A stretch of DNA of 64,000 bases from Candidatus Raymondbacteria bacterium RIFOXYA2_FULL_49_16. Lineage in GTDB: Bacteria > Fibrobacterota > OXYB2-FULL-49-7 > XYB2-FULL-49-35. Positions 1 through 64,000 of this stretch are shown in pieces. Every line of letters begins with the position of its first letter. Position 1 is the stretch's first letter. The stretch lies in the NCBI GenBank assembly GCA_001789205.1, contig MFYT01000039.1, forward strand, positions 105,639 through 169,638. The letters are read 5' to 3'. Both the position numbers and the translations under genes were made by a program. The notes below the pieces were generated by a model, which had not been told where the DNA came from, ran no database searches, and saw only the letters and a program-made list of their open reading frames with translations.

Positions 1-537
1 ACCATCTTTATTAGTCGCAATAATAACAACTGGAGCGCCGACAGTGATGTTTAAACCTTTAGCCAAAAACTGAGGCACAAGTATTTGTCCCCGTCTAAGC
101 TCTGAGCTGCCTTCCATGATGCGCTTTTGAAGGAGCGGGACCGTCTTAAATTCCTTCTCCGGGTCAATGCCGTAAAGCCGGAGGTTGGTAGTTTCGGTAA
201 AGTTGCTTATTACGCCGCCCAATCTGATGCGTGTTGAGTAGGCCTCAACCTCCGGTATTCCCTTGAGAATGTCCTCAATGATACCAACGCCATGCGGCAT
301 CATGTTCAGGTTCATGGGCACATTTTCAATAGAAACCACATACCCTTTTTTGTGTATTTGCATCTGACCGAGCATGGCATCCGTTATCTGACCCACGATG
401 AGCGACTTGTATGAACCGGAAGCGGCCATAAAAACCTGTACGGCGATGACGCCAAGCGCTATGAGTGCTCCGACAAGCAGTGTCCGGCGTTTGTAGCGCA
501 TTAAATTACGGGCTGCTATCTTGATGATTTCAAGCAT
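1..537 (-). CDS. ABC transporter permease, FtsX/MacB-like (partial, 3' end outside window)
   Basis: The frame is open from an ATG at 537 to the left edge, giving the first 179 residues. The protein starts MLEIIKIAARNLMRYKRRTL, a short amphipathic cytoplasmic start followed by a first membrane segment (about residues 20-38), then a soluble periplasmic-type region. This is the layout of FtsX/MacB permeases that move lipoproteins, peptides or drugs. The start overlaps the last 8 bases of the ATPase gene upstream, so the two are translationally coupled and surely form one transporter. The substrate cannot be told from this part. The remaining membrane segments lie outside the window. Confidence 0.85.
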   Translation of the reverse strand, partial: MLEIIKIAARNLMRYKRRTLLVGALIALGVIAVQVFMAASGSYKSLIVGQITDAMLGQMQIHKKGYVVSIENVPMNLNMMPHGVGIIEDILKGIPEVEAYSTRIRLGGVISNFTETTNLRLYGIDPEKEFKTVPLLQKRIMEGSSELRRGQILVPQFLAKGLNITVGAPVVIIATNKDG

Positions 538-1234
538 GGTTTGCAGCCCCTTTCTCCTGCTGGCCGGTCAGGATGCCGTCCTCTATGGTGTAAATGCATT
601 CAGCCTCTCCGACGATTTTAGGGTCGTGGGTCGAAAAAATGAAGGTCGTGCTGAGTTCGTCGCGCATCTTTTTCATGAGGCTTAGAATCATATACGCGGT
701 TTTATGGTCCAGATTGGCCGTGGGCTCATCCGCCAACACCAGCTTGGGGCTCGTCACAAGCGCCCGCGCGATGGCCACCCGCTGTTTCTGCCCGCCGGAT
801 ATCTGGTCCGGATATTTTTCGCTTTGATCGGCCATTTCAACAGCTTCCAGAAGGTTCAGCACAAGCTTCCGCCGTTCCGCCGCCGGAGTGTCCCGCACCA
901 TGACGAGTGGGTATTCCACATTCTCGTACACAGTGAGGATGGGCACCAGGTTAAAATCCTGAAAAATGAATCCTATGTTGCCCCCCCTGAATTTAGCACT
1001 GTTGGTTCTATCAAGTGCCAAAACATTGGACCCGCCTACGTCGAGTCTTCCAGACGATGGTTTGTCCAGACAACCGATAAGATTAAGAAGTGTCGTCTTC
1101 CCGCTTCCGGACGGCCCAATAAACGAGGTGATGGTTCCTGCCTCTATTGAGAAGCTGACGTCTTTCAGCGCCTGGACTGTTACTGTTCCAGTCTCATAAA
1201 ATTTTCCCACGTTCTCAGCCTTAACTATTGTCAT
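530..1234 (-). CDS. ABC transporter ATP-binding protein, LolD/MacB type
   Basis: A 234-residue ATPase subunit. Walker A (GPSGSGKTT, about residue 41), Q-loop (FIFQDFNLVP), signature motif (ISGGQKQR), Walker B (LVLADEPTANLD) and H-loop (STHDP) are all present and in order. Length and motifs fit the LolD/MacB/FtsE-type group that pairs with FtsX-like permeases; the permease gene overlaps it directly downstream. It lies 53 bases after the arsenic-type operon on the same strand and could be read through from it, but its own substrate is unknown and the association with arsenic is only positional. Confidence 0.92.
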   Translation of the reverse strand: MTIVKAENVGKFYETGTVTVQALKDVSFSIEAGTITSFIGPSGSGKTTLLNLIGCLDKPSSGRLDVGGSNVLALDRTNSAKFRGGNIGFIFQDFNLVPILTVYENVEYPLVMVRDTPAAERRKLVLNLLEAVEMADQSEKYPDQISGGQKQRVAIARALVTSPKLVLADEPTANLDHKTAYMILSLMKKMRDELSTTFIFSTHDPKIVGEAECIYTIEDGILTGQQEKGAANHA

Positions 1235-1287
1235 GAAATATTTCCTTTTGTGTTAAACATAATGCCGTTCATTTTGTTTCTTTAAGT

Positions 1288-1986
1288 TCAAAATCCAAAA
1301 TACAACCCGAAATTATTTGTCAGCACCAGATAAACCCCGACCAGTATAAACAATACCGCTGTCACTCGCCTCACCCACAATTCAATGATCGTCAGCTTGT
1401 TGAAAACAGAACCTACAAGGTGTGCTCCGAACGCCAACAACAGCGAAAAACCAATTACCGGCAAGGCCGTGCCCACGCCATAAAGCACAGGCATTACAAG
1501 CGCTGAATTGTTTTTAATCGCAAGCGGGATAAGCCCTCCAAAGAAAAGACCGGCGGAAGTTGGACAAAAGGCCATTGCAAAAAGGACCCCCAGAATACCT
1601 GCGCCCCACACGCCGGTATTATCTATCCGCGCCTGGAGCCCCTGTGTCATCCCCTTTCCACCAAAGCCAAATCTGAACAGGTCGAGCAGAAGCACCCCCA
1701 CTGCAAGGCAAACCGGCCCAATAATCTTACTCATGTTGTTCTGGAGAAAATTCGATACACCGGGAATTGTGAGCAGGCTTTTTATAACCAGCATGCCCAC
1801 CGTAAGATAGGCAAGCGCACGGCCAAGCGTATAGAGCAATCCCGCGAAAAGGACTGTCCGCGTGGATCCCACACGCCTGCCCACATACGATATTGCCGCG
1901 ATGTTCGTGGCAAGCGGGCAGGGGCTGATGGAGGTCAGTATCCCCAACCAGAGAGCGGCCCCCATGGCCACAAACGTTTCATTCAT
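1288..1986 (-). CDS. arsG: ArsG-like exporter (DsbD/CcdA-fold membrane protein)
   Basis: A 232-residue membrane protein with about six hydrophobic segments, of the cytochrome c biogenesis/DsbD transmembrane type. The start contains a Pro-Cys pair in the first membrane segment (SISPCPLATN) and a second, CPTSAG, near residue 140, the paired cysteines expected of this fold. In ArsEFG systems (described in Shewanella) a protein of this family exports aminoaromatic arsenicals. The ATG overlaps the stop of the upstream arsF-like gene (ATGA), and it follows an arsR-headed operon, which supports the call. A general thiol-disulfide transporter is the alternative. Confidence 0.72.
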   Translation of the reverse strand: MNETFVAMGAALWLGILTSISPCPLATNIAAISYVGRRVGSTRTVLFAGLLYTLGRALAYLTVGMLVIKSLLTIPGVSNFLQNNMSKIIGPVCLAVGVLLLDLFRFGFGGKGMTQGLQARIDNTGVWGAGILGVLFAMAFCPTSAGLFFGGLIPLAIKNNSALVMPVLYGVGTALPVIGFSLLLAFGAHLVGSVFNKLTIIELWVRRVTAVLFILVGVYLVLTNNFGLYFGF

Positions 1987-2522
1987 GACTTAAATTCCTT
2001 TTCAAACGCTTTAATCTCTTCACGGATGTATACCCTGAAAGCGTTCTCATCTCCCAGGAGTTCCCATATTTTTGCACAATTTTTCCAGCCCATCTCCTTC
2101 CCGTCTTTAACGCAAGAAAGAACAACGGACTTTGAATATAAGCTGTAATCCTTGGCAAAATGTTCGTTCTGCTTATCCTGAATGTTCAGCATCTTCCATT
2201 CCATGCTACCGCTCTTCAGTTCGTCCTTGAACGAAGCTTCGACCTCTGCGCGGGTATATTTTTCAATCTTCTGGCACGAAGGGCACCGGTAACTTGTCAT
2301 GAAATAATAGACGTATATCTTCCCGCCATTTTTCACCTGCTGTTTGGCAGATGCCGTATCGGTCTTTGCGGGGGTACTCTGCACGATCTTTTGTTTTGCC
2401 TGCGGCGCTGCGGTTTTGGGCGCTTCGGCAAACCCGTTGCTGCAACTGCAATTGGGAAGGCTGAACATCGTAATGCCGATAAGCATGATTGCAACCATTA
2501 GACTTTTTTCACTGTTGAACAT
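1983..2522 (-). CDS. arsF: ArsF-like exported redox protein (nitroaromatic arsenical reductase subunit family)
   Basis: A small exported protein: an N-terminal hydrophobic segment, a low-complexity Ala/Lys/Thr linker, then a thioredoxin-like region beginning KIYVYYFMTSYRCPSCQKIE with a CPSC pair and two further cysteines (SCVKDG, NCAKIW). This matches the ArsF family found beside ArsG, which in ArsEFG systems takes part in reducing nitro groups of aromatic arsenicals. An open frame extends to 2564, but the ATG at 2522 is preferred because AAAGGA lies at a good distance before it; 2537 is another candidate. It overlaps arsG downstream by four bases. Function is inferred from family and context. 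Confidence 0.7.
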   Translation of the reverse strand: MFNSEKSLMVAIMLIGITMFSLPNCSCSNGFAEAPKTAAPQAKQKIVQSTPAKTDTASAKQQVKNGGKIYVYYFMTSYRCPSCQKIEKYTRAEVEASFKDELKSGSMEWKMLNIQDKQNEHFAKDYSLYSKSVVLSCVKDGKEMGWKNCAKIWELLGDENAFRVYIREEIKAFEKEFKS

Positions 2523-2550
2523 ACCATATCCTTTCATTATTTTTAAAACC

Positions 2551-3846
2551 CTACAAGGTTCCATATATTAATCCGGAAATCGTCGCCATTATAACTACCA
2601 GCGAAATGTACGCCATGGTCTTTTTGATTCCCATTATGCTGTTCAGCACCAGCATGTTCTGCAGCGAAAGTGCCGGGCCTGCCAGCAATAGGGCCAATGC
2701 AGGGCCTTTGCCCATTCCGGCAGCCATGAGTCCCTGGAGAATGGGAACTTCGGTGAGCGTTGCAAAATACATGAACGCACCCACAACCGACGCAAGGAGA
2801 TTTGCCCGCAGAGAATTGCCGCCAACGGCCGCGGTTATCCATTCGGAAGGAATGATGCCTTCGTGACCAACGCGGCCGAGTGCAAATCCGGCAACGAGAA
2901 CGCCGAAAAGCAGAAGTGGAAAGATCTGTTTTACAAATCCCCAGGTTGCAGAGAGCCAGTCACCAGCCTCGCCCTTGTCTGTACCTGTAATTACTGTAAG
3001 GCCCAGAATACCGGCAATAAACGCAATTATTGGTTGATGCGGGAACAAGAATGCGAGGACCACGGGTGATATTGTTGCTACTGCGACCTTCCACCATGGT
3101 ATTTTCAGCCATGCTATTAAGGCCATGCCCAAACCAAGGGCAAAAAGGCCGGTGATGGGCCACTTCAGCCCATAAATAAAGTGCCACGGGCCTGTTTCCT
3201 GGACTGGTTTGCCCCAGTTTGCAAAAACAAGTATGCCGATCATGGACGCAAAATAAAGCGCTGTCTGCCACAGGGGCCGGCCAGCTTCTGCGTCCGGCAT
3301 GGCCATCTGGGCCGCGTTCTTCTGCGCTTCTTCTTTCCTGAAAATGAACTGCATTATCAACCCAATGACAACGCTGAACCCGATTGCGCCAACCGCACGG
3401 GCCACTCCCATCTCAAGGCCAAGAATGCGGGCAGTTAAAATGATGGCCAGGACATTGATGGCGGGTCCGGAATACAGAAATGCTGTTGCCGGGCCAATGC
3501 CAGCGCCCATCCGGTATATGCCTGCGAAGAGAGGCAGCACGGTGCATGAACAGACCGCCAGTACTGTGCCTGAAACCGAGGCCACTCCATAGGCCAGGAC
3601 CTTGTTCGCCTTTGCGCCCAGATACTTCATCACCGATGCCTGGCTCACAAAAACGCCTATTGCACCAGCTATGAAAAAGGCCGGCACCAGACATAGCAAC
3701 ACATGTTCGCGCGCATACCATTTTACAAGGTTCAGCGCCTCGGATATTGCATTGTTGAACCGGGGTGCATCAACAGGCAAATAATAGATGCCTATGAACA
3801 GCGCAACTACCCAGAATAGCGGTTTTAATTCCTTTTTCAGCAGCAT
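2551..3846 (-). CDS. ArsP-like permease (DUF318/SO_0444 family)
   Basis: A 431-residue polytopic membrane protein with about ten hydrophobic segments. The hallmark stretch near residue 115 reads VCSCTVLPLFAGIYRMGAGI, followed by FLYSGPAINVLA, which is diagnostic for the ArsP/DUF318 permease family. Relatives export trivalent organoarsenicals or thiophilic metals. The protein starts with a short basic segment before the first membrane helix. It is the third hydrophobic product of an arsR-headed operon that also carries an arsG-like exporter, so the unit has two candidate efflux proteins. Whether the substrate is methylarsenite, an aromatic arsenical or copper/zinc cannot be decided from sequence. 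Confidence 0.82.
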   Translation of the reverse strand: MLLKKELKPLFWVVALFIGIYYLPVDAPRFNNAISEALNLVKWYAREHVLLCLVPAFFIAGAIGVFVSQASVMKYLGAKANKVLAYGVASVSGTVLAVCSCTVLPLFAGIYRMGAGIGPATAFLYSGPAINVLAIILTARILGLEMGVARAVGAIGFSVVIGLIMQFIFRKEEAQKNAAQMAMPDAEAGRPLWQTALYFASMIGILVFANWGKPVQETGPWHFIYGLKWPITGLFALGLGMALIAWLKIPWWKVAVATISPVVLAFLFPHQPIIAFIAGILGLTVITGTDKGEAGDWLSATWGFVKQIFPLLLFGVLVAGFALGRVGHEGIIPSEWITAAVGGNSLRANLLASVVGAFMYFATLTEVPILQGLMAAGMGKGPALALLLAGPALSLQNMLVLNSIMGIKKTMAYISLVVIMATISGLIYGTL

Positions 3847-3891
3847 GCGAGCAACTCTTTTCCTTTTGTTGCAACAGCGGCAATAGCTTCT

Positions 3892-4137
3892 TCAGTAATC
3901 TGAAATTGCAATAACCTTCTTTGCTTCTTCGAGCGATGGCACTTTGCCTGTTAATTTAACCACACCGTCGACAGCCAGGGCAGGGGTCATCATTACATTG
4001 AAGGCCATGATCTCGTTAATGTCCGTGACTTTGACCAGTTCATACTCGATCCCAAGCTCTTTTGCCGCCTGCTCCGCAACTTCTGCCAGTTTTTTGCATT
4101 TTGGGCACCCGGTGCCCAGAATTGATAGTTTTTTCAT
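3892..4137 (-). CDS. small thioredoxin-like protein (redox-active disulfide protein 2 family)
   Basis: An 81-residue cytoplasmic protein with a thioredoxin-like fold. The active site CPKC is at residues 11-14 (GTGCPKCKKL), and the cis-proline motif is MTPAL near residue 51. This is the MTH895/TM0996 type that often accompanies ArsP-like permeases and ArsR regulators. It lies between the ferredoxin-like gene (19-base gap) and the permease gene on the same strand. A likely role is supplying electrons for arsenical or metal-thiol reduction before export, but that is inferred from context. Confidence 0.85.
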   Translation of the reverse strand: MKKLSILGTGCPKCKKLAEVAEQAAKELGIEYELVKVTDINEIMAFNVMMTPALAVDGVVKLTGKVPSLEEAKKVIAISDY

Positions 4138-4156
4138 GAAAACCTCTTTCTGTTAT

Positions 4157-4381
4157 TTACCAGCCCAGTTTTTCCTGGCCATTGCATGGCTGAACGATCT
4201 CCTCAACAGCTTTGTTCTTGCATAAGAGCTTGCATTTCAGGCAGCCTGAACAAAAATAGAAATCAACCCAGGGCTTGTCTGTTTTATCCTCTTTGAAAAC
4301 CGCCTTCTTTTCGCATAGTTCCAATACGTCGCACAGGTCGCAATTTGAACATATCCGGGGATTAATCATCGCGCGTTTCAT
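4157..4381 (-). CDS. small two-[4Fe-4S] ferredoxin-like protein
   Basis: A 74-residue protein with two cysteine clusters, CSNCDLCDVLELC near the start and CSGCLKCKLLC in the middle, plus single cysteines later. Spacing resembles a bacterial 2x[4Fe-4S] ferredoxin. It sits directly after arsR and before the thioredoxin gene, within one operon, so it probably passes electrons to a reduction step in the same pathway. In ArsEFG systems a small protein named ArsE fills the third slot; I cannot confirm that this is ArsE. No membrane segment or signal peptide is visible. Confidence 0.75.
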   Translation of the reverse strand: MKRAMINPRICSNCDLCDVLELCEKKAVFKEDKTDKPWVDFYFCSGCLKCKLLCKNKAVEEIVQPCNGQEKLGW

Positions 4382-4386
4382 GGTAT

Positions 4387-4704
4387 TTATCCTACTGATG
4401 CGAGCTGCTCTTTTGCCCTGTCATGGATGACCTTTTCAATGCACCCAAGAAACTGAAGGATGCACGGCACTTTGAGATGGTAAAAAACCATGGTCCCACG
4501 TTTGTCGTCAGTCACAATACCGGCGTTCTTGAGAACAGAAAGATGCTTGGATACTGTCGAGATATCATCCCCGACAAAGTCCGTCAGTTCGCAAACGCAA
4601 TGCTCTCTCTCCACCAGCTTCTCAATTATAAGCAGGCGGGTAGGATGAGCCATAGCCTTTATAATATTCGCCCTGGCCTCGTATTTGTACATTACTGATG
4701 GCAT
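4387..4704 (-). CDS. arsR: ArsR/SmtB-family metalloregulator
   Basis: A 105-residue winged-helix repressor. After an N-terminal helix (ANIIKAMAHPTRLLIIEKL) comes the motif REHCVCELTDF, the Cys-x-Cys of the classical arsenite site in ArsR, then the recognition helix region DISTVSKHLSVLKNAGIV and the wing (GTMVFYHLKVP). A further cysteine (VPCIL) could complete a three-coordinate arsenic site. It heads the minus-strand operon ending in arsG and is preceded by AAAGGAG. It should repress the operon until a trivalent arsenical binds; this is family knowledge, not tested here. Confidence 0.9.
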   Translation of the reverse strand: MPSVMYKYEARANIIKAMAHPTRLLIIEKLVEREHCVCELTDFVGDDISTVSKHLSVLKNAGIVTDDKRGTMVFYHLKVPCILQFLGCIEKVIHDRAKEQLASVG

Positions 4705-4729
4705 AAGACTCCTTTGTTGGTTATTTGGT

Positions 4730-4759
4730 AAAATAGTAAAACAAGCAATTCATAAGCAA
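4730..4759 (-). promoter_or_regulatory. candidate arsR operon promoter
   Basis: Reading leftwards, TTGCTT (4754-4759) and TATTTT (4730-4735) are separated by 18 bases, a weak sigma70-like match about 25 bases ahead of the arsR start. A short direct repeat GTAAAATA-GTAAAA (4728-4741) overlaps the -10 box and could be the ArsR site. Confidence 0.35.
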
Positions 4760-5079
4760 GTTTTTTGGTTCGCCGATACGTATTATATTACGGAAATGTT
4801 TAAACAGAACTTACAAATATTTAGCTTTTAAAATGAGGGCCTTGCCTTGGTGACCGACCGGCAACTTTCATTTTCATAAGTAATTAATGAACGGAGAATT
4901 TGTGTCCACGGCATGCAAGACACTGCAAGCAATGAAAACGCAGGAAATTGCCTTCATTCTGGAATTTCCTCTATTAATCCATTAATTGTGATAATTGTGA
5001 AAGTCATTAATAATTTAAAAATACAATAAAAGGCAGAAGGATTAAAACTTGCATTTTATTGATCGTGTGATTATATTTA
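4760..5079. other. AT-rich intergenic stretch without a recognisable gene
   Basis: Between the arsR promoter and the TetR regulator. No convincing reading frame or RNA gene is visible. It holds one perfect 8-base inverted repeat, AGGAAATT (4942-4949) and AATTTCCT (4963-4970), with a 13-base loop and no following T run, so it is not a clear terminator. It presumably contains the divergent upstream regions of arsR and tetR. Confidence 0.5.
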
Positions 5080-5107
5080 TACTGATCGATGAGTATGTAA
5101 GTCACTA
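5080..5107 (+). promoter_or_regulatory. operator-like palindrome before the TetR gene
   Basis: TACTGATC (5080-5087) and AGTCACTA (5100-5107) form an imperfect inverted repeat ending one base before the preferred tetR start. The same half-sites occur before the downstream operon at 5766-5795. The position suggests autoregulation and argues that the gene starts at 5109, not farther upstream. Confidence 0.55.
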
Positions 5108-5108
5108 T

Positions 5109-5735
5109 ATGCGAAAAACCAAGGAAAATACAGAGATCTCGAAACTGCGTATTCTTATGGCAGCGGATAAGGAATTCTGCCAGCGAGGATTTATTGCTGC
5201 CAATATGGATGCCATTGCCGCGGCCGCGGGTATGACAAAAGGCGCCATATTCTGGCACTATGAAAGTAAAATCGGGCTTTTTCGTGCCATTATAAAGCGC
5301 GCGATCCAAAGGATACAGGCCATTTTCCAGGAGACATTATCAGCCTCTGAACCTGTGGCAATCCTTGAAAAGTTCAGGGAACTCTTCAAACGAATCAAAA
5401 AGGACAATGCTTTTAATGTACTCTTGGTATTGAGCGATGCGGACAAAACAAAGGACATTCCAAAGGACGTGCTTGTTGAGTGCAACAAAGACATAGCAGA
5501 AATCATGACAGAGGTGGACCGCATACTATTAGAAGCGAAAAAAAGCGGTGAATTGCGTGCAGACACAGATGTTCAAAACATCCTTATTACCATGGTCCTT
5601 GTTATGAGCGGGTTTGCCAAAATCAAAGAATTTAGGAGTCTGATTGATCCCTTTGGCAGGAATATTGACGATGAATCTGTTATAAATACTCTGTTCAATG
5701 GGTTGCTTTCATTTCAGAAAAAAGGACAAAAATAA
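5109..5735 (+). CDS. TetR/AcrR-family transcriptional regulator
   Basis: About 208 residues. The N-terminal HTH is clear: ILMAADKEFCQRGFIAANMDAIAAAAGMTKGAIFWHYESKIGLF in the usual order, with the GAxFxHYxxK motif. The C-terminal helical ligand domain is unassigned, as is usual. The frame opens at 5049 but the ATG at 5109 is chosen because the segment before it is an operator-like palindrome and because TetR proteins start shortly before this helix. It lies directly upstream of, and in line with, an envelope transport operon whose leader has a matching palindrome, so it probably represses that operon and itself. Confidence 0.9.
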   Translation: MRKTKENTEISKLRILMAADKEFCQRGFIAANMDAIAAAAGMTKGAIFWHYESKIGLFRAIIKRAIQRIQAIFQETLSASEPVAILEKFRELFKRIKKDNAFNVLLVLSDADKTKDIPKDVLVECNKDIAEIMTEVDRILLEAKKSGELRADTDVQNILITMVLVMSGFAKIKEFRSLIDPFGRNIDDESVINTLFNGLLSFQKKGQK

Positions 5736-5765
5736 CAGAAAGCCCATTTTTATGTACTTTTAACA

Positions 5766-5795
5766 TACTGACCAATATGTATGTATAGGTCAGTA
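5766..5795 (+). promoter_or_regulatory. operator-like perfect palindrome before the envelope transport operon
   Basis: TACTGACC (5766-5773) and GGTCAGTA (5788-5795) are a perfect 8-base inverted repeat with a 14-base AT-rich spacer, 26 bases ahead of the barrel-protein start. It matches the half-sites before the tetR gene (spacer there 12 bases). It is the likely binding site of the adjacent TetR protein. Confidence 0.65.
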
Positions 5796-5821
5796 AATGT
5801 TTCACACCAGGAGAGGAGTGT

Positions 5822-7180
5822 ATGCGATTTTTAACCGTGGTTTTCAGCATGGTCTTTTTCCTTATGGTGCAAACCTTCCTTTTTGCGCAAGGGTTATTTG
5901 AAAGCGCTGGCCAGGAGGCTTCCAGTGCTGGAAACGAAGAGGCAAATCCGCTTTCTTTAAGCGGGTATTTAAAAGGTTCTCTCTGTGGCGGGCAAGACAA
6001 CAACCATGTAATAGTTTCTTCAGGTAATGCCCAGGTATCGCTGAAACTTACGGCTGAAAGATCCGGATTGGCCAAGGCCTTTTCCGAAGTCCGTCTCAAT
6101 GGCGGAAAAATCCGTGATTCATCGTCAATTGCGTGTGATGTTCGTGAAGCCTGGGCTTCTGCTTCTCCAGGGCCCTTTGATATCAAATTGGGGCGGCAAA
6201 TTATCTCCTGGGGGCGGGCAGATGGCATCAATCCGACCAACACAATTACTCCAAAGGACGAAACCGCCCTTTCCTCTGAATTGGACGATACGCGACTTGG
6301 CAACGAGCTTCTTCAGGTCAGGGCGAAAATAGGGTCTGCAAGCATCCAGGGAATTTGGGTCCCCTATTTTAGGCCCGATGTATTACCCCTTTCAGGCGCA
6401 CAAATTCCCTCTGGAATAACATTGGCAGCACCTGCATATCCTGATTCGCGGGTGAATCATGCGGGTTATGCACTTCGCATGGAATACGCCTTTCCCTTAG
6501 TCGATGGCTCTGTTTCGTATTTCAATGGCTATCCAACGCTTCCGGGTTTTGATTTTTCAATAGGCCAGAGCGGCCTTTTACTCATGCCGCGCGCGTATCG
6601 CATCCATTCTATTGGCGCTGATTTTTCAACAACAATCAACGCAATTGGCCTGCGAGGCGAGGCAGCCATTAAATACCCTTACGATAACTATGAAAAGTAT
6701 ACCTATGTACCCAATCCCTATGCGCAATATGTCGCAGGGCTCGATAAATCCATTGGTAATTGGAATATTCTGCTCCAATATTCAGGCCTCTACGTTGTTG
6801 ATTATCAGAAAATCGCTGACCCTGTGCTGTCCGACCCGTTTAATCCCATGGTCCAGGCGTTCTATGCCTTTGAATTGGCGCGTGCCAATATCATCCAGAT
6901 GAACAGGTTGTTTACCGGAACTGCGGACAAATTTAGCCATGCATGCACAGGCAACGTGCAGTGGAACACGCTCTACGAAACCCTGCATTTCAGATTGGCA
7001 GGCATGTATAATTTTACCACAAAAGACTATGCGATCAATCCAAGCGTTTCCTACGATATCGCTGATGCCGTCACTCTGGTCGCGGGCGGCCGCTACCTCA
7101 ATGGGCCCGATGGAAATCTGAATGCCATGATCACCAATCTGATGAGTTTTGTATATACTGAACTCAAGGTATCGTTCTAG
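5822..7180 (+). CDS. outer-membrane beta-barrel protein (DUF1302-like porin type)
   Basis: A 452-residue exported protein. A signal peptide ends near residue 23 (FLFAQG); the rest is rich in alternating hydrophobic/polar strands and ends in a terminal aromatic residue (TELKVSF), typical of an outer-membrane barrel. Around residue 120 lies KLGRQIISWGRADGINPTN, a motif typical of DUF1302-like barrels that accompany MMPL transporters. A strong Shine-Dalgarno GAGAGGAG precedes the start. It is the first gene of the TetR-controlled operon with the RND transporter and LolA-like protein, so it may form the outer-membrane end of a lipid or hydrophobic-compound transport route. Confidence 0.75.
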   Translation: MRFLTVVFSMVFFLMVQTFLFAQGLFESAGQEASSAGNEEANPLSLSGYLKGSLCGGQDNNHVIVSSGNAQVSLKLTAERSGLAKAFSEVRLNGGKIRDSSSIACDVREAWASASPGPFDIKLGRQIISWGRADGINPTNTITPKDETALSSELDDTRLGNELLQVRAKIGSASIQGIWVPYFRPDVLPLSGAQIPSGITLAAPAYPDSRVNHAGYALRMEYAFPLVDGSVSYFNGYPTLPGFDFSIGQSGLLLMPRAYRIHSIGADFSTTINAIGLRGEAAIKYPYDNYEKYTYVPNPYAQYVAGLDKSIGNWNILLQYSGLYVVDYQKIADPVLSDPFNPMVQAFYAFELARANIIQMNRLFTGTADKFSHACTGNVQWNTLYETLHFRLAGMYNFTTKDYAINPSVSYDIADAVTLVAGGRYLNGPDGNLNAMITNLMSFVYTELKVSF

Positions 7181-7214
7181 CCTTCTATGCAATAGAAAGA
7201 GAGGATTGTGCGCC

Positions 7215-9497
7215 ATGGATAAAGAATTCTTCGTCATACGTCATAGAGCGCCCATTATCGCTGCATGCCTGCTTTTAGCAGGCATAATGGGGTTTCAATT
7301 GAGAAAATTGGAAATTAACGCTGACTTTCTTTTCATGTTTTCTCCGACCATGCAGTCGCGTGTGAATACCGAAAAAATTGAGAAAATATTCGGTTCAAAT
7401 GACATGCTTTTTGTTCTTCTTGAAACGCAGGATGTGCTGGACCAGGCAACGCTGGTGCGTGTGAAAAATATTGGTCAGGAACTTAAGAAGGTCCCTGGAA
7501 TCAAAAATGTAATATCATTGTTCGACACAAAGGACATTCGCGGTGAAAACGGTTCAATGATTGTTGAACCAGCGGTTACGGCAATCCCAACGACCGATGT
7601 AGAGCGTCGGGCCTTGAGGCAATCCCTGCTGGCCAATGAACTTGCCAAGGAAGTGGTGGTGTCAAAAGACTTCAAAGTGACTGCCATGCTCATGAGCCTT
7701 GATCTCAATGCTTCAAAAAAAGACATATACCAGGCTGTCAAAAACACGGTCCAGGCGTTTCCAGGCAATGAAAAGACGCTTATTGGCGGCATACCTGCTT
7801 TTCAAACAGTGATCATTGACAATATAATCCACGATATCCTCATCCTGCTCCCAGGAGCGCTGCTTATCATTCTCTTTATTTTATATGCTTTTTTCCGGCA
7901 GATGCGCGGCATTGTGCTTCCCTTATGTGTTGTATTATTATCAACAATCTTTGGCATGGGCATTTTACCGCTCATGGGCTGGAAAATGACGGTTTTGTCC
8001 GCGATCCTTCCAATTATGGTTATCGCCTTTTCCAATAATTACGGTATATACCTGATTGCGCGATACCAGGACCTGTGCGCCAGCTCCGGTAGCCTGACAA
8101 AAAAACAGATTGCAGTTGATGTGTTCAGGGTTCTGTATAAGCCTATCCTGTTTTCAGGAATCACCACCATGGTTGGGCTGCTGGGCATGCTTTTCCACGC
8201 CATTATACCAGCCAAACAAATCGGTGTAGCAGCGTCCATTGCCATAGGTTTTTCACTTGTGGTCAGTTTGGGGGGAATCCCGGCTATTTTATCCATGTTG
8301 AAATTGCCCAAAAAAAAGACCAGGAGCGCTGGGCTTGGTTCTGTACCGCTTTTGGATTCGGGCCTGCATAAAACAGCGGAAGTAGTTGTGCGGCGCCCTG
8401 GAATGGTATTGCTTGCAGCGGCAATCATAGCTGCCGTGGGAATCGGATCAGCAACACACGTAATCGTGGACGCAAACCAGGAGAACCTGTTTGGGAAAAA
8501 CCACCCAATCACCACATGCACACGGCTCATAAACCGACATTTCGGCGGTTCGCAAAATGTTTCAGTGCTTTTTGAAGGTGATATAAAAGATCCGCAGCTG
8601 CTACGTTTAATGGAGAGCTACAAGGACACGCTGCAGAAGCTGCCTGGAGTGGGACAGGTCACCTCAATAGCGGACATTATCCGGATCATGAGCAAGGCGC
8701 TGAACGATTCGGGCACACCCGGGTACAATAGCATTCCCGATACCCGTGATGCAATTGCGCAATATCTTGAACTCTATTCCATGAGCGGAAGTCCTGAAGA
8801 TTTTGAACGCCTAGTTGACTTTAATTACGAAAAGGCCCAATTTATCGTGCGTATTACCAATGGCGCAACGCCAATAATCAATACCATTATACGCAAAATA
8901 GACACCATGCGTAAAAAGGACAAATCCATAGCGTTTGTAGGCGGTTGGGCAGCCATGTTTGCGGAATTGGCAGCAGTCATGTTAAAGGGACAAATCATGT
9001 CCATTGTATCTGCTTTGTGCGCCATTGTCATTTTAGTCATGTTCATGTTCCGTTCAGTGGTTGCCGGGTTGCTATCCGCAATTCCCCTGGTATTTGCCAT
9101 TGTCGTTGGGTTTGGCACCATGGGTGCGTTTGGCATTTATTTGGATGTTGCCACAGCGCTTATCACCTCAATTATAATAGGCACTGGCGTTGATTTTACT
9201 TTGCAGTTTCTCTGGAGATACCGCAGCATACGCCAAAGCGGCATGTCCTATGGAGAGGCCATAAAAGAAACCTATGCGACCATTGGAAGGGCCATTGTCT
9301 TCAATGCTTTTTGCGTGGCTTCGGGTCTGGGCGTTATGATTTTTTCGTCCATACCGCCGCTTCGGTATTTTGCCATACTTTTTGGCGTGCTTACCCTTGC
9401 GTGCATGTGCGGGGCGCTGATTGTGATACCAGCGCTGTGCCTGGTCTGCAAGCCCAAGTTTTTAGAACCAATACAAGCGGATAACACTCATTCTTGA
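7215..9497 (+). CDS. RND/MMPL-family transporter
   Basis: A 760-residue membrane protein with the double layout of the MMPL/RND family: one membrane helix, a large periplasmic loop, five helices, and then the same pattern again. Conserved stretches include VIAFSNNYGIYLIARYQD in the first half and IIIGTGVDFTLQFLWRYR in the second, the membrane helix 4 regions used for proton coupling. The frame opens at 7149, but the ATG at 7215 after GAGAGAGG is the natural start, giving MDKEFFVIRHR. It sits between a barrel protein and a LolA-like protein. Relatives move hopanoids, lipids or siderophores; the substrate here is unknown. Confidence 0.88.
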   Translation: MDKEFFVIRHRAPIIAACLLLAGIMGFQLRKLEINADFLFMFSPTMQSRVNTEKIEKIFGSNDMLFVLLETQDVLDQATLVRVKNIGQELKKVPGIKNVISLFDTKDIRGENGSMIVEPAVTAIPTTDVERRALRQSLLANELAKEVVVSKDFKVTAMLMSLDLNASKKDIYQAVKNTVQAFPGNEKTLIGGIPAFQTVIIDNIIHDILILLPGALLIILFILYAFFRQMRGIVLPLCVVLLSTIFGMGILPLMGWKMTVLSAILPIMVIAFSNNYGIYLIARYQDLCASSGSLTKKQIAVDVFRVLYKPILFSGITTMVGLLGMLFHAIIPAKQIGVAASIAIGFSLVVSLGGIPAILSMLKLPKKKTRSAGLGSVPLLDSGLHKTAEVVVRRPGMVLLAAAIIAAVGIGSATHVIVDANQENLFGKNHPITTCTRLINRHFGGSQNVSVLFEGDIKDPQLLRLMESYKDTLQKLPGVGQVTSIADIIRIMSKALNDSGTPGYNSIPDTRDAIAQYLELYSMSGSPEDFERLVDFNYEKAQFIVRITNGATPIINTIIRKIDTMRKKDKSIAFVGGWAAMFAELAAVMLKGQIMSIVSALCAIVILVMFMFRSVVAGLLSAIPLVFAIVVGFGTMGAFGIYLDVATALITSIIIGTGVDFTLQFLWRYRSIRQSGMSYGEAIKETYATIGRAIVFNAFCVASGLGVMIFSSIPPLRYFAILFGVLTLACMCGALIVIPALCLVCKPKFLEPIQADNTHS

Positions 9498-9509
9498 AGG
9501 AGGTAATAT

Positions 9510-10301
9510 ATGCGCAGGTCTCTCATGAGTATTTCCCTGGCTGCAATACTGGCCTTGGCTGCGATTGTGTTTTCACAGGAAAATCCCAAACAGATTGTGC
9601 AAAAGTCGCAGGATGCCATGACTGTTGCAGGTTCAGAATCCATCAGTACCCTTACTATCAATGATGGTAAAGGCAATCAGCGGGTGCGGAAGTTCTCGTC
9701 CGCGCAAAAGGCCGATGCTTCCAAGCAGGTGACAAAGATGGTCATGAGGTTTCTTGAACCAGCGGATGTAAAAGGCACGGGCATACTCACGTTCGACTAT
9801 GACAACAAGGACGATGATATGTGGCTGTATATGCCCGCGCTCAGAAAGGTCCGCCGAATTGTGAGCGGGGAGAAGACAAAAAGCTTTATGGGTTCTGAAT
9901 TTTCCAATGCTGATATTACCAAGCCGTCGATGTCGGATTTTACCTATGCAATGCTGGGCAGTGAAACACTTAATGATGTTGCGTGCTGGAAAATAGAGAT
10001 GACACCCGCGTCTTCGGCCATAGGCGATGCATGCGGATATTCCAAAAAAATCGCCTGGATTGGGAAAGAGGATTATACTACACGAAAAACGGAGTTCTTT
10101 GACCTGGCCGGGTCGCTGACAAAGGTGATGATAACAGACAAAATCACGTGTCTCGATGAAAAGCACAAGAAATACCAGCCAGTGGACATTACCATGCAGA
10201 ACAAGCAGAATGGCCGTTCGTCCAGGTTTGTGATAGAAAAAGTGGTTTTTAATCCGAATGTTAAAGATGCATATTTTACCACAGATTATTTGGAGAAATA
10301 G
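9510..10301 (+). CDS. LolA-like outer-membrane lipoprotein-sorting protein
   Basis: A 263-residue periplasmic protein with a signal peptide (cleavage near residue 22, IVFSQE). It has the features of the LolA-like family that travels with MMPL transporters: a run such as DDDMWLYMPALRKVRRIVSGEKTK and SFMGSEFSNADI, followed by beta strands ending in a hydrophobic shell. A near-perfect GAAGGAGGT lies before the start, 12 bases after the transporter gene. It probably ferries a lipidic substrate between the inner-membrane transporter and the outer membrane; true LolA lipoprotein sorting is less likely because LolA is shorter and has its own context. Confidence 0.82.
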   Translation: MRRSLMSISLAAILALAAIVFSQENPKQIVQKSQDAMTVAGSESISTLTINDGKGNQRVRKFSSAQKADASKQVTKMVMRFLEPADVKGTGILTFDYDNKDDDMWLYMPALRKVRRIVSGEKTKSFMGSEFSNADITKPSMSDFTYAMLGSETLNDVACWKIEMTPASSAIGDACGYSKKIAWIGKEDYTTRKTEFFDLAGSLTKVMITDKITCLDEKHKKYQPVDITMQNKQNGRSSRFVIEKVVFNPNVKDAYFTTDYLEK

Positions 10302-10306
10302 ATTGT

Positions 10307-10777
10307 ATGAAGGGAAATAGCAGTCTGCGTCTTAATGCGTGCAGTGTAATCCTGAGACTGGTTTTGTTCTGCTTTTCCTGCGTCTGCGCGCAGTCAGAGG
10401 GCGATAGTATTCTTGGGCAATGGTATACTGAAAAATGCCAGGCTGCGTTTCATTTTTACTGTTCTGGTCAGGAATACAAAGCAAAGATGGTTCCTCTTGA
10501 AAAACCTGATATGGTGGACACAAAAAATCCGGTTGATTCCCTTAAGACGCGAAAGTTGAATGGCACAACGACTATTTATGGCCTTGTATACAATTCCAAG
10601 AAAAAGCAATGGGAAAATGGGAAAGTGTATAATCCTGAAGACGGGAGAACGTATTCCTGTTATTGTTTTCTGAAAAAGGGCGGAACTCAGTTGTTTTTCA
10701 AGGGGTATCTTGGTGTAAGTGTTTTAGGTGGAAGCCAAATATGGACACGGGAGAAATGCACAAAGGGCCGAAGGTAA
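10307..10777 (+). CDS. DUF2147-family exported protein
   Basis: A 156-residue protein with a signal peptide (cleavage near VCAQS, residue 29). The mature part has the DUF2147 pattern: ILGQWYTE at the start, a region GLVYNSKKKQWENGKVYNPE with the conserved GxIYDPxxGK-like strand, and KGYLGVSVLGGSQIWTR near the end. The family forms a small beta-barrel in the periplasm and has no established function. It starts five bases after the LolA-like gene and is the last member of the TetR-controlled operon. The following 289 bases to the next gene hold no recognisable feature. Confidence 0.82.
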   Translation: MKGNSSLRLNACSVILRLVLFCFSCVCAQSEGDSILGQWYTEKCQAAFHFYCSGQEYKAKMVPLEKPDMVDTKNPVDSLKTRKLNGTTTIYGLVYNSKKKQWENGKVYNPEDGRTYSCYCFLKKGGTQLFFKGYLGVSVLGGSQIWTREKCTKGRR

Positions 10778-11066
10778 TTACTTAGGTTTCTAACGCATGC
10801 GCTACCAGAGCCTAGTGGTAAGTGCAGGCTTTCTAAGATGGTATTTAAAACACCTGGACAAGCTCAAAAAAGCCCTTAATGTGTAAGATGCTGAGAATAA
10901 GAAAGATAGCTATCGTGGGCATTTTGCATTATCGGAATAGTGCGAGTCAGTGCGGAATTATGCCGGATTTTTCCTGAAATTTGTCACTGTTTTTCAGCCT
11001 TTTTTATATCGCCAGAAGGTTTTTCCTGGTATCTTAAAGATGTAATAATCGAAGGAGATATAACCA

Positions 11067-13088
11067 ATGCTGAAAACAATGCTCATGATCGCGGCGATTT
11101 TTCTTCCGGTAATTGTAATGGGTATACCCCAACAGGGTCAGATTGTTGTTGATCCAGACCATCCTGGCCGCATGGTTTATAATGATGTGTACGAGAACAG
11201 CCGCCTTAAACCCTGTTTTTTCGCTGGTCCGGGCGATCCTGAGGATTTTTTCTACAACAATACTCAGGCCAATATCGATCTGCTTGTGGCAAAAGGCGCA
11301 CGCTGCACATATATTACAGCGTATCTGGGTGATTTTGGCGGCGGCGATCCTGGCACTGGAACCACACTTGATGCAACCTTGAATACCTGGGAAACATACA
11401 TAACAGCGCTCGAGAATGCGGAAATCATCACGGTTTTTTTCTTCTACGACGACAGCAAGGCGCGTCCTTCAACCTGGCAGACAGACGTGGACAAAATTGT
11501 AGCAAAATTCAAGCATCACAAGCTGCTTGTCTGGTCTATTGCCGAGGAATACAGCGAAGAGCTTACAATATCGCAAGTATCGGAAGTGGCCGCGAGAATC
11601 AAATCACAGGATGAATACGGCCATGTTGTTGGCGTGCACCAGCTAAATGGCACCAGCTTCAATTTCAACAACGATGCCAATCTTGAGATGTTCCTGATCC
11701 AATACAATGTTTCAACGCCAGACGCCATACATACGGGCATGGTCAATGCGTGGAACAATACAGGCGGGAACAAAATCATCAACATGTCTGAGATAGCCAA
11801 CCACGCAACGCAAACCAGGGCAATGGTACGTAAATGGAACTGGGCCGCGGCCATGGGCGGCGCCTCGGCCATTCAAATACTTGGCATGGGAAGGGCAAGC
11901 GATCCCTCTGCCAACAATGAACAAGGCAAATACGATGACTGCGTTGCGCTCATGGATTTCTTTGAAGGTACTGATGTCAATGCCATGGCGCCGCGTGATG
12001 ACCTCAAATCAGGCGCAACCAAGTGGCTGCTCGCATATCCGGGGCATTCGTATATTGCTTACACTGACAATCTGAATGGAAACATGGGCGTTGCAGACAT
12101 GACCGCAGGGTCGTATTCACTGCAATGGCTCGACATCACGACCGGAACCGTTTCGCAGACACAGGCAACGCTAACAGCCAGCGCAAACACGGTTATTGCT
12201 CCGGTTGGTTTTTCCGGGCATGAAGTCGCAGTATGGATCACCAACGGGTCCACTGGAGCAACCCCAATACTCACATCAGTCGTGGTGAGCCCTCCTGCTG
12301 ACACAATCCTTGTCAATGGGTCAGCGACATTCATTGGCCAGGCAAAGGACCAGTATGGCGCAAATTTCAGTGAAACCCTGGTCTGGTCGGTAAATGGCGG
12401 CGGTTCTGTCAGCAATGGAACGTTTACCAGCAATGGAACAGCAGGAACATACCTGGTAATCGCCCGGGCAGCGTCTGACGCGGGTGTCCGTGATACAGCC
12501 ATGGTCGTGGCGCGTCAAGAATACCCGGCGCCAGTCGCGGACAACGCGGACCTGACCACGCAGGCAAACACCCTAGTGGGAATCTCGCTGCCGTTTCACA
12601 GTATTTCCCAGGGCCCATTTTCATTTATTATTATACAGCAGCCCGTCCATGGGACAGCGACGGCAACAGGTAATGACGCAGAGTATACTCCTGAAAACGG
12701 TTTTATGGGTCTGGATACGTTTACGTGGAAGGTGACTGATCTTTCCAATGGCAAGGAATCAGACACAGCCGTGGTCACCATTACCGTGGAAGGTATGGGA
12801 AATGTTTCCCACTATAATGATTTCCCGGAAAATTCTTTACGGATAAGCGCCTGTCCCAATCCGTTCAATCCTTCAGTGATCATTTCAGTCCCGGGTTTAA
12901 TATCGCTTCAGCAGCCTTCCCGCGTATGCATATTTGACACTGGGAGCCGTCTGGTCGCTGATTTGAGCGCGCAGGTTGTGGACGATACGGTATCGTGGAA
13001 CGCGTCGAATGTACCCTCGGGAATTTATTTTATAAAAGTTACTTATGGCGGGACTGTGTTCGCAAAGAAGATATCGTTAATCCGGTAA
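11067..13088 (+). CDS. secreted glycosidase-like protein with Ig-type domains and a sorting domain
   Basis: A 673-residue exported protein. After the signal peptide comes a TIM-barrel-like region (about residues 25-320) of the apiosidase/DUF4038 type, beginning GQIVVDPDHPGRMVYNDV and containing WSIAEEYSEEL, whose glutamates could be catalytic. Two Ig-like domains follow (about 420-490, Big_2-like, and 500-580, with the ADYTP/GxDTFTWKVTD pattern). The C-terminus (from ACPNPFNPS, about residue 597) is a type IX-like sorting domain ending AKKISLIR. A good GAAGGAGAT precedes the ATG. The substrate is not clear; a polysaccharide side chain is most likely. The serine hydrolase gene follows after 15 bases. 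Confidence 0.75.
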   Translation: MLKTMLMIAAIFLPVIVMGIPQQGQIVVDPDHPGRMVYNDVYENSRLKPCFFAGPGDPEDFFYNNTQANIDLLVAKGARCTYITAYLGDFGGGDPGTGTTLDATLNTWETYITALENAEIITVFFFYDDSKARPSTWQTDVDKIVAKFKHHKLLVWSIAEEYSEELTISQVSEVAARIKSQDEYGHVVGVHQLNGTSFNFNNDANLEMFLIQYNVSTPDAIHTGMVNAWNNTGGNKIINMSEIANHATQTRAMVRKWNWAAAMGGASAIQILGMGRASDPSANNEQGKYDDCVALMDFFEGTDVNAMAPRDDLKSGATKWLLAYPGHSYIAYTDNLNGNMGVADMTAGSYSLQWLDITTGTVSQTQATLTASANTVIAPVGFSGHEVAVWITNGSTGATPILTSVVVSPPADTILVNGSATFIGQAKDQYGANFSETLVWSVNGGGSVSNGTFTSNGTAGTYLVIARAASDAGVRDTAMVVARQEYPAPVADNADLTTQANTLVGISLPFHSISQGPFSFIIIQQPVHGTATATGNDAEYTPENGFMGLDTFTWKVTDLSNGKESDTAVVTITVEGMGNVSHYNDFPENSLRISACPNPFNPSVIISVPGLISLQQPSRVCIFDTGSRLVADLSAQVVDDTVSWNASNVPSGIYFIKVTYGGTVFAKKISLIR

Positions 13089-13103
13089 CGCAAGGAGTTG
13101 CAC

Positions 13104-14468
13104 ATGAAAACCATCCTCATTATTCTGGTTCTGGTCCTGTCTCAGGCCGCCTTGTGCGCGGGCGTTTTCCCTGGAAGCGCGTGGCAATCCAGGCGTCCGA
13201 TCGACGCGGGCCTCGACTCTCTGAAGCTAGTCCAAATCCAAAACTATTTGGGCGGCAGGGGCTGCATTGTCCGCAACGGGTACATGGTCTATACCTGGGG
13301 AAACCAGTCGCAGCGGACCGATGTCGCCTCGGCCTGTAAACCGTGGTTCAGCACTTTCCTGTTCAAGGCCGTGGAGGACGGAAAACTTTCCAGCGTTGAT
13401 GAAAAGGTCGTTAACTACTGGTCCTGCCTCAATGATCTGAACGCGTCCCTGGGGTACAAGGACCGGAACATAACCTTCCGGCACATGGCCAACCAGATTT
13501 CATGCTACGGCGTACATGAGGCGCCCGGCACGGCCTTTGATTATAACGACTGGCAGATGGCCTTGTTCTGGGACATACTCTTTACGCATGTTTATGGCGC
13601 TACGTATAGTACCGTTGACGCCACCGTATTACACCCCCTTCTCACTGATATCATGCAGTGTCAGGACAACCCCACGATGATGGCGTTCGGCACTGGTGAT
13701 CGTCCGGGCAGGGTGGGCGTTTCAGTGCGCGACTTTGCCAGGTTCGGACTTCTTTATCTCAACAAGGGCAACTGGAACGGAACGCAGATCATGAGCGAGG
13801 CCAATGCCGTAAAGGCCGTGACCGAACCGCTTCCGAATTCCATTCCGCGGACCACCGGACAGGCCGCATCCATGTGTTCGGACCGGCGGACCATCGGTTC
13901 CGGGACCATTCCTGACAATCAGACAGACCACAATGGTAGTTATTCCTGGCTCTGGTGGCTCAATGGGACCGATAGAAACGGCTATAAGGTGTGGCCTGAC
14001 GCGCCTGATGATGTCGCTGCCTGCCTGGGCCATGCCAACGGTAAGCGCGGCATGTGCTTTATTCCCAGCATGGGCATAGTGATGTCGTGGAACGACACCA
14101 AACTTGACCAGTATCCGGCCGGCCCGCCCCATCCGCTGAACACGGCCCTGGAATACCTGGTGCAGGCTGATGCCAACTCAACCGCGCCTGGCACGCCGCA
14201 GGGTTTTGGCGCAATATCTTCAGAAACACCCGCCATCCATATCTTTCCCAATCCATTCAATCCTGAGGTCACAATTGTTACAAGGATCCAAAGTAATCTT
14301 CCCGCGCGTGTTGAAATGTGCGATATCGCGGGCCGATACATTGCGACGCTGCGGCTGGAAAATAATACGGCTGTCTGGAATGCGGGAGACAACCCATCCG
14401 GCACGTATATCGCCCGCATGGTACAGGGCGGAAACAGCGTTTCGAGAATGGTCACCCTCAGAAAATAG
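13104..14468 (+). CDS. secreted serine hydrolase, class C beta-lactamase family, with sorting domain
   Basis: About 454 residues. After the signal peptide, the region GRGCIVRNGYMVYTWGN and the motif SACK (S-x-x-K, about residue 77) in front of PWFSTFLFKAVEDGKL correspond to the active-site helix of class C beta-lactamase-like hydrolases; a Tyr in FDYNDWQM fits the second motif and GHANGKRGM the third. The last 80 residues form the sorting domain (FPNPFNPEV to VSRMVTLRK). Family members are esterases, peptidases or beta-lactamases, so the reaction is open. The ATG at 13104 follows AAGGAG and is preferred over a TTG six bases earlier. It probably forms an operon with the gene upstream. Confidence 0.82.
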   Translation: MKTILIILVLVLSQAALCAGVFPGSAWQSRRPIDAGLDSLKLVQIQNYLGGRGCIVRNGYMVYTWGNQSQRTDVASACKPWFSTFLFKAVEDGKLSSVDEKVVNYWSCLNDLNASLGYKDRNITFRHMANQISCYGVHEAPGTAFDYNDWQMALFWDILFTHVYGATYSTVDATVLHPLLTDIMQCQDNPTMMAFGTGDRPGRVGVSVRDFARFGLLYLNKGNWNGTQIMSEANAVKAVTEPLPNSIPRTTGQAASMCSDRRTIGSGTIPDNQTDHNGSYSWLWWLNGTDRNGYKVWPDAPDDVAACLGHANGKRGMCFIPSMGIVMSWNDTKLDQYPAGPPHPLNTALEYLVQADANSTAPGTPQGFGAISSETPAIHIFPNPFNPEVTIVTRIQSNLPARVEMCDIAGRYIATLRLENNTAVWNAGDNPSGTYIARMVQGGNSVSRMVTLRK

Positions 14469-14485
14469 GCCACTGAAAAAAAGTA

Positions 14486-14514
14486 TTGACTTTCCTTTGT
14501 AATGTTGCTATATT
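14486..14514 (+). promoter_or_regulatory. promoter of the IclR operon
   Basis: TTGACT (14486-14491) and TATATT (14509-14514) with an ideal 17-base spacer. Transcription would begin about 14520-14522, essentially at the ATG at 14523, so the message would have almost no leader. Confidence 0.65.
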
Positions 14515-14521
14515 AGCAACA
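14503..14521 (+). promoter_or_regulatory. operator palindrome overlapping the -10 box of the IclR gene
   Basis: TGTTGCTA-TAT-TAGCAACA is a perfect 8-base inverted repeat with a three-base centre. It covers the -10 box and ends two bases before the start codon. This is the expected place and form for an autoregulatory IclR site. Confidence 0.65.
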
Positions 14522-14522
14522 A

Positions 14523-15251
14523 ATGCTTCCGGCACAACCCAACCAGAGCCTCATCGACGGCCTTACTGTTATCCAGGCACTTGCCATGCGCGACGCGCCG
14601 GTCGGGTGCCGCGAACTGGCCAGGGAGACAGGCATCGAGCTTACCAAAGTCAACAGGCTGCTTAAAACCCTGGCGCATATTGGCCTGGCCCGCCAGAATC
14701 CGGGACGCAAATATATCACTGGCCCGGGAATTCATGTGCTTGCCTCCCAGGCGCTCCATGGTTCAGGGCTTTTAAAGACCGCTTTTGATCCTCTGGAAAA
14801 GCTATCACAGCTCAACCTTATCGTGGCGCTGGGTGTGCTCTGGCGCGACCAGGTGAGTTATCTCTATTTCCGCACACCCGGCACCAGCGCTGCACAGGCC
14901 ATTGGCAGCCTGGGGCTGTTTCCTGCGTCGCAGTCAAGCATAGGCATGGTCACGCTTGCGGGTATGGAAATGGAAGAGGTGAAGTCATTATATGCGGGCA
15001 AAGTCATCCCAGGGTACGAGAATTCGCAGGCACTTTTTTTCAAGGAAGTGCAAAAGACCCGGGAACAGGGTTATGGTTTGGTGTACCGCGATGATACAAA
15101 AGAGACCAGCATGGCAGTGGCAGTGGGAATGCCTCTGGTGGGTGCCATTGCACTTTCCGGCAGAATGAAAAACAACGAACAGAATACGTATCTGAAAATA
15201 CTGAAAAACATTGCAAAGGAAATAACAGAAAGGCTGGAAAAAAACTTATGA
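14523..15251 (+). CDS. IclR-family transcriptional regulator
   Basis: A 242-residue regulator. The N-terminal winged helix (about residues 8-65) contains SLIDGLTVIQALAMRDAPVGCRELARETG and the recognition helix ELTKVNRLLKTLAHIGLARQ; the C-terminal effector domain (about 80-240) has the IclR pattern GLFPASQSSIGMVTLAG and EQGYGLVYRDD. The HTH begins so close to the ATG at 14523 that no later start is possible. It overlaps the FAD oxidoreductase gene by four bases (ATGA) and so heads a three-gene operon. The effector is unknown; sugars acids or aromatic acids are usual for the family. Confidence 0.92.
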   Translation: MLPAQPNQSLIDGLTVIQALAMRDAPVGCRELARETGIELTKVNRLLKTLAHIGLARQNPGRKYITGPGIHVLASQALHGSGLLKTAFDPLEKLSQLNLIVALGVLWRDQVSYLYFRTPGTSAAQAIGSLGLFPASQSSIGMVTLAGMEMEEVKSLYAGKVIPGYENSQALFFKEVQKTREQGYGLVYRDDTKETSMAVAVGMPLVGAIALSGRMKNNEQNTYLKILKNIAKEITERLEKNL

Positions 15252-16636
15252 TGACTCTTGAACAAGTAAAAGGATTTCCGGTTTTCTATGAAACGGATGT
15301 TCTTGTGGTTGGAGGCGGGCCAGCAGGCACGGCCGCTGGGCTTGCCGCGTCTCGCAATGGTGCGCAGACGTTGATTGTGGAACAGTTCAACTGTCTTGGC
15401 GGCGTAGCCACCGCAGGCGGCCACGGTCATATCTCCCGGTTCGATGAAAACGATACAGGACGTAGAATCGCGGGCGGTATCGCCCATGAGATCGGGCAGC
15501 GAATCGCGCAAAACGGTTTCGGAAATTATGATTCTTACGGGACTTGGTTTGAAGTTGAAGGACTCAAGCTGATCCTTGAACGGATGGCGGAAGAGTCAAA
15601 TGTTAATCTGCTGTATCACACTTTTTTCTGTGATGCTGTTGTTGAACATGGTATTGTCACCGGCGCCGTTGTCCAGAACAAGAACGGCCGCCGGGTGATT
15701 CGTGCAAAACGGATCATTGACTGCACCGGGGATGGCGATGCCGCTTTTCATGCGGGATGCCCGAATGAAACGGGCAGGCCTTCAGACGGCAAATGCCAAC
15801 CCGTGACCTTGATGTTTACCATGGGCGGTGTTGATTGGAAGCGGGTGGAAAAATATCGGGAGGAATACCGCAAAAAATATCCTGATGATAAAAATCCGTG
15901 GAAACTTGAACGCGTATATGCTGAGGCAGCAGCCAAGGGGGACATGCGGCCGTTCCAGACGGGAAACATGGGATGGTGGTGGACTCCAACGCGTCCAGAC
16001 CAGGTGGGAGTTAATTTTACGCATATTATCCATATTGATTCCACCAGGGCGGAGGATCTTACACGGGCCACTATTGAAGGACGAAAGCAGGCCTTTGAAA
16101 CCATTGAGGTATATAAAAAATACATACCTGGCATGGCGCACTGTCACATGGTTTCAACACCCTGTACTATTGGCGTCCGGGAATCGCGGCGAATTATGGG
16201 GGACTATGTCCTTACGGAAGACGACATAAAAAACCAGCGGGAATTTGAAGATGGGATCTGCTATAGTTCTTTTTTTGTGGATATTCACCGCATCGATGGT
16301 CCGGGTATGGATCCGACTACATGGAATCCGCCCAAAGGATTCAAGTACCAGATTCCCTATCGTTCGCTTATTCCCCGGGAGGCGGAGAATATCCTGACTG
16401 CCGGCAGGTGTGTAAGTTGTACTCATATTGCGCTAGGTTCCATACGGGTCATGGTGCCGTGCATGGGCATGGGCGAGGCTGCGGGAACTGCGGCGGCGCT
16501 TTCATTGAAATATAACGCCAGTCCAAGGGTCCTTGATATATCGGAACTAAAAAAACAACTTTGCACGCAGGGCTGTATACTCAGCGAAGAAGATATTGTT
16601 AAAGCGGAACAGGACCGCAAAAGGAGAAAGCTTTGA
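15248..16636 (+). CDS. FAD-dependent oxidoreductase (PF12831 type)
   Basis: A 462-residue cytoplasmic flavoprotein. The FAD-binding Rossmann motif is VLVVGGGPAGTAAGLAASRN (about residues 18-37), followed by LIVEQFNCLGGVATAG; a second nucleotide-binding GD motif is CTGDGDAAFHAG, and the C-terminal NILTAGRCVSCTHIALGSIR stretch is typical of the FAD_oxidored (PF12831) family. Family members are often encoded beside glycosidases and sugar-responsive regulators, and act on sugar or polyol derivatives, but reactions are mostly unproven. No signal peptide. It overlaps the IclR gene and the next oxidoreductase gene, so all three are translated together. Confidence 0.85.
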   Translation: MMTLEQVKGFPVFYETDVLVVGGGPAGTAAGLAASRNGAQTLIVEQFNCLGGVATAGGHGHISRFDENDTGRRIAGGIAHEIGQRIAQNGFGNYDSYGTWFEVEGLKLILERMAEESNVNLLYHTFFCDAVVEHGIVTGAVVQNKNGRRVIRAKRIIDCTGDGDAAFHAGCPNETGRPSDGKCQPVTLMFTMGGVDWKRVEKYREEYRKKYPDDKNPWKLERVYAEAAAKGDMRPFQTGNMGWWWTPTRPDQVGVNFTHIIHIDSTRAEDLTRATIEGRKQAFETIEVYKKYIPGMAHCHMVSTPCTIGVRESRRIMGDYVLTEDDIKNQREFEDGICYSSFFVDIHRIDGPGMDPTTWNPPKGFKYQIPYRSLIPREAENILTAGRCVSCTHIALGSIRVMVPCMGMGEAAGTAAALSLKYNASPRVLDISELKKQLCTQGCILSEEDIVKAEQDRKRRKL

Positions 16637-18375
16637 TGAATATACAGAAACATACGGCCGATGTCTGCGTTATCGGCGGCGGCATGGCCGGCTTGTGCGC
16701 GGCAATTGCCGCTGCGCGGAACGGTGCTGTTACAGTGCTTATGCACGACAGGCCGGTCCTTGGCGGTAATGCTTCAAGCGAAATGCGCATTCATATCTGC
16801 GGTGCGGACAGGCAAGGCGATATTATTAACATGCGCGAAACCGGAATATTAGAAGAGATACGCCTTGAAAACCTGTACCGCAATCCCAACAGGAACTTTT
16901 CAATCTGGGACACGGTGCTTTATGAAAAGGCCATGCTCCAGCCCAATCTCACGACCCTGTTCAATTGCAGTTGTGTCAATGCAGGCATGGAGGGGATCAC
17001 GATAAAATCCGTTACCGGCTGGCAGCTCAATACCTATACCCATCATGAAATTTCAGCAAAGATATTTATCGATTGCTCAGGCGACAGTGTTCTTGCGTCA
17101 TTATCCGGGGCCATGTACCGGCAGGGGAGAGAAGGTAATAATGAATTCAACGAGTCAGTCGCGCCAGAGAAGGCCGATGAAAAGACCATGGGCATGACCT
17201 GCCTTTTTCACAGCAGAAAATATGATACGGCCCAGGTGTTTAAGCCTTATGCGTGGGCCTATACCTTTGAAAAGGACGATGAGTTGCCCTATGGCGCCAA
17301 AGGGCATGGCTGGTTTGAGATGGGTTATTGGTGGGTGGAATTGGGCGGTGAGGCTGATACTATCCGGGATACGGAAAAACTTCGGCATGAGCTACTGCGC
17401 ATTGTTTTTGGACTATGGGATCATATTAAAAATCGCGGGGATCACGGAGCTGACAATTGGGCCCTTGACTGGGTCCAGTTTCTGCCTGCAAAGCGCGAGA
17501 ACAGGCGATACATTGGCGATCATATACTCAATCAGAACGATGTTGAGGCTGAGGGCCGTTTTGACGACCTGGTTGCCTATGGCGGCTGGCCAATGGACGA
17601 CCACCATCCGGCCGGGTTTTGCGCTGTGAAACTGAGCAACCCTGCCACAATTTTCCATTCCGCGCCCAGTCCATTCGGGATTCCCTACAGGTGTCTGTAT
17701 TCTAAAAATATTTCCAATCTCATGTTTGCGGGCAGGAACGTGAGTTGTACGCATTTGGCCATGAGCGCAACCCGCGTCATGGGCACAGGCTGTTCCATGG
17801 GCCAGGCAGCGGGCACGGCCGCGGCACTTGCGGCAAAGTCCTCACAGACACCGCGCGACATTCTGGGCCGGATCAGGGAATTGCAGCAGGTTCTTATTCG
17901 GGACGATTGTTATTTACCATGGGTAAAACAGGAATTCTCGCAACTCACTAAAGATGCGGTCATCGAGTCCTCATCGGGCAGTGGTGAGAGTGTTCGTGAC
18001 GGGATAAACCGGCCAGTGGGTCAGGAGCAGCATGGCTGGTCCTGCAGGCCGGGCGAGTCACTGACACTTACTTTTTCCCAAGAGCATAGCGTGGAGCAGG
18101 CGACCATGCTTCTGGACAGTGCGCTCCACAGGCTCAATGCGCTCAGCTATCATCAGGGCGATGAGCAGCTTACCAGCGTTCCTCCGGAAATGACCAAGTC
18201 ATACACCCTTGAAGGGCTTTTTAATGGAACATGGACTGTGATAACCCGAGTGGAGAATAATTACCAGCGACTAGTGCGTGTTCCCATACAAAAAAATATT
18301 CAGGGTGTTCGATTCACGCTTCATGAAACATGGGGAAGCGATCAGAGCACTGTTTATTCGTTCAATGTTGAATAA
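16636..18375 (+). CDS. second FAD-dependent oxidoreductase (PF12831 type) with C-terminal beta domain
   Basis: 579 residues from the ATG at 16636, which shares one base with the upstream stop (TGATG) after AAGGAG; the TTG three bases earlier is less likely. The FAD motif is CVIGGGMAGLCAAIAAARNG, with LGGNASSEMRIHICGA next, and NISNLMFAGRNVSCTHLAMSATR closes the flavoprotein part (about residues 1-430). The last 140 residues (from GDGINRPVGQEQHGW) look like an added beta-sandwich, perhaps a carbohydrate-binding-like domain. It is paralogous to its neighbour, and the pair may act in sequence on one substrate. No signal peptide is visible in spite of the beta domain. Confidence 0.83.
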   Translation: MNIQKHTADVCVIGGGMAGLCAAIAAARNGAVTVLMHDRPVLGGNASSEMRIHICGADRQGDIINMRETGILEEIRLENLYRNPNRNFSIWDTVLYEKAMLQPNLTTLFNCSCVNAGMEGITIKSVTGWQLNTYTHHEISAKIFIDCSGDSVLASLSGAMYRQGREGNNEFNESVAPEKADEKTMGMTCLFHSRKYDTAQVFKPYAWAYTFEKDDELPYGAKGHGWFEMGYWWVELGGEADTIRDTEKLRHELLRIVFGLWDHIKNRGDHGADNWALDWVQFLPAKRENRRYIGDHILNQNDVEAEGRFDDLVAYGGWPMDDHHPAGFCAVKLSNPATIFHSAPSPFGIPYRCLYSKNISNLMFAGRNVSCTHLAMSATRVMGTGCSMGQAAGTAAALAAKSSQTPRDILGRIRELQQVLIRDDCYLPWVKQEFSQLTKDAVIESSSGSGESVRDGINRPVGQEQHGWSCRPGESLTLTFSQEHSVEQATMLLDSALHRLNALSYHQGDEQLTSVPPEMTKSYTLEGLFNGTWTVITRVENNYQRLVRVPIQKNIQGVRFTLHETWGSDQSTVYSFNVE

Positions 18376-18411
18376 AGACAGGTTGTGCGCGATTCTTAGC
18401 GGTTGGTAATA

Positions 18412-19761
18412 CTACAGGTTTGCGCCGTTTTGTTCAATAACCGTCCGGTACCAGTGCGCTGAATCCTTGAGGATCCGTTTCTGGGTACAATAATCGACAA
18501 AAATAAGGCCAAACCGTTCCTTGTATCCTTTTGCCCACTCAAAATTATCCATCACAGACCATTGGAAATACCCAAGAATTTCAGCACCATCCTTTTGGGC
18601 GCGTTTAAGCTCCTTCAAATAGCGGGTAAGGAAGTCAATGCGCTGCGGATCGTGCACCTTGCCATCCAGAGAAACAATGTCCCGGTTTGACATGCCATTT
18701 TCAGTGATATAGATGGGCAATTTGTAGGTGTCGTAAATAAACTTGGGGCCATAATACAGTGCTGAGGGAAGAACGAGCCAGTCTATGCCGGTGAGAGGAT
18801 GGCCTGCGGGAACACGCGTCTCTTCCAGCTCGCCTTTGCTATTTAGAGTGGTCGGTTCAGCGCTGTAAATATTCAGCCCGAGAAAATCTATGGGCTGTGC
18901 AATGGTTTTCATTTCATCGGCAGAAGGCCGCAACGCCTCCAGCTTCATGGTACTCCAGAGCTGCTCAGGATAGGCGCCTTTAACTATGGGAGCTGCCCAG
19001 TAATGGTGGCTGAAGATGTTGGTAAGCGTATCAACGCCAAAATTGCCATTCATGGCCTTGAGTGTTGCAGGGTCTTCGTTGTACGGGACCCTGAATTCCA
19101 TGGCAAGCGCGCTGCCAATGCTGCTCTTTTGCGCGTGCGCACGGAGCGCCTGCACTGCCTTGCCGTGCGAGAGATTCACATTGTGTATTATGGTAAACAA
19201 TTGGGGGAATTCAAGTTTGTCGCCGGGCGCATGCTCTCCGATCTGATGGCCGATGCAGGTAAAGACCGCTGGTTCGTTAAAGGTCATCCAGTTTGAGACA
19301 TGGTCTCCCAGCTGTTTGGCAACTGTGGTTGCGTATTCAGCAAACCAGTCTGACGACTCTTTTCTGAGCCATCCGCCTTTGGCATAAAGATCGAGCGGAT
19401 AGTCCCAGTGGAAAAGCGTAACATAGGGCGTGATACCCGCTGCACGGAGTTCATCAATAAGGCGTTTGTAGAAATCAATTCCCTTGGTATTGACTTTGCC
19501 AATGCCTTCGGATAAAATACGGGGCCAGGAAAGGGAAAGGCGATATGCCTGTATGCCGATCTCCTTCATAAGCGCAATATCTTCTTTATAGCGGTGGTAA
19601 TGGTCGCAGGCAATGTCACCGGTATGGCCCTTGTAGATTTTCCCTGGTTTTTTGCAGAACGCGTCCCAGACCGAGAGGCCTTTGCCATCCTCGTTTGCGG
19701 CGCCTTCTATCTGGTACGAGGCTGCTGCAACGCCCCAGATGAAATTTTTAGAGAATGACAT
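18412..19761 (-). CDS. beta-glucosidase, glycoside hydrolase family 1
   Basis: A 449-residue enzyme of full family length. The typical start FIWGVAAASYQIEGA is present. The acid/base glutamate is E163 in TFNEPAVFT and the nucleophile is E354 in YITENGMSN; DNFEWAKGY near the C-terminus forms the aglycone side of the pocket. No signal peptide, so it works in the cytoplasm on imported beta-linked oligosaccharides such as cellobiose; aryl- or 6-phospho-glycosides cannot be excluded. It is convergent with the IclR-controlled oxidoreductases, 36 bases away, suggesting shared use of sugars rather than a shared transcript. Confidence 0.94.
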   Translation of the reverse strand: MSFSKNFIWGVAAASYQIEGAANEDGKGLSVWDAFCKKPGKIYKGHTGDIACDHYHRYKEDIALMKEIGIQAYRLSLSWPRILSEGIGKVNTKGIDFYKRLIDELRAAGITPYVTLFHWDYPLDLYAKGGWLRKESSDWFAEYATTVAKQLGDHVSNWMTFNEPAVFTCIGHQIGEHAPGDKLEFPQLFTIIHNVNLSHGKAVQALRAHAQKSSIGSALAMEFRVPYNEDPATLKAMNGNFGVDTLTNIFSHHYWAAPIVKGAYPEQLWSTMKLEALRPSADEMKTIAQPIDFLGLNIYSAEPTTLNSKGELEETRVPAGHPLTGIDWLVLPSALYYGPKFIYDTYKLPIYITENGMSNRDIVSLDGKVHDPQRIDFLTRYLKELKRAQKDGAEILGYFQWSVMDNFEWAKGYKERFGLIFVDYCTQKRILKDSAHWYRTVIEQNGANL

Positions 19762-19854
19762 GAGAGAGAAAATAATCGATGATAAAGATACTGTGCCAGC
19801 TCTTCCCGTAATTGCCTAATTGAATCACGGAAAACACTGCAACTTTGAGCAGGA

Positions 19855-21414
19855 TTATCTGACCAGCGCGACCTTTTTGGAAAACCGTTTCCCCTTGGCA
19901 AGACAATTCAGAATGTATACGCCTGGAGATATGTCTCGCGCATCCCACACAATAGTATTCCGAGGTTTTAATGCTGCGCATTTGATCACTTGTCCCCGTA
20001 GGTTTGATAACTTCACTTGAGCATTGGATTCGCAATTCGATAGTGAAACGGTCATACTGGCGTTACATGGGTTTGGGGAGACCGCCAGTTCCGTTTCCCG
20101 CCCTGTAATTGCTTCTTCAACAGCATCCGGAGAGAACTGGTACGCGCCTGCGGTTGCTAGGGCGGGCCGCGTCCGGCCTTCAAGGTCATAGACTGCTTCA
20201 GCAATGCTCGGTACCTGAAAATCACGCGTGGGATGAAAATCATAGACATCAGAAACGCTGTTGAACGCGGACGGGGCCTGCACCCGCACATTATCAGCGT
20301 CATAGCACCCGCTGGAAAACGCTCCCCCAAAATACACATTGTTCCGTGCGGGAACCTGGTTGAAACATGTGCCCAGAGAGCCATCACCCTCCGGGTTCCA
20401 TATGGTGTTGTGATATATCCATCCATTGGTCACGCTGCTGCCGATCTCAAAACTGACATTGTATCTGAACCGCGGATCAGGGTCGTCGGCAACGACGATA
20501 TTATTCAACGCCCACATGAAATTGCCGCCCGAACCCATGATGGCCATGCGCGCTCCCATATTGCAATTGATTATCAGATTGCCTTCGGTCAGCACTGAGT
20601 CGGTATGGTCCCACATAAGGATTGCGTCTGAATTGCCGCTGCCACCCTGCCTGAAGTTCCTGAAGAGGTTGTACCTGATGATCCAATTGACGCCCTTGTG
20701 GACATCCACACCCTGTGTTTCATACGTGCTTTCCGCGAAAAGCGCGTCGGTATAATGCAGGTAGCTGCATTCGACAATGCAGTCCCTACTGCTGATCCCT
20801 GTGCCTGCCGCCACTTTTACCATCTGGCTGCCGCAGTCGTGCAGTTCAATGTTGTGCATGATGATATTCCGCCCCGAGTACCCTGTATTGCCGTCGATCT
20901 TGATCATTTTACCGGGGAAATTGCGTATGGTGAGGTCGGCAATGACAAAATGCTGCACATCCTGCGTCTGGATGAACGACGCGATGCCGCACGGGCTGGG
21001 GCCACCGTATTCACTTGACTTCCAGAAGTTTGGGCTGGTCCTTGGGTCGAGTCCGGCCAAAACAACGTCTTCCCGGCGGCCGGTTTCGCCGCGTACCATG
21101 ATGCAGCGCCGCGGTTCGGTGCTGCCGCCAATCGTGATGTTCCGGCAGCCAAGTATGTACGGGGCAGTGTCCGCGGCGATCACGTAGGTTGTACTGTCGT
21201 CCTTGTTGAGCTGGTTGAGGAACTGCATGAAACTGATGGACCCATTGCCGCCAAACCGCGTGACGCGCACGATGCTGTTCTCCGCGCATGGCGCGTAGGA
21301 TTCAACATGTTCCTGGTGCCATTCGGCGCATCCGCAGGATGCCGGAGGCCAGGATACTTGGGCGCTAGCGAACGCACAAGCGCTTGTGACCATTACTGCT
21401 GCAATTTTCCCCAA
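19855..21414 (-). CDS. secreted parallel beta-helix protein (pectate-lyase-like) with sorting domain
   Basis: A 519-residue exported protein. After a signal peptide (ACAFASAQ) the mature part shows the pectate-lyase-like right-handed beta-helix pattern: regular strands with NITIGGS, VVLAGLDPR, HFVIADLTIRNFPGKMIKIDG, RNIIMHNIELHDC, DCIVECSYLHYTDA and YNLFRNFRQGG. This resembles family 1 type polysaccharide lyases but the catalytic Arg and calcium ligands are not certain. The C-terminus is a sorting domain with a variant start (SPNPCNA) and end (FSKKVALVR). Pectin or another uronic polymer is a reasonable substrate class. The GH4/UxaE genes at the other end of the window support galacturonate use. 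Confidence 0.75.
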   Translation of the reverse strand: MGKIAAVMVTSACAFASAQVSWPPASCGCAEWHQEHVESYAPCAENSIVRVTRFGGNGSISFMQFLNQLNKDDSTTYVIAADTAPYILGCRNITIGGSTEPRRCIMVRGETGRREDVVLAGLDPRTSPNFWKSSEYGGPSPCGIASFIQTQDVQHFVIADLTIRNFPGKMIKIDGNTGYSGRNIIMHNIELHDCGSQMVKVAAGTGISSRDCIVECSYLHYTDALFAESTYETQGVDVHKGVNWIIRYNLFRNFRQGGSGNSDAILMWDHTDSVLTEGNLIINCNMGARMAIMGSGGNFMWALNNIVVADDPDPRFRYNVSFEIGSSVTNGWIYHNTIWNPEGDGSLGTCFNQVPARNNVYFGGAFSSGCYDADNVRVQAPSAFNSVSDVYDFHPTRDFQVPSIAEAVYDLEGRTRPALATAGAYQFSPDAVEEAITGRETELAVSPNPCNASMTVSLSNCESNAQVKLSNLRGQVIKCAALKPRNTIVWDARDISPGVYILNCLAKGKRFSKKVALVR

Positions 21415-21531
21415 TTTTCCCCCTTAAATCCATTTTAAAAATAGCCCTTCCTGCCGGGGAAAACAAGTAAAAAAGGCGGCGTGGCAGGTATTTAAGCCCT
21501 GGGACTGTAGGAAAAATTATATTTGAGAAAC

Positions 21532-22617
21532 ATGGCTTCTCCGACTGCAAAGCGAATTCTGGTCGCGCCCCTGGATTGGGGGCTGGGCCATGCCACCCGG
21601 TGCATACCCATAATCCGGCTGCTGCTCTCGCGCGGCCACGAAGTAATGGTTGCCGGCGACACTGGTCTTCTCAGCGAGACCTTTCCCGGACTTGCCTCGT
21701 TTTCCCTGGTGCGTTACAATATGACGTACGCGGCCACGCCTTTTGGCATGGCGCTGAAATTCCCTGCCATGGTATTGCGCGTTCTGAGAAAATCGCGGCA
21801 GGAGCATCGCGAACTTGAGGCATTGATCGAAAAACACCGCATTGATGTTGTTATTTCCGACCAGCGGTTCGGCTGTTATTCGGCCAAGGCTAGGTCAATT
21901 TACCTTACGCACCAGTTGTGCGTAAAAATGCCCAATGGGTTTGGCTTTTTCGAGGCCTTGGTTGCCCGCAGCCTGCGGTATGCGGCCAACAGGTTCCATG
22001 AAGTATGGGTCCCGGATGTTCCGGGTCAGGATAACCTTACCGGAGACCTTACGCAAAAATATCCAGCGCCAAACCATCGCCGTTTCATCGGCGTGCTTTC
22101 GCGTTTTGGGACCCAAGCCCCTGCTATCGGTGATGGTGAACGGATCGACCTTCTGGTCATGCTTTCCGGACCCGAACCCCAGCGGACCATGTTTGAGCGG
22201 AAAGTGCTGTCGCATTTACGGGCTTTTTCAGGCGCGGCAATTGTTTTGCTCGGCCGTCCAAATACAATTCTGGCTGAGAAGTATCCGCACAATATCCAGG
22301 TTTTTGCCCACTTGCCATCAGCGGACATTGAACGTTTTATCAGGGGAGCGAACGCTATTGTGTGCAGAGGCGGATACACGACAATCATGGATCTGGTTTC
22401 GCTGAAGAAAAAGGCGCTGCTGGTGCCCACACCCGGTCAGAGTGAACAGGAATATCTGTGCGCCCGGCTTTCGCGCAGCAGCATGTTCGCGTCAATGGAC
22501 CAGGAGACGTTTGATTTGCGCAAGGGAATGGACATGCTTCAGCGATACAGCCACTCTTCTTTGCCTAAGAGCGATACAACCCTTCTTATCGAGGCTTTTG
22601 AAGCCAATGGGCTTTAG
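21532..22617 (+). CDS. glycosyltransferase, MurG-like (GT28 fold)
   Basis: 361 residues. The start RILVAPLDWGLGHATRCIPI is the GLGHATR motif of GT-B, MurG-like transferases (MJ1255 type); the C-terminal donor-binding part holds SADIERFIRGANAIVCRGGYTTIMDL and a Pro-Thr-Pro-Gly-Gln (PTPGQSEQ) motif. The ATG at 21532 is preferred to an upstream TTG (21523). No membrane segment is seen, so it acts at the cytoplasmic face. It stands alone, divergent from the beta-helix gene and convergent with the DUF1593 gene. Substrate unknown; relatives build glycolipids or surface polysaccharides. Confidence 0.85.
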   Translation: MASPTAKRILVAPLDWGLGHATRCIPIIRLLLSRGHEVMVAGDTGLLSETFPGLASFSLVRYNMTYAATPFGMALKFPAMVLRVLRKSRQEHRELEALIEKHRIDVVISDQRFGCYSAKARSIYLTHQLCVKMPNGFGFFEALVARSLRYAANRFHEVWVPDVPGQDNLTGDLTQKYPAPNHRRFIGVLSRFGTQAPAIGDGERIDLLVMLSGPEPQRTMFERKVLSHLRAFSGAAIVLLGRPNTILAEKYPHNIQVFAHLPSADIERFIRGANAIVCRGGYTTIMDLVSLKKKALLVPTPGQSEQEYLCARLSRSSMFASMDQETFDLRKGMDMLQRYSHSSLPKSDTTLLIEAFEANGL

Positions 22618-22638
22618 CGCGACCGCATATATTTTAAC

Positions 22639-24294
22639 TTATTTCATCAATATCAGACGTTTTTCCATGGTCTGAGCGCCTATTTGCGCTCTGGCAATGT
22701 ACATGCCCGAGGGAAGATGAGATGCGTCCCAGGTAATACACGTTGGCAACTGGCAGTTGGCCCGCGAAGCGAGGCGAGCAGCTGACAGCTTCTGGAGACG
22801 CTTCCCATGTATGTTCAAAATATTTATTTCTATCATCTCTTCACCTGCAATCACCCGCCCGTGTATCGTTATTCTTGTGCTTGGATTAAGGGGATTGGGG
22901 CATGCTTCCATAATGGGACAATCCCATTCCGGCGAGGCGGGCGCTGGTGCGGCGCGGGTATGAGACTGCTTGACAATAAGTACTCGGCGATACCGCGTCA
23001 GGGCAGGACTGCCGTTGTCTGTCACGATGAGCACCACGTGGATTGTGTCAGTATCGTCAATATCTGACGGTACGAGTACATTCGCCGTCTGCGCGGTTGA
23101 ATCCGCTATATGGACCAGGCCATTGTATGTCCCGGCTTCCCGGTAGTACTCCCAAACGTACGATAGCGCATTGCCGTCAGGATCGCTGGAGCCTGCGGCG
23201 CTGAGCGGCACCGTGCTTCCCGGAGAAGCCTCAATGGTCAGATGGGTAAGGTCATCACTGCCGTTCACCACGGGAACGGGTTCATGATTGGCTTGGGAAA
23301 ATCCTTTTACGCACCAGTCCATGCGCGCCTTGAAATCGTTCTGCAAATGGACTGCCCAGCGTTTGAGCGTGTTGTCGCGGTTGGTGCTCCCCTGCCAGGC
23401 GTCCTGCTGGTCCGGCCACGTATATTGAGGACCCCTCGCATAGGGTCCATTGTCAGTGGCACTGTACCGTCCTGCCCATCCTCCCCATTGCGGGCGCATG
23501 GGCTCGCACAGTCCGTTGGGAATGACCAGCAGAAATTCATGCGTGTCTCCCTCCTTCTGGATCGTATATAACGCACCAAGAGGACCATGGTTCGTCAGGA
23601 CATCCGCGGTAATATTGAACCCGCCCGCGTTATAGGTAAGCGGCTCGAACCGGTGATACCATCTGGAGCCGAACGCTTCGCACGGATAGGTCCCGCATTT
23701 TGTGTATGTTAGAATTCGCCAGAGCGGTATTATTGAAGTATCATGGGCCCCGAATTTGGGATCGCCGTTTATCCTGATTTTGTTCTTGAACGCTTCATAT
23801 CCGGCCTGACCGCGTTCCGCAAGGACCTTGTCGAGTGCGCGCCACAAGCTGGATTTTGTTCCGTCGTCCGCACCCCAGTTGGAGAACCACACGGGACGCG
23901 GGTCAGCCTTATCCACGGCCGCTATGATCAGATTAACGCCGTCGTCAACAGTATTGTATCCGGCAACGGTACGGTCCCAGAGAAACTGTTTAGCGGGAAA
24001 ATCCGCCTTATGCTGTTTCAGTGAATCGTACACCTCTCCGTAGGCGTTCACATAGCTTTGCACAATCGCCAGACCGGTTGGTAGCGGATTGGGATTGTCC
24101 GACCGGGTAACAGGCCGCGTGGCAATAATGCCCTCAATGTCCCATTCATTGGCATACAAGAACCAGCGTACCAGAGAAGCTTCATCATCAGGGTCGCCAC
24201 CAGCATCGGTTTCAATAATACAACGAATTTTTTCAGCATAACCGGTTGCCGCGAAAACAGTTATGCAAAAAATAATACATATTTTCTTCAGCAT
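22639..24294 (-). CDS. secreted DUF1593-family nucleoside hydrolase-like protein with sorting domain
   Basis: A 551-residue exported protein. After the signal peptide (FAATGYAEK), IIETDAGGDPDDEASLVRWF is the DxDxxDD-like metal-binding start of the inosine-uridine nucleoside hydrolase fold as found in the DUF1593/cellulose-binding group. WAVHLQNDFKARMDWC closes the catalytic-type domain; an Ig-like domain follows (GSSDPDGNALSYVWEYYREAG) and then the sorting domain with NPLNPSTRI and EKRLILMK. Family members are secreted by plant-polymer degraders; a true reaction is not known. The sorting domain carries an unusual insertion (see the repeat at 22744). Confidence 0.78.
   Translation of the reverse strand: MLKKICIIFCITVFAATGYAEKIRCIIETDAGGDPDDEASLVRWFLYANEWDIEGIIATRPVTRSDNPNPLPTGLAIVQSYVNAYGEVYDSLKQHKADFPAKQFLWDRTVAGYNTVDDGVNLIIAAVDKADPRPVWFSNWGADDGTKSSLWRALDKVLAERGQAGYEAFKNKIRINGDPKFGAHDTSIIPLWRILTYTKCGTYPCEAFGSRWYHRFEPLTYNAGGFNITADVLTNHGPLGALYTIQKEGDTHEFLLVIPNGLCEPMRPQWGGWAGRYSATDNGPYARGPQYTWPDQQDAWQGSTNRDNTLKRWAVHLQNDFKARMDWCVKGFSQANHEPVPVVNGSDDLTHLTIEASPGSTVPLSAAGSSDPDGNALSYVWEYYREAGTYNGLVHIADSTAQTANVLVPSDIDDTDTIHVVLIVTDNGSPALTRYRRVLIVKQSHTRAAPAPASPEWDCPIMEACPNPLNPSTRITIHGRVIAGEEMIEINILNIHGKRLQKLSAARLASRANCQLPTCITWDASHLPSGMYIARAQIGAQTMEKRLILMK
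22744..22792. repeat. palindrome-rich GC insertion inside a sorting domain, related to the 46637/49730 element
   Basis: A stretch with GCGAAGCGAGGCGAGCAGC, sharing GCGAGGCGAGC with the element at 46671-46684, flanked by short palindromes (CAACTGGCAGTTG on its left side, CAGCTG on its right). In protein it adds about eleven residues (around ARLASRANCQL) between two strands that are close together in the other sorting domains. It looks like a divergent relative of the mobile palindrome. Confidence 0.4.
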
Positions 24295-24387
24295 AGTACC
24301 TCCTTACCTCTTCAAACAAATTATCATAATCCATGGTGAAAAGCTTGAGAATTCACATTTTTATACTGTGAATTCGCCGGGAAAATC

Positions 24388-25899
24388 CTAAGATAGGCTT
24401 TTTTCCTTCTTCCGATAGTCAGAGGGGGTTGTTCCAACGGCCTTTTTAAATACCGTGGAGAAGTGTTCCAGGGAATTATACCCAGCTTCCATGGATATTT
24501 CCGTTATGGACTTTTCTGTACCGGAAAGAAGGCATTGGGCCAGCGTAATCCGTTCCGTGTTGAGGTATTGGGGAAAGGTCATGCCGGTTTTCTGGTTGAA
24601 GAGTATGGAGAACTTTCCCTTGTTAACCGCAATAATCCTGGCTGCATCCTCAATGCGCAAATCAGCGTTTCCGAGGTTTTCTTTAATGTGCAGCAATACC
24701 GCATCCAGGGGGTCTCCGATCGGGTGCATCTTGGGTGCGCTACGGACCTTCCGCAGTATTACTATAAACGCAAAAAGGACGATACCCGCGCAGATGAGGA
24801 GTACAAGCATGCATGGTCGGTTGTGGTTTCTGACGAAAACCAAGTTTCCCCATTCAGAGGGAAAATCGTTGGCCGCAATTGAAACGCCGCTCCAGGTGGT
24901 CCGTATGCATTTGCCGTCTTCGCGTTCCCAGTTTCCATTGAAAAAATCAAACCCAATAGTATCATTGTTTCGGGGAATTGGCATGCGCAATTCGGTCCAG
25001 GGAATGAACAACTCAACGGTATATCCGGAATCCCGGTCTGAATAGTTGTTCACGGTCCCGAGTATTTGAACCGCTTTCCGGACACCTGTTCCCCAGATAT
25101 ACACCTGCCCGTTTTGGTAATCGAAAACATTCCCCTGGGTCGAATCCACAGATATGATTATCTCGCAGTCACCGGTGTCGCGATATACGTTCCGGTCGTG
25201 GACCCGGTCAAAACACAGTTCAATGTTATCGTCGTACCACAGCGGAATAATCCGTGTCGCCGACCCTTCGAATTCTTCTGAAAGCGGCAGCCGCGGTGAG
25301 ATTGCCGTGAGGTGGCGGTCGTGGACCATGCTTGCGAAGTAAAGCCCGGTTTCGTTCCAGAAAGACCAGAGCGATATCAGGTTGTCGGTTGAGAGCGTCA
25401 GTACCGGCGCCAGTTGCCGCCACTCATCGAGTACGCCGTCTATGCGAATATTTTTTTTCAGATACGGGACGTTTAGGGCAATGGTTTTATATTCCTGGTT
25501 CCGGTCAAAAAAGAGGGGGCGTGATGATTCGGGAAAAACCGTGTCTGTCCCAGACCCCTGCAAAAAAATGACCGCCATAAGCCACTTTTGTTTAAGGTAT
25601 TGGTCGGGTATGCCGTGGCAGTCCCAGGCAAATTCGTAGGGTGGAACAGCAACCGGGCCGATCCGTAAAAAAGGGCTGCTCTGCGCGTTGAATGTATTGA
25701 AATTTTTTGTTTCGGCCATGCGATAATAAAAGACCACGGAATCGGCCTTCAGGGTATCGATATCCACCTCAAGCCTGACCCGGTCGCCTGTAACCACGGA
25801 AAACGGTGCGGGTTTAATGAATCGGGGTGCGGCGCAGAGTGTAAGCGCAAAAAGAGGAATACCGAGGACCCGCAGATATGGCATACGGGTAAAATACAT
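24388..25899 (-). CDS. membrane-spanning AraC regulator with a CBM9-like ectodomain
   Basis: 503 residues in one chain: a signal/anchor sequence (LFALTLCAAPR), a large extracytoplasmic domain (about residues 30-370) with the family 9 carbohydrate-binding-like pattern (IRIDGVLDEWRQL, YTVELFIPWTELR, FNGNWEREDGK), one membrane helix (MLVLLICAGIVLFAFIVILR, about 375-395), and a C-terminal AraC HTH (about 410-500, AGYNSLEHFSTVFKKAVGTTPSDYRKKE). It therefore senses an extracellular or periplasmic ligand, probably sugar, and binds DNA from the membrane. It is divergent from the radical SAM operon, with a palindrome between them. Confidence 0.88.
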   Translation of the reverse strand: MYFTRMPYLRVLGIPLFALTLCAAPRFIKPAPFSVVTGDRVRLEVDIDTLKADSVVFYYRMAETKNFNTFNAQSSPFLRIGPVAVPPYEFAWDCHGIPDQYLKQKWLMAVIFLQGSGTDTVFPESSRPLFFDRNQEYKTIALNVPYLKKNIRIDGVLDEWRQLAPVLTLSTDNLISLWSFWNETGLYFASMVHDRHLTAISPRLPLSEEFEGSATRIIPLWYDDNIELCFDRVHDRNVYRDTGDCEIIISVDSTQGNVFDYQNGQVYIWGTGVRKAVQILGTVNNYSDRDSGYTVELFIPWTELRMPIPRNNDTIGFDFFNGNWEREDGKCIRTTWSGVSIAANDFPSEWGNLVFVRNHNRPCMLVLLICAGIVLFAFIVILRKVRSAPKMHPIGDPLDAVLLHIKENLGNADLRIEDAARIIAVNKGKFSILFNQKTGMTFPQYLNTERITLAQCLLSGTEKSITEISMEAGYNSLEHFSTVFKKAVGTTPSDYRKKEKSLS

Positions 25900-25900
25900 G

Positions 25901-25938
25901 TTTCAATGCATTGAAAAAAATGACAATAAGTATATGAT
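25901..25938 (+). promoter_or_regulatory. palindrome and promoter before the radical SAM peptide operon
   Basis: TTTCAATGCATTGAAA (25901-25916) is a perfect 16-base palindrome just two bases before the divergent AraC start. Its right half contains TTGAAA (25911-25916), which with TATGAT (25933-25938) and a 16-base spacer makes a sigma70-like promoter towards the radical SAM gene. A protein bound to the palindrome would control this promoter and possibly the AraC gene. Confidence 0.5.
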
Positions 25939-26041
25939 TTTAACCAATCGTTGTATGTATATGTTCTTACTGAACTGGCTTTTTTTCCCTTGTTATCGTG
26001 GTCCAGGAGGGTTATTTTTTTAAAGAAGAGGACGAATTTAC

Positions 26042-27241
26042 ATGCGGAATATGGAAAGCGTGGGCCTGTCTCGCCATCGTGTCCGCTACGAATCTTTCGG
26101 AGGAATACTTTCTTCAACCGACCCGCCTTTTCTTGCATGGGTTGATCGCACATTTCTCAGAGACGCCGGCTACGAAGAAAGTCCTTTATGGCATACAGAT
26201 GACCCAGGGTATCTTTCGGCCCCCACTGAAGCGCATTTCTCAATAACAGAAAAGTGCAGCAGCGGATGTGCGGGGTGCTACATGGATTCTTGCGGAGAGA
26301 CTGCCGTTGATCTTTCCCTTGAAGAGGTAAAGGCCGTTCTTGATACCTTGCGTGCCATGGGCGTCTTTCATGTGGCGTTAGGGGGTGGGGAGGCTTTTGA
26401 ACGGCCGGACTTTGAGGACATTGCCGCCTACTGCCGCGAAATCGGCCTGGTCCCAAATCTTACCACCAATGGACAGCGAATGGGTGACCGCGAAATCGGC
26501 ATATGCAGAATGATGGGTCAGGTAAATGTGTCCCTGGACGGGCTGGAAAGCCACTATGGAGTAAACGGAAGAGCCGGGAGCTTTGAGCGGGCAGACCAGG
26601 CGTTGCGGAAACTCCGCGCCGCTGGCATTGCGGCAGGTATAAATTGTGTTGTATCTGTGAAAAATTATTCCCATATCAAAGATATAGCGGAATACGCCTG
26701 CACCCGCGGACTGGCGGAAATTGAATTCCTTAAATACAAGCCCTCGGGCAGAGGAAAAGACCGGTACCCGGATTTCGCGCTCAGCCAGGAGATGATCCGT
26801 TCTTTTTATCCGCGTATCCAGGAAATCGCCGCATCCCTGCCTGTGGAAATTAAAATTGACTGTTCCTTTATTCCGGCAATGATGTACCATCACCCTCCTC
26901 TTGAAGAACTGGAGAAATGGGCGGTGGCTGGCTGTGACGGAGGAAACATGCTTTTGGGAATACGAAGCAGCGGTGTTTTTTCCGCCTGTTCTTTTATTTC
27001 AAACAATGACGCCGAAAGCGCTTTATCCCTTAAAACACACTGGCACACCTCAGCGCACCTTTCACGATTCAGACGATGGACACAAAACCCTCCCGAACCC
27101 TGCGCGTCGTGCACCTATCTAACCATCTGCAGGGGTGGATGCCGGGCAGTGGCATTATATTATAACCATGATTTCTCCTCGCCCGACCCTGAATGTCCGT
27201 TCGTATACGATTATATGTGCTGTAAAGGAGCCCTTAAATGA
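26042..27241 (+). CDS. radical SAM/SPASM peptide-modifying enzyme
   Basis: A 399-residue cytoplasmic enzyme. The radical SAM cluster motif is C72-S-S-G-C76-A-G-C79 (CxxxCxxC), with GGGEAFERPD (GGE motif) and NLTTNGQ after it. The C-terminus has SPASM-type cysteines at about residues 298, 316, 354, 357, 363, 367, 385 and 393/394, including CASCTYLTICRGGC, that would bind two extra [4Fe-4S] clusters. The N-terminal 70 residues (RYESFGGIL...DPPFLAWVDR) may be a substrate-recognition part. SPASM enzymes mature small peptides; the gene overlaps a 57-residue peptide gene by four bases (ATGA), so a peptide substrate is very likely. The exact chemistry is unknown. Confidence 0.92.
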   Translation: MRNMESVGLSRHRVRYESFGGILSSTDPPFLAWVDRTFLRDAGYEESPLWHTDDPGYLSAPTEAHFSITEKCSSGCAGCYMDSCGETAVDLSLEEVKAVLDTLRAMGVFHVALGGGEAFERPDFEDIAAYCREIGLVPNLTTNGQRMGDREIGICRMMGQVNVSLDGLESHYGVNGRAGSFERADQALRKLRAAGIAAGINCVVSVKNYSHIKDIAEYACTRGLAEIEFLKYKPSGRGKDRYPDFALSQEMIRSFYPRIQEIAASLPVEIKIDCSFIPAMMYHHPPLEELEKWAVAGCDGGNMLLGIRSSGVFSACSFISNNDAESALSLKTHWHTSAHLSRFRRWTQNPPEPCASCTYLTICRGGCRAVALYYNHDFSSPDPECPFVYDYMCCKGALK

Positions 27242-27411
27242 ATAAACCAGTCATTCTGCCTGAAGGCGTCTTAAAAATTAAAAGAGGATATAATCCCAAC
27301 TCAAGCAGTATCGGCAGCGTTGTATACAGTTTTCCCTATGCCTTTATAGCTTTAAGCGCGGTTCTCGCCGTGATCGCGCTTTTAAAAAAGAAGAAAGATA
27401 AAACCCCATGA
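27238..27411 (+). CDS. 57-residue candidate precursor peptide 1 with conserved LKIKxGYNPNSSSIG box
   Basis: A short gene not found by size filters, overlapping the radical SAM stop by four bases (ATGA) and the next gene's start by four (ATGA), with GTAAAGGAG upstream. The protein has a variable start, the box L12-K-I-K-R-G-Y-N-P-N-S-S-S-I-G26, a hydrophobic membrane segment (about residues 28-49) and a basic tail KKKKDKTP. The same box is in the second peptide at 30639. There is no signal peptide; the positive tail suggests the C-terminus stays in the cytoplasm and the box faces outward. It is the likely substrate of the radical SAM enzyme. Confidence 0.8.
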   Translation: MNKPVILPEGVLKIKRGYNPNSSSIGSVVYSFPYAFIALSAVLAVIALLKKKKDKTP

Positions 27412-28835
27412 GTCTTCCAAACGCCGCGGCAATTGCCGCGTGCCTTTTCTGCGGGGTATACGCTCAGCCTTTTTCAGCCCTCAGCCAGGGGACCGCGAAA
27501 GACGTGTTTTCTTTTCAAAAGGAACTGCGCACTGCTCTGGAAAACCCATACAAATATTTTCATACCGGCGCTTTTATTGCTCTCATAGATCCGGTCATCA
27601 GCGATAGTACCGCCATTGTGAGCGATATTCCAGCCGATTCCATAAAGACGCTGCTGGAACAGGCCCGCGCCCGGCACTCCTATCCCCTTGTATTTGTCTT
27701 TAGTCTTCTGTATGCGTCGGCCAGCGCTGGTACGTCCTCTAAAACCGAATGCGCCTGTTTAAACGAAGCGGCAAGCCTCGCCTTCCGACGGCTCAGCAGG
27801 CCCCATGAAGCGCTTCGCATTTTCAAAGCAGCTTCTTTACGGGGATGCGAAGGGTCGTATGATTCAGCCGAAACGGTTGACCGCTATATCGAAAGCGATA
27901 TGAGCATTGACGCCCTGTTAAAGGAAAAGTTCTACCGGAAGGACAGTGTGGAAAAAGAGCGGTATGTATCAGCCCTCATCGCCGATCTCACCGCCCATCC
28001 GCATTCCTCTCTCCGAATGGAAGCGATGAAACGGCTGGGCGATGTCTATTTTGATCTTAAAAATTATCCGAAAATGAAACGATGGTATTTGAAAGTCCTG
28101 CAGACCGACCCGTCCCTGCGCAAGACTACGCCAATCGGATACCGGCTTACTATCGGAGACAGCCATATCAAACGCACTACCATACTGTATTTATTTTACG
28201 CATCCTACCTGTTTCTGGGATTTTTTCTTTTACGGCGCATACGGAGCGGGGGTGGCATTGATACAGCCTTTCTGTTCAAACGCTTCTCCCTATTCGCCCT
28301 AGCGCTACTACTGTTCGGCATAGTGCTGTTCTTGGCCGACCTGATACTTTTTAAGCGGACAATCGGCGAACTGCTCAAGCAGGAGTCGTTCGCCTTGCGC
28401 TTCACCGATCCGGTAGTCCCGCTGAGCTTTCTTGATGTTGTTCCGCGAATCCTCCTGATAAAAATATTCTGTATTGGCCTGGCACCGCTTCTGTTCGCCA
28501 CGCTCTGCAGCGCCACGAACAAATCCCGCTCCCGGCTTACCGGAAGTGCGGCGCTGCTGGTTTTCACCGCTGTACTATGGGGGCATTTTACCGTCGCCAG
28601 TTTCTATAACGAATACCTGTATAATGACGGCATCATCCTCAAGAGCCGCTACCTCTACTCAGGCGAAATTGAATCGCTGCTGATGAACGACCTGGATAAA
28701 GTGATTAAAGCAAACCCGGATTTTTTCTTTAAAAGCAAAAATTCCGATCTTCGGGTTTTTATACGCAAGAACTTTTCAGAAGAGATGCGCAGCAAAACGC
28801 CCATGGGAGACTATTATCGTGAACAGAGACGCTGA
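27408..28835 (+). CDS. exported TPR-like protein with four membrane segments (unknown function)
   Basis: 475 residues. An N-terminal signal sequence ends near VYAQP (residue 20). Residues 30-240 form a helical TPR-like region (for example LRMEAMKRLGDVYFDLKNYPKMKRWYLKVLQTDP), followed by membrane segments at about 258-276, 292-314, 347-368 and 378-398 and a soluble tail with many charged residues. I know no named family for it. Start and stop overlap its neighbours, so it is made together with the peptides. It could hold, present or process the peptides at the inner membrane. Confidence 0.75.
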   Translation: MSLPNAAAIAACLFCGVYAQPFSALSQGTAKDVFSFQKELRTALENPYKYFHTGAFIALIDPVISDSTAIVSDIPADSIKTLLEQARARHSYPLVFVFSLLYASASAGTSSKTECACLNEAASLAFRRLSRPHEALRIFKAASLRGCEGSYDSAETVDRYIESDMSIDALLKEKFYRKDSVEKERYVSALIADLTAHPHSSLRMEAMKRLGDVYFDLKNYPKMKRWYLKVLQTDPSLRKTTPIGYRLTIGDSHIKRTTILYLFYASYLFLGFFLLRRIRSGGGIDTAFLFKRFSLFALALLLFGIVLFLADLILFKRTIGELLKQESFALRFTDPVVPLSFLDVVPRILLIKIFCIGLAPLLFATLCSATNKSRSRLTGSAALLVFTAVLWGHFTVASFYNEYLYNDGIILKSRYLYSGEIESLLMNDLDKVIKANPDFFFKSKNSDLRVFIRKNFSEEMRSKTPMGDYYREQRR

Positions 28836-28836
28836 T

Positions 28837-30642
28837 ATGCGATTCCTGCCGCTTTTGGCCTGTTTTCTTCTGCTTGTCTGCGGACCGCAAAGGCACGGGG
28901 GTACGCTGCCTGAACTCACCGTCATCGACCGCTTTTCCGCCAGCATAGAATGGAGCACGGCAAACGCGATCCGGGGTATGCTGTTGTATGCCGCGGAAGG
29001 CGAGACCGAACGGACCATAACCGAAGAAACCCGGACAACGTTTCATCACATAACCATATCAGGCCTGCTTCCCGATAAAGTGCATACCTACCGGATCAAC
29101 AGTGGTCCTGATCATACATACCGTTTCCGCACTGCTCCGGGAGCCACATCGTCTTTCAGGTTCGCGCTTATTGAGACATATGAGAAAACCCTGCAACAGG
29201 CATATCCCGATTTTGTCATTATTACTAGCGCCGATTCACACGTCTGCCGTGAAATCATAAAAAAATATGCGGACCTCCATACCGGAACCGCCTTTTATTA
29301 TGGAACGTTTGCCTTTACCTGGGGAAACAGCACATTTTCTTCAGATACAATAATCGACTCAAAAAGTGAAAATCGTTTTTTGCTGGCTGCCACACAGTTG
29401 CCCGAATCCGCTGACAGCAATACGGCCTTGATTGTCCTTGATAAAAAAGCCCCATTGGGGATTGATACAACAGACCAGGCAATAACGGTGCATACCGCCG
29501 GGACAGCGTTGCTGTTTGAAGTGCAGGGTCCTGAAATTATCGCATCATTGATTAACACTGCATCCAACAACCCTGCCGAACTTACTGTGCGCCGGGGAAG
29601 CCTCGATTATAAGAAAAGCTGCGTCTATTGCCGCCGTCTTCTTGAAGACCGGAAATACCATGAAAGCATCAGGTGGTATCGGCGGTTCATGGAGAACGAT
29701 ACCGCTACTTCGCGTATCGACGATGCGTTATACCAGGTAGCCTATATATACGATCATTATCTCTTTGATTATCCCAATGCGGTTTCTTCCTATCAGGAAC
29801 TGGTGGACCGGTTTCCAGAAAGCAGCAAGGTCCGTACCGCCAGGTTCAGGATATCTTATATCAGCACTCATGCTGACCACGGATTTGAACCGCTTAAAGT
29901 GTTTGAGCGCGCCCGGCTTTCCCGTTTTCAGATAAATAGTGAGGAGTCTGCCCGTGAAGTAGAGGAACTTTTATCGAAATATCCGGGGACCTCCCTTGAA
30001 AAGGACATTCTTTTCTGGCTTGGTAATGTCTATGCTCCGGCGCATTCTGAGAAAGCGCTTTCCTGCTTTCTCCGCCTGGCCAAAGACAGCAATGCGGAGA
30101 CCGCGTGGCGCGGAGGAATGGCCGCAGCAGACCTGTATTATCGCGACAGCAGATATACAGAAGCGCGACAGCAGTATATATTGCTCAGGTCTTACGCCGG
30201 CCAGGACCGGGCGGCCCTGGAAATAAAAATCAGCAGGTGCATACGAAATGCCCGTAGAGAAGTTGTCAGAATAGTTTTCCTGATATTCACCCTTGCCGTC
30301 ATGCTCGCGTCACTTTGTATAAAGCCCCGTCCCGCGGCTGCCGCTCTATGTACGCGGTTCCTCGCTTTTCTTGCGGTTTACGCTGTGGCAGCAGCGCTGC
30401 CCTTTTTGATCTGGAAAGACTTTCTCATGCAAGCAAAGAACTTTACCCTCGCGGCAATACCCGTACTGGCGTTTTCCTCAACGCTGATCAAAGAACGGTT
30501 TCCGCTTTTTTTTGCTGGAATAGACAACACGGTTTTACGCCTTTGCGTATCTCTTGCCGCGGCGTGTATGTTTACGCTGGGTATAATATACCTTTTGTTG
30601 TATTATTTTCATTATCTCTTTATTGTTGAAGGCATAGTATGA
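28837..30642 (+). CDS. envelope protein with FN3-like domain, TPRs and C-terminal membrane segments (unknown function)
   Basis: About 601 residues from the ATG at 28837, one base after the upstream stop; a GTG at 28819 is an earlier option. A hydrophobic start with a cysteine (LLLVCGPQ) may be a lipoprotein signal. Residues about 25-110 match the N-terminal FN3-like domain of purple acid phosphatases (ITISGLLPDKVHTYRI). Residues about 270-470 are TPR-like (ALYQVAYIYDHYLFDYPNAV, CxxC in SCVYCRR) and four hydrophobic segments follow (about 480-600). It ends at an ATGA overlap with the second peptide gene. No function is assigned. Confidence 0.75.
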   Translation: MRFLPLLACFLLLVCGPQRHGGTLPELTVIDRFSASIEWSTANAIRGMLLYAAEGETERTITEETRTTFHHITISGLLPDKVHTYRINSGPDHTYRFRTAPGATSSFRFALIETYEKTLQQAYPDFVIITSADSHVCREIIKKYADLHTGTAFYYGTFAFTWGNSTFSSDTIIDSKSENRFLLAATQLPESADSNTALIVLDKKAPLGIDTTDQAITVHTAGTALLFEVQGPEIIASLINTASNNPAELTVRRGSLDYKKSCVYCRRLLEDRKYHESIRWYRRFMENDTATSRIDDALYQVAYIYDHYLFDYPNAVSSYQELVDRFPESSKVRTARFRISYISTHADHGFEPLKVFERARLSRFQINSEESAREVEELLSKYPGTSLEKDILFWLGNVYAPAHSEKALSCFLRLAKDSNAETAWRGGMAAADLYYRDSRYTEARQQYILLRSYAGQDRAALEIKISRCIRNARREVVRIVFLIFTLAVMLASLCIKPRPAAAALCTRFLAFLAVYAVAAALPFLIWKDFLMQAKNFTLAAIPVLAFSSTLIKERFPLFFAGIDNTVLRLCVSLAAACMFTLGIIYLLLYYFHYLFIVEGIV

Positions 30643-30812
30643 ATCATTCCAAAGGCCGCATTCTTAAAATTAAAACCGGGTATAACCCGAATTCCAGTTC
30701 AATAGGAACGCATGTTTCTTATTTTATAAAAGGCATGTCCGCGTTCGCGGTACTCATTAACGGCATCATGGCCGTTCTGTACACGTTCCGCGAGAAAAGG
30801 AAAAAGAAATAG
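30639..30812 (+). CDS. 57-residue candidate precursor peptide 2 with conserved LKIKxGYNPNSSSIG box
   Basis: A second peptide of exactly the same length. It starts within the upstream stop (ATGA) and ends five bases before the TlpA-like gene. The box is L9-K-I-K-T-G-Y-N-P-N-S-S-S-I-G23, followed by a membrane segment (about 28-50) and the tail REKRKKK. Of the fourteen shared box residues, ten use different codons from peptide 1, so the protein sequence is under strong selection. The membrane segments differ freely. Together the twins are the heart of the proposed system. Confidence 0.8.
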   Translation: MNHSKGRILKIKTGYNPNSSSIGTHVSYFIKGMSAFAVLINGIMAVLYTFREKRKKK

Positions 30813-30817
30813 CCGCT

Positions 30818-31324
30818 ATGAGCTTTTTTAAGATCATGAGTGTCTTTGCTATCTGCGCCGGCTGCATAGGCTGCGCCGGCCGCCGGGAACAAACAGTGGC
30901 CCCTGATTTTCTTCTGAATGATCTGCAGGACCGGAGATTTTATCTGAGCAGCTGCAAAGGAAAGGCCGTGCTTCTGAATTTCTGGTCTACTCATTGCGCA
31001 CCCTGCATGGAAGAAATGCCCCATTTGGAAAAACTCTATGGGGAATTCTCGAAACAGGGAGTGGTGTTTGCGGGAATATGCATTGATCCGGCGGAAGCAG
31101 GATATCTGGAAACGCTGGTACATGGTCTTGGCGTCACGTATCCTGTGCTTGCCGATATTTCAGGCCGGACAGCGGCGCTGTATGCGGTAACAGCCGTACC
31201 CGTAACCATTATCATCTCTCCGGAGGGTATGATACACAGCAGAACAACAGGATATAGGGAAGCGTATATACAGCGTTTCAGAGAACAGCTTGCCTCTCTG
31301 ACAGGCGCATCCGGGACACCATGA
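30818..31324 (+). CDS. TlpA/ResA-like thioredoxin, probable lipoprotein
   Basis: 168 residues. A hydrophobic start with cysteines (AGCIGCAGRR, residues 14-23) may be a lipid attachment site. The thioredoxin-like domain has the redox pair C60-A-P-C63 in NFWSTHCAPCMEEMPHLEK and the cis-proline in AVPVTIIISPEG. This is a TlpA/ResA-type reductase facing the periplasm. In the operon it would keep thiols reduced or make disulfides on a partner, perhaps the CxxC domain of the phosphoesterase encoded directly downstream (ATGA overlap). Confidence 0.88.
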   Translation: MSFFKIMSVFAICAGCIGCAGRREQTVAPDFLLNDLQDRRFYLSSCKGKAVLLNFWSTHCAPCMEEMPHLEKLYGEFSKQGVVFAGICIDPAEAGYLETLVHGLGVTYPVLADISGRTAALYAVTAVPVTIIISPEGMIHSRTTGYREAYIQRFREQLASLTGASGTP

Positions 31325-32889
31325 AGCGTTTCATTGTAACCAGTGCCCTTGCATGCGTCCTTGTCGCCGGACCCAAAGCCGCATCTGAATTTCTTATCAG
31401 GCCTTTTGTCCAATCCATAACCAAGGAGTCCGCCGCTATCTGCTTCTCTCTGCCGAACGATGCTGTTTCGCGCACGGTAATCGGCACGGCCGACAACGCT
31501 GAAACAGCCGTTTATACGGCGCATGAATCCTTAGTAAAAGCGCGTTTCACCGGTCTTAACCCGGAAACGAAATATTATTATACTGTTTCAGTCAATGGTA
31601 CAGAACTTCTATCGCCGCCAGGAGAGTACTATTTTTTTACCGGATCCGCGGCATTGGAAACGCCGGTGACCATCGCGGTATATGGTGATACGCGCAGCGG
31701 CGAGGAAAGTTTTGATCTTGACCATCGGTCGGTCGTGGAAAGCATACGTCATTATTCGTCTCCCGATCTTCTCCTGCATACCGGAGATGTGGTCAATACG
31801 CAGGATCCCGAAGGGTGGAACCGGTTTTTTCACATCGAACATGAGCTTTTAAAAAACACGCCGCTATATCCGGTACGGGGCAACAGTGACGGCGACCGGA
31901 CTGATATCCTGCATATGTTCGCGCTTCCCGGAGATACCACCTGGTATTCCTTCTCCGCGGGACCGGTATACTGCATCGCCCTTGATCTGCAGAATAATAT
32001 GACCGACAGCTATTATGCAAAACATATCGGCCCCGCAAGCGATCAGTGGAACTGGCTGACTCGCATGCTGGCCTCTGATGAACGGAAACGCTGCCCGTTT
32101 ACACTGGTCTATTTTCACGCCCCGCTTTTCCCTCCGGATGACGAAACCAGCCCGGCAATGAAAGACCATCTTGTTTCACTGTTTGAAAAAAGCAATGTGG
32201 ACCTTGTAATCAACGGCCAGCACTATTTTTCGTATGCCCAGCGGAATGGCGTAACCTATATGATAAGCGGCGGCGGGGGCGCCCTCCTTGACCGGTATCA
32301 GGCCAAACGATCAGCGTCGGTACGGGTGTATGAACCTGTTTTTCACCATCTGCGGATCACGGCAAACTATCCCGCGCTCACCATAGAAGCGGTAGACAAT
32401 GCGGGAACCGTCTTCTTCTCGCATTCCATTATCGCCTCTTCGCCTTCCCCGGGAAAAGAACAACCCCAGCCGGGCCTCACCGAAAACAGGATACCACTGC
32501 ATATTTTCGGCAGTAGTGGCTGCGCCGAATGTGATTTACTTAAAAACGTGCTGCTTCCTGAAATTGAAAAGTCGCTCGCGCCCTATACCTTCTCCATTAC
32601 TTTCTATGACACTGATATTCCCGAACACTATGAGCGGTTTCTCGTGTACGAGTCCCGTCTGGGCGACCGTAAGCACACCCTTCCTGCACTGTTATATGCC
32701 GACAGAATCCTGAGCGGCCCTGAACTTGACCTGCTTTCCCTGAAAGAGTTTTTTAAAAGCCGCGTCATGAGACAGGATAAAAACAGCGTCAAATCCCTTG
32801 GTTCCGAGAGGTATCCGATGTATCTTTATTTTATATTGGTTGCCGCAGGCATAGGGTTGTTCGTGTTTATTAAGAAAAGGAACGGATAA
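31321..32889 (+). CDS. metallophosphoesterase with FN3-like N-terminus, CxxC redox domain and membrane anchor
   Basis: 522 residues with a signal sequence. Residues about 25-110 are an FN3-like purple-acid-phosphatase N-terminal domain; about 115-370 form a calcineurin-like phosphoesterase with GDTRSG, HTGDVVN, GNSDGD, FHAPL and NGQHYFSY as metal-site motifs (His in the last is at the place of GHxH). From about 390 a glutaredoxin-like domain starts IPLHIFGSSGCAECDLLKN (CAEC), and a membrane segment with KKRNG ends the protein. The union of phosphoesterase and redox domain is unusual. It starts inside the tlpA stop and ends inside the next start codon. Confidence 0.82.
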   Translation: MKRFIVTSALACVLVAGPKAASEFLIRPFVQSITKESAAICFSLPNDAVSRTVIGTADNAETAVYTAHESLVKARFTGLNPETKYYYTVSVNGTELLSPPGEYYFFTGSAALETPVTIAVYGDTRSGEESFDLDHRSVVESIRHYSSPDLLLHTGDVVNTQDPEGWNRFFHIEHELLKNTPLYPVRGNSDGDRTDILHMFALPGDTTWYSFSAGPVYCIALDLQNNMTDSYYAKHIGPASDQWNWLTRMLASDERKRCPFTLVYFHAPLFPPDDETSPAMKDHLVSLFEKSNVDLVINGQHYFSYAQRNGVTYMISGGGGALLDRYQAKRSASVRVYEPVFHHLRITANYPALTIEAVDNAGTVFFSHSIIASSPSPGKEQPQPGLTENRIPLHIFGSSGCAECDLLKNVLLPEIEKSLAPYTFSITFYDTDIPEHYERFLVYESRLGDRKHTLPALLYADRILSGPELDLLSLKEFFKSRVMRQDKNSVKSLGSERYPMYLYFILVAAGIGLFVFIKKRNG

Positions 32890-33779
32890 TGAAATCACGA
32901 AACGTTTCATCAATAGCGGAAACACGGACTGTTTTTGTTGATCTGAAATGGATAAAGGGAATATTGTTTGGAATTCTTTTTATGTTTATTGTCCCGCTGG
33001 CGCTATCATGCTCAAAAGAAACTTCCGGTACATTCAATCCCGCAGACCATTATTTAAAAATAGAAGAACTCAGGGCCGCTAAACCGCTGGACTTGCACAA
33101 AATTGAAAGCATATACACCACACAACTTGCACCGCGATATCACACGGCCTATCCCGCTATTCACGCATCCATCCTTGAAGCTATGAGGAAAGGGGAGGCC
33201 GGAGAAAACGTGCGTGTGCAATCGCAGACCATAAGCAAGGAGCTGCAGAAGATTTTCTACCGGGAGCTTGCCGCCTCGCTCAGCGCGCTTGAAGCGGAAG
33301 CAGACCCTGCGATGTATGCGCAGGAACTTGAAAGGGCGAAATCCGCGTATGCGTGTTTAAAACCGCTGTCTAAGCGCAGGAGCGAATGGCTGAAGAACGG
33401 CACAGCGTTTGACGACCTTTTCGCGTCAGCCTTCAGCACTTTGGCCTCAATGCCTGGCAAAGAAACCGTAAAAAAAACATGTGATCGGATCATTTTATTA
33501 TTTCGCGACATTTTCATTTACTCTGTTTTTTATGAACTGTTCGGCATAGAGACGTCACGGGGAACAGATAACATCACATGCGAAGAGAAAATGGCTGAAG
33601 CAAGGATCTTTCTGGAATCAGCTCTGCCATTCTGCAGGCAACAGCAGTTCTGCGTGCCGCTGGCAACAGCGTTTCATAAGGACTATAGGGACCTGGATAT
33701 TGAAAAAACCAGGGAAGACTTGTTTGCCGCGTTCCCAGGGCTGGATACGCACGCAGTGTTGAAAGCGTCCGGGAAATAA
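32889..33779 (+). CDS. lipoprotein-like protein of unknown function
   Basis: 296 residues, last gene of the peptide operon, starting on the last base of the upstream stop (TAATG). The N-terminal 50 residues hold a hydrophobic segment ending LALSCSKET, a plausible lipid attachment site but with a long front part. The remainder is helical, with a middle part rich in Glu/Ala (ELAASLSALEAEADPAMYAQELERA) and cysteines in CDRIILLF, TCEEKM, FCRQQQFC. No family is recognised. Its conserved place in a tightly coupled operon suggests a structural or accessory role. Confidence 0.65.
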   Translation: MKSRNVSSIAETRTVFVDLKWIKGILFGILFMFIVPLALSCSKETSGTFNPADHYLKIEELRAAKPLDLHKIESIYTTQLAPRYHTAYPAIHASILEAMRKGEAGENVRVQSQTISKELQKIFYRELAASLSALEAEADPAMYAQELERAKSAYACLKPLSKRRSEWLKNGTAFDDLFASAFSTLASMPGKETVKKTCDRIILLFRDIFIYSVFYELFGIETSRGTDNITCEEKMAEARIFLESALPFCRQQQFCVPLATAFHKDYRDLDIEKTREDLFAAFPGLDTHAVLKASGK

Positions 33780-33794
33780 ACCGCCTGGTTCGAA

Positions 33795-33809
33795 AAAACC
33801 CCCGGTTTT
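33795..33809. terminator. short hairpin between convergent transcripts
   Basis: AAAACC-CCC-GGTTTT, a six-base stem with a three-base loop, in the 39-base space between the end of the peptide operon and the end of the minus-strand metallophosphoesterase. AT runs flank it on both sides, so it might stop transcription in both directions, though the stem is short. Confidence 0.35.
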
Positions 33810-33818
33810 CTCCACACA

Positions 33819-35846
33819 TTATCTTAGCAGCACCGCGCGCTTGGTATACACAATTCCATTGACGCATATGCGGATTATGTACGTTCCGGATGGCATGTTT
33901 CGGGCGTTCCAGGTGTATGCGTGCGTACAAGCGGTATTCACAGTACGTTTATTGTACAGGAACGAGGTCCCCGCATTGTGTACGCATACGCCTTGCACAT
34001 TATAAATGCGCAAGGTTGGGCTGGTTGCGGCGGGTAATCCATTTGTTGGATCAGGTGATAAACCCGCCCCAATAAATATGGATATCACCATAACTGGATT
34101 AAACGGGTTTGGTTCCACTGTTACAGCCATATCATTCTGCGTTGAGGCCGATATGCCCGCTCCGGTTGTTCCTCCGCACGAGCTTTTGTCTTCGGGCGTA
34201 TTATAATCGGCAGAATAAAACCACACTTCCTGTGGAGCAACAAGCGTATCATTACCTGAATAGAGTTCAAGATCAAAGGACAGGTCAGAGCTTGTAGAGC
34301 TCACCTGATGGACCTCTGCCGCAATGACATTCCCGCCATTCCGGAAATGCGATATAAAAGAGGTGATGTCGTTGACCGCGAATGCCGATCCCTCGTGATC
34401 TCCGGAAGCAAAAGTGCTGTACGTCACTTCACCCGGAAGCATGGATCTGCGGGCGATCTCGTATCCATTCAAATAGACCACAACACCATCATCATATTTT
34501 ACTCCTAGCGAACAGGACGAAAAGGCGGACGCATCATCAATAAAAAAACTTTTCCTGAAATAGGCCGCATCCACATGAGGTATCACGGTGTTTTCGTCCC
34601 CATCGCCATAGCCGATTTCAGCCGTCCCCGTTGACCAGCTTCCATCGTCATATCCCTGGTCTTTCCATGTAACGGTATAACAGAGTGTGTCAATGGTAAA
34701 AGTAATAACACGGCTTGTATCCATCACATTGCCTGAATCATCGACCGCGCGCACATAGAAGGTATATGCCATGTCATTTTCCAGAGAAAGAGTTGTTGTA
34801 TGGATTTTTGCGCCCTCTCCGGTGACAAACTGATTGGCCATTTCATAATAAGATTGGTCGGACATGCTCCAGCGAACAAAGGCGTTTTCCTGCGTCTCAA
34901 CCAGCACTATCACTTCCGTGGTGTTTACGGTACCCGATGGTTTGCTATCTGTAACATACGGCGCCAATGAATCGGGGCCTAGTATCCAGTAATCGGTCAT
35001 GGCCCAGGAATCATTATTAAAAGGGCAGGCCACCGTCATAAATCTCAGATTTGCCCCATCAACCTCGACATATACAATAGTATTATTATTATCACCACCC
35101 GTAATGCCCAAGGCGCCCGCGTCAATCTGGTATATGCCTCCGGGTTCATCCGGATAGCACAGACCGTCAAACGCACAGGCGGAATGGGGGTCAAGCACCC
35201 TCATTCTGCAGAAGGAATGGGTATGTCCGACCATAATACCCTTGACTTTTGTACCGTGTGAAAGCAGCATGTTCCACAGATCGTCCGCCCAGGCAGCTGG
35301 TGGTCCGGCATATCTTCCGCGGGGAAACGCCGGACCATGAAATGAAATGAATACATGATCTGCGAAATCCGCATCCGTGATCAGGCTGTCCATCCAGTTG
35401 ATCCAGGTTGCCTGACCAAGCCCGGAATACTGGTCAAAAACAATGATTCTCACGTTTTTCCAGTCCACGTAATAATTACACCTGTTGTCTCGCAGGACAA
35501 CACTGTCAAGAGACGGGAGTATTGTATCGAGCATAAGGTCAACATCAGCAGGGGTCTCGTCATCATGATTACCCATGACCGGATAATAGGGGGGCGCCTG
35601 GTATTGCGGATCCTGTACGATGCCCCAGTTTTCATTTGCCAGGTCCAGATCACCGGCAGCGACAATGAATTCCGCTTTGGGAAATGGAACGGTCTCGTTA
35701 ATGGTCATATCCCTGATTTCGGTGAGCATATACCGTACGCCAGTATGCCATCCGCAATTGTCGGCCACAAGTGCAAAGGTCCACTTTTGGCAGAATGCCG
35801 ACACTGTCAGAAGATATATACAAAGTGTTATAAGGATGTGCTTCAT
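33819..35846 (-). CDS. secreted metallophosphoesterase with beta-sandwich and sorting domain
   Basis: About 675 residues from the ATG at 35846, which begins the signal peptide MKHILITLCIYLLTVSAFCQ; a start at 35867 is possible. The calcineurin-like domain (about residues 20-280) has LVADNCG, AAGDLDLAN, MGNHDDET, SFHGPAFP and GHTHSF. After it come a strand-rich region with Ig-like pattern (AYTFYVRAVDDSGN) and a beta-sandwich (DQGYDDGSWSTGTAEIGYGDG, DDGVVVYLNGYEIARR) that resembles carbohydrate-binding domains. The C-terminus is a sorting domain (EPNPFNPVM to TKRAVLLR). Its paralogue lies next to it. The extracellular substrate is unknown. Confidence 0.8.
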   Translation of the reverse strand: MKHILITLCIYLLTVSAFCQKWTFALVADNCGWHTGVRYMLTEIRDMTINETVPFPKAEFIVAAGDLDLANENWGIVQDPQYQAPPYYPVMGNHDDETPADVDLMLDTILPSLDSVVLRDNRCNYYVDWKNVRIIVFDQYSGLGQATWINWMDSLITDADFADHVFISFHGPAFPRGRYAGPPAAWADDLWNMLLSHGTKVKGIMVGHTHSFCRMRVLDPHSACAFDGLCYPDEPGGIYQIDAGALGITGGDNNNTIVYVEVDGANLRFMTVACPFNNDSWAMTDYWILGPDSLAPYVTDSKPSGTVNTTEVIVLVETQENAFVRWSMSDQSYYEMANQFVTGEGAKIHTTTLSLENDMAYTFYVRAVDDSGNVMDTSRVITFTIDTLCYTVTWKDQGYDDGSWSTGTAEIGYGDGDENTVIPHVDAAYFRKSFFIDDASAFSSCSLGVKYDDGVVVYLNGYEIARRSMLPGEVTYSTFASGDHEGSAFAVNDITSFISHFRNGGNVIAAEVHQVSSTSSDLSFDLELYSGNDTLVAPQEVWFYSADYNTPEDKSSCGGTTGAGISASTQNDMAVTVEPNPFNPVMVISIFIGAGLSPDPTNGLPAATSPTLRIYNVQGVCVHNAGTSFLYNKRTVNTACTHAYTWNARNMPSGTYIIRICVNGIVYTKRAVLLR

Positions 35847-35955
35847 ACTATATTGATTCAGCCTCATGCAAGGCGCCTATACATGGAATATTAAAATTGC
35901 CAATTTTCATTTGCAAGAACCGTAATAAATAATCACTAAAGTCACGAACCTGTTT

Positions 35956-38331
35956 TTAGTTTAGCAATATCAATTTTTTTGACATCATTACCTTGCCATT
36001 ACAATGAACTTTTAATACATATATGCCTGCCGGCATATCAGATGCGTCCCATACGGCTGTTAACGAGCTTTTTATTGCCGCAGTTACTGAAGCAATCGAA
36101 GCAACCCTCCTCCCTTTTACATCAAACACGTCAAATCGCGGGGTGGCATTCTTGCCGTTAGGATTTTGCATTATAAAGCCCATGTTTTTAATCGATATTG
36201 TTGTTGATGGATTGAAGGGGTTTGGAGAAACGTCAACCCCTATGTCCGATAAAAACCCGTTAGAAGTATATGCCTCAGTAACAAGATCCGGGGGCATGCA
36301 ACCCTCGTCATGATAGGACCATTCGCTCTCAAGACCAAACAGATCGCTGTTGTTTATTGCCAATCTGGCGGCAAAGGTAAAAAAAGTATTATTGGCCGGT
36401 TTTTTATGCACTTCTATTGCCAGGGTATTTGTTCCGTTTATTAAAAGATCTGAATATTCTGAAATATCCGCATTTAAAAACAACCATCCTGCCGTATCAG
36501 CGGCCCAGGTGTCGTATGTCACCGGCCCTTCGGACATTTCAGCCCTCAGCACTTCGCGGCCGTTAAGATATGCCACCGAACCATAATGCAAATTCTGGTA
36601 CAGCTGCAACCTGGTCACCTCGGAAACATCAGGTATGTTAAAAAGTTTCACGAAATATGCCGCATTTATCCCTGATGCAAGAGGCGTATTGCTGCTGTAA
36701 TTACCGAAACGGGCCAGCCCGGCGCTCCAGCCGGGTCCGGTGGTAGTATAACCTGGATTTTTCCATTGCGGTCCGCTAATGGAAGTGTCATAGACAAAGG
36801 TAATGATCTCAGGGGCTGATTCATTGCCCGAATCATCTTTCGCGCGTAGATACACTGTTTTGGTGGTTGAATATTGACAATCAACATTTGCCGTATGAAC
36901 AACACCGCCGGTAATGGTAAACATATTTTCCATCTCTGCATACGATCGGTCTTCGAGGTCCCACTTTACTGTGGCATTTTCATTCGTTGCTGCCATAAGC
37001 TCCGCAGGACAGGCATGTATTACTCCTCGAGGCCCGGCCGAGACAAAGCGCGGGTCATAATAGTCGTTTGTGTCCGCCAGAAACGTAATGACCGCGGACG
37101 TGTCCATTATATTTGGCGTTGGTTCATCATCAGCCGCCCGGATATAAAGAGTCTTTGTTTCCCCCTGCAGACAGGTAATGACCGTGCTGTGTAAAACGTC
37201 TCCGGTAATAGAAAATGTATTGGCCATACTGCCGTATTCCTGGTTGGTATAGCTCCATTTTACCGTAGAGTTCTCATTCGTATTTACTGTAATGACCGCA
37301 TCAAGAGATCGTACGGTATCAATCATGGACAGGCCCGGAGAAAAAACGGTAAAATAAGGCGCCTCCCTGTCCGGTGCGTCATTTACCGTCCAGAGATTCG
37401 CTATCTGCCAATCAGGATCATCGGCCTCCCAATTCCACAGACCTTTTTTCACCATAAAAGTAACGCTGTCATCATCAACCTGGATCCAGACAATTCCCAT
37501 TCGCGGATCGTTCATTGCTATGCCGACATGTCCTGGATCTATCTGCCATATGCCGTCATCTTCATGCGCCCTGATATCAGTCCTCTCCGCGGTCTCATAA
37601 CATCCGGTATCAGTTGCGCAGGGTCCGTCAGGATCTTTTATACGAAGAATATCGTACCAGTGGGTGTGGCCCACAAGAACACCTTTAACTTTATTGCCGT
37701 GAGAGATAAGCATGTTCCAGAAATCTGGGACCCAGCTCCCTCTGCCTTCGATTGATGTATGGCGCTGCCGTGCAAATGCGGGACAATGAAAAGCGATAAA
37801 AACATGTTTATTATTACCGGCTCCCGCAATCATGCTGCTGACTGAGTCTATCCAGCCGGTTTCTCCCCAGAAAGCGGTATACTGATCAAGGACAATCAGG
37901 CGAACGTTTTTCCAGTCTACATAATAGTTAAGGCCATCGCTAAAAACCGTCGTGCTGTCCTGCTTAACAAGAATGGAATCAACCATATATTCAACACAGG
38001 TCACGCCGCTCACTGCCGAACACCCTGATTCAACATCATGGTTCCCGTTAACAGGGAAATAGGCAACGCCATTGCTGTTGGCCCTCACCACATCATATAG
38101 AAGGCTATCTCCCACGGAGCTTGCTAGGCTAAGGTCGCCCCCAGCCACAATAAACTCAGCTTTCGGAAACGCAGGAGATGTATTTACCGTAGCATTAGTC
38201 AGTTCTTTGCAGGCCCATCGTACTGGTTTTTCACTGGTCAGATTATCGGCATAATAACCGAAGCTCCATTTTTCACCAAACGCAACGGTGCTCAATAGAA
38301 GAATAATTGTAATCAGCAGGTAATTTGTCAT
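35956..38331 (-). CDS. second secreted metallophosphoesterase with beta domains and sorting domain
   Basis: 791 residues with a signal peptide (LLLSTVAFGEK). Catalytic-type motifs are GYYADN, AGGDLSLAS, NGNHDVES, AFHCPAFA and GHTHWY. Two Ig-like repeats follow (both contain an ...E(N)xTVKWxxxxxxY pattern: STVKWSYTNQEY and ATVKWDLEDRSY), then a beta-sandwich (WSAGLARFGNYSS, YGSVAYLNGREVLRAEM) and the sorting domain (SPNPFNPSTTI to SKKLILLN). It is clearly paralogous to the previous gene (same start, same domain order, same sorting domain type). The pair flanks the peptide operon's own phosphoesterase but on the other strand. Confidence 0.8.
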   Translation of the reverse strand: MTNYLLITIILLLSTVAFGEKWSFGYYADNLTSEKPVRWACKELTNATVNTSPAFPKAEFIVAGGDLSLASSVGDSLLYDVVRANSNGVAYFPVNGNHDVESGCSAVSGVTCVEYMVDSILVKQDSTTVFSDGLNYYVDWKNVRLIVLDQYTAFWGETGWIDSVSSMIAGAGNNKHVFIAFHCPAFARQRHTSIEGRGSWVPDFWNMLISHGNKVKGVLVGHTHWYDILRIKDPDGPCATDTGCYETAERTDIRAHEDDGIWQIDPGHVGIAMNDPRMGIVWIQVDDDSVTFMVKKGLWNWEADDPDWQIANLWTVNDAPDREAPYFTVFSPGLSMIDTVRSLDAVITVNTNENSTVKWSYTNQEYGSMANTFSITGDVLHSTVITCLQGETKTLYIRAADDEPTPNIMDTSAVITFLADTNDYYDPRFVSAGPRGVIHACPAELMAATNENATVKWDLEDRSYAEMENMFTITGGVVHTANVDCQYSTTKTVYLRAKDDSGNESAPEIITFVYDTSISGPQWKNPGYTTTGPGWSAGLARFGNYSSNTPLASGINAAYFVKLFNIPDVSEVTRLQLYQNLHYGSVAYLNGREVLRAEMSEGPVTYDTWAADTAGWLFLNADISEYSDLLINGTNTLAIEVHKKPANNTFFTFAARLAINNSDLFGLESEWSYHDEGCMPPDLVTEAYTSNGFLSDIGVDVSPNPFNPSTTISIKNMGFIMQNPNGKNATPRFDVFDVKGRRVASIASVTAAIKSSLTAVWDASDMPAGIYVLKVHCNGKVMMSKKLILLN

Positions 38332-38435
38332 AACGTGCGTCCGAATAAAAAATTTTAGTTTAAAAACAGATGTTCATTATAAAATATAATTAATATTGGC
38401 CTTTTTATTAGCAAAAATCGAGTTAAATATTTAAT

Positions 38436-38455
38436 AAGTATAGATAAGAATAGAT
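38436..38455 (+). promoter_or_regulatory. tandem 10-base repeat before the GntR-type regulator
   Basis: AAGTATAGAT (38436-38445) is followed at once by AAGAATAGAT (38446-38455). ATAGAT recurs with a 10-base step, the helical repeat of DNA. The same hexamer family recurs before the HTH-ATPase gene at 39575-39620. Confidence 0.45.
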
Positions 38456-38486
38456 ATGTTGCTTATTTTTGTGTATATTTATTTTA

Positions 38487-39545
38487 ATGAAATATATTCA
38501 TTTGTATGAATTATTGAAAAAAGAGATTTTAGAACAAAAATTCGCTCCTGGAGCAAAGCTACCGCCAATCAACCATCTCATCACAGACCTAAAAGCTTCA
38601 TATGTTACTGTTCGCCACGCCTTGAAACTGCTCCAGCAGGAAGGGCTGATAAAAGGCGTGCGTTCAAAAGGGACCTTTGTCCGGGATTTGTCAGGGTTTG
38701 CGCCCTTTCCCCAGGAAAAAGAACGTTACCGCGTGGCTGTGCTTACTCCTGAACAGTTGTCCCGATCCATGACCGAACCCTACTTCAATAAGATATTCTG
38801 GGGCATTGAAGACGCGCTTTCGGAAATGAAGGGGTTGGCCTATGCGTTTTCAAACAAGGACAAAAATTTGCGAGAGATACTTAGGGAGCTAAATGTGCTC
38901 CAGATACATGCACTTATCACGGTCGGCCTGGAAGAAACAGGCTTCCGTACTGAACTGGACCGGATTGCCATGCCTGTTGTACATACTGATATTGAAGAAA
39001 AGTGCCATACCCGGTCAATTATAACAGCGGACAACCGGCAGGGTGGCCGCCTGGCCTTTGAAAAGCTCCGCTCCCTGGGCCACAGTAAGATCCTTTTTAT
39101 CGAGGCATTCAACCAGAATATTAAAAAGATCGATTCCACCACTCTGCAGCGGTTCAAAGGGGCACGCGAGGCCGCGCGGCGCATAGGTTTCAGAGGACTC
39201 ATGCGACGTAGTGTTTCGCACGAGCGCACCACGCGTGTGCGCGATATGCGTGCGCTGCTTGAGGAATGCGGCGCTTTTACAGGACTTGTCTTTTGTTCCT
39301 CAACGCTTTTCGGAATTGCCAAAGAGTATCTTGAAAATAAGCCGGTAGATCAGACAAAGCCGCTGGACATTGTCCTGTTTGACCTGAATGACGATCCTGA
39401 ATTCATCCACCGCAAGCCAGTATGGTTCTGCAAGTGGGACGGGCAGGCCATGGGGAAGAAAGCAGTGCAGCTTGCTTTTGGACCCCGGAGCGCCCCCGGT
39501 CAGACGCATTATTTCCCTATGTTTTTACAAAGAAATATTCAGTAG
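38487..39545 (+). CDS. GntR-family regulator with LacI-like ligand domain
   Basis: 352 residues. The N-terminal winged helix (about 1-70) has the GntR pattern: MKYIHLYELLKKEILEQKFAPGAKLPPINHLITDL, SYVTVRHALKLLQQEGLI and SKGTFVRD. The rest (about 80-352) is a periplasmic-binding-like domain with two lobes of the LacI/GalR type (VHTDIEEKCHTRSIITADNRQGGRLAFEKLRSLGHSKILFIEAF). Such proteins respond to sugars. The frame opens at 38469, but ATG 38487 is preferred as the HTH begins right after it. It is divergent from the large phosphoesterase gene and near the HTH-ATPase operon. Confidence 0.9.
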   Translation: MKYIHLYELLKKEILEQKFAPGAKLPPINHLITDLKASYVTVRHALKLLQQEGLIKGVRSKGTFVRDLSGFAPFPQEKERYRVAVLTPEQLSRSMTEPYFNKIFWGIEDALSEMKGLAYAFSNKDKNLREILRELNVLQIHALITVGLEETGFRTELDRIAMPVVHTDIEEKCHTRSIITADNRQGGRLAFEKLRSLGHSKILFIEAFNQNIKKIDSTTLQRFKGAREAARRIGFRGLMRRSVSHERTTRVRDMRALLEECGAFTGLVFCSSTLFGIAKEYLENKPVDQTKPLDIVLFDLNDDPEFIHRKPVWFCKWDGQAMGKKAVQLAFGPRSAPGQTHYFPMFLQRNIQ

Positions 39546-39574
39546 TATTTCTTCTTGAATTAATATATATTACC

Positions 39575-39620
39575 AATAGATAAACACATATACGCATAGA
39601 TATGCATAGAAATACATAGG
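39575..39620 (+). promoter_or_regulatory. five hexamers at exact 10-base steps before the HTH-ATPase gene
   Basis: AATAGA (39575), CACATA (39585), CATAGA (39595), CATAGA (39605) and CATAGG (39615) begin at exactly ten-base intervals, on one face of the helix, ending six bases before the ATG at 39627. No other ribosome binding site is visible there. A likely iterated operator, probably for the MerR-like HTH protein it precedes. Confidence 0.55.
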
Positions 39621-39626
39621 TTTACT

Positions 39627-40397
39627 ATGGAAAAAGAATTACTATCGATTGGTGAAACAAGCAAGCTGATAGGCATATCTATCGATACTATCCGGCGCTG
39701 GGAAAAGGATGGGATGCTGAAATCATTCCGGCCATCGCCAAGCGGTAACCGGTATTTCCGCAAAAAGGACATTACTGCTTTTCTTGCAAGGGAAAATCCT
39801 TTGGCAATCGGTTCCCTGGCGGGAAAAGCACGGGATTGGGTACTTGGTGCAACACCGGCCCCGCTTCCATCAACATTGCATTGCGAAACGAGCGATATCT
39901 TTAATGCGCGTCTCACCCTATTCGGACATGAGATCGGAAGCCTTCCGTATCTAAAGGATATTTTTCCGCTTGTCGTGGCAATTGCAGGTGAAATAGGGAA
40001 CAATTCATACAACCATAATCTGGGAAATTGGCCCGATATGCCCGGCGCTTTTTTTGGCTACAATTTGTCAGAAGGCCTGGTTATGCTGGCAGACCGGGGG
40101 CAGGGGGTCTATGCGACGTTAAAACGTGTTTTGCCCGATTTGAAGGATGACAAGGACGCGCTTGACGTTGCATTCACGCAGCACGTCTCGGGCCGTGCGC
40201 CTGAAAACCGGGGAAATGGATTGAAATTTGTCAAGGATGTGGTTCTGGCCAACCCCTTATCGCTTCAGTTCGCATCGGGTTCCGCTGAACTGATATTGAA
40301 CCGTGTGCCGGGAAAAATGGAAAACATTGAGGCCGGGGTTCCGGTTCACGGATGTCTGGCTCGTATCGTTTTTCCTCGGAAAGGAATTAATCCATGA
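39627..40397 (+). CDS. MerR-type HTH fused to a GHKL ATPase domain
   Basis: 256 residues. Residues 1-55 form a MerR/excisionase-like HTH (LLSIGETSKLIGISIDTIRRWEKDG, GNRYFRKKDITAFL). Residues 110-255 carry the GHKL histidine-kinase-type ATP site: N-box EIGNNSYNHN, G1 motif DRGQGV and GNGLKFVKDVVL. No receiver or phosphorylatable His is seen. The HTH-ATPase fusion with a DUF4325 partner resembles anti-sigma/anti-anti-sigma-like switches in which ATP-bound kinase and STAS protein partner-switch, but here the kinase carries its own DNA-binding domain. Its stop overlaps the start of the next gene (ATGA), and phased repeats lie just upstream. Confidence 0.82.
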   Translation: MEKELLSIGETSKLIGISIDTIRRWEKDGMLKSFRPSPSGNRYFRKKDITAFLARENPLAIGSLAGKARDWVLGATPAPLPSTLHCETSDIFNARLTLFGHEIGSLPYLKDIFPLVVAIAGEIGNNSYNHNLGNWPDMPGAFFGYNLSEGLVMLADRGQGVYATLKRVLPDLKDDKDALDVAFTQHVSGRAPENRGNGLKFVKDVVLANPLSLQFASGSAELILNRVPGKMENIEAGVPVHGCLARIVFPRKGINP

Positions 40398-40672
40398 AAA
40401 TCCAGGTGGGCAAATTCGGGACCATGCTTTTCGCGCGACCGGCTGGCAAAGAGGCTTTTCTGGCATTGCAACCCCTGCTCAGAGGCATGGACGATTCCGA
40501 GGAGGTTGTGGTTGATTTTTCCGATGTCGCCGTGATGACCCCATCGTGGGCCGATGAATTCGTGACCCCTTTGCGGAGTCAATTTCAGGGGCGCGTGCGT
40601 CTGCTGAATACGGAGAATCCTTCTGTCAAAGCAACGCTTGAGACACTTAAAAAGGCTTGCCGACGGCCATGA
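40394..40672 (+). CDS. STAS-like DUF4325 protein
   Basis: 92 residues, start overlapping the upstream stop by four bases. The pattern EEVVVDFSDVAVMTPSWADEFVTPLRSQF is the core of the STAS-like DUF4325 fold, with a Ser/Thr region (TPS) at the place where STAS antagonists are phosphorylated, and RVRLLNTENPSVKATLETL at the end. It should be the partner of the HTH-ATPase: by analogy with SpoIIAA-like proteins, the ATPase could phosphorylate or bind it. Its stop in turn overlaps the start of the AraC gene. Confidence 0.85.
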   Translation: MKIQVGKFGTMLFARPAGKEAFLALQPLLRGMDDSEEVVVDFSDVAVMTPSWADEFVTPLRSQFQGRVRLLNTENPSVKATLETLKKACRRP

Positions 40673-42825
40673 CCATGGCACGCGGCATCCTGCAGGTTCT
40701 ATTGATTGTTCTGACATGCATGACTTTTATTCCGGCAAGCGTTCTAAAAAATTCTTTTTTCACCTCCTCATTTGAAAGCGGCCCTGCCCTTATACAAGAG
40801 TCTTCGGTACAGAACAAAAAGAGTATGCTATACGAAGCCAGCGGCTTGGACCAATGGGTTTCACAGAATGGCCAGGGTTGGATTACTGTGCCGGAAAATA
40901 TCGAACCGGTTTACTTTACCTATGCCCGTAGAACCGGAAATGTTTTCCAAGGCGTTTCCGGTCTCACGGGAAAATGGTCGGAATATTCAGAGGTGCGGAC
41001 ACGTGGATTCTACGGATGGGATGATATACCCACGGCCTGCGTGTCGCTTGTCCAGGGTATCCATGGACCAGGAGCCGCAAAGATCACCTTTCATACCAGC
41101 GACAAATATTGCCACCTTTTTGCCGCCATTCAGCCTCGAACAGAGTTGTACGGACGCTTTTACGTCAGGGTGTCCGAAGAGGCGATCAACTCGCTGTCAA
41201 AAGACCACGCGATTGCATGGTTCTACGAGCATATGTCCGACATTCACGGCCATTTCCGTATCGGGTGCGTGTTCCGGAACAATGAACCGGTTTTGTGTGC
41301 GCGGTTCCATATTTATACTGGAACGGAGAATGAGAAGCATGATGTGTATATGTACGGAAAAAATGCCGTTATTTCCGGGCAGGATTACTGTGTGGAGTTT
41401 TATTATCAGTGTGAATCCGACAACACCGGAGGTGCGCGTTTCTGGATAGATGGCGTGCTTGCGGCCGACAGTGCACGGTATCGTCTCCGGAACATGGGTG
41501 CTGTACAGCGCGTTCATTTCGGCGCTTTTTCGCGGGCAAAGTTTGATACCGGAAATATCATTATCGACGATATCGCATTTTCCAGCGAACGCGTTGGCCC
41601 TATCCCAGGGGTCGATTCCCTTTCTTTCCAGGACAATGTTTTTTCCCTGTTCTCTCGCGACCCATATATCCACATGCAGGTTCAGGCCGTGGATTCGTGC
41701 GTTCCCTGGTTTTTGGCTGGTTTCAACAGCGGGATTCTGAAAAAAGGAGACTCGCGACTGTCCCATGCTTTAAACAACGCGGCTTTTATCAGGGCCCGTA
41801 TACAAAACGCCTATGGGACCTGGAGCGAGTGGCGCGCTATCGCATCAGGCAGGAACGTGGGTGCTTTCCCTCTCCAGAAGAGGGATTCCCTGGTGTGCGG
41901 CATTACGCTGACAGCGCTTGGAAAGGAAAAGCCTTTAAACTCGCTGCGGCCGGGCGAATGGGTCACGCTCCATATGAATTTTTCAGAGCTTCCCACGCGG
42001 GCGGATGTACTGTTGTCGCAATTCACCAACCGATCAGCATCGCTTCCTGGAAATTACGGAAACGGTGATAAGAGGTCGAATTATTATTTTAGAATTTCAT
42101 TGGGAGAAAGTCTTTTATGGACGCACAAGTTCGAAGGCGAAAGCGTGTTGTACGAGATAAGCGGGCAAAAGCACGAGTATGTCAGGGACCATGGACTTGT
42201 CATAGACACGGTCGCCAAATCTATCTTGCTTACCTTCAGACTTTCTGACAGCGCAAAGACCGGGCCTTGGCTGTTGCAGGCTGTTGCCTATGATTCCATT
42301 GGGATGACTGGCGCAAAACCAATGCTGGTACCTTTCAACGTATCTGATATCCAAGAAGGAACAAAAAGAGTTCCCTTCGGGGGCATCGCGGTCATGATTG
42401 CGCTTGTCGTTGCCCTTGGCGCGGGCCTCATATTTGTTTTCAGAAAGGTACGTCCGGGAAAAACAGAGGGCGTGTCTTATTCAAGCAATCCGACTATACG
42501 ACGGGCGCAGGAGATTATCAGCGAAGAGATCAGTAATCCAGCGCTTGATGTGGAATTGGTTTCGGAAAAACTCAAGATAAGCAAAAGCAATCTCAGTTCG
42601 CAGTTTAAAAAAGAGACTGGACATTCGTTTCCTCAGTATTTAAATATGCTAAGAATAGAAAAAGCAAAAGAATTGTTAAAAACATCAAATTTGAATGTTT
42701 CGGAAATAGCATTCCATGTCGGATACGGCACATATGAGCATTTCAACTATATTTTCAATCAGTATGAGAAGATACCTGCGAGCGAATTCCGCAAAAAAGC
42801 TGGCATGGAAAGGCTGAATAGATAA
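40669..42825 (+). CDS. membrane-spanning AraC regulator with a lectin-like ectodomain
   Basis: 718 residues from the ATG at 40669 that overlaps the DUF4325 stop (ATGA); an upstream TTG frame (40657) is rejected. After the signal sequence (residues 1-25, PASVLKNS) an ectodomain of about 540 residues contains strands of the concanavalin/polysaccharide-binding type (WFYEHMSDIHGHFRIGCVF, ARFWIDGVLAADSARYRL, NIIIDDIAFSSER). A membrane helix (GIAVMIALVVALGAGLIFVFRK, about 575-597) leads to a C-terminal AraC HTH (ISNPALDVELVSEKLKISKSNL, AFHVGYGTYEHFNYIFNQYEKI). It is a one-piece sensor-regulator coupled to an ATPase/STAS pair, an unusual arrangement. Confidence 0.88.
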   Translation: MTMARGILQVLLIVLTCMTFIPASVLKNSFFTSSFESGPALIQESSVQNKKSMLYEASGLDQWVSQNGQGWITVPENIEPVYFTYARRTGNVFQGVSGLTGKWSEYSEVRTRGFYGWDDIPTACVSLVQGIHGPGAAKITFHTSDKYCHLFAAIQPRTELYGRFYVRVSEEAINSLSKDHAIAWFYEHMSDIHGHFRIGCVFRNNEPVLCARFHIYTGTENEKHDVYMYGKNAVISGQDYCVEFYYQCESDNTGGARFWIDGVLAADSARYRLRNMGAVQRVHFGAFSRAKFDTGNIIIDDIAFSSERVGPIPGVDSLSFQDNVFSLFSRDPYIHMQVQAVDSCVPWFLAGFNSGILKKGDSRLSHALNNAAFIRARIQNAYGTWSEWRAIASGRNVGAFPLQKRDSLVCGITLTALGKEKPLNSLRPGEWVTLHMNFSELPTRADVLLSQFTNRSASLPGNYGNGDKRSNYYFRISLGESLLWTHKFEGESVLYEISGQKHEYVRDHGLVIDTVAKSILLTFRLSDSAKTGPWLLQAVAYDSIGMTGAKPMLVPFNVSDIQEGTKRVPFGGIAVMIALVVALGAGLIFVFRKVRPGKTEGVSYSSNPTIRRAQEIISEEISNPALDVELVSEKLKISKSNLSSQFKKETGHSFPQYLNMLRIEKAKELLKTSNLNVSEIAFHVGYGTYEHFNYIFNQYEKIPASEFRKKAGMERLNR

Positions 42826-42904
42826 AATTTCATGTTTTTGTAAGAATTCCCACCTCTTTCCTGAAGAAATCTCACTCGTCTCCCTGCACTTTGAAGCTAT
42901 TATT

Positions 42905-43110
42905 ACAACTGGTGAAAGTCCAGTCAGGGGAAAGGTGGAATTGATGAGCCCGCGCATCACGGTAAAGAGTCGTAATGGGTAGAAACTTTATTTAGGAGGT
43001 TAACGATGCTGTCAGTACACAAGCGAGTAGTAGCGAATAGCCCTGTGCGAGAAAACCGCACGCAAGGATCCGTGGGAGGGGTGCCGGGTAACCGGCGTTC
43101 CTATCCCAAT
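42905..43110 (+). mobile_element. group II intron relic without reverse transcriptase
   Basis: A DI-like hairpin CTGG-tgaaagt-CCAG (about 42909-42923, the GUGAAAGUCC motif) and GAGTCGTAA (about 42967) mark the 5' part; DV lies at 43039-43070, starting with the AGC triad, with a GAAA tetraloop and the two-base bulge in CGCACGCAAGG; DVI (43071-43110) has the GCCGG-gtaa-CCGGC stem. Two stem mismatches in DV show decay. No maturase frame remains and the 5' GUGYG end is missing. The relic provides AGGAGG and an ATG used by the next gene. Confidence 0.65.
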
Positions 43111-44082
43111 CGTATCTTTTTTTTAATTTTTTTGTCCGTTTCCTTAAGCTTTGGCCAGCTATATGAATATATAAACGACCCATTGACAGATGGCGCTACC
43201 TTAGCCAAGGAAACGCAGGAAGGCTCGTTGGGGGCCGACGGCTGGAAGAGCCTCACAAACACAGCATATCTGATGTATGAATTGCCTGAAAATACAAAAT
43301 CCGGGAAATTGATATTTGAAGTCAAGGGATTCGAAGAGAATGCCGGAGAAGGCAACGCGCGCCAGAACTGTATTGCATTGTATAATCTGTATCAGGCAAC
43401 TGGCAACTATGTGGTAAAATCCAACACCGGCCAAGCCGGTATTATGTGGCGCTATTATTATACAGATTTAGATGCGCACGGGCCTGGCGATGTACGGTTC
43501 AGGATCGAAGGACTCAATGTCTATGCGGAAGTGCAGCGTGATACCGAAAACCCGGGCTGGGACCAGAATACATGGTACACCATAGAGTTTGGCTGGAGCC
43601 AGACCAATGCGTACTGGAAGCGGAACGGTCAACAGTTCGCTACAATGTCATTTCCAAACAAGGACCAAGCTTTCAGGTGGCTCTATCTTTCCAATGCTAA
43701 ATGGTATGATATGTATGGACGAAAAGATCTTACTATACGCAATGTGCACATAATGACCGATATCAACGCAACTTCAGTGTTCAACATTTCTACTGATCAG
43801 AAAGGTATGGTTATTTCGGCCCAGCCTCATCCGTTCAATTCGAGAACCGCTATTACGGTCGGGTATGATGTTGATGATTGGCAGAAGGATAAAATTAAAG
43901 TACAGGTATATAATTTAGAGGGAATGCTTATGCAAACACTTTTGCCAACGGCCTTCCACTCTACACAGTACGCCTTACACCTTGTTGATTGGGATGCGAG
44001 CAGTCACCCGAGCGGAGTTTATATACTTAAAGTAAAGTCCGGAAATAGTATCTACAGTAAAAAACTGGTCAAACAGAGATAG
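43006..44082 (+). CDS. secreted lectin-like protein with sorting domain, start inside the intron relic
   Basis: 358 residues. The ATG at 43006 follows AGGAGGTTAACG but lies inside the intron relic, so the first 36 residues (for example NRTQGSVGGVPGNRRSYPNR) are read from intron DV/DVI sequence, fused to the hydrophobic core FFLIFLSVSLSFGQ of a signal peptide. No other ATG/GTG/TTG start is placed to give a normal signal peptide. The mature part is a beta-rich concanavalin/LamG-like domain (DARGPGDVRF-like, WYTIEFGWSQTNAYWKRNGQ), followed by a variant sorting domain (AQPHPFNSRTAI to YSKKLVKQR). Function unknown; carbohydrate binding is a fair guess. Confidence 0.72.
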   Translation: MLSVHKRVVANSPVRENRTQGSVGGVPGNRRSYPNRIFFLIFLSVSLSFGQLYEYINDPLTDGATLAKETQEGSLGADGWKSLTNTAYLMYELPENTKSGKLIFEVKGFEENAGEGNARQNCIALYNLYQATGNYVVKSNTGQAGIMWRYYYTDLDAHGPGDVRFRIEGLNVYAEVQRDTENPGWDQNTWYTIEFGWSQTNAYWKRNGQQFATMSFPNKDQAFRWLYLSNAKWYDMYGRKDLTIRNVHIMTDINATSVFNISTDQKGMVISAQPHPFNSRTAITVGYDVDDWQKDKIKVQVYNLEGMLMQTLLPTAFHSTQYALHLVDWDASSHPSGVYILKVKSGNSIYSKKLVKQR

Positions 44083-44114
44083 CGTTTTTGTGCTCAAACA
44101 ATAGAGGAGGGTGT

Positions 44115-45422
44115 ATGTATAACCTTTATTTTTTCTATAAAATGAAGTGTTTTTTTGTGCTTTTCATTATGGTAATGGGCGTGGCCGCGATTGTCCAGGC
44201 GGCCACCATTACAGGAGTGACTATTGATCCCGCCATTACCTCGGCGGCGACCGGCAGCGATACTTGGCCCATTACCTGGGCAGATGACGACAACCTCTAT
44301 ACCGCCTATGGGGACGGCAATGGTTTTAACCCCAAGGTTCCTTCCAAACTCAGTTTAGGATTCGCGAAAGTAAGCCAAGGACCGGCAAGTTTTTCCGCTA
44401 CCAATATCAGGTCTTCTTCCGGTGAACAGATTGGAGATGGCGCTTCCGGCAAAAAAGCGAGCGGCATGCTCATGGTCAATGGCGTAATCTATATGTGGGT
44501 CAGAAACGCGGACAATGCGGGCCATCAGTCACAGCTTGCCTGGTCAAACGATCATATGCAGACATGGACATGGGCCACATGGAAATTCGAGGAGCTTGGC
44601 TACTGCTGCTTTCTCAACTTCGGACAGCATTACGCTGGCGCGCGCGATACGTTCGTCTATGTTTATTCGCCGAATACAACAAGCGCATATGATGAAACAG
44701 ATGAGGTCGTACTGGCGCGGGTCTCCAAAAACAGGATATCGGTCGAGAGCGCATATGAATTCGTTTCAGGCTTTGATGTAAACGGCGTGCCGCAGTGGTC
44801 CTCGAACATTGCCAACCGGACAGCGGTTTTCACTCTCGTGGGCGGATGCAACAGGCTTGATGTGGTCTATAACATTCCGCTGCAGACCTATATCATGGTC
44901 ATGAGGAGTCGTGCGCGTGTAGGAGGGCTGAACCAATTCAGCATTTATACCACGCAAGAACCATGGGGACCATGGTCGCAGATTTACTACACAACACCCA
45001 GTTCGACCTCGAATGGATGGCCAGGCGAGGCCCAACATTTTCCGGCGAAGTGGATTTCATCGGATGGGCGTACCCTATACATGGTCAGTTCGGCAAACGA
45101 CGCCTTTTCTGTTCAACGTGTTGATCTTATTGTTCAGCAAAGTACTGTTGCTATGGGTCGCGGTACAGAAAGAAATGGAACTATTGTCGTCCACCCCAAC
45201 CCTTTTAATTCTACTGCGGTAATAATGGTGCATGGCGCGTTATCTACTACCAGGGATTGCCGGGTGTTTGACGTGCATGGAAGGATGCTTGAGATTCTGG
45301 CGTTGCCGCAAAGCGCCAGTCAGGTGACATGGAATGCTTCCGGCTTCCCCTCTGGAGAATATATCATTGTTTTAACATCAGAGAATGTAACCACCACAAA
45401 GCGTTTATTTCTCATGAAGTAG
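44115..45422 (+). CDS. DUF4185-like secreted protein 1 with sorting domain
   Basis: 435 residues from the ATG at 44115 after GAGGAGG (a GTG at 44088 is rejected). The signal peptide ends near VQAATI. The mature domain (about 30-350) has DTWPITWADDDNLYTAYGDGNGF, SGKKASGMLMVNGVIYMWVRN and EPWGPWSQIYY, the hallmarks of the DUF4185-like beta-propeller/glycosidase-like family. The C-terminus is a sorting domain (HPNPFNSTAVI, TKRLFLMK). It is the first of three tandem paralogues; it is the most divergent, lacking the YxSWGDGGGFGG stretch. The catalytic role is not established. Confidence 0.75.
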   Translation: MYNLYFFYKMKCFFVLFIMVMGVAAIVQAATITGVTIDPAITSAATGSDTWPITWADDDNLYTAYGDGNGFNPKVPSKLSLGFAKVSQGPASFSATNIRSSSGEQIGDGASGKKASGMLMVNGVIYMWVRNADNAGHQSQLAWSNDHMQTWTWATWKFEELGYCCFLNFGQHYAGARDTFVYVYSPNTTSAYDETDEVVLARVSKNRISVESAYEFVSGFDVNGVPQWSSNIANRTAVFTLVGGCNRLDVVYNIPLQTYIMVMRSRARVGGLNQFSIYTTQEPWGPWSQIYYTTPSSTSNGWPGEAQHFPAKWISSDGRTLYMVSSANDAFSVQRVDLIVQQSTVAMGRGTERNGTIVVHPNPFNSTAVIMVHGALSTTRDCRVFDVHGRMLEILALPQSASQVTWNASGFPSGEYIIVLTSENVTTTKRLFLMK

Positions 45423-45460
45423 GAGAGATGTCTATCTAAAACGTACACTGGAGGCAAAGA

Positions 45461-46855
45461 ATGTGGGCATTTGCACTACTTGCAAGCGTGTTCTCATCGC
45501 TTACCTTTGGCGCGACCGTTCCGTATCCGCCAAGCGCAATCATTACCAGCATTACTTTTGACATGGCAACGCTTAAGACGCTGGCGCCTGGCAGCGACAA
45601 TTGGGTGATCACATGGGCCGATAACGATCACCAATATACATCATGGGGCGACGGCGGCGGTTTTGGCGGCGACAATACGGATGGACGGGTGAGCATGGGC
45701 GTTGGACGGATCGAGGGAACAAAGGATGCTTATCAGGGATACAATGTGTGGGGAGGGAAAAATCCCGAGAATCCGGCGCAATTTTCAGGAAAATCATACG
45801 GCATTCTTTCAATCGGCGCAGACCTTTATATGTGGCGGTGCGGCAATGGCTCGGATGGCACGGCCTTTGCCATACAGGACCTGTACAAATCAACGAACCA
45901 CGGCGCGACATGGACCTATACAGGTGTAAAATTCGAGCCGGCTGATTTTTCAGGCAACAGCGGATTTTATGCAATCACCTTCTGCCAGTTCGGCAAGGCA
46001 TATGCGGGCGCACGCGACAATTACGTGTACATGTACGCGCCCGAGAATAAAACCGACGTATGGGACGTACAGGCTCCCGGCGAGATCGCGCTCATGCGCG
46101 TGCACAAAGACAGTATGAATTTGAAAGCCGCGTACCGGTTTTTCACCGGTTTTAACGGAAACACGCCTGCATGGTCGACCGATCCTGACCAACGGACACC
46201 CGTATTCAGCGATCCCGCCAACGGGGTCATGCGGACCAGTGTCAGCTACAACCCGGGAATCGGACGCTATCTTCTAATTACCCAGCAGGTGAGCCGTTTA
46301 AAGAGCGCGGACGGCCATATCGGCATCTACGATGCGCCCGAACCGTGGGGTCCGTGGACAACAGTGCTCTTTGATAATGCGTGGGACGTGGGAACAAACA
46401 GAAAGCTGCAGAACGAAAGTAAGACCGTTTACTGGAACTTCTCGAACAAGTGGCTGAGCCAGGATGGAAAGGATTTTGTTCTTGTCTATACCGGCGACGG
46501 CGAAGACAACTGGGGGACAGTGCAAGGATCGTTTACGGTAAGCACAACACGCATCAGAAAGCCCTCTCAGACTCCCGCGTTCCTGTTTGATGTTTTTCCC
46601 AATCCGTTTAACCCCGCGATAAAGATCACGTTGAATAATTACGAATTTCAAATTACCCGCTTCGCTCGCAAAGCGAGGCGAGCGAAATACGAATTGAAAA
46701 TATTTAACATTCGCGGCGAACTTATCAAAGACCTGACTCAAGACATTCGTAATTCGATTATCTGGGACGCATCAGCGCAACCTTCCGGTGTCTATCTGGT
46801 TGTTGTAAGAGATCGGGAAAGAATAGAAACGAAACAAATATTTCTGAGTAAGTAA
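45461..46855 (+). CDS. DUF4185-like secreted protein 2 with sorting domain
   Basis: 464 residues, ATG at 45461 with GGAGG before it. Signal peptide (SLTFGATV), then the DUF4185-like domain: SDNWVITWADNDHQYTSWG, SWGDGGGFGGDNTDGRVSMG, YGILSIGADLYMWRCG, KAYAGARDNYVYMYAP, YDAPEPWGPWTTVLF. The sorting domain (FPNPFNPAI to TKQIFLSK) contains an insertion, RFARKARRAK, encoded by the palindromic element at 46637-46686. It is close to protein 3 and both probably act on the same kind of polymer. Enzymatic activity is only suspected. Confidence 0.76.
   Translation: MWAFALLASVFSSLTFGATVPYPPSAIITSITFDMATLKTLAPGSDNWVITWADNDHQYTSWGDGGGFGGDNTDGRVSMGVGRIEGTKDAYQGYNVWGGKNPENPAQFSGKSYGILSIGADLYMWRCGNGSDGTAFAIQDLYKSTNHGATWTYTGVKFEPADFSGNSGFYAITFCQFGKAYAGARDNYVYMYAPENKTDVWDVQAPGEIALMRVHKDSMNLKAAYRFFTGFNGNTPAWSTDPDQRTPVFSDPANGVMRTSVSYNPGIGRYLLITQQVSRLKSADGHIGIYDAPEPWGPWTTVLFDNAWDVGTNRKLQNESKTVYWNFSNKWLSQDGKDFVLVYTGDGEDNWGTVQGSFTVSTTRIRKPSQTPAFLFDVFPNPFNPAIKITLNNYEFQITRFARKARRAKYELKIFNIRGELIKDLTQDIRNSIIWDASAQPSGVYLVVVRDRERIETKQIFLSK
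46637..46686 (+). repeat. 50-base palindromic element inside a sorting domain
   Basis: A 50-base sequence identical to the reverse complement of 49730-49779. Its core is an imperfect hairpin around GCTCGC-AAA-GCGAGG(C)GAGC. It lies in frame in the sorting-domain gene and encodes parts of NYEFQITRFARKARRAK. The other copy is read in a different frame. Confidence 0.7.
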
Positions 46856-46865
46856 GGGAGGGGGC

Positions 46866-48230
46866 ATGCAGTCTGCGAAAAAATTGATCAGTGCCATTAG
46901 CTTGCTTTTTTTATATACTACGATTTCCGCTGCGCCACCCTATCCGCAGAGCACATACATAACCAACATCACCTGGGACTGGACCTCGCACAAGCGCGAG
47001 GCGCCGGGAAGCGACAACTGGGTCATTACCTGGGCTGACAACGGCCACCAGTACACCTCGTGGGGAGACGGCGGCGGATTCGGCGGCACCAATAGTGACG
47101 GCAGGGTAAGCCTGGGGATAGGCAGGGTCGAAGGGACTTTCGACAGCTATACGGGATACAATGTCTGGGGCGGAAAAAATCCGGAAACAGCGGCATTGTG
47201 GGACGGCAAGACATACGGACTCATTTCGATAAGCGGTATTCTCTATTGCTGGGTCAGCCCGGGTTCGGACAACAATGGCTATGTTTCACAGAAACTCCAG
47301 TGGTCATCGGACCACGGCCGTACCTGGACGCGCGCGGGCTGGCAGTTCGTTCAATCATCAGGGGTCATTGCTCCTGCAATACTCAATTTCGGGCAGGACA
47401 ACGCGGGCGCGCGCGACAATTACATTTACACGTATGTCATCCGCCTCAAAGACGCGAGTGTGCTTAAGGTACAGAAACCGGGGCAGATTGAACTTTTTCG
47501 CGCACCCAAAACGAGCTATACGGACAGCAGTACATATGAATATTTCGCCGGATTGAGTGGCGGCAGTCCGGTCTGGTCGGGAAATATTTCGAGCCGTGTT
47601 CCGGTATTCGAGGATGCGAACGGCGTTGGCTGGAACCTGAGTGTCGTTTACAATGCAGGGCTTGATCGTTATATCCTTGTAACGGAGCATGATGCGAGTT
47701 TCTCTTCCAGGTTCGGCTTTTTTGAGGCCGAGGAACCGTGGGGGCCATGGAAGACCATCGCATATTATGATAACCTGGGTTCAGGATCGGGCATTACCGA
47801 CAATGACAAGGGGTTTTACGGGAACTTTTCGAACAAATGGACAAGCGCTGACGGCAGGAACGCTGTTTTTGTGTATACGGGCGTGAGCGCTGCCGATTCA
47901 TGGAACGCGGTCAGGGCGGTCTTCACGGTCCAGGTGTCGGACGCAACGCCGCGTGGAATGTTCAAGGCCCTGGCAGGGAAACACGACGGCATCAACACGT
48001 ATCCCAATCCCTTCAACCCAAACGTGTCCATATCAATTGCAAAATGTGGATCTCAAATAATAAATGTGAGGATTTATACCATATTCGGACACATGGTTGC
48101 CGATCTTACGCAATCTATCAGAAATGGAATGGCGGTCTGGAACGCAGCGGGACTGCCTTCGGGAACATATCTTGTCAGAGCAGCCTCACAATCTGGAATA
48201 ATGGTAAAACCCGTTACCCTTATGAAATAA
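46866..48230 (+). CDS. DUF4185-like secreted protein 3 with sorting domain
   Basis: 454 residues, ATG at 46866 after GGGAGGGGG, ten bases after the previous stop. After the signal peptide (TTISAAPP) the domain matches protein 2: SDNWVITWADNGHQYTSWG, WGDGGGFGGTNSDGRVSLG, YNVWGGKNPE, AGARDNYIYTYV, EEPWGPWKTIAYY. It has a normal-length sorting domain (YPNPFNPNVSISI to MVKPVTLMK) without the inserted element. Tandem duplication is the obvious origin. It likely shares one transcript with its neighbours. Confidence 0.76.
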   Translation: MQSAKKLISAISLLFLYTTISAAPPYPQSTYITNITWDWTSHKREAPGSDNWVITWADNGHQYTSWGDGGGFGGTNSDGRVSLGIGRVEGTFDSYTGYNVWGGKNPETAALWDGKTYGLISISGILYCWVSPGSDNNGYVSQKLQWSSDHGRTWTRAGWQFVQSSGVIAPAILNFGQDNAGARDNYIYTYVIRLKDASVLKVQKPGQIELFRAPKTSYTDSSTYEYFAGLSGGSPVWSGNISSRVPVFEDANGVGWNLSVVYNAGLDRYILVTEHDASFSSRFGFFEAEEPWGPWKTIAYYDNLGSGSGITDNDKGFYGNFSNKWTSADGRNAVFVYTGVSAADSWNAVRAVFTVQVSDATPRGMFKALAGKHDGINTYPNPFNPNVSISIAKCGSQIINVRIYTIFGHMVADLTQSIRNGMAVWNAAGLPSGTYLVRAASQSGIMVKPVTLMK

Positions 48231-48240
48231 GGACAATGCC

Positions 48241-49479
48241 GTGAGAAAATTGCTTGTCGCTATCGCATGTATGATGCTTTCTATTCCCTGCAGGGCTATA
48301 GACCCCGCTGCTTTTGAAAACCCTTATGCCTGGATAACCGCGCCGACCCAGGGTGCGGTATTTCATCCGGGCGAGTCCGTGAGTTTCAGCGGTCACGCTA
48401 AGACAGCGTACGGAACAGGCTCCCCGCTGGCCGCATCTTCTCTTCGCTGGACAGTCTCTGACGGACGCGACGTATTTACTTTTATTTTCCGCAGGGACAG
48501 TGTTTCATCAGGTTCATGGACCGTGCCTGACCAAGCCGAACCAGTAAAGCACTATGTGGTCACGCTCTGGGCCGAAGATTTTTCCAATCAGCGCAATGTC
48601 ATGCAACGCATACGGATACTGTCCACGCTTCCGGGAACTCCGGCAATCAGTATCTCGGCAGGAACGACAACACGGGACGGAAACTGGAAGGCTGCGGAAC
48701 CGGGTACCAGCGAGGAAAATAAAGACCGGGTACTTGTCAAATACCCGTTTGACGACATCAATTCACGGGTCGCGTACTTTGATTTCACGCTCGGAAGCCC
48801 GGCCGCATCGTTCGCGTCTTTTTCGCTGTACTGCGCCGGTGAAATGAGCGGGGCGGGGCAGTTCAAGCTTTCATGGAAACCCGGGCATATTGCCGATGAC
48901 GGGAACATAACGTATTCAGGCAGGCCGCCTGACGGTCTTTTCAGCGAAATCGGGACCTACTCCATGAGCATCAGCAGGGCGCTGCGAATCTTCGTCAATA
49001 CCGCGCGTTATACGGGCTGGCATGATTTTGACATCACGGGGTTTTACAACCAGCACCGGGGCGAGCGGGTGACGCTGCGGCTCGAGATGCTGAATTCTCA
49101 GTCAATCGGCCCCGAATACGCATCGCTCGAGACAGGCTGGCTGCCGGGAGGGGCCGTACCCCATGCGGGCAGGATTGTTTCGGACAATGGGGGGACGTAT
49201 GCGTCCGCGGAGAGCGTACCGGCGGGAAAGAATGACCGTATCGGGGCGTATCCCAACCCGTTCAATGCCGTGGTTATAATTTCATTTCCCAGCGCAGGGT
49301 TGCGCCCTGTAAGTCTATTTCTGTTCGATGTCCATGGCAGAATGGTTAAGGATCTCACAGCGGCATGCAAAAGCAATTCAGCGGTTTGGAACGCGGAAAA
49401 TATGCCGTCAGGGGTGTATGCCGTTGTTCTGAAAACAAAGACCGCCGTCTTCACCGGGGCGATCATTCTCTTAAGGTAG
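48241..49479 (+). CDS. secreted DNRLRE/lectin-like protein with sorting domain
   Basis: 412 residues from a GTG at 48241, ten bases after the previous stop. After the signal peptide comes an Ig-like part (about 30-130: AWITAPTQGAVFHPGESVSFSG) and then a DNRLRE-type beta-sandwich (RVLVKYPFDDINSRVAYFDFTLG, SRALRIFVNTARYTGWHDFDITGF). Such domains bind glycans or build surface structures. The C-terminus is a sorting domain (YPNPFNAVVIISF, FTGAIILLR). It is probably the last gene of the operon starting at 44115. No catalytic residues are visible. Confidence 0.72.
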   Translation: MRKLLVAIACMMLSIPCRAIDPAAFENPYAWITAPTQGAVFHPGESVSFSGHAKTAYGTGSPLAASSLRWTVSDGRDVFTFIFRRDSVSSGSWTVPDQAEPVKHYVVTLWAEDFSNQRNVMQRIRILSTLPGTPAISISAGTTTRDGNWKAAEPGTSEENKDRVLVKYPFDDINSRVAYFDFTLGSPAASFASFSLYCAGEMSGAGQFKLSWKPGHIADDGNITYSGRPPDGLFSEIGTYSMSISRALRIFVNTARYTGWHDFDITGFYNQHRGERVTLRLEMLNSQSIGPEYASLETGWLPGGAVPHAGRIVSDNGGTYASAESVPAGKNDRIGAYPNPFNAVVIISFPSAGLRPVSLFLFDVHGRMVKDLTAACKSNSAVWNAENMPSGVYAVVLKTKTAVFTGAIILLR

Positions 49480-49553
49480 GGATATGATTCAAGAATGCCT
49501 GCGGCGCGCTGTACTTTTCCGCTAATGGCTTTTCAAGGGGAACCTTTTCAGGC

Positions 49554-51017
49554 TTATTTAACCAGCAGCAGGCGTTTTTCCGCGCTGCGGCCGTCAACCC
49601 GCGCCTGGACAATATAGAGGCCTGCGGGAAAGGCGGAAGCGTCCCATGTGACGGAATTACGAATGGAATTGGACAAATCAGTCACAAATTCGCCTTTTAT
49701 GTTGAATACTTTTATGTCAGGATTCATAATTCGCTCGCCTCGCTTTGCGAGCGAAGCGGGTAATTTGAAATTCGTAATTGTAATGTTTGTTACCGGATTA
49801 AACGGATTCGGTGCAGCCTCCAGAGAAATTTCCTGGTCACGACTCTTACCCGATACGTTCTCAACGTCTGATAGCGGTATTATAATGAATGGCGTCAATT
49901 GTTCCCGCACATATTCCGTGATAGTCTGACTCATGTCCATGTCCTGCTGTATGATGTTCTCATACGGCCAGGGCCATAGATCTGTGCCCGTCAACTGACC
50001 ATCAATATATTGTTTGAGCACATTGGGGTTCGTGTTTGTGATGATATCTCCGGGATCGCCTTCAAGGCTCCTGACCGGCATTGTACTGGTATGGGTAAAA
50101 TCAGCAAAGCCCTTGTCCGGATTTTTCCAGAGCACCATGTCCTCGAACTCGCCCTGGTATTCGTTCCAGATAAAGCAGCCTGCCGGCTGGGTACGCGGCA
50201 CTGTGTCCCAGTGCTGGCCGTTGTCAATGCCGATGCAGCCGTATATCCGGTTGCCTGCGCTGCTCTTGGCATTTGGGCAGTCGTGGCCTTCGCATACAAA
50301 GCCGCCAACAATGAGCTGCCAGGGATTTGGCGCGCCATAGCCCGATGCGGGATTGACCCTGGCGTTGAACACAACGACGTTTTCGGCCAGGCTGTTGTCC
50401 GTGCAGTAAATGGCCAGGCCCGCATGGGGACAGCGGCAGTACAGCCCCGGCCTGAACACGCCGCGGCGGATGGCGCAGCCGTGGCAGCCGTAAAAGGTGC
50501 AGGTGTAGCGGCCAGTGCCCCATCCCCACACGTCTTCGAGCAGCATGGAGTCGCTGTAGGCGATCTCAAAAATATGAAAATTGGCTGCGTCGTCCAGGGC
50601 GCCGCCGGCGTCAAAACCCGAACAGCGGGTGATCCTGTAATGGTCGCAGTAGAGGATGTGATACACATGCTCATGGCTGTTTCCTGCCTTGAGGCCGTCG
50701 AGATTGATGTACGATGTCTGCCAGGCAGAAACCGGGTAGCGTACGCCTTCGCCGTTGATGTACGCCTGACCGATATTTTTCGCCATGATCGTGATGGGGC
50801 TTCCCGGAAGGCCGGATTTGTTCAGATTGAGGGTCTGTTTGTATTCGCCGTCGAGTAGTACCAGCGTGTCCCCGGCGCCCACTGCGTTCATACCAGCCGA
50901 AAGGGTGCCCAATGGCGAGGATTCGGACGATCCATTGCCGGTCCCGGTGGGGGAGACGTAGCGGGTGGATGCTGGTATGAGATTGAAACACAGCAGAAGC
51001 AATGGAATGATTTTCAT
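49554..51017 (-). CDS. secreted parallel beta-helix protein with sorting domain
   Basis: 487 residues. After a short signal (LIPASTRYVSPTG) the beta-helix repeats begin (SPLGTLSAGMNAVGAGDTLVLLDG, YINLDGLKAGNS, HVYHILYCDHYRITRC, CAIRRGVFRPG), the typical pectate-lyase-fold start with YVSPTGxGxGSSESSPLGT. It may be a lyase or a polygalacturonase-like enzyme; the Cys-rich middle (CDHYRITRCSGF, CTFYGCHGCAIRR) is unusual. The sorting domain (APNPFNPVTNITI to EKRLLLVK) has an insertion (KLPASLAKRGER) from the palindromic element at 49730-49779. Confidence 0.75.
   Translation of the reverse strand: MKIIPLLLLCFNLIPASTRYVSPTGTGNGSSESSPLGTLSAGMNAVGAGDTLVLLDGEYKQTLNLNKSGLPGSPITIMAKNIGQAYINGEGVRYPVSAWQTSYINLDGLKAGNSHEHVYHILYCDHYRITRCSGFDAGGALDDAANFHIFEIAYSDSMLLEDVWGWGTGRYTCTFYGCHGCAIRRGVFRPGLYCRCPHAGLAIYCTDNSLAENVVVFNARVNPASGYGAPNPWQLIVGGFVCEGHDCPNAKSSAGNRIYGCIGIDNGQHWDTVPRTQPAGCFIWNEYQGEFEDMVLWKNPDKGFADFTHTSTMPVRSLEGDPGDIITNTNPNVLKQYIDGQLTGTDLWPWPYENIIQQDMDMSQTITEYVREQLTPFIIIPLSDVENVSGKSRDQEISLEAAPNPFNPVTNITITNFKLPASLAKRGERIMNPDIKVFNIKGEFVTDLSNSIRNSVTWDASAFPAGLYIVQARVDGRSAEKRLLLVK
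49730..49779 (-). repeat. second copy of the 50-base palindromic element
   Basis: Identical over 50 bases to 46637-46686 on the opposite strand. Here it is read in another frame and gives part of ITITNFKLPASLAKRGER in the sorting domain of the beta-helix protein. Both copies lie between the first conserved strand (after PNPFNP) and the FNI(R/K)GE strand. Confidence 0.7.
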
Positions 51018-51074
51018 GCGGTCTTTGTAATCTGGACATTGTAGGTTAATTGTGTGCTTTTCATATTCTATACA

Positions 51075-52904
51075 TTATGGAACCACGAGAACACGGCAGC
51101 ACGCGCTTTGGCCTAAAAGGGATATTTTAAGAAAATAGATGCCTGGTCTTTCATTCCCGGGCAACCATTCCAGCATATAGCGGCCCTGATCAAGGTTTGC
51201 GTCAGTCAATGTCTTTATCAATTTCCCCCTGATGTCATAGACGGCGATCCGGACTGCGCCTTTCGAAGGAACAGCATACGTCACGGTTCCGGCGTTCTGA
51301 AGCGGGTTGGGGTGGCATTGTATTGTCAAGCGCTGTGCCGCCGGATTGCTTGCGGCCAACTGTTCCACGCTAATGTTGCGGATTGTCGGAAGCCCTACGC
51401 CGTTCCTGAGGTTGTTCCCCCTGCCCGTGGGCCATTCGGGCAGATCGTTTCCGGCAGAGGAAACGTCCCAGATCTGAACACCGCCCAGCCCGCTGCCCAC
51501 AACGTCCTTGAGCGAAAGGACAATGTCAAATTTGCCATCCCTGTCCACGTCAGCCAGCGTGGGCGGGCTCATGCTGCCGCGCTTGTTGAGGAGGACCTTG
51601 TGCAGTTCGGTCCCCTGCGAGTCGAGTATAATGAGGTGCGACTGGTTGAGCGCAGTGGAATAGGTCGTAAAAATGATTTCAGGAAGGCTGTCATTATTTA
51701 GATCGCCGCATACCGGCCCGCTCGCTCCGATGAACGGGTCTCCGGCTGTATCAAAAGCGTATGTCCATGCGAGCGTGCCGCCTGCTGTATAACAGCGCAT
51801 TTTTCCGTCGTACGAAGGCACGATGATCTCCGGCAGGCTGTCGCCGCGGACATCGGCCACAGCAGGCGCGGGTGCCACCTGGACGATGTTGTCCTGGTAT
51901 CCGGTATACAGCGGCATGCCCGAGCAGAGGGGCGTTTCAAAACCAGCCACTCTGGTCATGTCCGGATTAAGCACCCAGAGGCAGTTGCCCCGGTTCACAT
52001 ATTCGCCTGCCAGTTCATGGTCCGAATACAGGATGATCTCAGGGCTGCCGTCACCGTCCATATCGCCGAAACAGGGCGGCGAATCAGTGAATTCATCGCG
52101 GTCATTTCCGTCCGCGCCCCATCCCTGCATGGCCAGGTCCAGGTCGTGGAACATGGGCACGCTGGAAGCATATGGACCCGCGTCCGAGAACATGGCATTG
52201 GCCGCAAAAGGCGTGCCGTCTGGATTCATGATGCCGATATGGCAGATATCATAGGTGCAGATAACTTCAGGCCTGGCATCGTTGTCAAAATCGCAGGCGC
52301 CGATGTTCTGGTTGTATCCGCCGTAATCGTTGCATTCCGCGCAGCCTTGGACCTGGGGGAAACCGGGTACGGCGTTTCCGGCAATGTCCCATGCCATGGT
52401 CACCGGACCGTCCGAGGTCTTGACCACAAGTATTTCCAGCGTACCATTATAATCCAGATCCGCGGCTGTAATGGAACGGATCTCATCAGTAGAACCCGGA
52501 AAGGCATGCGGCCAGTTAGGCAGCTGGCTGCCTGTATGATCGTATATGGTCACGTTGTTGGAATAGGCGATCGCGATTTCACCGTTGCCGTCGCCATCCA
52601 GGTCACCCACCACGGGAGCGGCATACTGCCTGGCTGATCCGTGGTCATTGGCAGAAGAGGCGTTTTCGCCGACCGGTGCGCGCCACAGCAGCTGGCCCAG
52701 GTTGTTCCACACATACACAACGCTGTGGCGGCCCGCGATGATCTCCCTGTCACCGTCGCCGTCAAGGTCGTACACTGCAGGGGAGCCGAACCAGTTCTCG
52801 TCCCACGAAGCAGGCAGGGTGGCGCGCAGGACAGGGACCGAGACAGGCGCGGGCATGGCAATGGAAAACACGAGCAGGATCAGAATGCAGCATGGGCGGG
52901 TCAT
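51075..52904 (-). CDS. secreted FG-GAP/VCBS-repeat protein with variant sorting domain
   Basis: About 609 residues from the ATG at 52904 that begins the signal peptide (CCILILLVFSIAMPAP); an upstream open frame to 52955 has no clear start. The mature part has at least seven FG-GAP repeats: YDLDGDGDREIIAG, GDLDGDGNGEIAIAY, ADLDYNGTLEILVV, GDMDGDGSPEIILY, ADVRGDSLPEIIV, GDLNNDSLPEIIF and ADVDRDGKFDIVLS, forming a calcium-binding beta-propeller. The end (HPNPLQNAGTVTY, YDIRGKLIKTLTD, ERPGIYFLK) is a sorting domain of a slightly different kind, ending CCRVLVVP. It is probably an adhesion or surface-binding protein. Confidence 0.8.
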   Translation of the reverse strand: MTRPCCILILLVFSIAMPAPVSVPVLRATLPASWDENWFGSPAVYDLDGDGDREIIAGRHSVVYVWNNLGQLLWRAPVGENASSANDHGSARQYAAPVVGDLDGDGNGEIAIAYSNNVTIYDHTGSQLPNWPHAFPGSTDEIRSITAADLDYNGTLEILVVKTSDGPVTMAWDIAGNAVPGFPQVQGCAECNDYGGYNQNIGACDFDNDARPEVICTYDICHIGIMNPDGTPFAANAMFSDAGPYASSVPMFHDLDLAMQGWGADGNDRDEFTDSPPCFGDMDGDGSPEIILYSDHELAGEYVNRGNCLWVLNPDMTRVAGFETPLCSGMPLYTGYQDNIVQVAPAPAVADVRGDSLPEIIVPSYDGKMRCYTAGGTLAWTYAFDTAGDPFIGASGPVCGDLNNDSLPEIIFTTYSTALNQSHLIILDSQGTELHKVLLNKRGSMSPPTLADVDRDGKFDIVLSLKDVVGSGLGGVQIWDVSSAGNDLPEWPTGRGNNLRNGVGLPTIRNISVEQLAASNPAAQRLTIQCHPNPLQNAGTVTYAVPSKGAVRIAVYDIRGKLIKTLTDANLDQGRYMLEWLPGNERPGIYFLKISLLGQSACCRVLVVP

Positions 52905-52991
52905 TTCCTGTAATATATATATTTGTCTTGAGAAATTGCGAGTGCGCTCACACACTTATATATGCTGAGGCCGCTCAATTATATTTAAGGC

Positions 52992-54455
52992 ATGGCGCGT
53001 CAGATACCGTTTCTTATTGCCCTTACAGCTCTTTCAGCCGTATTTCTTCATGCGGAATACCGTATAAACAGTCCGTCCCCATTTGCCATTGTCCGGACCA
53101 ACTGGCTCAAACTTCAGGTCATTTCCGGAGAAACAGACCCACGGCCTGATTCCATCGTCTATCAGATCACCTATCCAGATCCACGTACAAAGAGCGACAG
53201 TTTGTTGAATGTTTCCACGGCCTATCCCTTTGAATATCTTTATGATTTGAAGGACATGCACGACATGTTCATGACCATCCGCGCGCTTGCGTATGCGCAT
53301 GGCAGCGCGGAAACCCTGGGCCTGGAATATGGTTCTGGGGGTATTCCTATTGCCCTTGACCGGACAATGGTTGGCAGTCCCATGACCATGGTTTCATCAT
53401 ATTGGAGTGGCCGCACAGGGGCTGGCGCCTATCTGGAATCGAACTTGAAACCCATGTTCGAAAGCCAAAACAATAACGTTCAGTGCGCATCAGCGTGGAA
53501 CAGCGACTCCCTGTACTTCATGGTGCGTGTTGCGGACGCGAATGTCATGACCGTGGCCGAGACAACCGAAGCCTTTGGCAAGGAGAAGGACTATTTCCGG
53601 GTGTTATGGACCTCTGACGGCATAGAGCTCTGCTTTGACGTGCACAGAAACAGGACCGAATGGAAAGAGCTGGATGATTTTGAGATGCTCGTTAACGTAA
53701 CTGGCGCTTACCAGGGTAATGTATGGGACCAAAAAGAACACACACTGCTCCACTGGGGAAACGGGTGCAGGGTTGCGGTGAACGTATCTGGAACAGTCAA
53801 CAAGAACGATGATATAGACACAGGATATACAGTCTTTATAGCCATCCCCTTTTCAGGATTGAAATACAAGCCAGTGCCGGATGATATCCTGGGATTTGAC
53901 GCACAGCTTTTTGACCTGGACACTGAGCATGGTACTGTGTTCCGCACTATCTGGAGCAATTCAGAACAGAGCAATAACGACAACCCAAGCGAATGGGGAA
54001 GCCTTGTCCTGGCGGGCAAAGGGATGTCGGGTACGAGAAGGGCTGTCTTAGGTGTCACCGCAGGTATTTTCCTCTTCATATGCGCTTTCTTTTTCCTGCG
54101 AAATAAAAAGAAGAAGCCTATCGCAGAATACTCTCCGGCAATAATAAAAGCGATCCAATATATCCGGGAGAATTATAAAAATGATATCTTTCTTAAAGAT
54201 ATTGCTGGAGCATCAGGATTCTCAAAAGCCTATTTCAGCGCAATGTTCAGAAATGAAACAGGACAGGCTGTTATCGAATACTTGTTCGAAGTCAGGATTG
54301 AAAATGCATGCCGGATGCTGAAAGAAACGACCGAGTCTGTGACGCAAATTGGGTATGCGGTGGGATTCAAGGACCAGAGTCATTTTACCAAGGTTTTCAA
54401 GAAAAAAAAGGGGGTTACGCCAAACCAGTACAGGGAATCGAACCCACAGACCTGA
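52992..54455 (+). CDS. membrane-spanning AraC regulator with CBM9-like ectodomain
   Basis: 487 residues and paralogous to the regulator at 24388. Signal/anchor (LTALSAVFLHAEY), extracytoplasmic domain (about 25-350) with IALDRTMVGSPMTMV, SAWNSDSLYFMVRVAD, YTVFIAIPFSGLK and SEWGSLVLAGKG, membrane helix (AVLGVTAGIFLFICAFFFLR, about 353-372), and AraC HTH (IQYIRENYKNDIFLKDIA, IGYAVGFKDQSHFTKVFKKKKG). It senses an outer ligand, likely a sugar, and controls DNA directly. It is divergent from the FG-GAP gene and upstream of the next secreted protein gene, which are its likely targets. Confidence 0.88.
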   Translation: MARQIPFLIALTALSAVFLHAEYRINSPSPFAIVRTNWLKLQVISGETDPRPDSIVYQITYPDPRTKSDSLLNVSTAYPFEYLYDLKDMHDMFMTIRALAYAHGSAETLGLEYGSGGIPIALDRTMVGSPMTMVSSYWSGRTGAGAYLESNLKPMFESQNNNVQCASAWNSDSLYFMVRVADANVMTVAETTEAFGKEKDYFRVLWTSDGIELCFDVHRNRTEWKELDDFEMLVNVTGAYQGNVWDQKEHTLLHWGNGCRVAVNVSGTVNKNDDIDTGYTVFIAIPFSGLKYKPVPDDILGFDAQLFDLDTEHGTVFRTIWSNSEQSNNDNPSEWGSLVLAGKGMSGTRRAVLGVTAGIFLFICAFFFLRNKKKKPIAEYSPAIIKAIQYIRENYKNDIFLKDIAGASGFSKAYFSAMFRNETGQAVIEYLFEVRIENACRMLKETTESVTQIGYAVGFKDQSHFTKVFKKKKGVTPNQYRESNPQT

Positions 54456-54582
54456 GTTCAGACCAGCAGACCATATTTTTCTGCTTTTAACCAAGCATTT
54501 GTCAGGTATTATCAGTATATTATTCACTATAATGTAACATTTTATAATAGCGGAGAAAATCTCAGCATCAAGGGAGAAGGCC

Positions 54583-55998
54583 GTGAAAATACTTTTTGCA
54601 GTACTGCTTCTGTTCGCCAGCGCACACTCTGAATGGCATACGCAGGGTGATTCCGCGTTTTTGGGTTTTGGACGGACCCCAACCATTGCGCGGGGCCCTT
54701 CCGGAGATATTCATGTCGCGTACATGAGTCTTACCAAAAAATGCGTCTATTTCAGGTTTGATCCAAATGGAAACCTGCTGGAATCCGATACGGTTGAAAC
54801 AGGGGCCAGGAATTTCCTCAAGCCGGACATGGTTGTTGATATGAATAACGCGCCCCATATTGTATTTCAAGAGGGGGAATATGCCGAAGCGCGGGGGCCC
54901 TGGTATTCTAATAAAACCGGTAATACGTGGAAAGCATTCATCAATCTTTATCCTGAAACAACAGACCGTGTCAATGTCCCGGCCATTCAGGTTGTCGATG
55001 ATACCGCGTATGTCGGATATCTGAACGGGAACGGAATGCTTATCAAAATACTACATATTTCAAGCGGTCCTGTTGTGGCATTACGGAGAGCGGTGACCCC
55101 ATGGAGACCTTTTCCCGTCAAAGGCCCTGATGGCGCTTGGCATGTCCATGGAAGGGATGGGGCGAACGGTGATTACCTGTATTCCATGAACGGGGACCTT
55201 GAGGTTAGCAAATCGTACGCCCTGACAAACGGCAGAATCGGGAAGACCAGTGAAATACATTGCGCCGCATCAACCCCGGCCCTGCTTGGCGACAATGCGT
55301 TTTTCTGCGGTACAACCGGCGGAGATTTTGAAATGTTTATTTGGTTTAATACCTTTAACCGGGCTCAGGCAGGCGGTCATTGCGTTCTTGGCCCCGGGTT
55401 CGGGAGCTGGACAGCTGAAGGTGTCGTTCCCCATATGGCCAAGGGTGATGATGGCGCGGCGTACATTACCTATGAAAGCGACGGTACGGCTTCTTCAATA
55501 CATCTCGTCCGTGTTGTAAATAACGTTTTTTCTTCACCTGTTACGATTGGTTCGCAGTTAATGAAGATTATCCGGTATGACTCCCGGGTTGCCGCGCTCA
55601 AGGACAGCGGGGTGGGCCTTGTCTATGCACAGCAGAATTTTATGGTCATTGCCAAGACGTTTGGGAATAATACCTTCCGGTTTAATCTTAATCACAGCGG
55701 TATGGAAACGCCGCAGCGCGATGATCGGGAAGACGTCGTTTTATATGCAAGCCCAAATCCGTTTAATGCATTCGTGAAGATTGGAATGCATGACGGGCCG
55801 GCCAGCAACCTTCCTATACAATTAGATATAAATATTTATGATATCGCGGGTAATAAAGTGGCAGTGTTGGGTTGCAAGGCTGATCTTAAAAAGACAGGTA
55901 TTCTGTGGAATGCCGGAAACATGCCACCAGGTGTTTATGTCGTTACCACGGCGATAAACAACAGGACATTCTCAACAAGGGTGACTATGGTTAGATAA
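54583..55998 (+). CDS. secreted beta-propeller-like protein with sorting domain
   Basis: 471 residues from a GTG at 54583 after AAGGGAGAAGG. After a short signal (LLLFASAHSEW) the strands repeat a BNR/sialidase-like pattern: GRTPTIARGPSGDIHVAYM, FLKPDMVVDMNNAPHIVFQ, VPAIQVVDDTAYVGYL, GDDGAAYITYESD, YDSRVAALKDSGVGLVY. No clear catalytic residues. The sorting domain is ASPNPFNAFVKIG to STRVTMVR. TATAAT occurs at 54528 and 54543 in the leader, but no well-spaced -35 box is visible. It follows the AraC regulator at 128 bases on the same strand. Confidence 0.72.
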   Translation: MKILFAVLLLFASAHSEWHTQGDSAFLGFGRTPTIARGPSGDIHVAYMSLTKKCVYFRFDPNGNLLESDTVETGARNFLKPDMVVDMNNAPHIVFQEGEYAEARGPWYSNKTGNTWKAFINLYPETTDRVNVPAIQVVDDTAYVGYLNGNGMLIKILHISSGPVVALRRAVTPWRPFPVKGPDGAWHVHGRDGANGDYLYSMNGDLEVSKSYALTNGRIGKTSEIHCAASTPALLGDNAFFCGTTGGDFEMFIWFNTFNRAQAGGHCVLGPGFGSWTAEGVVPHMAKGDDGAAYITYESDGTASSIHLVRVVNNVFSSPVTIGSQLMKIIRYDSRVAALKDSGVGLVYAQQNFMVIAKTFGNNTFRFNLNHSGMETPQRDDREDVVLYASPNPFNAFVKIGMHDGPASNLPIQLDINIYDIAGNKVAVLGCKADLKKTGILWNAGNMPPGVYVVTTAINNRTFSTRVTMVR

Positions 55999-56098
55999 CC
56001 GGAGAGTCTCATGGCTCTCTTCATTATTTTAGGTATAACCGATTATTTTTCAGATGTTTTTTGTATGTTATTTAAACAGAATTGAAGGGAGTAGATAG

Positions 56099-59068
56099 AT
56101 GGAGAGGAGAAAAATGCAAGCATTATTAATCCTTCTCATTTCCTTAAGTGCTTTTGGGGAACTACTCTATGAGCGGGTTGAGGAGACAATGACCTGGCCT
56201 GGACATGGCCTGTCTAATCCATTCACCGGTGTTGAATTAAGGCTTGTTATAACCGCGCCGGCAACGCGCTCTCTCGGCTCAAGTTTTACCTTTTACGGGT
56301 TCCACGACGGCAATGGCAGCGGCGGCCAGACCGGCGATGTATGGAGGTTCCGGATTTTGTTGGACGAACCCGGGAACTGGACCGTTGTCGCACGGTTCGT
56401 TGAACCGGGCACAAGTACCCAGAAATCCGGCGCTCCTTCAGAGCAGACATTCAATTATACCGTGTCATCCACAAAAATATCGGGCGAACACGGCCATGTC
56501 CGTGTCGATCCCCAGAACCCGCGCCGTTTCAAGCATGCGGACGGGACCTCCTGGGTACCTTTTGCCATGCACGGTTCCATGCTCATTGATCAGACCATTG
56601 CCAATGCCCAGACATGGATAAATGAACATGCAAACCGCGGTGTTGATGCCATTACAGTCCGCTTTCATTCAGAAGTGGCAGGTGCTCTCGGGGGTATCGG
56701 GCATTATCACTGGCTGAAAACAGACGGTACCCGCACAACCGTGTGGCCCGGTTCGGCGAACAATTTTGATTACAACAAGTTCGACGTTGCCTCCTGGCAG
56801 TACAATGAACGAATCATAGAATACGCGCAGTCTAAAAGCGTCAAATTATCAGTTTGGTTTGGCATAAGCGGCCTTAACCGGCAATACGAAAGCTACGGGC
56901 CAAAGGACTTTCCGAACAACACGACCCTTGGCCCCAAGCAAAAACTGTTCATTAAATATTTCCTTGCGCGGTGGGCGGTATATACAAACTGGTGGCACTG
57001 GACCACTGACAGCGAATACGAGGAAGATGGCGCTGGCGCACTGGACAGGAACCGGACGTATGCGGCGGAACTCCGGGCGCTTAATCCATGGAAGACCATG
57101 GTCACAACGCATGTGCTTTCCAACTGGTCGCCGGGCAGTTCGCCTGAATTCGACCATGCGACATTGCAGCGCCGCGTTGCCGACAGCGACAACGGCGCAA
57201 CGGACTGCAGGAGCTTTATAACGGACAATGACGATTACAATATGCCGGTGTACAATGCCGAAGGCGTGTGGATGCTTTCAAATGCCACCAGGGCGCGCAT
57301 TGCCTCCATGACCCATCTCATGGCTGGCGGGTTCAGTCATATCGCCCATGACGGCAGCAACCACGCCTATTCCTCATGGGGCGCGGTATGGAGCAGTGTC
57401 GTGACCCGGCACAAGGAAGACGCGGCCGTGCTCGGGACACTCTCAAACTTTTTCAATAGGACACAGGGAATAGACATCAATGCGGCAGGATCGCCGCATA
57501 ATGAGCTTGTTTCAGTTTCCGGAGGCAACTTGGCGTTGTGTCTTGCAGATCCTGGGAAAACGTATTATATCTGGGCTGACAGGGGCGGAACAGTGTCAGT
57601 CAACCTTTCCGGCATTCCGGGGACATTCTCCGTAACGCGCTACAAGGGCAATGACCTTGGCAATCCCGTAACACTTGCAGATATCAGCGGTAGCGGCACA
57701 CGAAGCCTTGGAGCAACCCCGGCAACCGGGTTTGGGAACGATTATCTGTTTATTGTGCGGAACAAAGCGTCCCAAGGGCTCACGATAGCCACGCAATCCC
57801 TTCCCGCAGGATACAGGACCATTCCTTACAGCCAGACCTTCACTGCCATAAACAACAATGGCAGCATTACATGGTCAAGAACATCAGGGACGTTCCCTGC
57901 CGGGCTTTCGCTTTCCGGGGCAGTGCTGAGCGGCACGCCTTCGGCAGCGGGAAGTTTCACTTTCACCATCCGCGCGCAGGACAGCGATACGGCTGTTGAA
58001 AAACAGTTTACCGTGACCATTCATACGGCGCCGGAGACAGTTCCACCTGTGGTTTCAAATGTTTCCGTCATCAACCAGACAGCATCGGGCGCCACAGTCA
58101 CCTGGCAGACAAACGAGCCTGCCACAAGCCGTGTACAGTGGGGGAATGCTCTGGGAAATTATACGGGGGACAGCTTTGAACAGCCGGGCTTTCGGACAAG
58201 CCATTCCCTACGCATTAGCGATTCCTTCACCAGCAATACGCGCTATTATATTCTCATCATCACTGCTGACACTCTCGGTAATGTGACGAACCACACAGAC
58301 AGTTTTTTTTTCGTCGCATCAACTGAATTTTCGGTGACGCTCGCCGGGTATAACGGGACGGCAACAGCCCCGACCATTGTGGAGAACGGTTTTGTGGAAG
58401 GCGCGGACCAGTGCAACGACCGGACAGGCCCGCCTGTTTATACGAACGTGCCGTCAGAACATTCGGGGATGACCTATCTTCTGACCGCACGGGACGACAG
58501 ACAGGCCGGTCCCGGGGAAAACGAGGCAATGTACCGGGTGAACGCGAGCCTGCCATGCACCGTGTTCGTGCTGTTCGATAATGACGCGGGTATTCCTTCC
58601 TGGATATCATCGGATGGATGGATGAATGCGGGGCTTTCGGTTACCGCAAGCGGCAATGCGTACAGCATTTATAAAAAGTATTTCCAGGAAGGTGATATTG
58701 ATCTCAAGCGCCAGTACAGCGGCAGTTCAGAGGGCACGGGATACGTGTTCAAGGCCGGCGGACCTTCGGGAGCAGGAGAGAAGCGCATTTCTGGAAAAAA
58801 GCCTGTGCTATCGGCATATCCGAACCCGTTCAACCCCACAGTGAGAATAGTCGCTGATCCTGGTCCTTGCGGCACAGAGACGGTAAGAAGAGCGATACTG
58901 AAAATCTTTAATCCCCAGGGCAAGTGCGTTAAGACAATGAATGTCAGCGAAGCGTTGTTCAAGAATGGGGTTGTCTGGGACGCGGGAAATATGGCCAGCG
59001 GCTTGTATATCATATCCATAATCACAGACAATATTCAAACCGCAGGTACAGTGCTATTGCTTAGATAG
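56099..59068 (+). CDS. large secreted glycosidase-like protein (DUF5060 + TIM barrel + Ig/FN3) with sorting domain
   Basis: 989 residues. The ATG at 56099 has GAAGGGAG before it; 56114 after GGAGAGGAG is equally possible. After the signal peptide comes a DUF5060-like domain (about 20-115: VEETMTWPGHGLSNPFTGVE), then a TIM barrel of the DUF4038/apiosidase type (about 125-480) with HVRVDPQNPRRFKHADGTSW and YTNWWHWTTDSEYEED, an Ig-like (about 560-640), an FN3 domain (about 650-745) and a further beta domain. The sorting domain (AYPNPFNPT to TAGTVLLLR) ends it. It resembles the protein at 11067 in its catalytic-type part. Confidence 0.8.
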   Translation: MERRKMQALLILLISLSAFGELLYERVEETMTWPGHGLSNPFTGVELRLVITAPATRSLGSSFTFYGFHDGNGSGGQTGDVWRFRILLDEPGNWTVVARFVEPGTSTQKSGAPSEQTFNYTVSSTKISGEHGHVRVDPQNPRRFKHADGTSWVPFAMHGSMLIDQTIANAQTWINEHANRGVDAITVRFHSEVAGALGGIGHYHWLKTDGTRTTVWPGSANNFDYNKFDVASWQYNERIIEYAQSKSVKLSVWFGISGLNRQYESYGPKDFPNNTTLGPKQKLFIKYFLARWAVYTNWWHWTTDSEYEEDGAGALDRNRTYAAELRALNPWKTMVTTHVLSNWSPGSSPEFDHATLQRRVADSDNGATDCRSFITDNDDYNMPVYNAEGVWMLSNATRARIASMTHLMAGGFSHIAHDGSNHAYSSWGAVWSSVVTRHKEDAAVLGTLSNFFNRTQGIDINAAGSPHNELVSVSGGNLALCLADPGKTYYIWADRGGTVSVNLSGIPGTFSVTRYKGNDLGNPVTLADISGSGTRSLGATPATGFGNDYLFIVRNKASQGLTIATQSLPAGYRTIPYSQTFTAINNNGSITWSRTSGTFPAGLSLSGAVLSGTPSAAGSFTFTIRAQDSDTAVEKQFTVTIHTAPETVPPVVSNVSVINQTASGATVTWQTNEPATSRVQWGNALGNYTGDSFEQPGFRTSHSLRISDSFTSNTRYYILIITADTLGNVTNHTDSFFFVASTEFSVTLAGYNGTATAPTIVENGFVEGADQCNDRTGPPVYTNVPSEHSGMTYLLTARDDRQAGPGENEAMYRVNASLPCTVFVLFDNDAGIPSWISSDGWMNAGLSVTASGNAYSIYKKYFQEGDIDLKRQYSGSSEGTGYVFKAGGPSGAGEKRISGKKPVLSAYPNPFNPTVRIVADPGPCGTETVRRAILKIFNPQGKCVKTMNVSEALFKNGVVWDAGNMASGLYIISIITDNIQTAGTVLLLR

Positions 59069-59182
59069 CGGTTATTTTTTAATTATTGGCGATCTTCACT
59101 GGAAATCGTCTATTGAGCAATCCCCCTTTATTTAACTATTTTATCTCTCTAGTTTTTATCATTGTTTCACCCGGGAGTATGG

Positions 59183-60652
59183 ATGGATAACGAGTCAAGA
59201 AAGAACAGGGCAAGCGCCATTGAATCCAAGGGAAGCGCCAGGAATGTTAAAGAACCCTCAGTCTCTATGGGAAGGCCGGTATCTATAAAGATCGCCTATG
59301 TCGGCGGCGGCAGTACTGGCTGGGCGCATATCCTCATGAACGACCTTGCCACCACCACCGGCCTGACTGGCGAAGTGGCCCTCTATGATCTCGATTTTGG
59401 CGCAAGCCTCTTGAATGAGCGTTTTGGCAACCTTCTGCAAACCATGCCCGGCGTTGTTTCCCGGTTCAAATATCGCGCTGTACCCCGGCTTGCTGATGCG
59501 CTTATGGGCGCGGATTTTGTCGTGTGCTCAATAACCCCTGCGCCGTTGTCGTACATGCGTTATGATGTGGACATACCCCAGAAATACGGCATTTTTCAGA
59601 CTGTGGGCGATACTGTTGGCCCGGGCGGAATTATGCGTGCCATGCGCGCTATTCCCATCTACGAGGGTTTTGCCCATGCCTTTATGCGCTACTGCCCGCG
59701 CGCCTGGATTATCAACTATACCAACCCCATGACCGTGCTCACGCGCACACTAACGAAAGTTGAACCCCACCTCAAGGTCTTTGGCTGCTGTCACGAGGTC
59801 TTTGGGACCCAGTCGCTTCTGGGGCTGCGGGTCGCGAAAAAGTACAAGGTCCCCAAACCTCCCAGGGAAGAAATCCAGGTCAATGTCATGGGTATAAATC
59901 ATTTTACCTGGGTGGACAAAGCGACTTGGAAGGGCCGCGACCTTCTAAAACTTGTCAGGGAAGAGATGCAAAGAAAAGGCGCACGGAAAAGGTTTACCCC
60001 AGCCCAAATGGCGCGCCAGCTCAAGGAGAACAACGGCCTGCCATGGGGTATTCATAACAACCAGATAGTATATGAGCTGTTCGAACGGTTCACTATACTT
60101 CCCGCGGCAGGCGAGCGGCATTTGGCGGAATTCTTGCCCGGTTTCTGCGGCTCCGCAGCAGAGGTGAACCGGTGGGGTATTGTACAAACGCCCATTGATT
60201 TCAGGCTGAAAAACAAGAAACATGCCGATGTTCAGCGACTAGAGGCGCTCAGGAAGAAAAAGATCCTGATAGAAGCAAGCGGTGAAGAGGGCGTGCTGCA
60301 AATGAAGGCGCTTCTGGGCCTGGGATCGTTTATTACCAATGTGAATGTCGAAAACCAGGGCCAAATCCCCAATCTTCCACGCAACGCAGTGGTTGAGACC
60401 AATGCGCGTTTTTCCAGAAATTCCGTCAAACCCATAAACGCGGGACCCCTGCCCGCGGGCGTGTTGGGACTTGTGGAACGCCATGTGCGCGGCCAGGAAC
60501 TTATAGTCGAAGGCGCGCTCAAACGCGACCTTGGCCTTTGTTTCCAGGCCTTCTGCGCTGACCCGCTTGTCACGTGTCCCATGGACAAGGCGCACGAGAT
60601 GTTCGAACGCATGGTCGCAGGAACAAGGGCTTTTTTGAAAGGATACAAATAA
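59183..60652 (+). CDS. glycoside hydrolase family 4 (alpha-galacturonidase or alpha-glucosidase type)
   Basis: 489 residues from the ATG at 59183 after GGGAG; the front 40 residues are not conserved in the family, so a start at 59267 (MGRPVSIKIAYVGGGS) is also possible. The NAD-binding start is IAYVGGGSTGWA; the metal/substrate site includes NYTNPMTVL and GCCHEVFG (Cys-His) and GINHFTW. GH4 enzymes work by redox-assisted elimination with NAD+ and Mn2+. Coupling with a tagaturonate epimerase (stop and start overlap) points to alpha-galacturonides as the substrate, as for LplD/GH4 alpha-galacturonidases, rather than maltose. No signal peptide. Confidence 0.86.
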   Translation: MDNESRKNRASAIESKGSARNVKEPSVSMGRPVSIKIAYVGGGSTGWAHILMNDLATTTGLTGEVALYDLDFGASLLNERFGNLLQTMPGVVSRFKYRAVPRLADALMGADFVVCSITPAPLSYMRYDVDIPQKYGIFQTVGDTVGPGGIMRAMRAIPIYEGFAHAFMRYCPRAWIINYTNPMTVLTRTLTKVEPHLKVFGCCHEVFGTQSLLGLRVAKKYKVPKPPREEIQVNVMGINHFTWVDKATWKGRDLLKLVREEMQRKGARKRFTPAQMARQLKENNGLPWGIHNNQIVYELFERFTILPAAGERHLAEFLPGFCGSAAEVNRWGIVQTPIDFRLKNKKHADVQRLEALRKKKILIEASGEEGVLQMKALLGLGSFITNVNVENQGQIPNLPRNAVVETNARFSRNSVKPINAGPLPAGVLGLVERHVRGQELIVEGALKRDLGLCFQAFCADPLVTCPMDKAHEMFERMVAGTRAFLKGYK

Positions 60653-62199
60653 TGGCTGAAAAACAACTTCTCGACATTATTTTGAAGCAGGGGCTCTTGG
60701 AAAAGACCCAGCGCCAGCTCAATGCGCTGAAAACACCGGACAACATCTGCTTCAAGGACGGAGACACACGGCTTTACATGAATTCGCTCTATACATACAA
60801 GCAGCGGCTTTTGTGTATTGCCCGGCTTGGCGTCGAGAAGTCGCTGTTTGTCATTTCCCCTCGAAAACACCCCGGTGTTTTTCCGGGAAAAGCAATGCCG
60901 CGGCACGGGCTGTGGGCGCAGCGGGTCGCGTTCACCCCCGAGTCATGCGCAATTCTGCAAGAGCTATTCCCTTTTACGCAACCTGGGCCGGTGCTTTCGC
61001 TTAAAACCACCTTTGGATGCGGCGACCGGCTGGGGTTGGCGACCGCGGCCCATATTCGGGCGCTCAGGCCATTCCGCGCAAGCCCGGTTCTTGCCCAGCA
61101 ATCCATGCGTGAACTGTCGCTCACACACAGGACCTATGAACAGGTTATTGCTGACGCAGCCTTTATGGTTTTTCAGGAGGGCTATGAAGAGGGCTGGGGG
61201 GCTGATGGCGACCATCTAAAAAACCTGAAGGACATCGATGGTGCGCTCACGGCGGGCGTTACCATGATTACGCTCGATTTGTCTGATTCAATGAATGCTT
61301 CCGCATGGCAGCAAGATCAGACCGCGTTGACGCGGAGTTTTGCAGGGCTTCCCGCTTCCGAACGTAAACGTCTTTTGTCATCGTACGCGGGAAAGCCGTT
61401 CACCTTTGGCAAACAGCCGGTATCCTTAACGCCAGAAGAGACCATGCGCTGTGCAATAATCTACGGAAAGGCGATCGATTTCGTCGTAGCCGCAGAGAAA
61501 CTCATCAGGAAGAAACGGGGCAAGTATTTTGATCTCGAAGTGAGCATTGATGAAACAGCCAACCCCACGCCGCACGCCCATCATCTCTTTATTGCCAAAG
61601 AGCTGCGAAAAAGGGGCGTACGGTTTGCCTCACTTGCGCCCCGGTTCGTGGGTGAATTCCAGAAGGGGATTGATTATATCGGCGATCTGGCGACATTCGA
61701 AAGGGAGTTCATGGTCCACGCGGCAATGGCCAAGGCGTTGGGGGGGTATAAACTTTCCATTCATTCCGGAAGCGACAAGTTTGCTGTGTATCCCGCCATT
61801 GGCAAACTGACCGGGCTCTCGGTGCACGTAAAGACAGCGGGAACAAATTGGCTTGAGGCAGTGCGCTGCATTGCTGAAACTCATACCCGGCTCTACCGGA
61901 AAATGCACCAGGGTGCTCTCAAGGCCTTTGCCAAGGCGTCGAAACTGTATCATGTGACCCCGGATTTCTCCCGCATGCCGGACATAGCCGCCATGGGCAA
62001 CGCTGACCTTACGCAGTGCCTTGACCAGACCGATTTCAGGCAGGTCATGCATATAGCCTATGGGGCGTTGCTCTCATCACGGGGAATAGGCGCTGAATTT
62101 TTCAAGACCCTGCGCGAGAACGAGGCGCATCACTACGGGCTGGTGGAGAAGCATATCAGAAAGCACCTGAAACTCCTGGGTGTTCCTAGTGCTCGGTAA
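60652..62199 (+). CDS. uxaE: tagaturonate epimerase (UxaE family)
   Basis: 515 residues from the ATG at 60652 that shares its A with the upstream stop (TAATG); the longer frame from 60574 is rejected. Conserved features are FGCGDRLGLATAAHIRALRP, SPVLAQQSMRELSLTHRT, FQEGYEEGWGADGDHLKN and TMITLDLSD, followed later by SIHSGSDKFAVYPAIG, all matching UxaE-type tagaturonate 3-epimerases from Thermotoga and others. It converts tagaturonate to fructuronate in galacturonate breakdown and fits the adjacent GH4 enzyme. It is cytoplasmic and its 3' end overlaps the convergent radC gene by 14 bases. Confidence 0.87.
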   Translation: MAEKQLLDIILKQGLLEKTQRQLNALKTPDNICFKDGDTRLYMNSLYTYKQRLLCIARLGVEKSLFVISPRKHPGVFPGKAMPRHGLWAQRVAFTPESCAILQELFPFTQPGPVLSLKTTFGCGDRLGLATAAHIRALRPFRASPVLAQQSMRELSLTHRTYEQVIADAAFMVFQEGYEEGWGADGDHLKNLKDIDGALTAGVTMITLDLSDSMNASAWQQDQTALTRSFAGLPASERKRLLSSYAGKPFTFGKQPVSLTPEETMRCAIIYGKAIDFVVAAEKLIRKKRGKYFDLEVSIDETANPTPHAHHLFIAKELRKRGVRFASLAPRFVGEFQKGIDYIGDLATFEREFMVHAAMAKALGGYKLSIHSGSDKFAVYPAIGKLTGLSVHVKTAGTNWLEAVRCIAETHTRLYRKMHQGALKAFAKASKLYHVTPDFSRMPDIAAMGNADLTQCLDQTDFRQVMHIAYGALLSSRGIGAEFFKTLRENEAHHYGLVEKHIRKHLKLLGVPSAR

Positions 62200-62836
62200 A
62201 GCTGTAATACCCCTTTTTTGAAATAATCAGGTGGTCCAGCACCGGTATCCCAAGCAGCGTGCCGGCTTTTATTAGTTGGGCGTTGAGCGCTTTGTCCGCC
62301 ATGCTGGGAACAAGTTCTCCCGAGGGGTGATTGTGGGCCAGGATCACCGCGGCGGCCCTGTCGGTGATCGGGTCAGCGAATACTTCGCGCGGATGCACCT
62401 GGCTCCTGTCCAAAAGTCCGATAGTGACAATCCGTTTTTGAATTACTTCATGCGCCCCATTGAGCGAAATGCACACGAAATGTTCCTGCTGTTTTCCCGC
62501 AATGTCGGCGAGAAGCGGGACCGCGTCCTTGGCGCAGGTTATCCTGACTGTATCCGTGGATAGATGGCGGCGCGCGATTTCAAAGGCCGCAAGGATTTGG
62601 GAGGCTTTTGCCAATCCCATGCCGGGTATGGCGACAAGGTGGTCGAGGGCGAGAGTGGTTTTATGTTCTCGAATGACCGCCAGGACCCGTTGCGCAAGCA
62701 TGCGAACATTGATTTGTACGGTGCCTGATCCAAGAATTGCTGAGACCAATTCTTCGTCTGAAAGCGCGGCAACGCCTTTTTTTTCGAGTTTCTCACGCGG
62801 CCTGTCGCAAACGTGCATCTCTCTGATGGTTTTCAT
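62186..62836 (-). CDS. radC: RadC-family JAB/MPN-domain protein
   Basis: 216 residues. A helix-hairpin-helix-like N-terminal part (PREKLEKKGVAALSDEELVSAILGSG, AIPGMGLAKASQILAAFEI) is followed by the JAMM metal motif HNHPSGELVPSMADKALN. This is the full RadC layout. RadC was once linked to repair, but its exact reaction is unsettled. The start overlaps the stop of the phage-type repressor gene by four bases (ATGA), so both are made from one transcript; such a pairing is common in mobile regions. No truncation is seen. Confidence 0.93.
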   Translation of the reverse strand: MKTIREMHVCDRPREKLEKKGVAALSDEELVSAILGSGTVQINVRMLAQRVLAVIREHKTTLALDHLVAIPGMGLAKASQILAAFEIARRHLSTDTVRITCAKDAVPLLADIAGKQQEHFVCISLNGAHEVIQKRIVTIGLLDRSQVHPREVFADPITDRAAAVILAHNHPSGELVPSMADKALNAQLIKAGTLLGIPVLDHLIISKKGYYSFTEH

Positions 62837-63186
62837 TGGTCGGCGGACGCGGCGAGAATTTTCCGAAGTTCCTCGATTTGGCGTTGGATAAGGTCGAGTT
62901 TTTTAACCACGTTCTTCCGGGATGCCTGCGTCGCATTTTCTTTCCTTGGTGTACCGTATACAGGAGTTACATCGCGCACCACCCCTGGAGCGGGGGCCTG
63001 GCCAAAGAGCAGGTTCTTATCAAGGTCCTTGCATTTGGAAAGAATAAGCTGGAGGTTCGCGGAATTCCGTTTTTTCCACAATGAAAGGAGGTTTTTGCTT
63101 TTTAGCCCCAGGAAATCAGCCAGCTGTTTGTCGGTTTTCAGGCCGCGCGACTCTTTAATAGTCTCCAATATGCGTTGGATGTTCAT
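62833..63186 (-). CDS. phage repressor-like HTH protein
   Basis: 117 residues. The N-terminal HTH (about 5-60: ILETIKESRGLKTDKQLADFLGLKSKNLLSLWKKRNS) is the CI/bacteriophage repressor type that has no protease domain here; the C-terminal 40 residues form a coiled-coil (KKLDLIQRQIEELRKILA), probably for dimerisation. Two palindromes lie over and before its start codon, suggesting self-control. It is translationally coupled to radC. It may stem from a phage or integrative element. Confidence 0.85.
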   Translation of the reverse strand: MNIQRILETIKESRGLKTDKQLADFLGLKSKNLLSLWKKRNSANLQLILSKCKDLDKNLLFGQAPAPGVVRDVTPVYGTPRKENATQASRKNVVKKLDLIQRQIEELRKILAASADQ

Positions 63187-63234
63187 AACAAAATGTTATT
63201 TTAAATGCTTGCAATAATAACAACTTGTTATTAT
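63185..63234 (-). promoter_or_regulatory. two operator palindromes at the phage-type repressor gene
   Basis: ATAACA-AAA-TGTTAT (63185-63199) covers the repressor start codon, and ATAATAACAA-C-TTGTTATTAT (63214-63234) is a perfect ten-base inverted repeat 14 bases farther upstream. Both share the half-site AATAACA/TGTTATT. This is the pattern of an autoregulated repressor promoter. Confidence 0.6.
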
Positions 63235-63280
63235 ATTATTATTGCTAAAATAGAAATAAATAAACTGGCTATCCCGGCGC

Positions 63281-63317
63281 AGGCAGGCTTTCGAGTTTCG
63301 TGCCAAAAAGCCTGCCT
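63281..63317. terminator. strong hairpin of unclear direction
   Basis: AGGCAGGCTTT (63281-63291) pairs perfectly with AAAGCCTGCCT (63307-63317) over a 15-base loop. It is not followed by a T run, so it may be a terminator, a REP-like palindrome or an RNA element; it lies between the repressor promoter and the small gene at 63424. Confidence 0.4.
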
Positions 63318-63423
63318 GTTGCTCTTATTCTGAAGGGACAGGAAGTTTATTGGGTTTTCTGGCCTTCATCCAGGCCATACCCTAGGGTAATATAACAAAT
63401 TTGCAGGGGTGTTTTCGATAATC

Positions 63424-63690
63424 ATGGGCAATCCCTTACCCGGCATGCAGGAACAAATCGCCCAGAACCACATGAGCTCAGTTCCCGAGGAAGTCAGGTG
63501 CTGGGTGGGACATCATTTCAACAATAGTCTCATGGGGTTGTTTTTCTTTCTTGATTTGCTGGAACAGGGGAGTTTCAATAAGGAGAAGGATTTGCCGCGC
63601 CTGGAGGGTATCTTGAAACATATGGCCGATGATATCCGGGTCGTTACCGGACCACTGGGAACAGGCAACCCGGATTCGTCGTGCAACTAA
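63424..63690 (+). CDS. small protein of unknown function
   Basis: 88 residues from the ATG at 63424 (a GTG start at 63409 gives five more). The centre VRCWVGHHFNNSLMGLFFFLDLL looks like the dimerisation/His helix of histidine kinases or similar helical bundles (His followed by Asn-Asn), but no ATPase domain follows. The 3' end overlaps the convergent transposase remains. The weak ribosome site and the isolated position make it uncertain. Confidence 0.4.
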   Translation: MGNPLPGMQEQIAQNHMSSVPEEVRCWVGHHFNNSLMGLFFFLDLLEQGSFNKEKDLPRLEGILKHMADDIRVVTGPLGTGNPDSSCN

Positions 63691-64000
63691 ATTTCCCGCA
63701 CCACCCCCGTAGCACCACCCCCGTAGGGGCATTATGCAACATTTGTTCATCATCGTGTAGCATAATGCCCCTATGGGGGGTGGTATGATGGCGGGCTGGA
63801 ATCTGTTTTTTACCGTCCGGATCCGGGTACCGGACAATCGTAATTATCCCGTGAATATGGTCCGGCATGATTTCATACGCACCCAATTCCACATGCCTGT
63901 GCCTGCGGGGTATTGTTTTCCAGTATTTTTCCGCAATGGCTTTCAATTTGGGATTATTGAAATAGTGCGTCCCGTCGCCTGTTTTGATCGTAATAAAATA
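63644..64000 (-). pseudogene. truncated REP-associated (Y1-type) transposase, cut by right edge
   Basis: The frame is open from the right edge to 63644. The visible part has YFNNPKLKAIAEKYWK and YEIMPDHIHGIITI, the HxH (HUH) metal site of REP-associated tyrosine transposases. After about 15 more residues the reading continues through the palindrome at 63714-63784 and stops without the second half (catalytic Tyr region). It is therefore truncated or interrupted. Its N-terminus lies outside the window. Confidence 0.6.
63714..63784. repeat. REP-like palindrome inside the transposase remains
   Basis: Arms ACCACCCCCGTAGGGGCATTATGC (63714-63737, given by position) and its near-complement at 63760-63784 enclose a 22-base loop. 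The left arm is preceded by a tandem 14-base copy, CACCACCCCCGTAG, at 63699-63712 and 63713-63726. Such GTAGGGGC palindromes are the usual partners of REP-associated transposases. Confidence 0.65.

Follow-up and report, generated by a model that had tools for sequence, protein, structure and literature searches.

A candidate radical SAM/SPASM system for modifying paired membrane peptides of the bacterial cell envelope

The locus and its genes

The window, a stretch of 64,000 nucleotides from Candidatus Raymondbacteria bacterium RIFOXYA2_FULL_49_16, carries eight coupled plus-strand genes at 26042–33779 (Table 1). Their open reading frames, taken from the window's ORF list, match exactly an earlier note on this DNA, which had described an eight-gene operon coupled through ATGA and TAATG junctions; D has a GTG start and overlaps C by 17 bases. 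The two 57-residue peptides named there are likewise borne out, each carrying LKIKxGYNPNSSSIG ahead of a single transmembrane (TM) helix. In the divergent intergenic region, the best promoter-like site is a 10/12 match, and the number of such sites is not above that in shuffled sequences.

Table 1 Features of the locus (window coordinates)
Feature	Position	Strand	Description
Divergent intergenic region	25900..26041		Best promoter-like site at 25911-25938 (+)
A	26042..27241	+	Radical SAM/SPASM enzyme, 399 aa
B (pep1)	27238..27411	+	57 aa: GVLKIKRGYNPNSSSIG, then TM helix, then KKKK tail
C (TPR1)	27408..28835	+	Membrane protein: N-terminal signal, TPR region, TM segments; pep1 partner
D (TPR2)	28819..30642	+	Lipoprotein-like; Fn3 + degenerate phosphoesterase-like N-half, CxxCR (C268, C271), TPR, TM segments; pep2 partner
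E (pep2)	30639..30812	+	57 aa: KGRILKIKTGYNPNSSSIG, then TM helix
F (TlpA)	30818..31324	+	TlpA/ResA-like thiol-disulfide lipoprotein, CAPC
G	31321..32889	+	Purple-acid-phosphatase-like N-domain, calcineurin-like domain (altered active site), thioredoxin-like CAEC, one TM
H	32889..33779	+	Helical lipoprotein

The radical SAM enzyme and the box peptides

A matches PF04055 above the cut-off (61.8 bits), and its CX3CX2C motif (C72/C76/C79) is invariant in 22 family members, as are seven SPASM cysteines for auxiliary clusters (298, 316, 354, 357, 363, 367 and 385). The best structural match of its AF2 model (pLDDT 91) is SuiB, over the whole length including the RRE (Z 30.5), followed by SkfB (Z 27.1), PqqE (25.3), CteB (24.2) and TigE (22.6). 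The N-terminus of the model is compact and RRE-like (residues about 12–51, predicted bbb-aa) and superposes, in shortened form, on the N-terminal region of SuiB; sequence statistics do not show an RRE. By its model, A resembles a SPASM peptide maturase, with an N-terminus like an RRE. Its pVip matches reflect plain radical SAM similarity.

The NCBIfam models closest to A are those of mycofactocin MftC, GeoRSP, NirJ2 and PqqE, a neighbourhood that would suit a cofactor pathway comparable to those for PQQ and mycofactocin, where excision of the box shared by the peptides would give a redox cofactor. We regard such a pathway as very unlikely: all scores lie far below cut-off (TIGR03962 for MftC, 133.4 bits versus 265; TIGR04303 for GeoRSP, 132.2 versus 400; TIGR02109 for PqqE, 77.9 versus 381.35), the loci lack Mft or Pqq partner genes and a peptidase, and the box tyrosine is swapped for Phe, His, Met or Leu in relatives.

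The two peptides are 46% identical and have in common the almost unchanging ten-residue box GYNPNSSSIG, in which the isoleucine position also varies in relatives (Val, Met or Leu). The box is kept at the protein level across 42 distinct DNA versions, with third codon positions free and serine codons mixed between TCN and AGY; this conservation, together with the co-occurrence in Fibrobacterota described below, rules out chance or artefact as its origin. Two paralogue classes are conserved and kept apart, with the TM part conserved class by class: B groups with the pep1 class, and E belongs to the second, the TlpA gene lying directly downstream in every pep2 locus seen. The window peptides contain no cysteine, and residue Ser follows the conserved Asn; in Myxococcota relatives that residue is Cys (N-C-S-S). 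The N-terminus is positively charged and in the window the C-terminal tail is too, which leaves the topology ambiguous. Peptide and radical SAM enzyme occupy a single open frame in one genome (G1269) and apparently in a second (G1301); a fusion of this kind would place the C-terminal tail of the peptide on the enzyme side.

Neither peptide matches any Pfam, NCBIfam, PHROG or PADLOC family, where the earlier note would have taken a match to a well-described family as counter-evidence; the same collections return nothing beyond weak TPR matches for C and H. Literature searches on the box motif, its variants and the gene content, covering openly available main texts, returned no relevant paper. 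A match in Coatesbacteria (L053) proved to be a chance DNA match in a different frame.

The box was found in 30 stretches of named genomes whose labels span about ten phyla, most loci deriving from MAGs. The co-occurrence of the box peptide with radical SAM and TPR genes that the earlier note had looked for in several genomes is thus seen across about ten phyla, and its opposite outcome, with this genome alone having the gene order and the peptides unconserved, did not occur. In Fibrobacterota, the radical SAM profile and the peptide profile select the identical 7 of 167 genomes (chance probability 1/C(167,7) = 1.6e-12). All 32 genomes with the radical SAM gene or the peptide that were scanned using the peptide profile contain the peptide, and sampling by the radical SAM gene first yielded seven Planctomycetota, all with the peptide; a few Myxococcota relatives of the enzyme have no recognisable peptide nearby.

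Elsewhere the canonical order is TPR2-(lipoprotein)-pep2-TlpA-phosphoesterase-pep1-TPR1-rSAM-(DUF2950), and the whole locus is present in Desulfobacteraceae, Planctomycetes, Spirochaetales, Bacteroidales, Deltaproteobacteria and Myxococcota. A search of the source genome for DUF2950 gave no match; the control was silent too, so absence of this gene is not established. The minimal form, found in Geobacter and Clostridia (L060, L061 and L065), consists of TPR protein, peptide and radical SAM enzyme, and Geomesophilobacter sediminis Red875 has this simple three-gene form. In Clostridia, the minimal module is adjoined by an ABC transporter with an FtsX-type permease.

That the enzyme acts on another protein or a small molecule, with the peptides as unmodified small subunits or adaptors, would agree with the lack of the cysteines or repeated aromatic motifs of well-known radical SAM RiPPs in the window peptides. 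This is improbable given the reduction of the minimal module to TPR protein, peptide and enzyme alone, the perfect co-occurrence of enzyme and peptide in Fibrobacterota, the RRE-like domain on the enzyme and the peptide–enzyme open-frame fusions. Similarly unlikely is a conventional secreted RiPP, in which precursors would be cleaved close to the box and leave the cell as a signal or an antimicrobial, with the envelope genes serving export and immunity. A radical SAM/SPASM enzyme with an RRE-like domain beside small peptides would be expected of such a pathway, as would the clostridial transporter, but the loci contain no protease and, Clostridia excepted, no exporter. Moreover, the box is nearly constant over about ten phyla, whereas bacteriocins diversify, and each peptide class conserves its TM part.

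The TPR and thiol-disulfide partners

C and D are paralogues in their TPR and membrane half. Against the gene of about 420 aa that follows pep1 in other phyla, hhalign gives 97.7% (E 2e-12, 315 columns) for C and 99.4% (E 4.5e-21) for D; D also aligns with the N-half of the phosphoesterase G (98.9%, E 2.4e-17). D matches PF13174 above the cut-off, and its CxxC is invariant in 12 of 12 aligned members (alignment A7). Foldseek relates D to BamD-type TPR and Fn3 structures; its model reaches only pLDDT 71, too moderate to carry any claim about the fold.

F matches PF00578 (84 bits) and keeps its CxxC in 13 of 13 aligned relatives. G matches PF00149 (46.9 bits), and many of its relatives have an additional DsbD/CcdA-like TM domain. 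The redox steps proposed in the earlier note are supported by CxxC motifs, which TlpA, D and the majority of the phosphoesterase proteins possess. In each pep2 locus seen, pep2, TlpA and G are coupled. Some G proteins (L067, L062 and L069) lack the thioredoxin and DsbD cysteines, so the relay is not always needed. The phosphoester step proposed alongside is weakened: the calcineurin-like domain is present, but in 11 aligned members GNH[DE] is replaced by GDND or GNSD-type sequences and GHxH by xWH or QH-type sequences, with D, GD and two His kept; G has lost canonical active-site residues. Relatives of H separate D from pep2 in several further phyla, and one relative has a weak FEA1-related match.

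Proposed mechanism and relation to known systems

The two tiny membrane proteins with the common GYNPNSSSIG box are probably altered by the radical enzyme. We consider it reasonably likely that the locus encodes an undescribed radical SAM/SPASM system that modifies peptides and leaves them in the cell envelope, carried by paired TPR proteins, with a periplasmic thiol relay attached to one half. A would bind each peptide through its RRE-like N-terminal domain and modify the box before or during membrane insertion, after which the peptides would stay as single-span membrane subunits. Paired adjacency and paired paralogy suggest that C carries pep1 and that D, the paralogue of C, carries pep2. 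Conserved cysteines and gene coupling point to a thiol-disulfide relay serving the pep2–D half, which may run from the DsbD-type domain, where present, to the thioredoxin domain of G, then to TlpA and the CxxC of D. The membrane-anchored peptide pair envisaged earlier fits these data, in which two paralogue classes of peptide are distinguished.

Tentatively, two peptide/TPR-protein pairs together with a thiol relay might form an envelope complex whose membrane-spanning micro-subunits carry the radical-modified residues as permanent functional groups, encoded in the genes and acting as a cofactor or a covalent link. The system would then build part of a membrane machine and not a secreted natural product. 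More tentative still is a candidate chemistry suggested by the position that follows the conserved Asn, occupied by Ser in the window peptides and by Cys in relatives from myxobacteria: a link formed there, ether or thioether, to an alpha carbon.

Known radical SAM RiPP systems mostly yield secreted products or cofactors. The present locus adds an unnamed peptide family with a near-invariant box over about ten phyla, bound to one radical SAM family and a conserved envelope locus. If its products are resident membrane subunits, duplicated and each next to its own TPR partner, the scope of radical SAM peptide chemistry would be broadened; with the three-gene form in a named and presumably cultured strain, Red875, the system is testable.

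Among established systems, the TIGSVS motif of TigE, which we take to resemble SSIGSVV of the peptides, led to no relevant paper with the motif in a literature search. A sactipeptide does not fit, the window peptides having no core cysteine (Myxococcota relatives have N-C-S-S), and a radical SAM cyclophane was dropped because the Tyr position is variable and no core aromatic is conserved. Mycofactocin (MftC) and GeoRSP give the best profile matches of all 22 enzymes, at about half the cut-off or less, and neither MftA, MftB or MftD nor GeoRSP partners were seen at the loci. The anaerobic sulfatase-maturating enzyme shares the SPASM fold (Z 23.8), and Ser and Cys alternate at one position of the presumed substrates; however, the box differs from C/S-x-P/A-x-R, and the formylglycine idea was dropped because the column of the catalytic Asp277 holds an invariant Ser317 in the A family. 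The TVG system (TvgA/TvgB), from a network survey of SPASM enzymes, also pairs a SPASM enzyme with a conserved peptide motif, but has a repeated TVGG motif and a peptidase/transporter; the main text of that survey does not describe the box (PMC9062424). ResA/TlpA–CcdA/DsbD relays share the TlpA CxxC protein, the thioredoxin domain and the DsbD-like TM domain, which here are joined to a phosphoesterase-like domain and belong specifically to a peptide/TPR locus. Closest are SuiB/SuiA, SkfB, CteB, PqqE and TigE, which resemble A in whole-enzyme fold including the N-terminal peptide-binding region, in the SPASM cysteines and in the small peptide gene alongside the enzyme. Unlike SuiB/SuiA-type maturases, however, the present system has single-span membrane peptides whose conserved box is left uncut; they fall into two paralogue classes and come with TPR membrane proteins that are themselves paralogues, as well as with a thiol relay.

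The operon and its surroundings

ORF calls on the window reproduced all eight reading frames of the earlier note, with their lengths and overlapping junctions. The host genome, of Fibrobacterota type (5.43 Mb, 112 contigs, with the window in contig C39), carries 40 radical SAM genes, and a genome search recovered only two peptide copies. Their common pattern is G..LKIKxGYNPNSSSIG (GYNPNSSSIG being the box), with a hydrophobic segment and then a basic tail after it. Divergent from the operon lies an AraC-type gene with a CBM9-like sensor domain and a probable membrane anchor, a candidate regulator of the operon; the window holds a second gene resembling it. Immediately behind the operon are two calcineurin-like phosphoesterases whose C-termini bear Por-type sorting tails, and phosphoesterase-like genes also occur near the peptide loci of another genome (G154; L023, L024). 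The surroundings resemble a plant-polysaccharide locus and include Sde182-like, DUF5060, tagaturonate epimerase UxaE and several Por-tail proteins.

Coordinates of the operon genes, their surroundings and features of compared loci
Feature	Stretch	Position	Strand
Radical SAM/SPASM enzyme (rSAM)	window	26042-27241	+
pep1	window	27238-27411	+
C, TPR membrane protein	window	27408-28835	+
D, TPR protein	window	28819-30642	+
pep2	window	30639-30812	+
TlpA-like protein	window	30818-31324	+
G, phosphoesterase-like	window	31321-32889	+
H, helical lipoprotein	window	32889-33779	+
AraC-type regulator	window	24388-25899	-
Second AraC-type/CBM9-like gene	window	52992-54455	
Phosphoesterase, Por-type tail	window	33819-35867	-
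Phosphoesterase, Por-type tail	window	35956-38331	-
Polysaccharide-type surroundings	window	22639-24294, 56099-59068, 60574-62199	
Y, DUF2950-like	L057	9680-10333	
Y, DUF2950-like	L058	7943-8569	
Y, DUF2950-like	L062	10209-10838	
Y, DUF2950-like	L067	10458-11267	
Second locus of G179	L179 / L039	3563-10614	

Spread, gene order and sister branch

An exact scan for the box hit 31 DNA stretches in named genomes, one of which (Coatesbacteria) was discarded as a chance match; box-bearing genomes are labelled Fibrobacterota, Planctomycetota, Desulfobacteraceae, Geobacter and other Deltaproteobacteria, Elusimicrobia, Spirochaetes, Clostridia, Myxococcota, Pontiellaceae, Bacteroidales and one Gammaproteobacterium. 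The family enzyme was present at E 1e-46 or better in 19 of 22 box-match genomes, as a single enzyme in 18 and as two contig-edge fragments in one; the three in which it was not found comprise two cut at contig ends and one chance match. Sampling by enzyme gave positives in 7/167 Fibrobacterota, 7/392 Planctomycetota, 1/395 genomes in the phylum of Geomesophilobacter, 1/296 in that of the Spirochaetales MAG and 53/282 in that of the Myxococcota MAG, a phylum in which the enzyme family taken as a whole is frequent. A peptide profile selected the same seven Fibrobacterota and no others, and matched 32/32 genomes of a mixed set.

In loci from other phyla the genes run D-(H)-pep2-TlpA-G-pep1-C/X-rSAM-(Y), X being the ~420-aa counterpart of C (L057, L058, L059, L062, L067, L071). 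Rearranged versions occur in L064, L069 and the window; in G154, G170 and G173 the locus is split over two places, and a minimal form, C/X-pep-rSAM or rSAM-pep-C, is found in Geobacter, Geomesophilobacter, Clostridia and three Fibrobacterota (L060, L061, L065, L019-L021). TlpA directly follows pep2 in every pep2 locus, mostly overlapping it, with G after TlpA, and pep1 adjoins C/X in nearly all loci. Y, a single-TM DUF2950 relative (up to 55.9 bits in a profile search, cut-off 20.2) with a D.D.DG..Y segment, lies 3' of the enzyme in most non-Fibrobacterota loci; none stands beside the window operon. One genome (G179, Deltaproteobacteria bin617) has a second locus in which pep2-TlpA-G is flanked on each side by two radical SAM genes, all four from a more distant branch.

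Among relatives the box varies slightly, as G[YFHML]NPNSS[SG][IVML][GA]. In the enzyme tree a sister branch is myxobacterial, and its peptides read GxxANCSSIGSVV or GRSPNCSAVGSVV, again preceding a TM helix; aligned with the box, they keep Asn and Ser, and directly after Asn, Ser alternates with Cys. Sister-family enzymes with TM peptides occur in Myxococcota at L116, L119, L121, L123, L124, L126-L128, L137 and L139, and we saw no named family for these peptides. Two Myxococcota genomes encode a precursor-type peptide and the enzyme in a single open frame without an intervening stop (L110 / L133 in G1269 and, apparently, L126 in G1301).

Paired paralogues and a proposed mechanism

Genomic evidence (the co-occurrence and coupling of peptide and enzyme, an RRE-like domain, the minimal module and the two shared open frames) suggests that the enzyme probably acts on the peptide. 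The loci contain no protease, and conservation covers the box and the TM part jointly; both points favour products that remain in the membrane.

Beyond the box, the peptides fall into two clearly distinct classes across seven phyla, with one window peptide in each, the placement of pep2 being less strong. Profile alignment makes C a member of family X, shows a TPR and membrane half common to X and D, and identifies the N-half of D as a degenerate version of that of G. Peptides and TPR neighbours thus each exist in two paralogous versions, and this paired paralogy suggests pep1-C and pep2-D complexes. On the pep2-D side, conserved cysteines suggest that a thiol relay could run through D (CxxCR invariant, 12/12 aligned), TlpA (CxxC in 13/13) and G. 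The last combines a purple-acid-phosphatase-like and a thioredoxin-like domain, with a DsbD/CcdA-like TM domain added in many relatives; the motifs altered in all its members are the catalytic ones of the phosphoesterase family, and Cys is missing in some.

As to chemistry, the invariant Ser at the position of Asp277 speaks against an anSME-like formylglycine reaction, and the variable box Tyr against an aromatic cross-link. A link via the Ser/Cys directly after the conserved Asn is possible.

Comparison with known systems

The earlier note had proposed a candidate undescribed system. Family models and openly searchable literature yielded no description of the box; subscription papers and supplements, outside this scope, may hold a prior mention. 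NCBIfam models all scored the enzymes far under cut-off, and we know of no precedent for the overall architecture of the locus. A radical SAM enzyme with its peptide is a known kind of system. The structures closest to the high-confidence enzyme model (pLDDT 91.2) are peptide-modifying SPASM enzymes, first among them SuiB, whose match to the predicted fold spans residues 6-390, N-terminal peptide-binding domain included.
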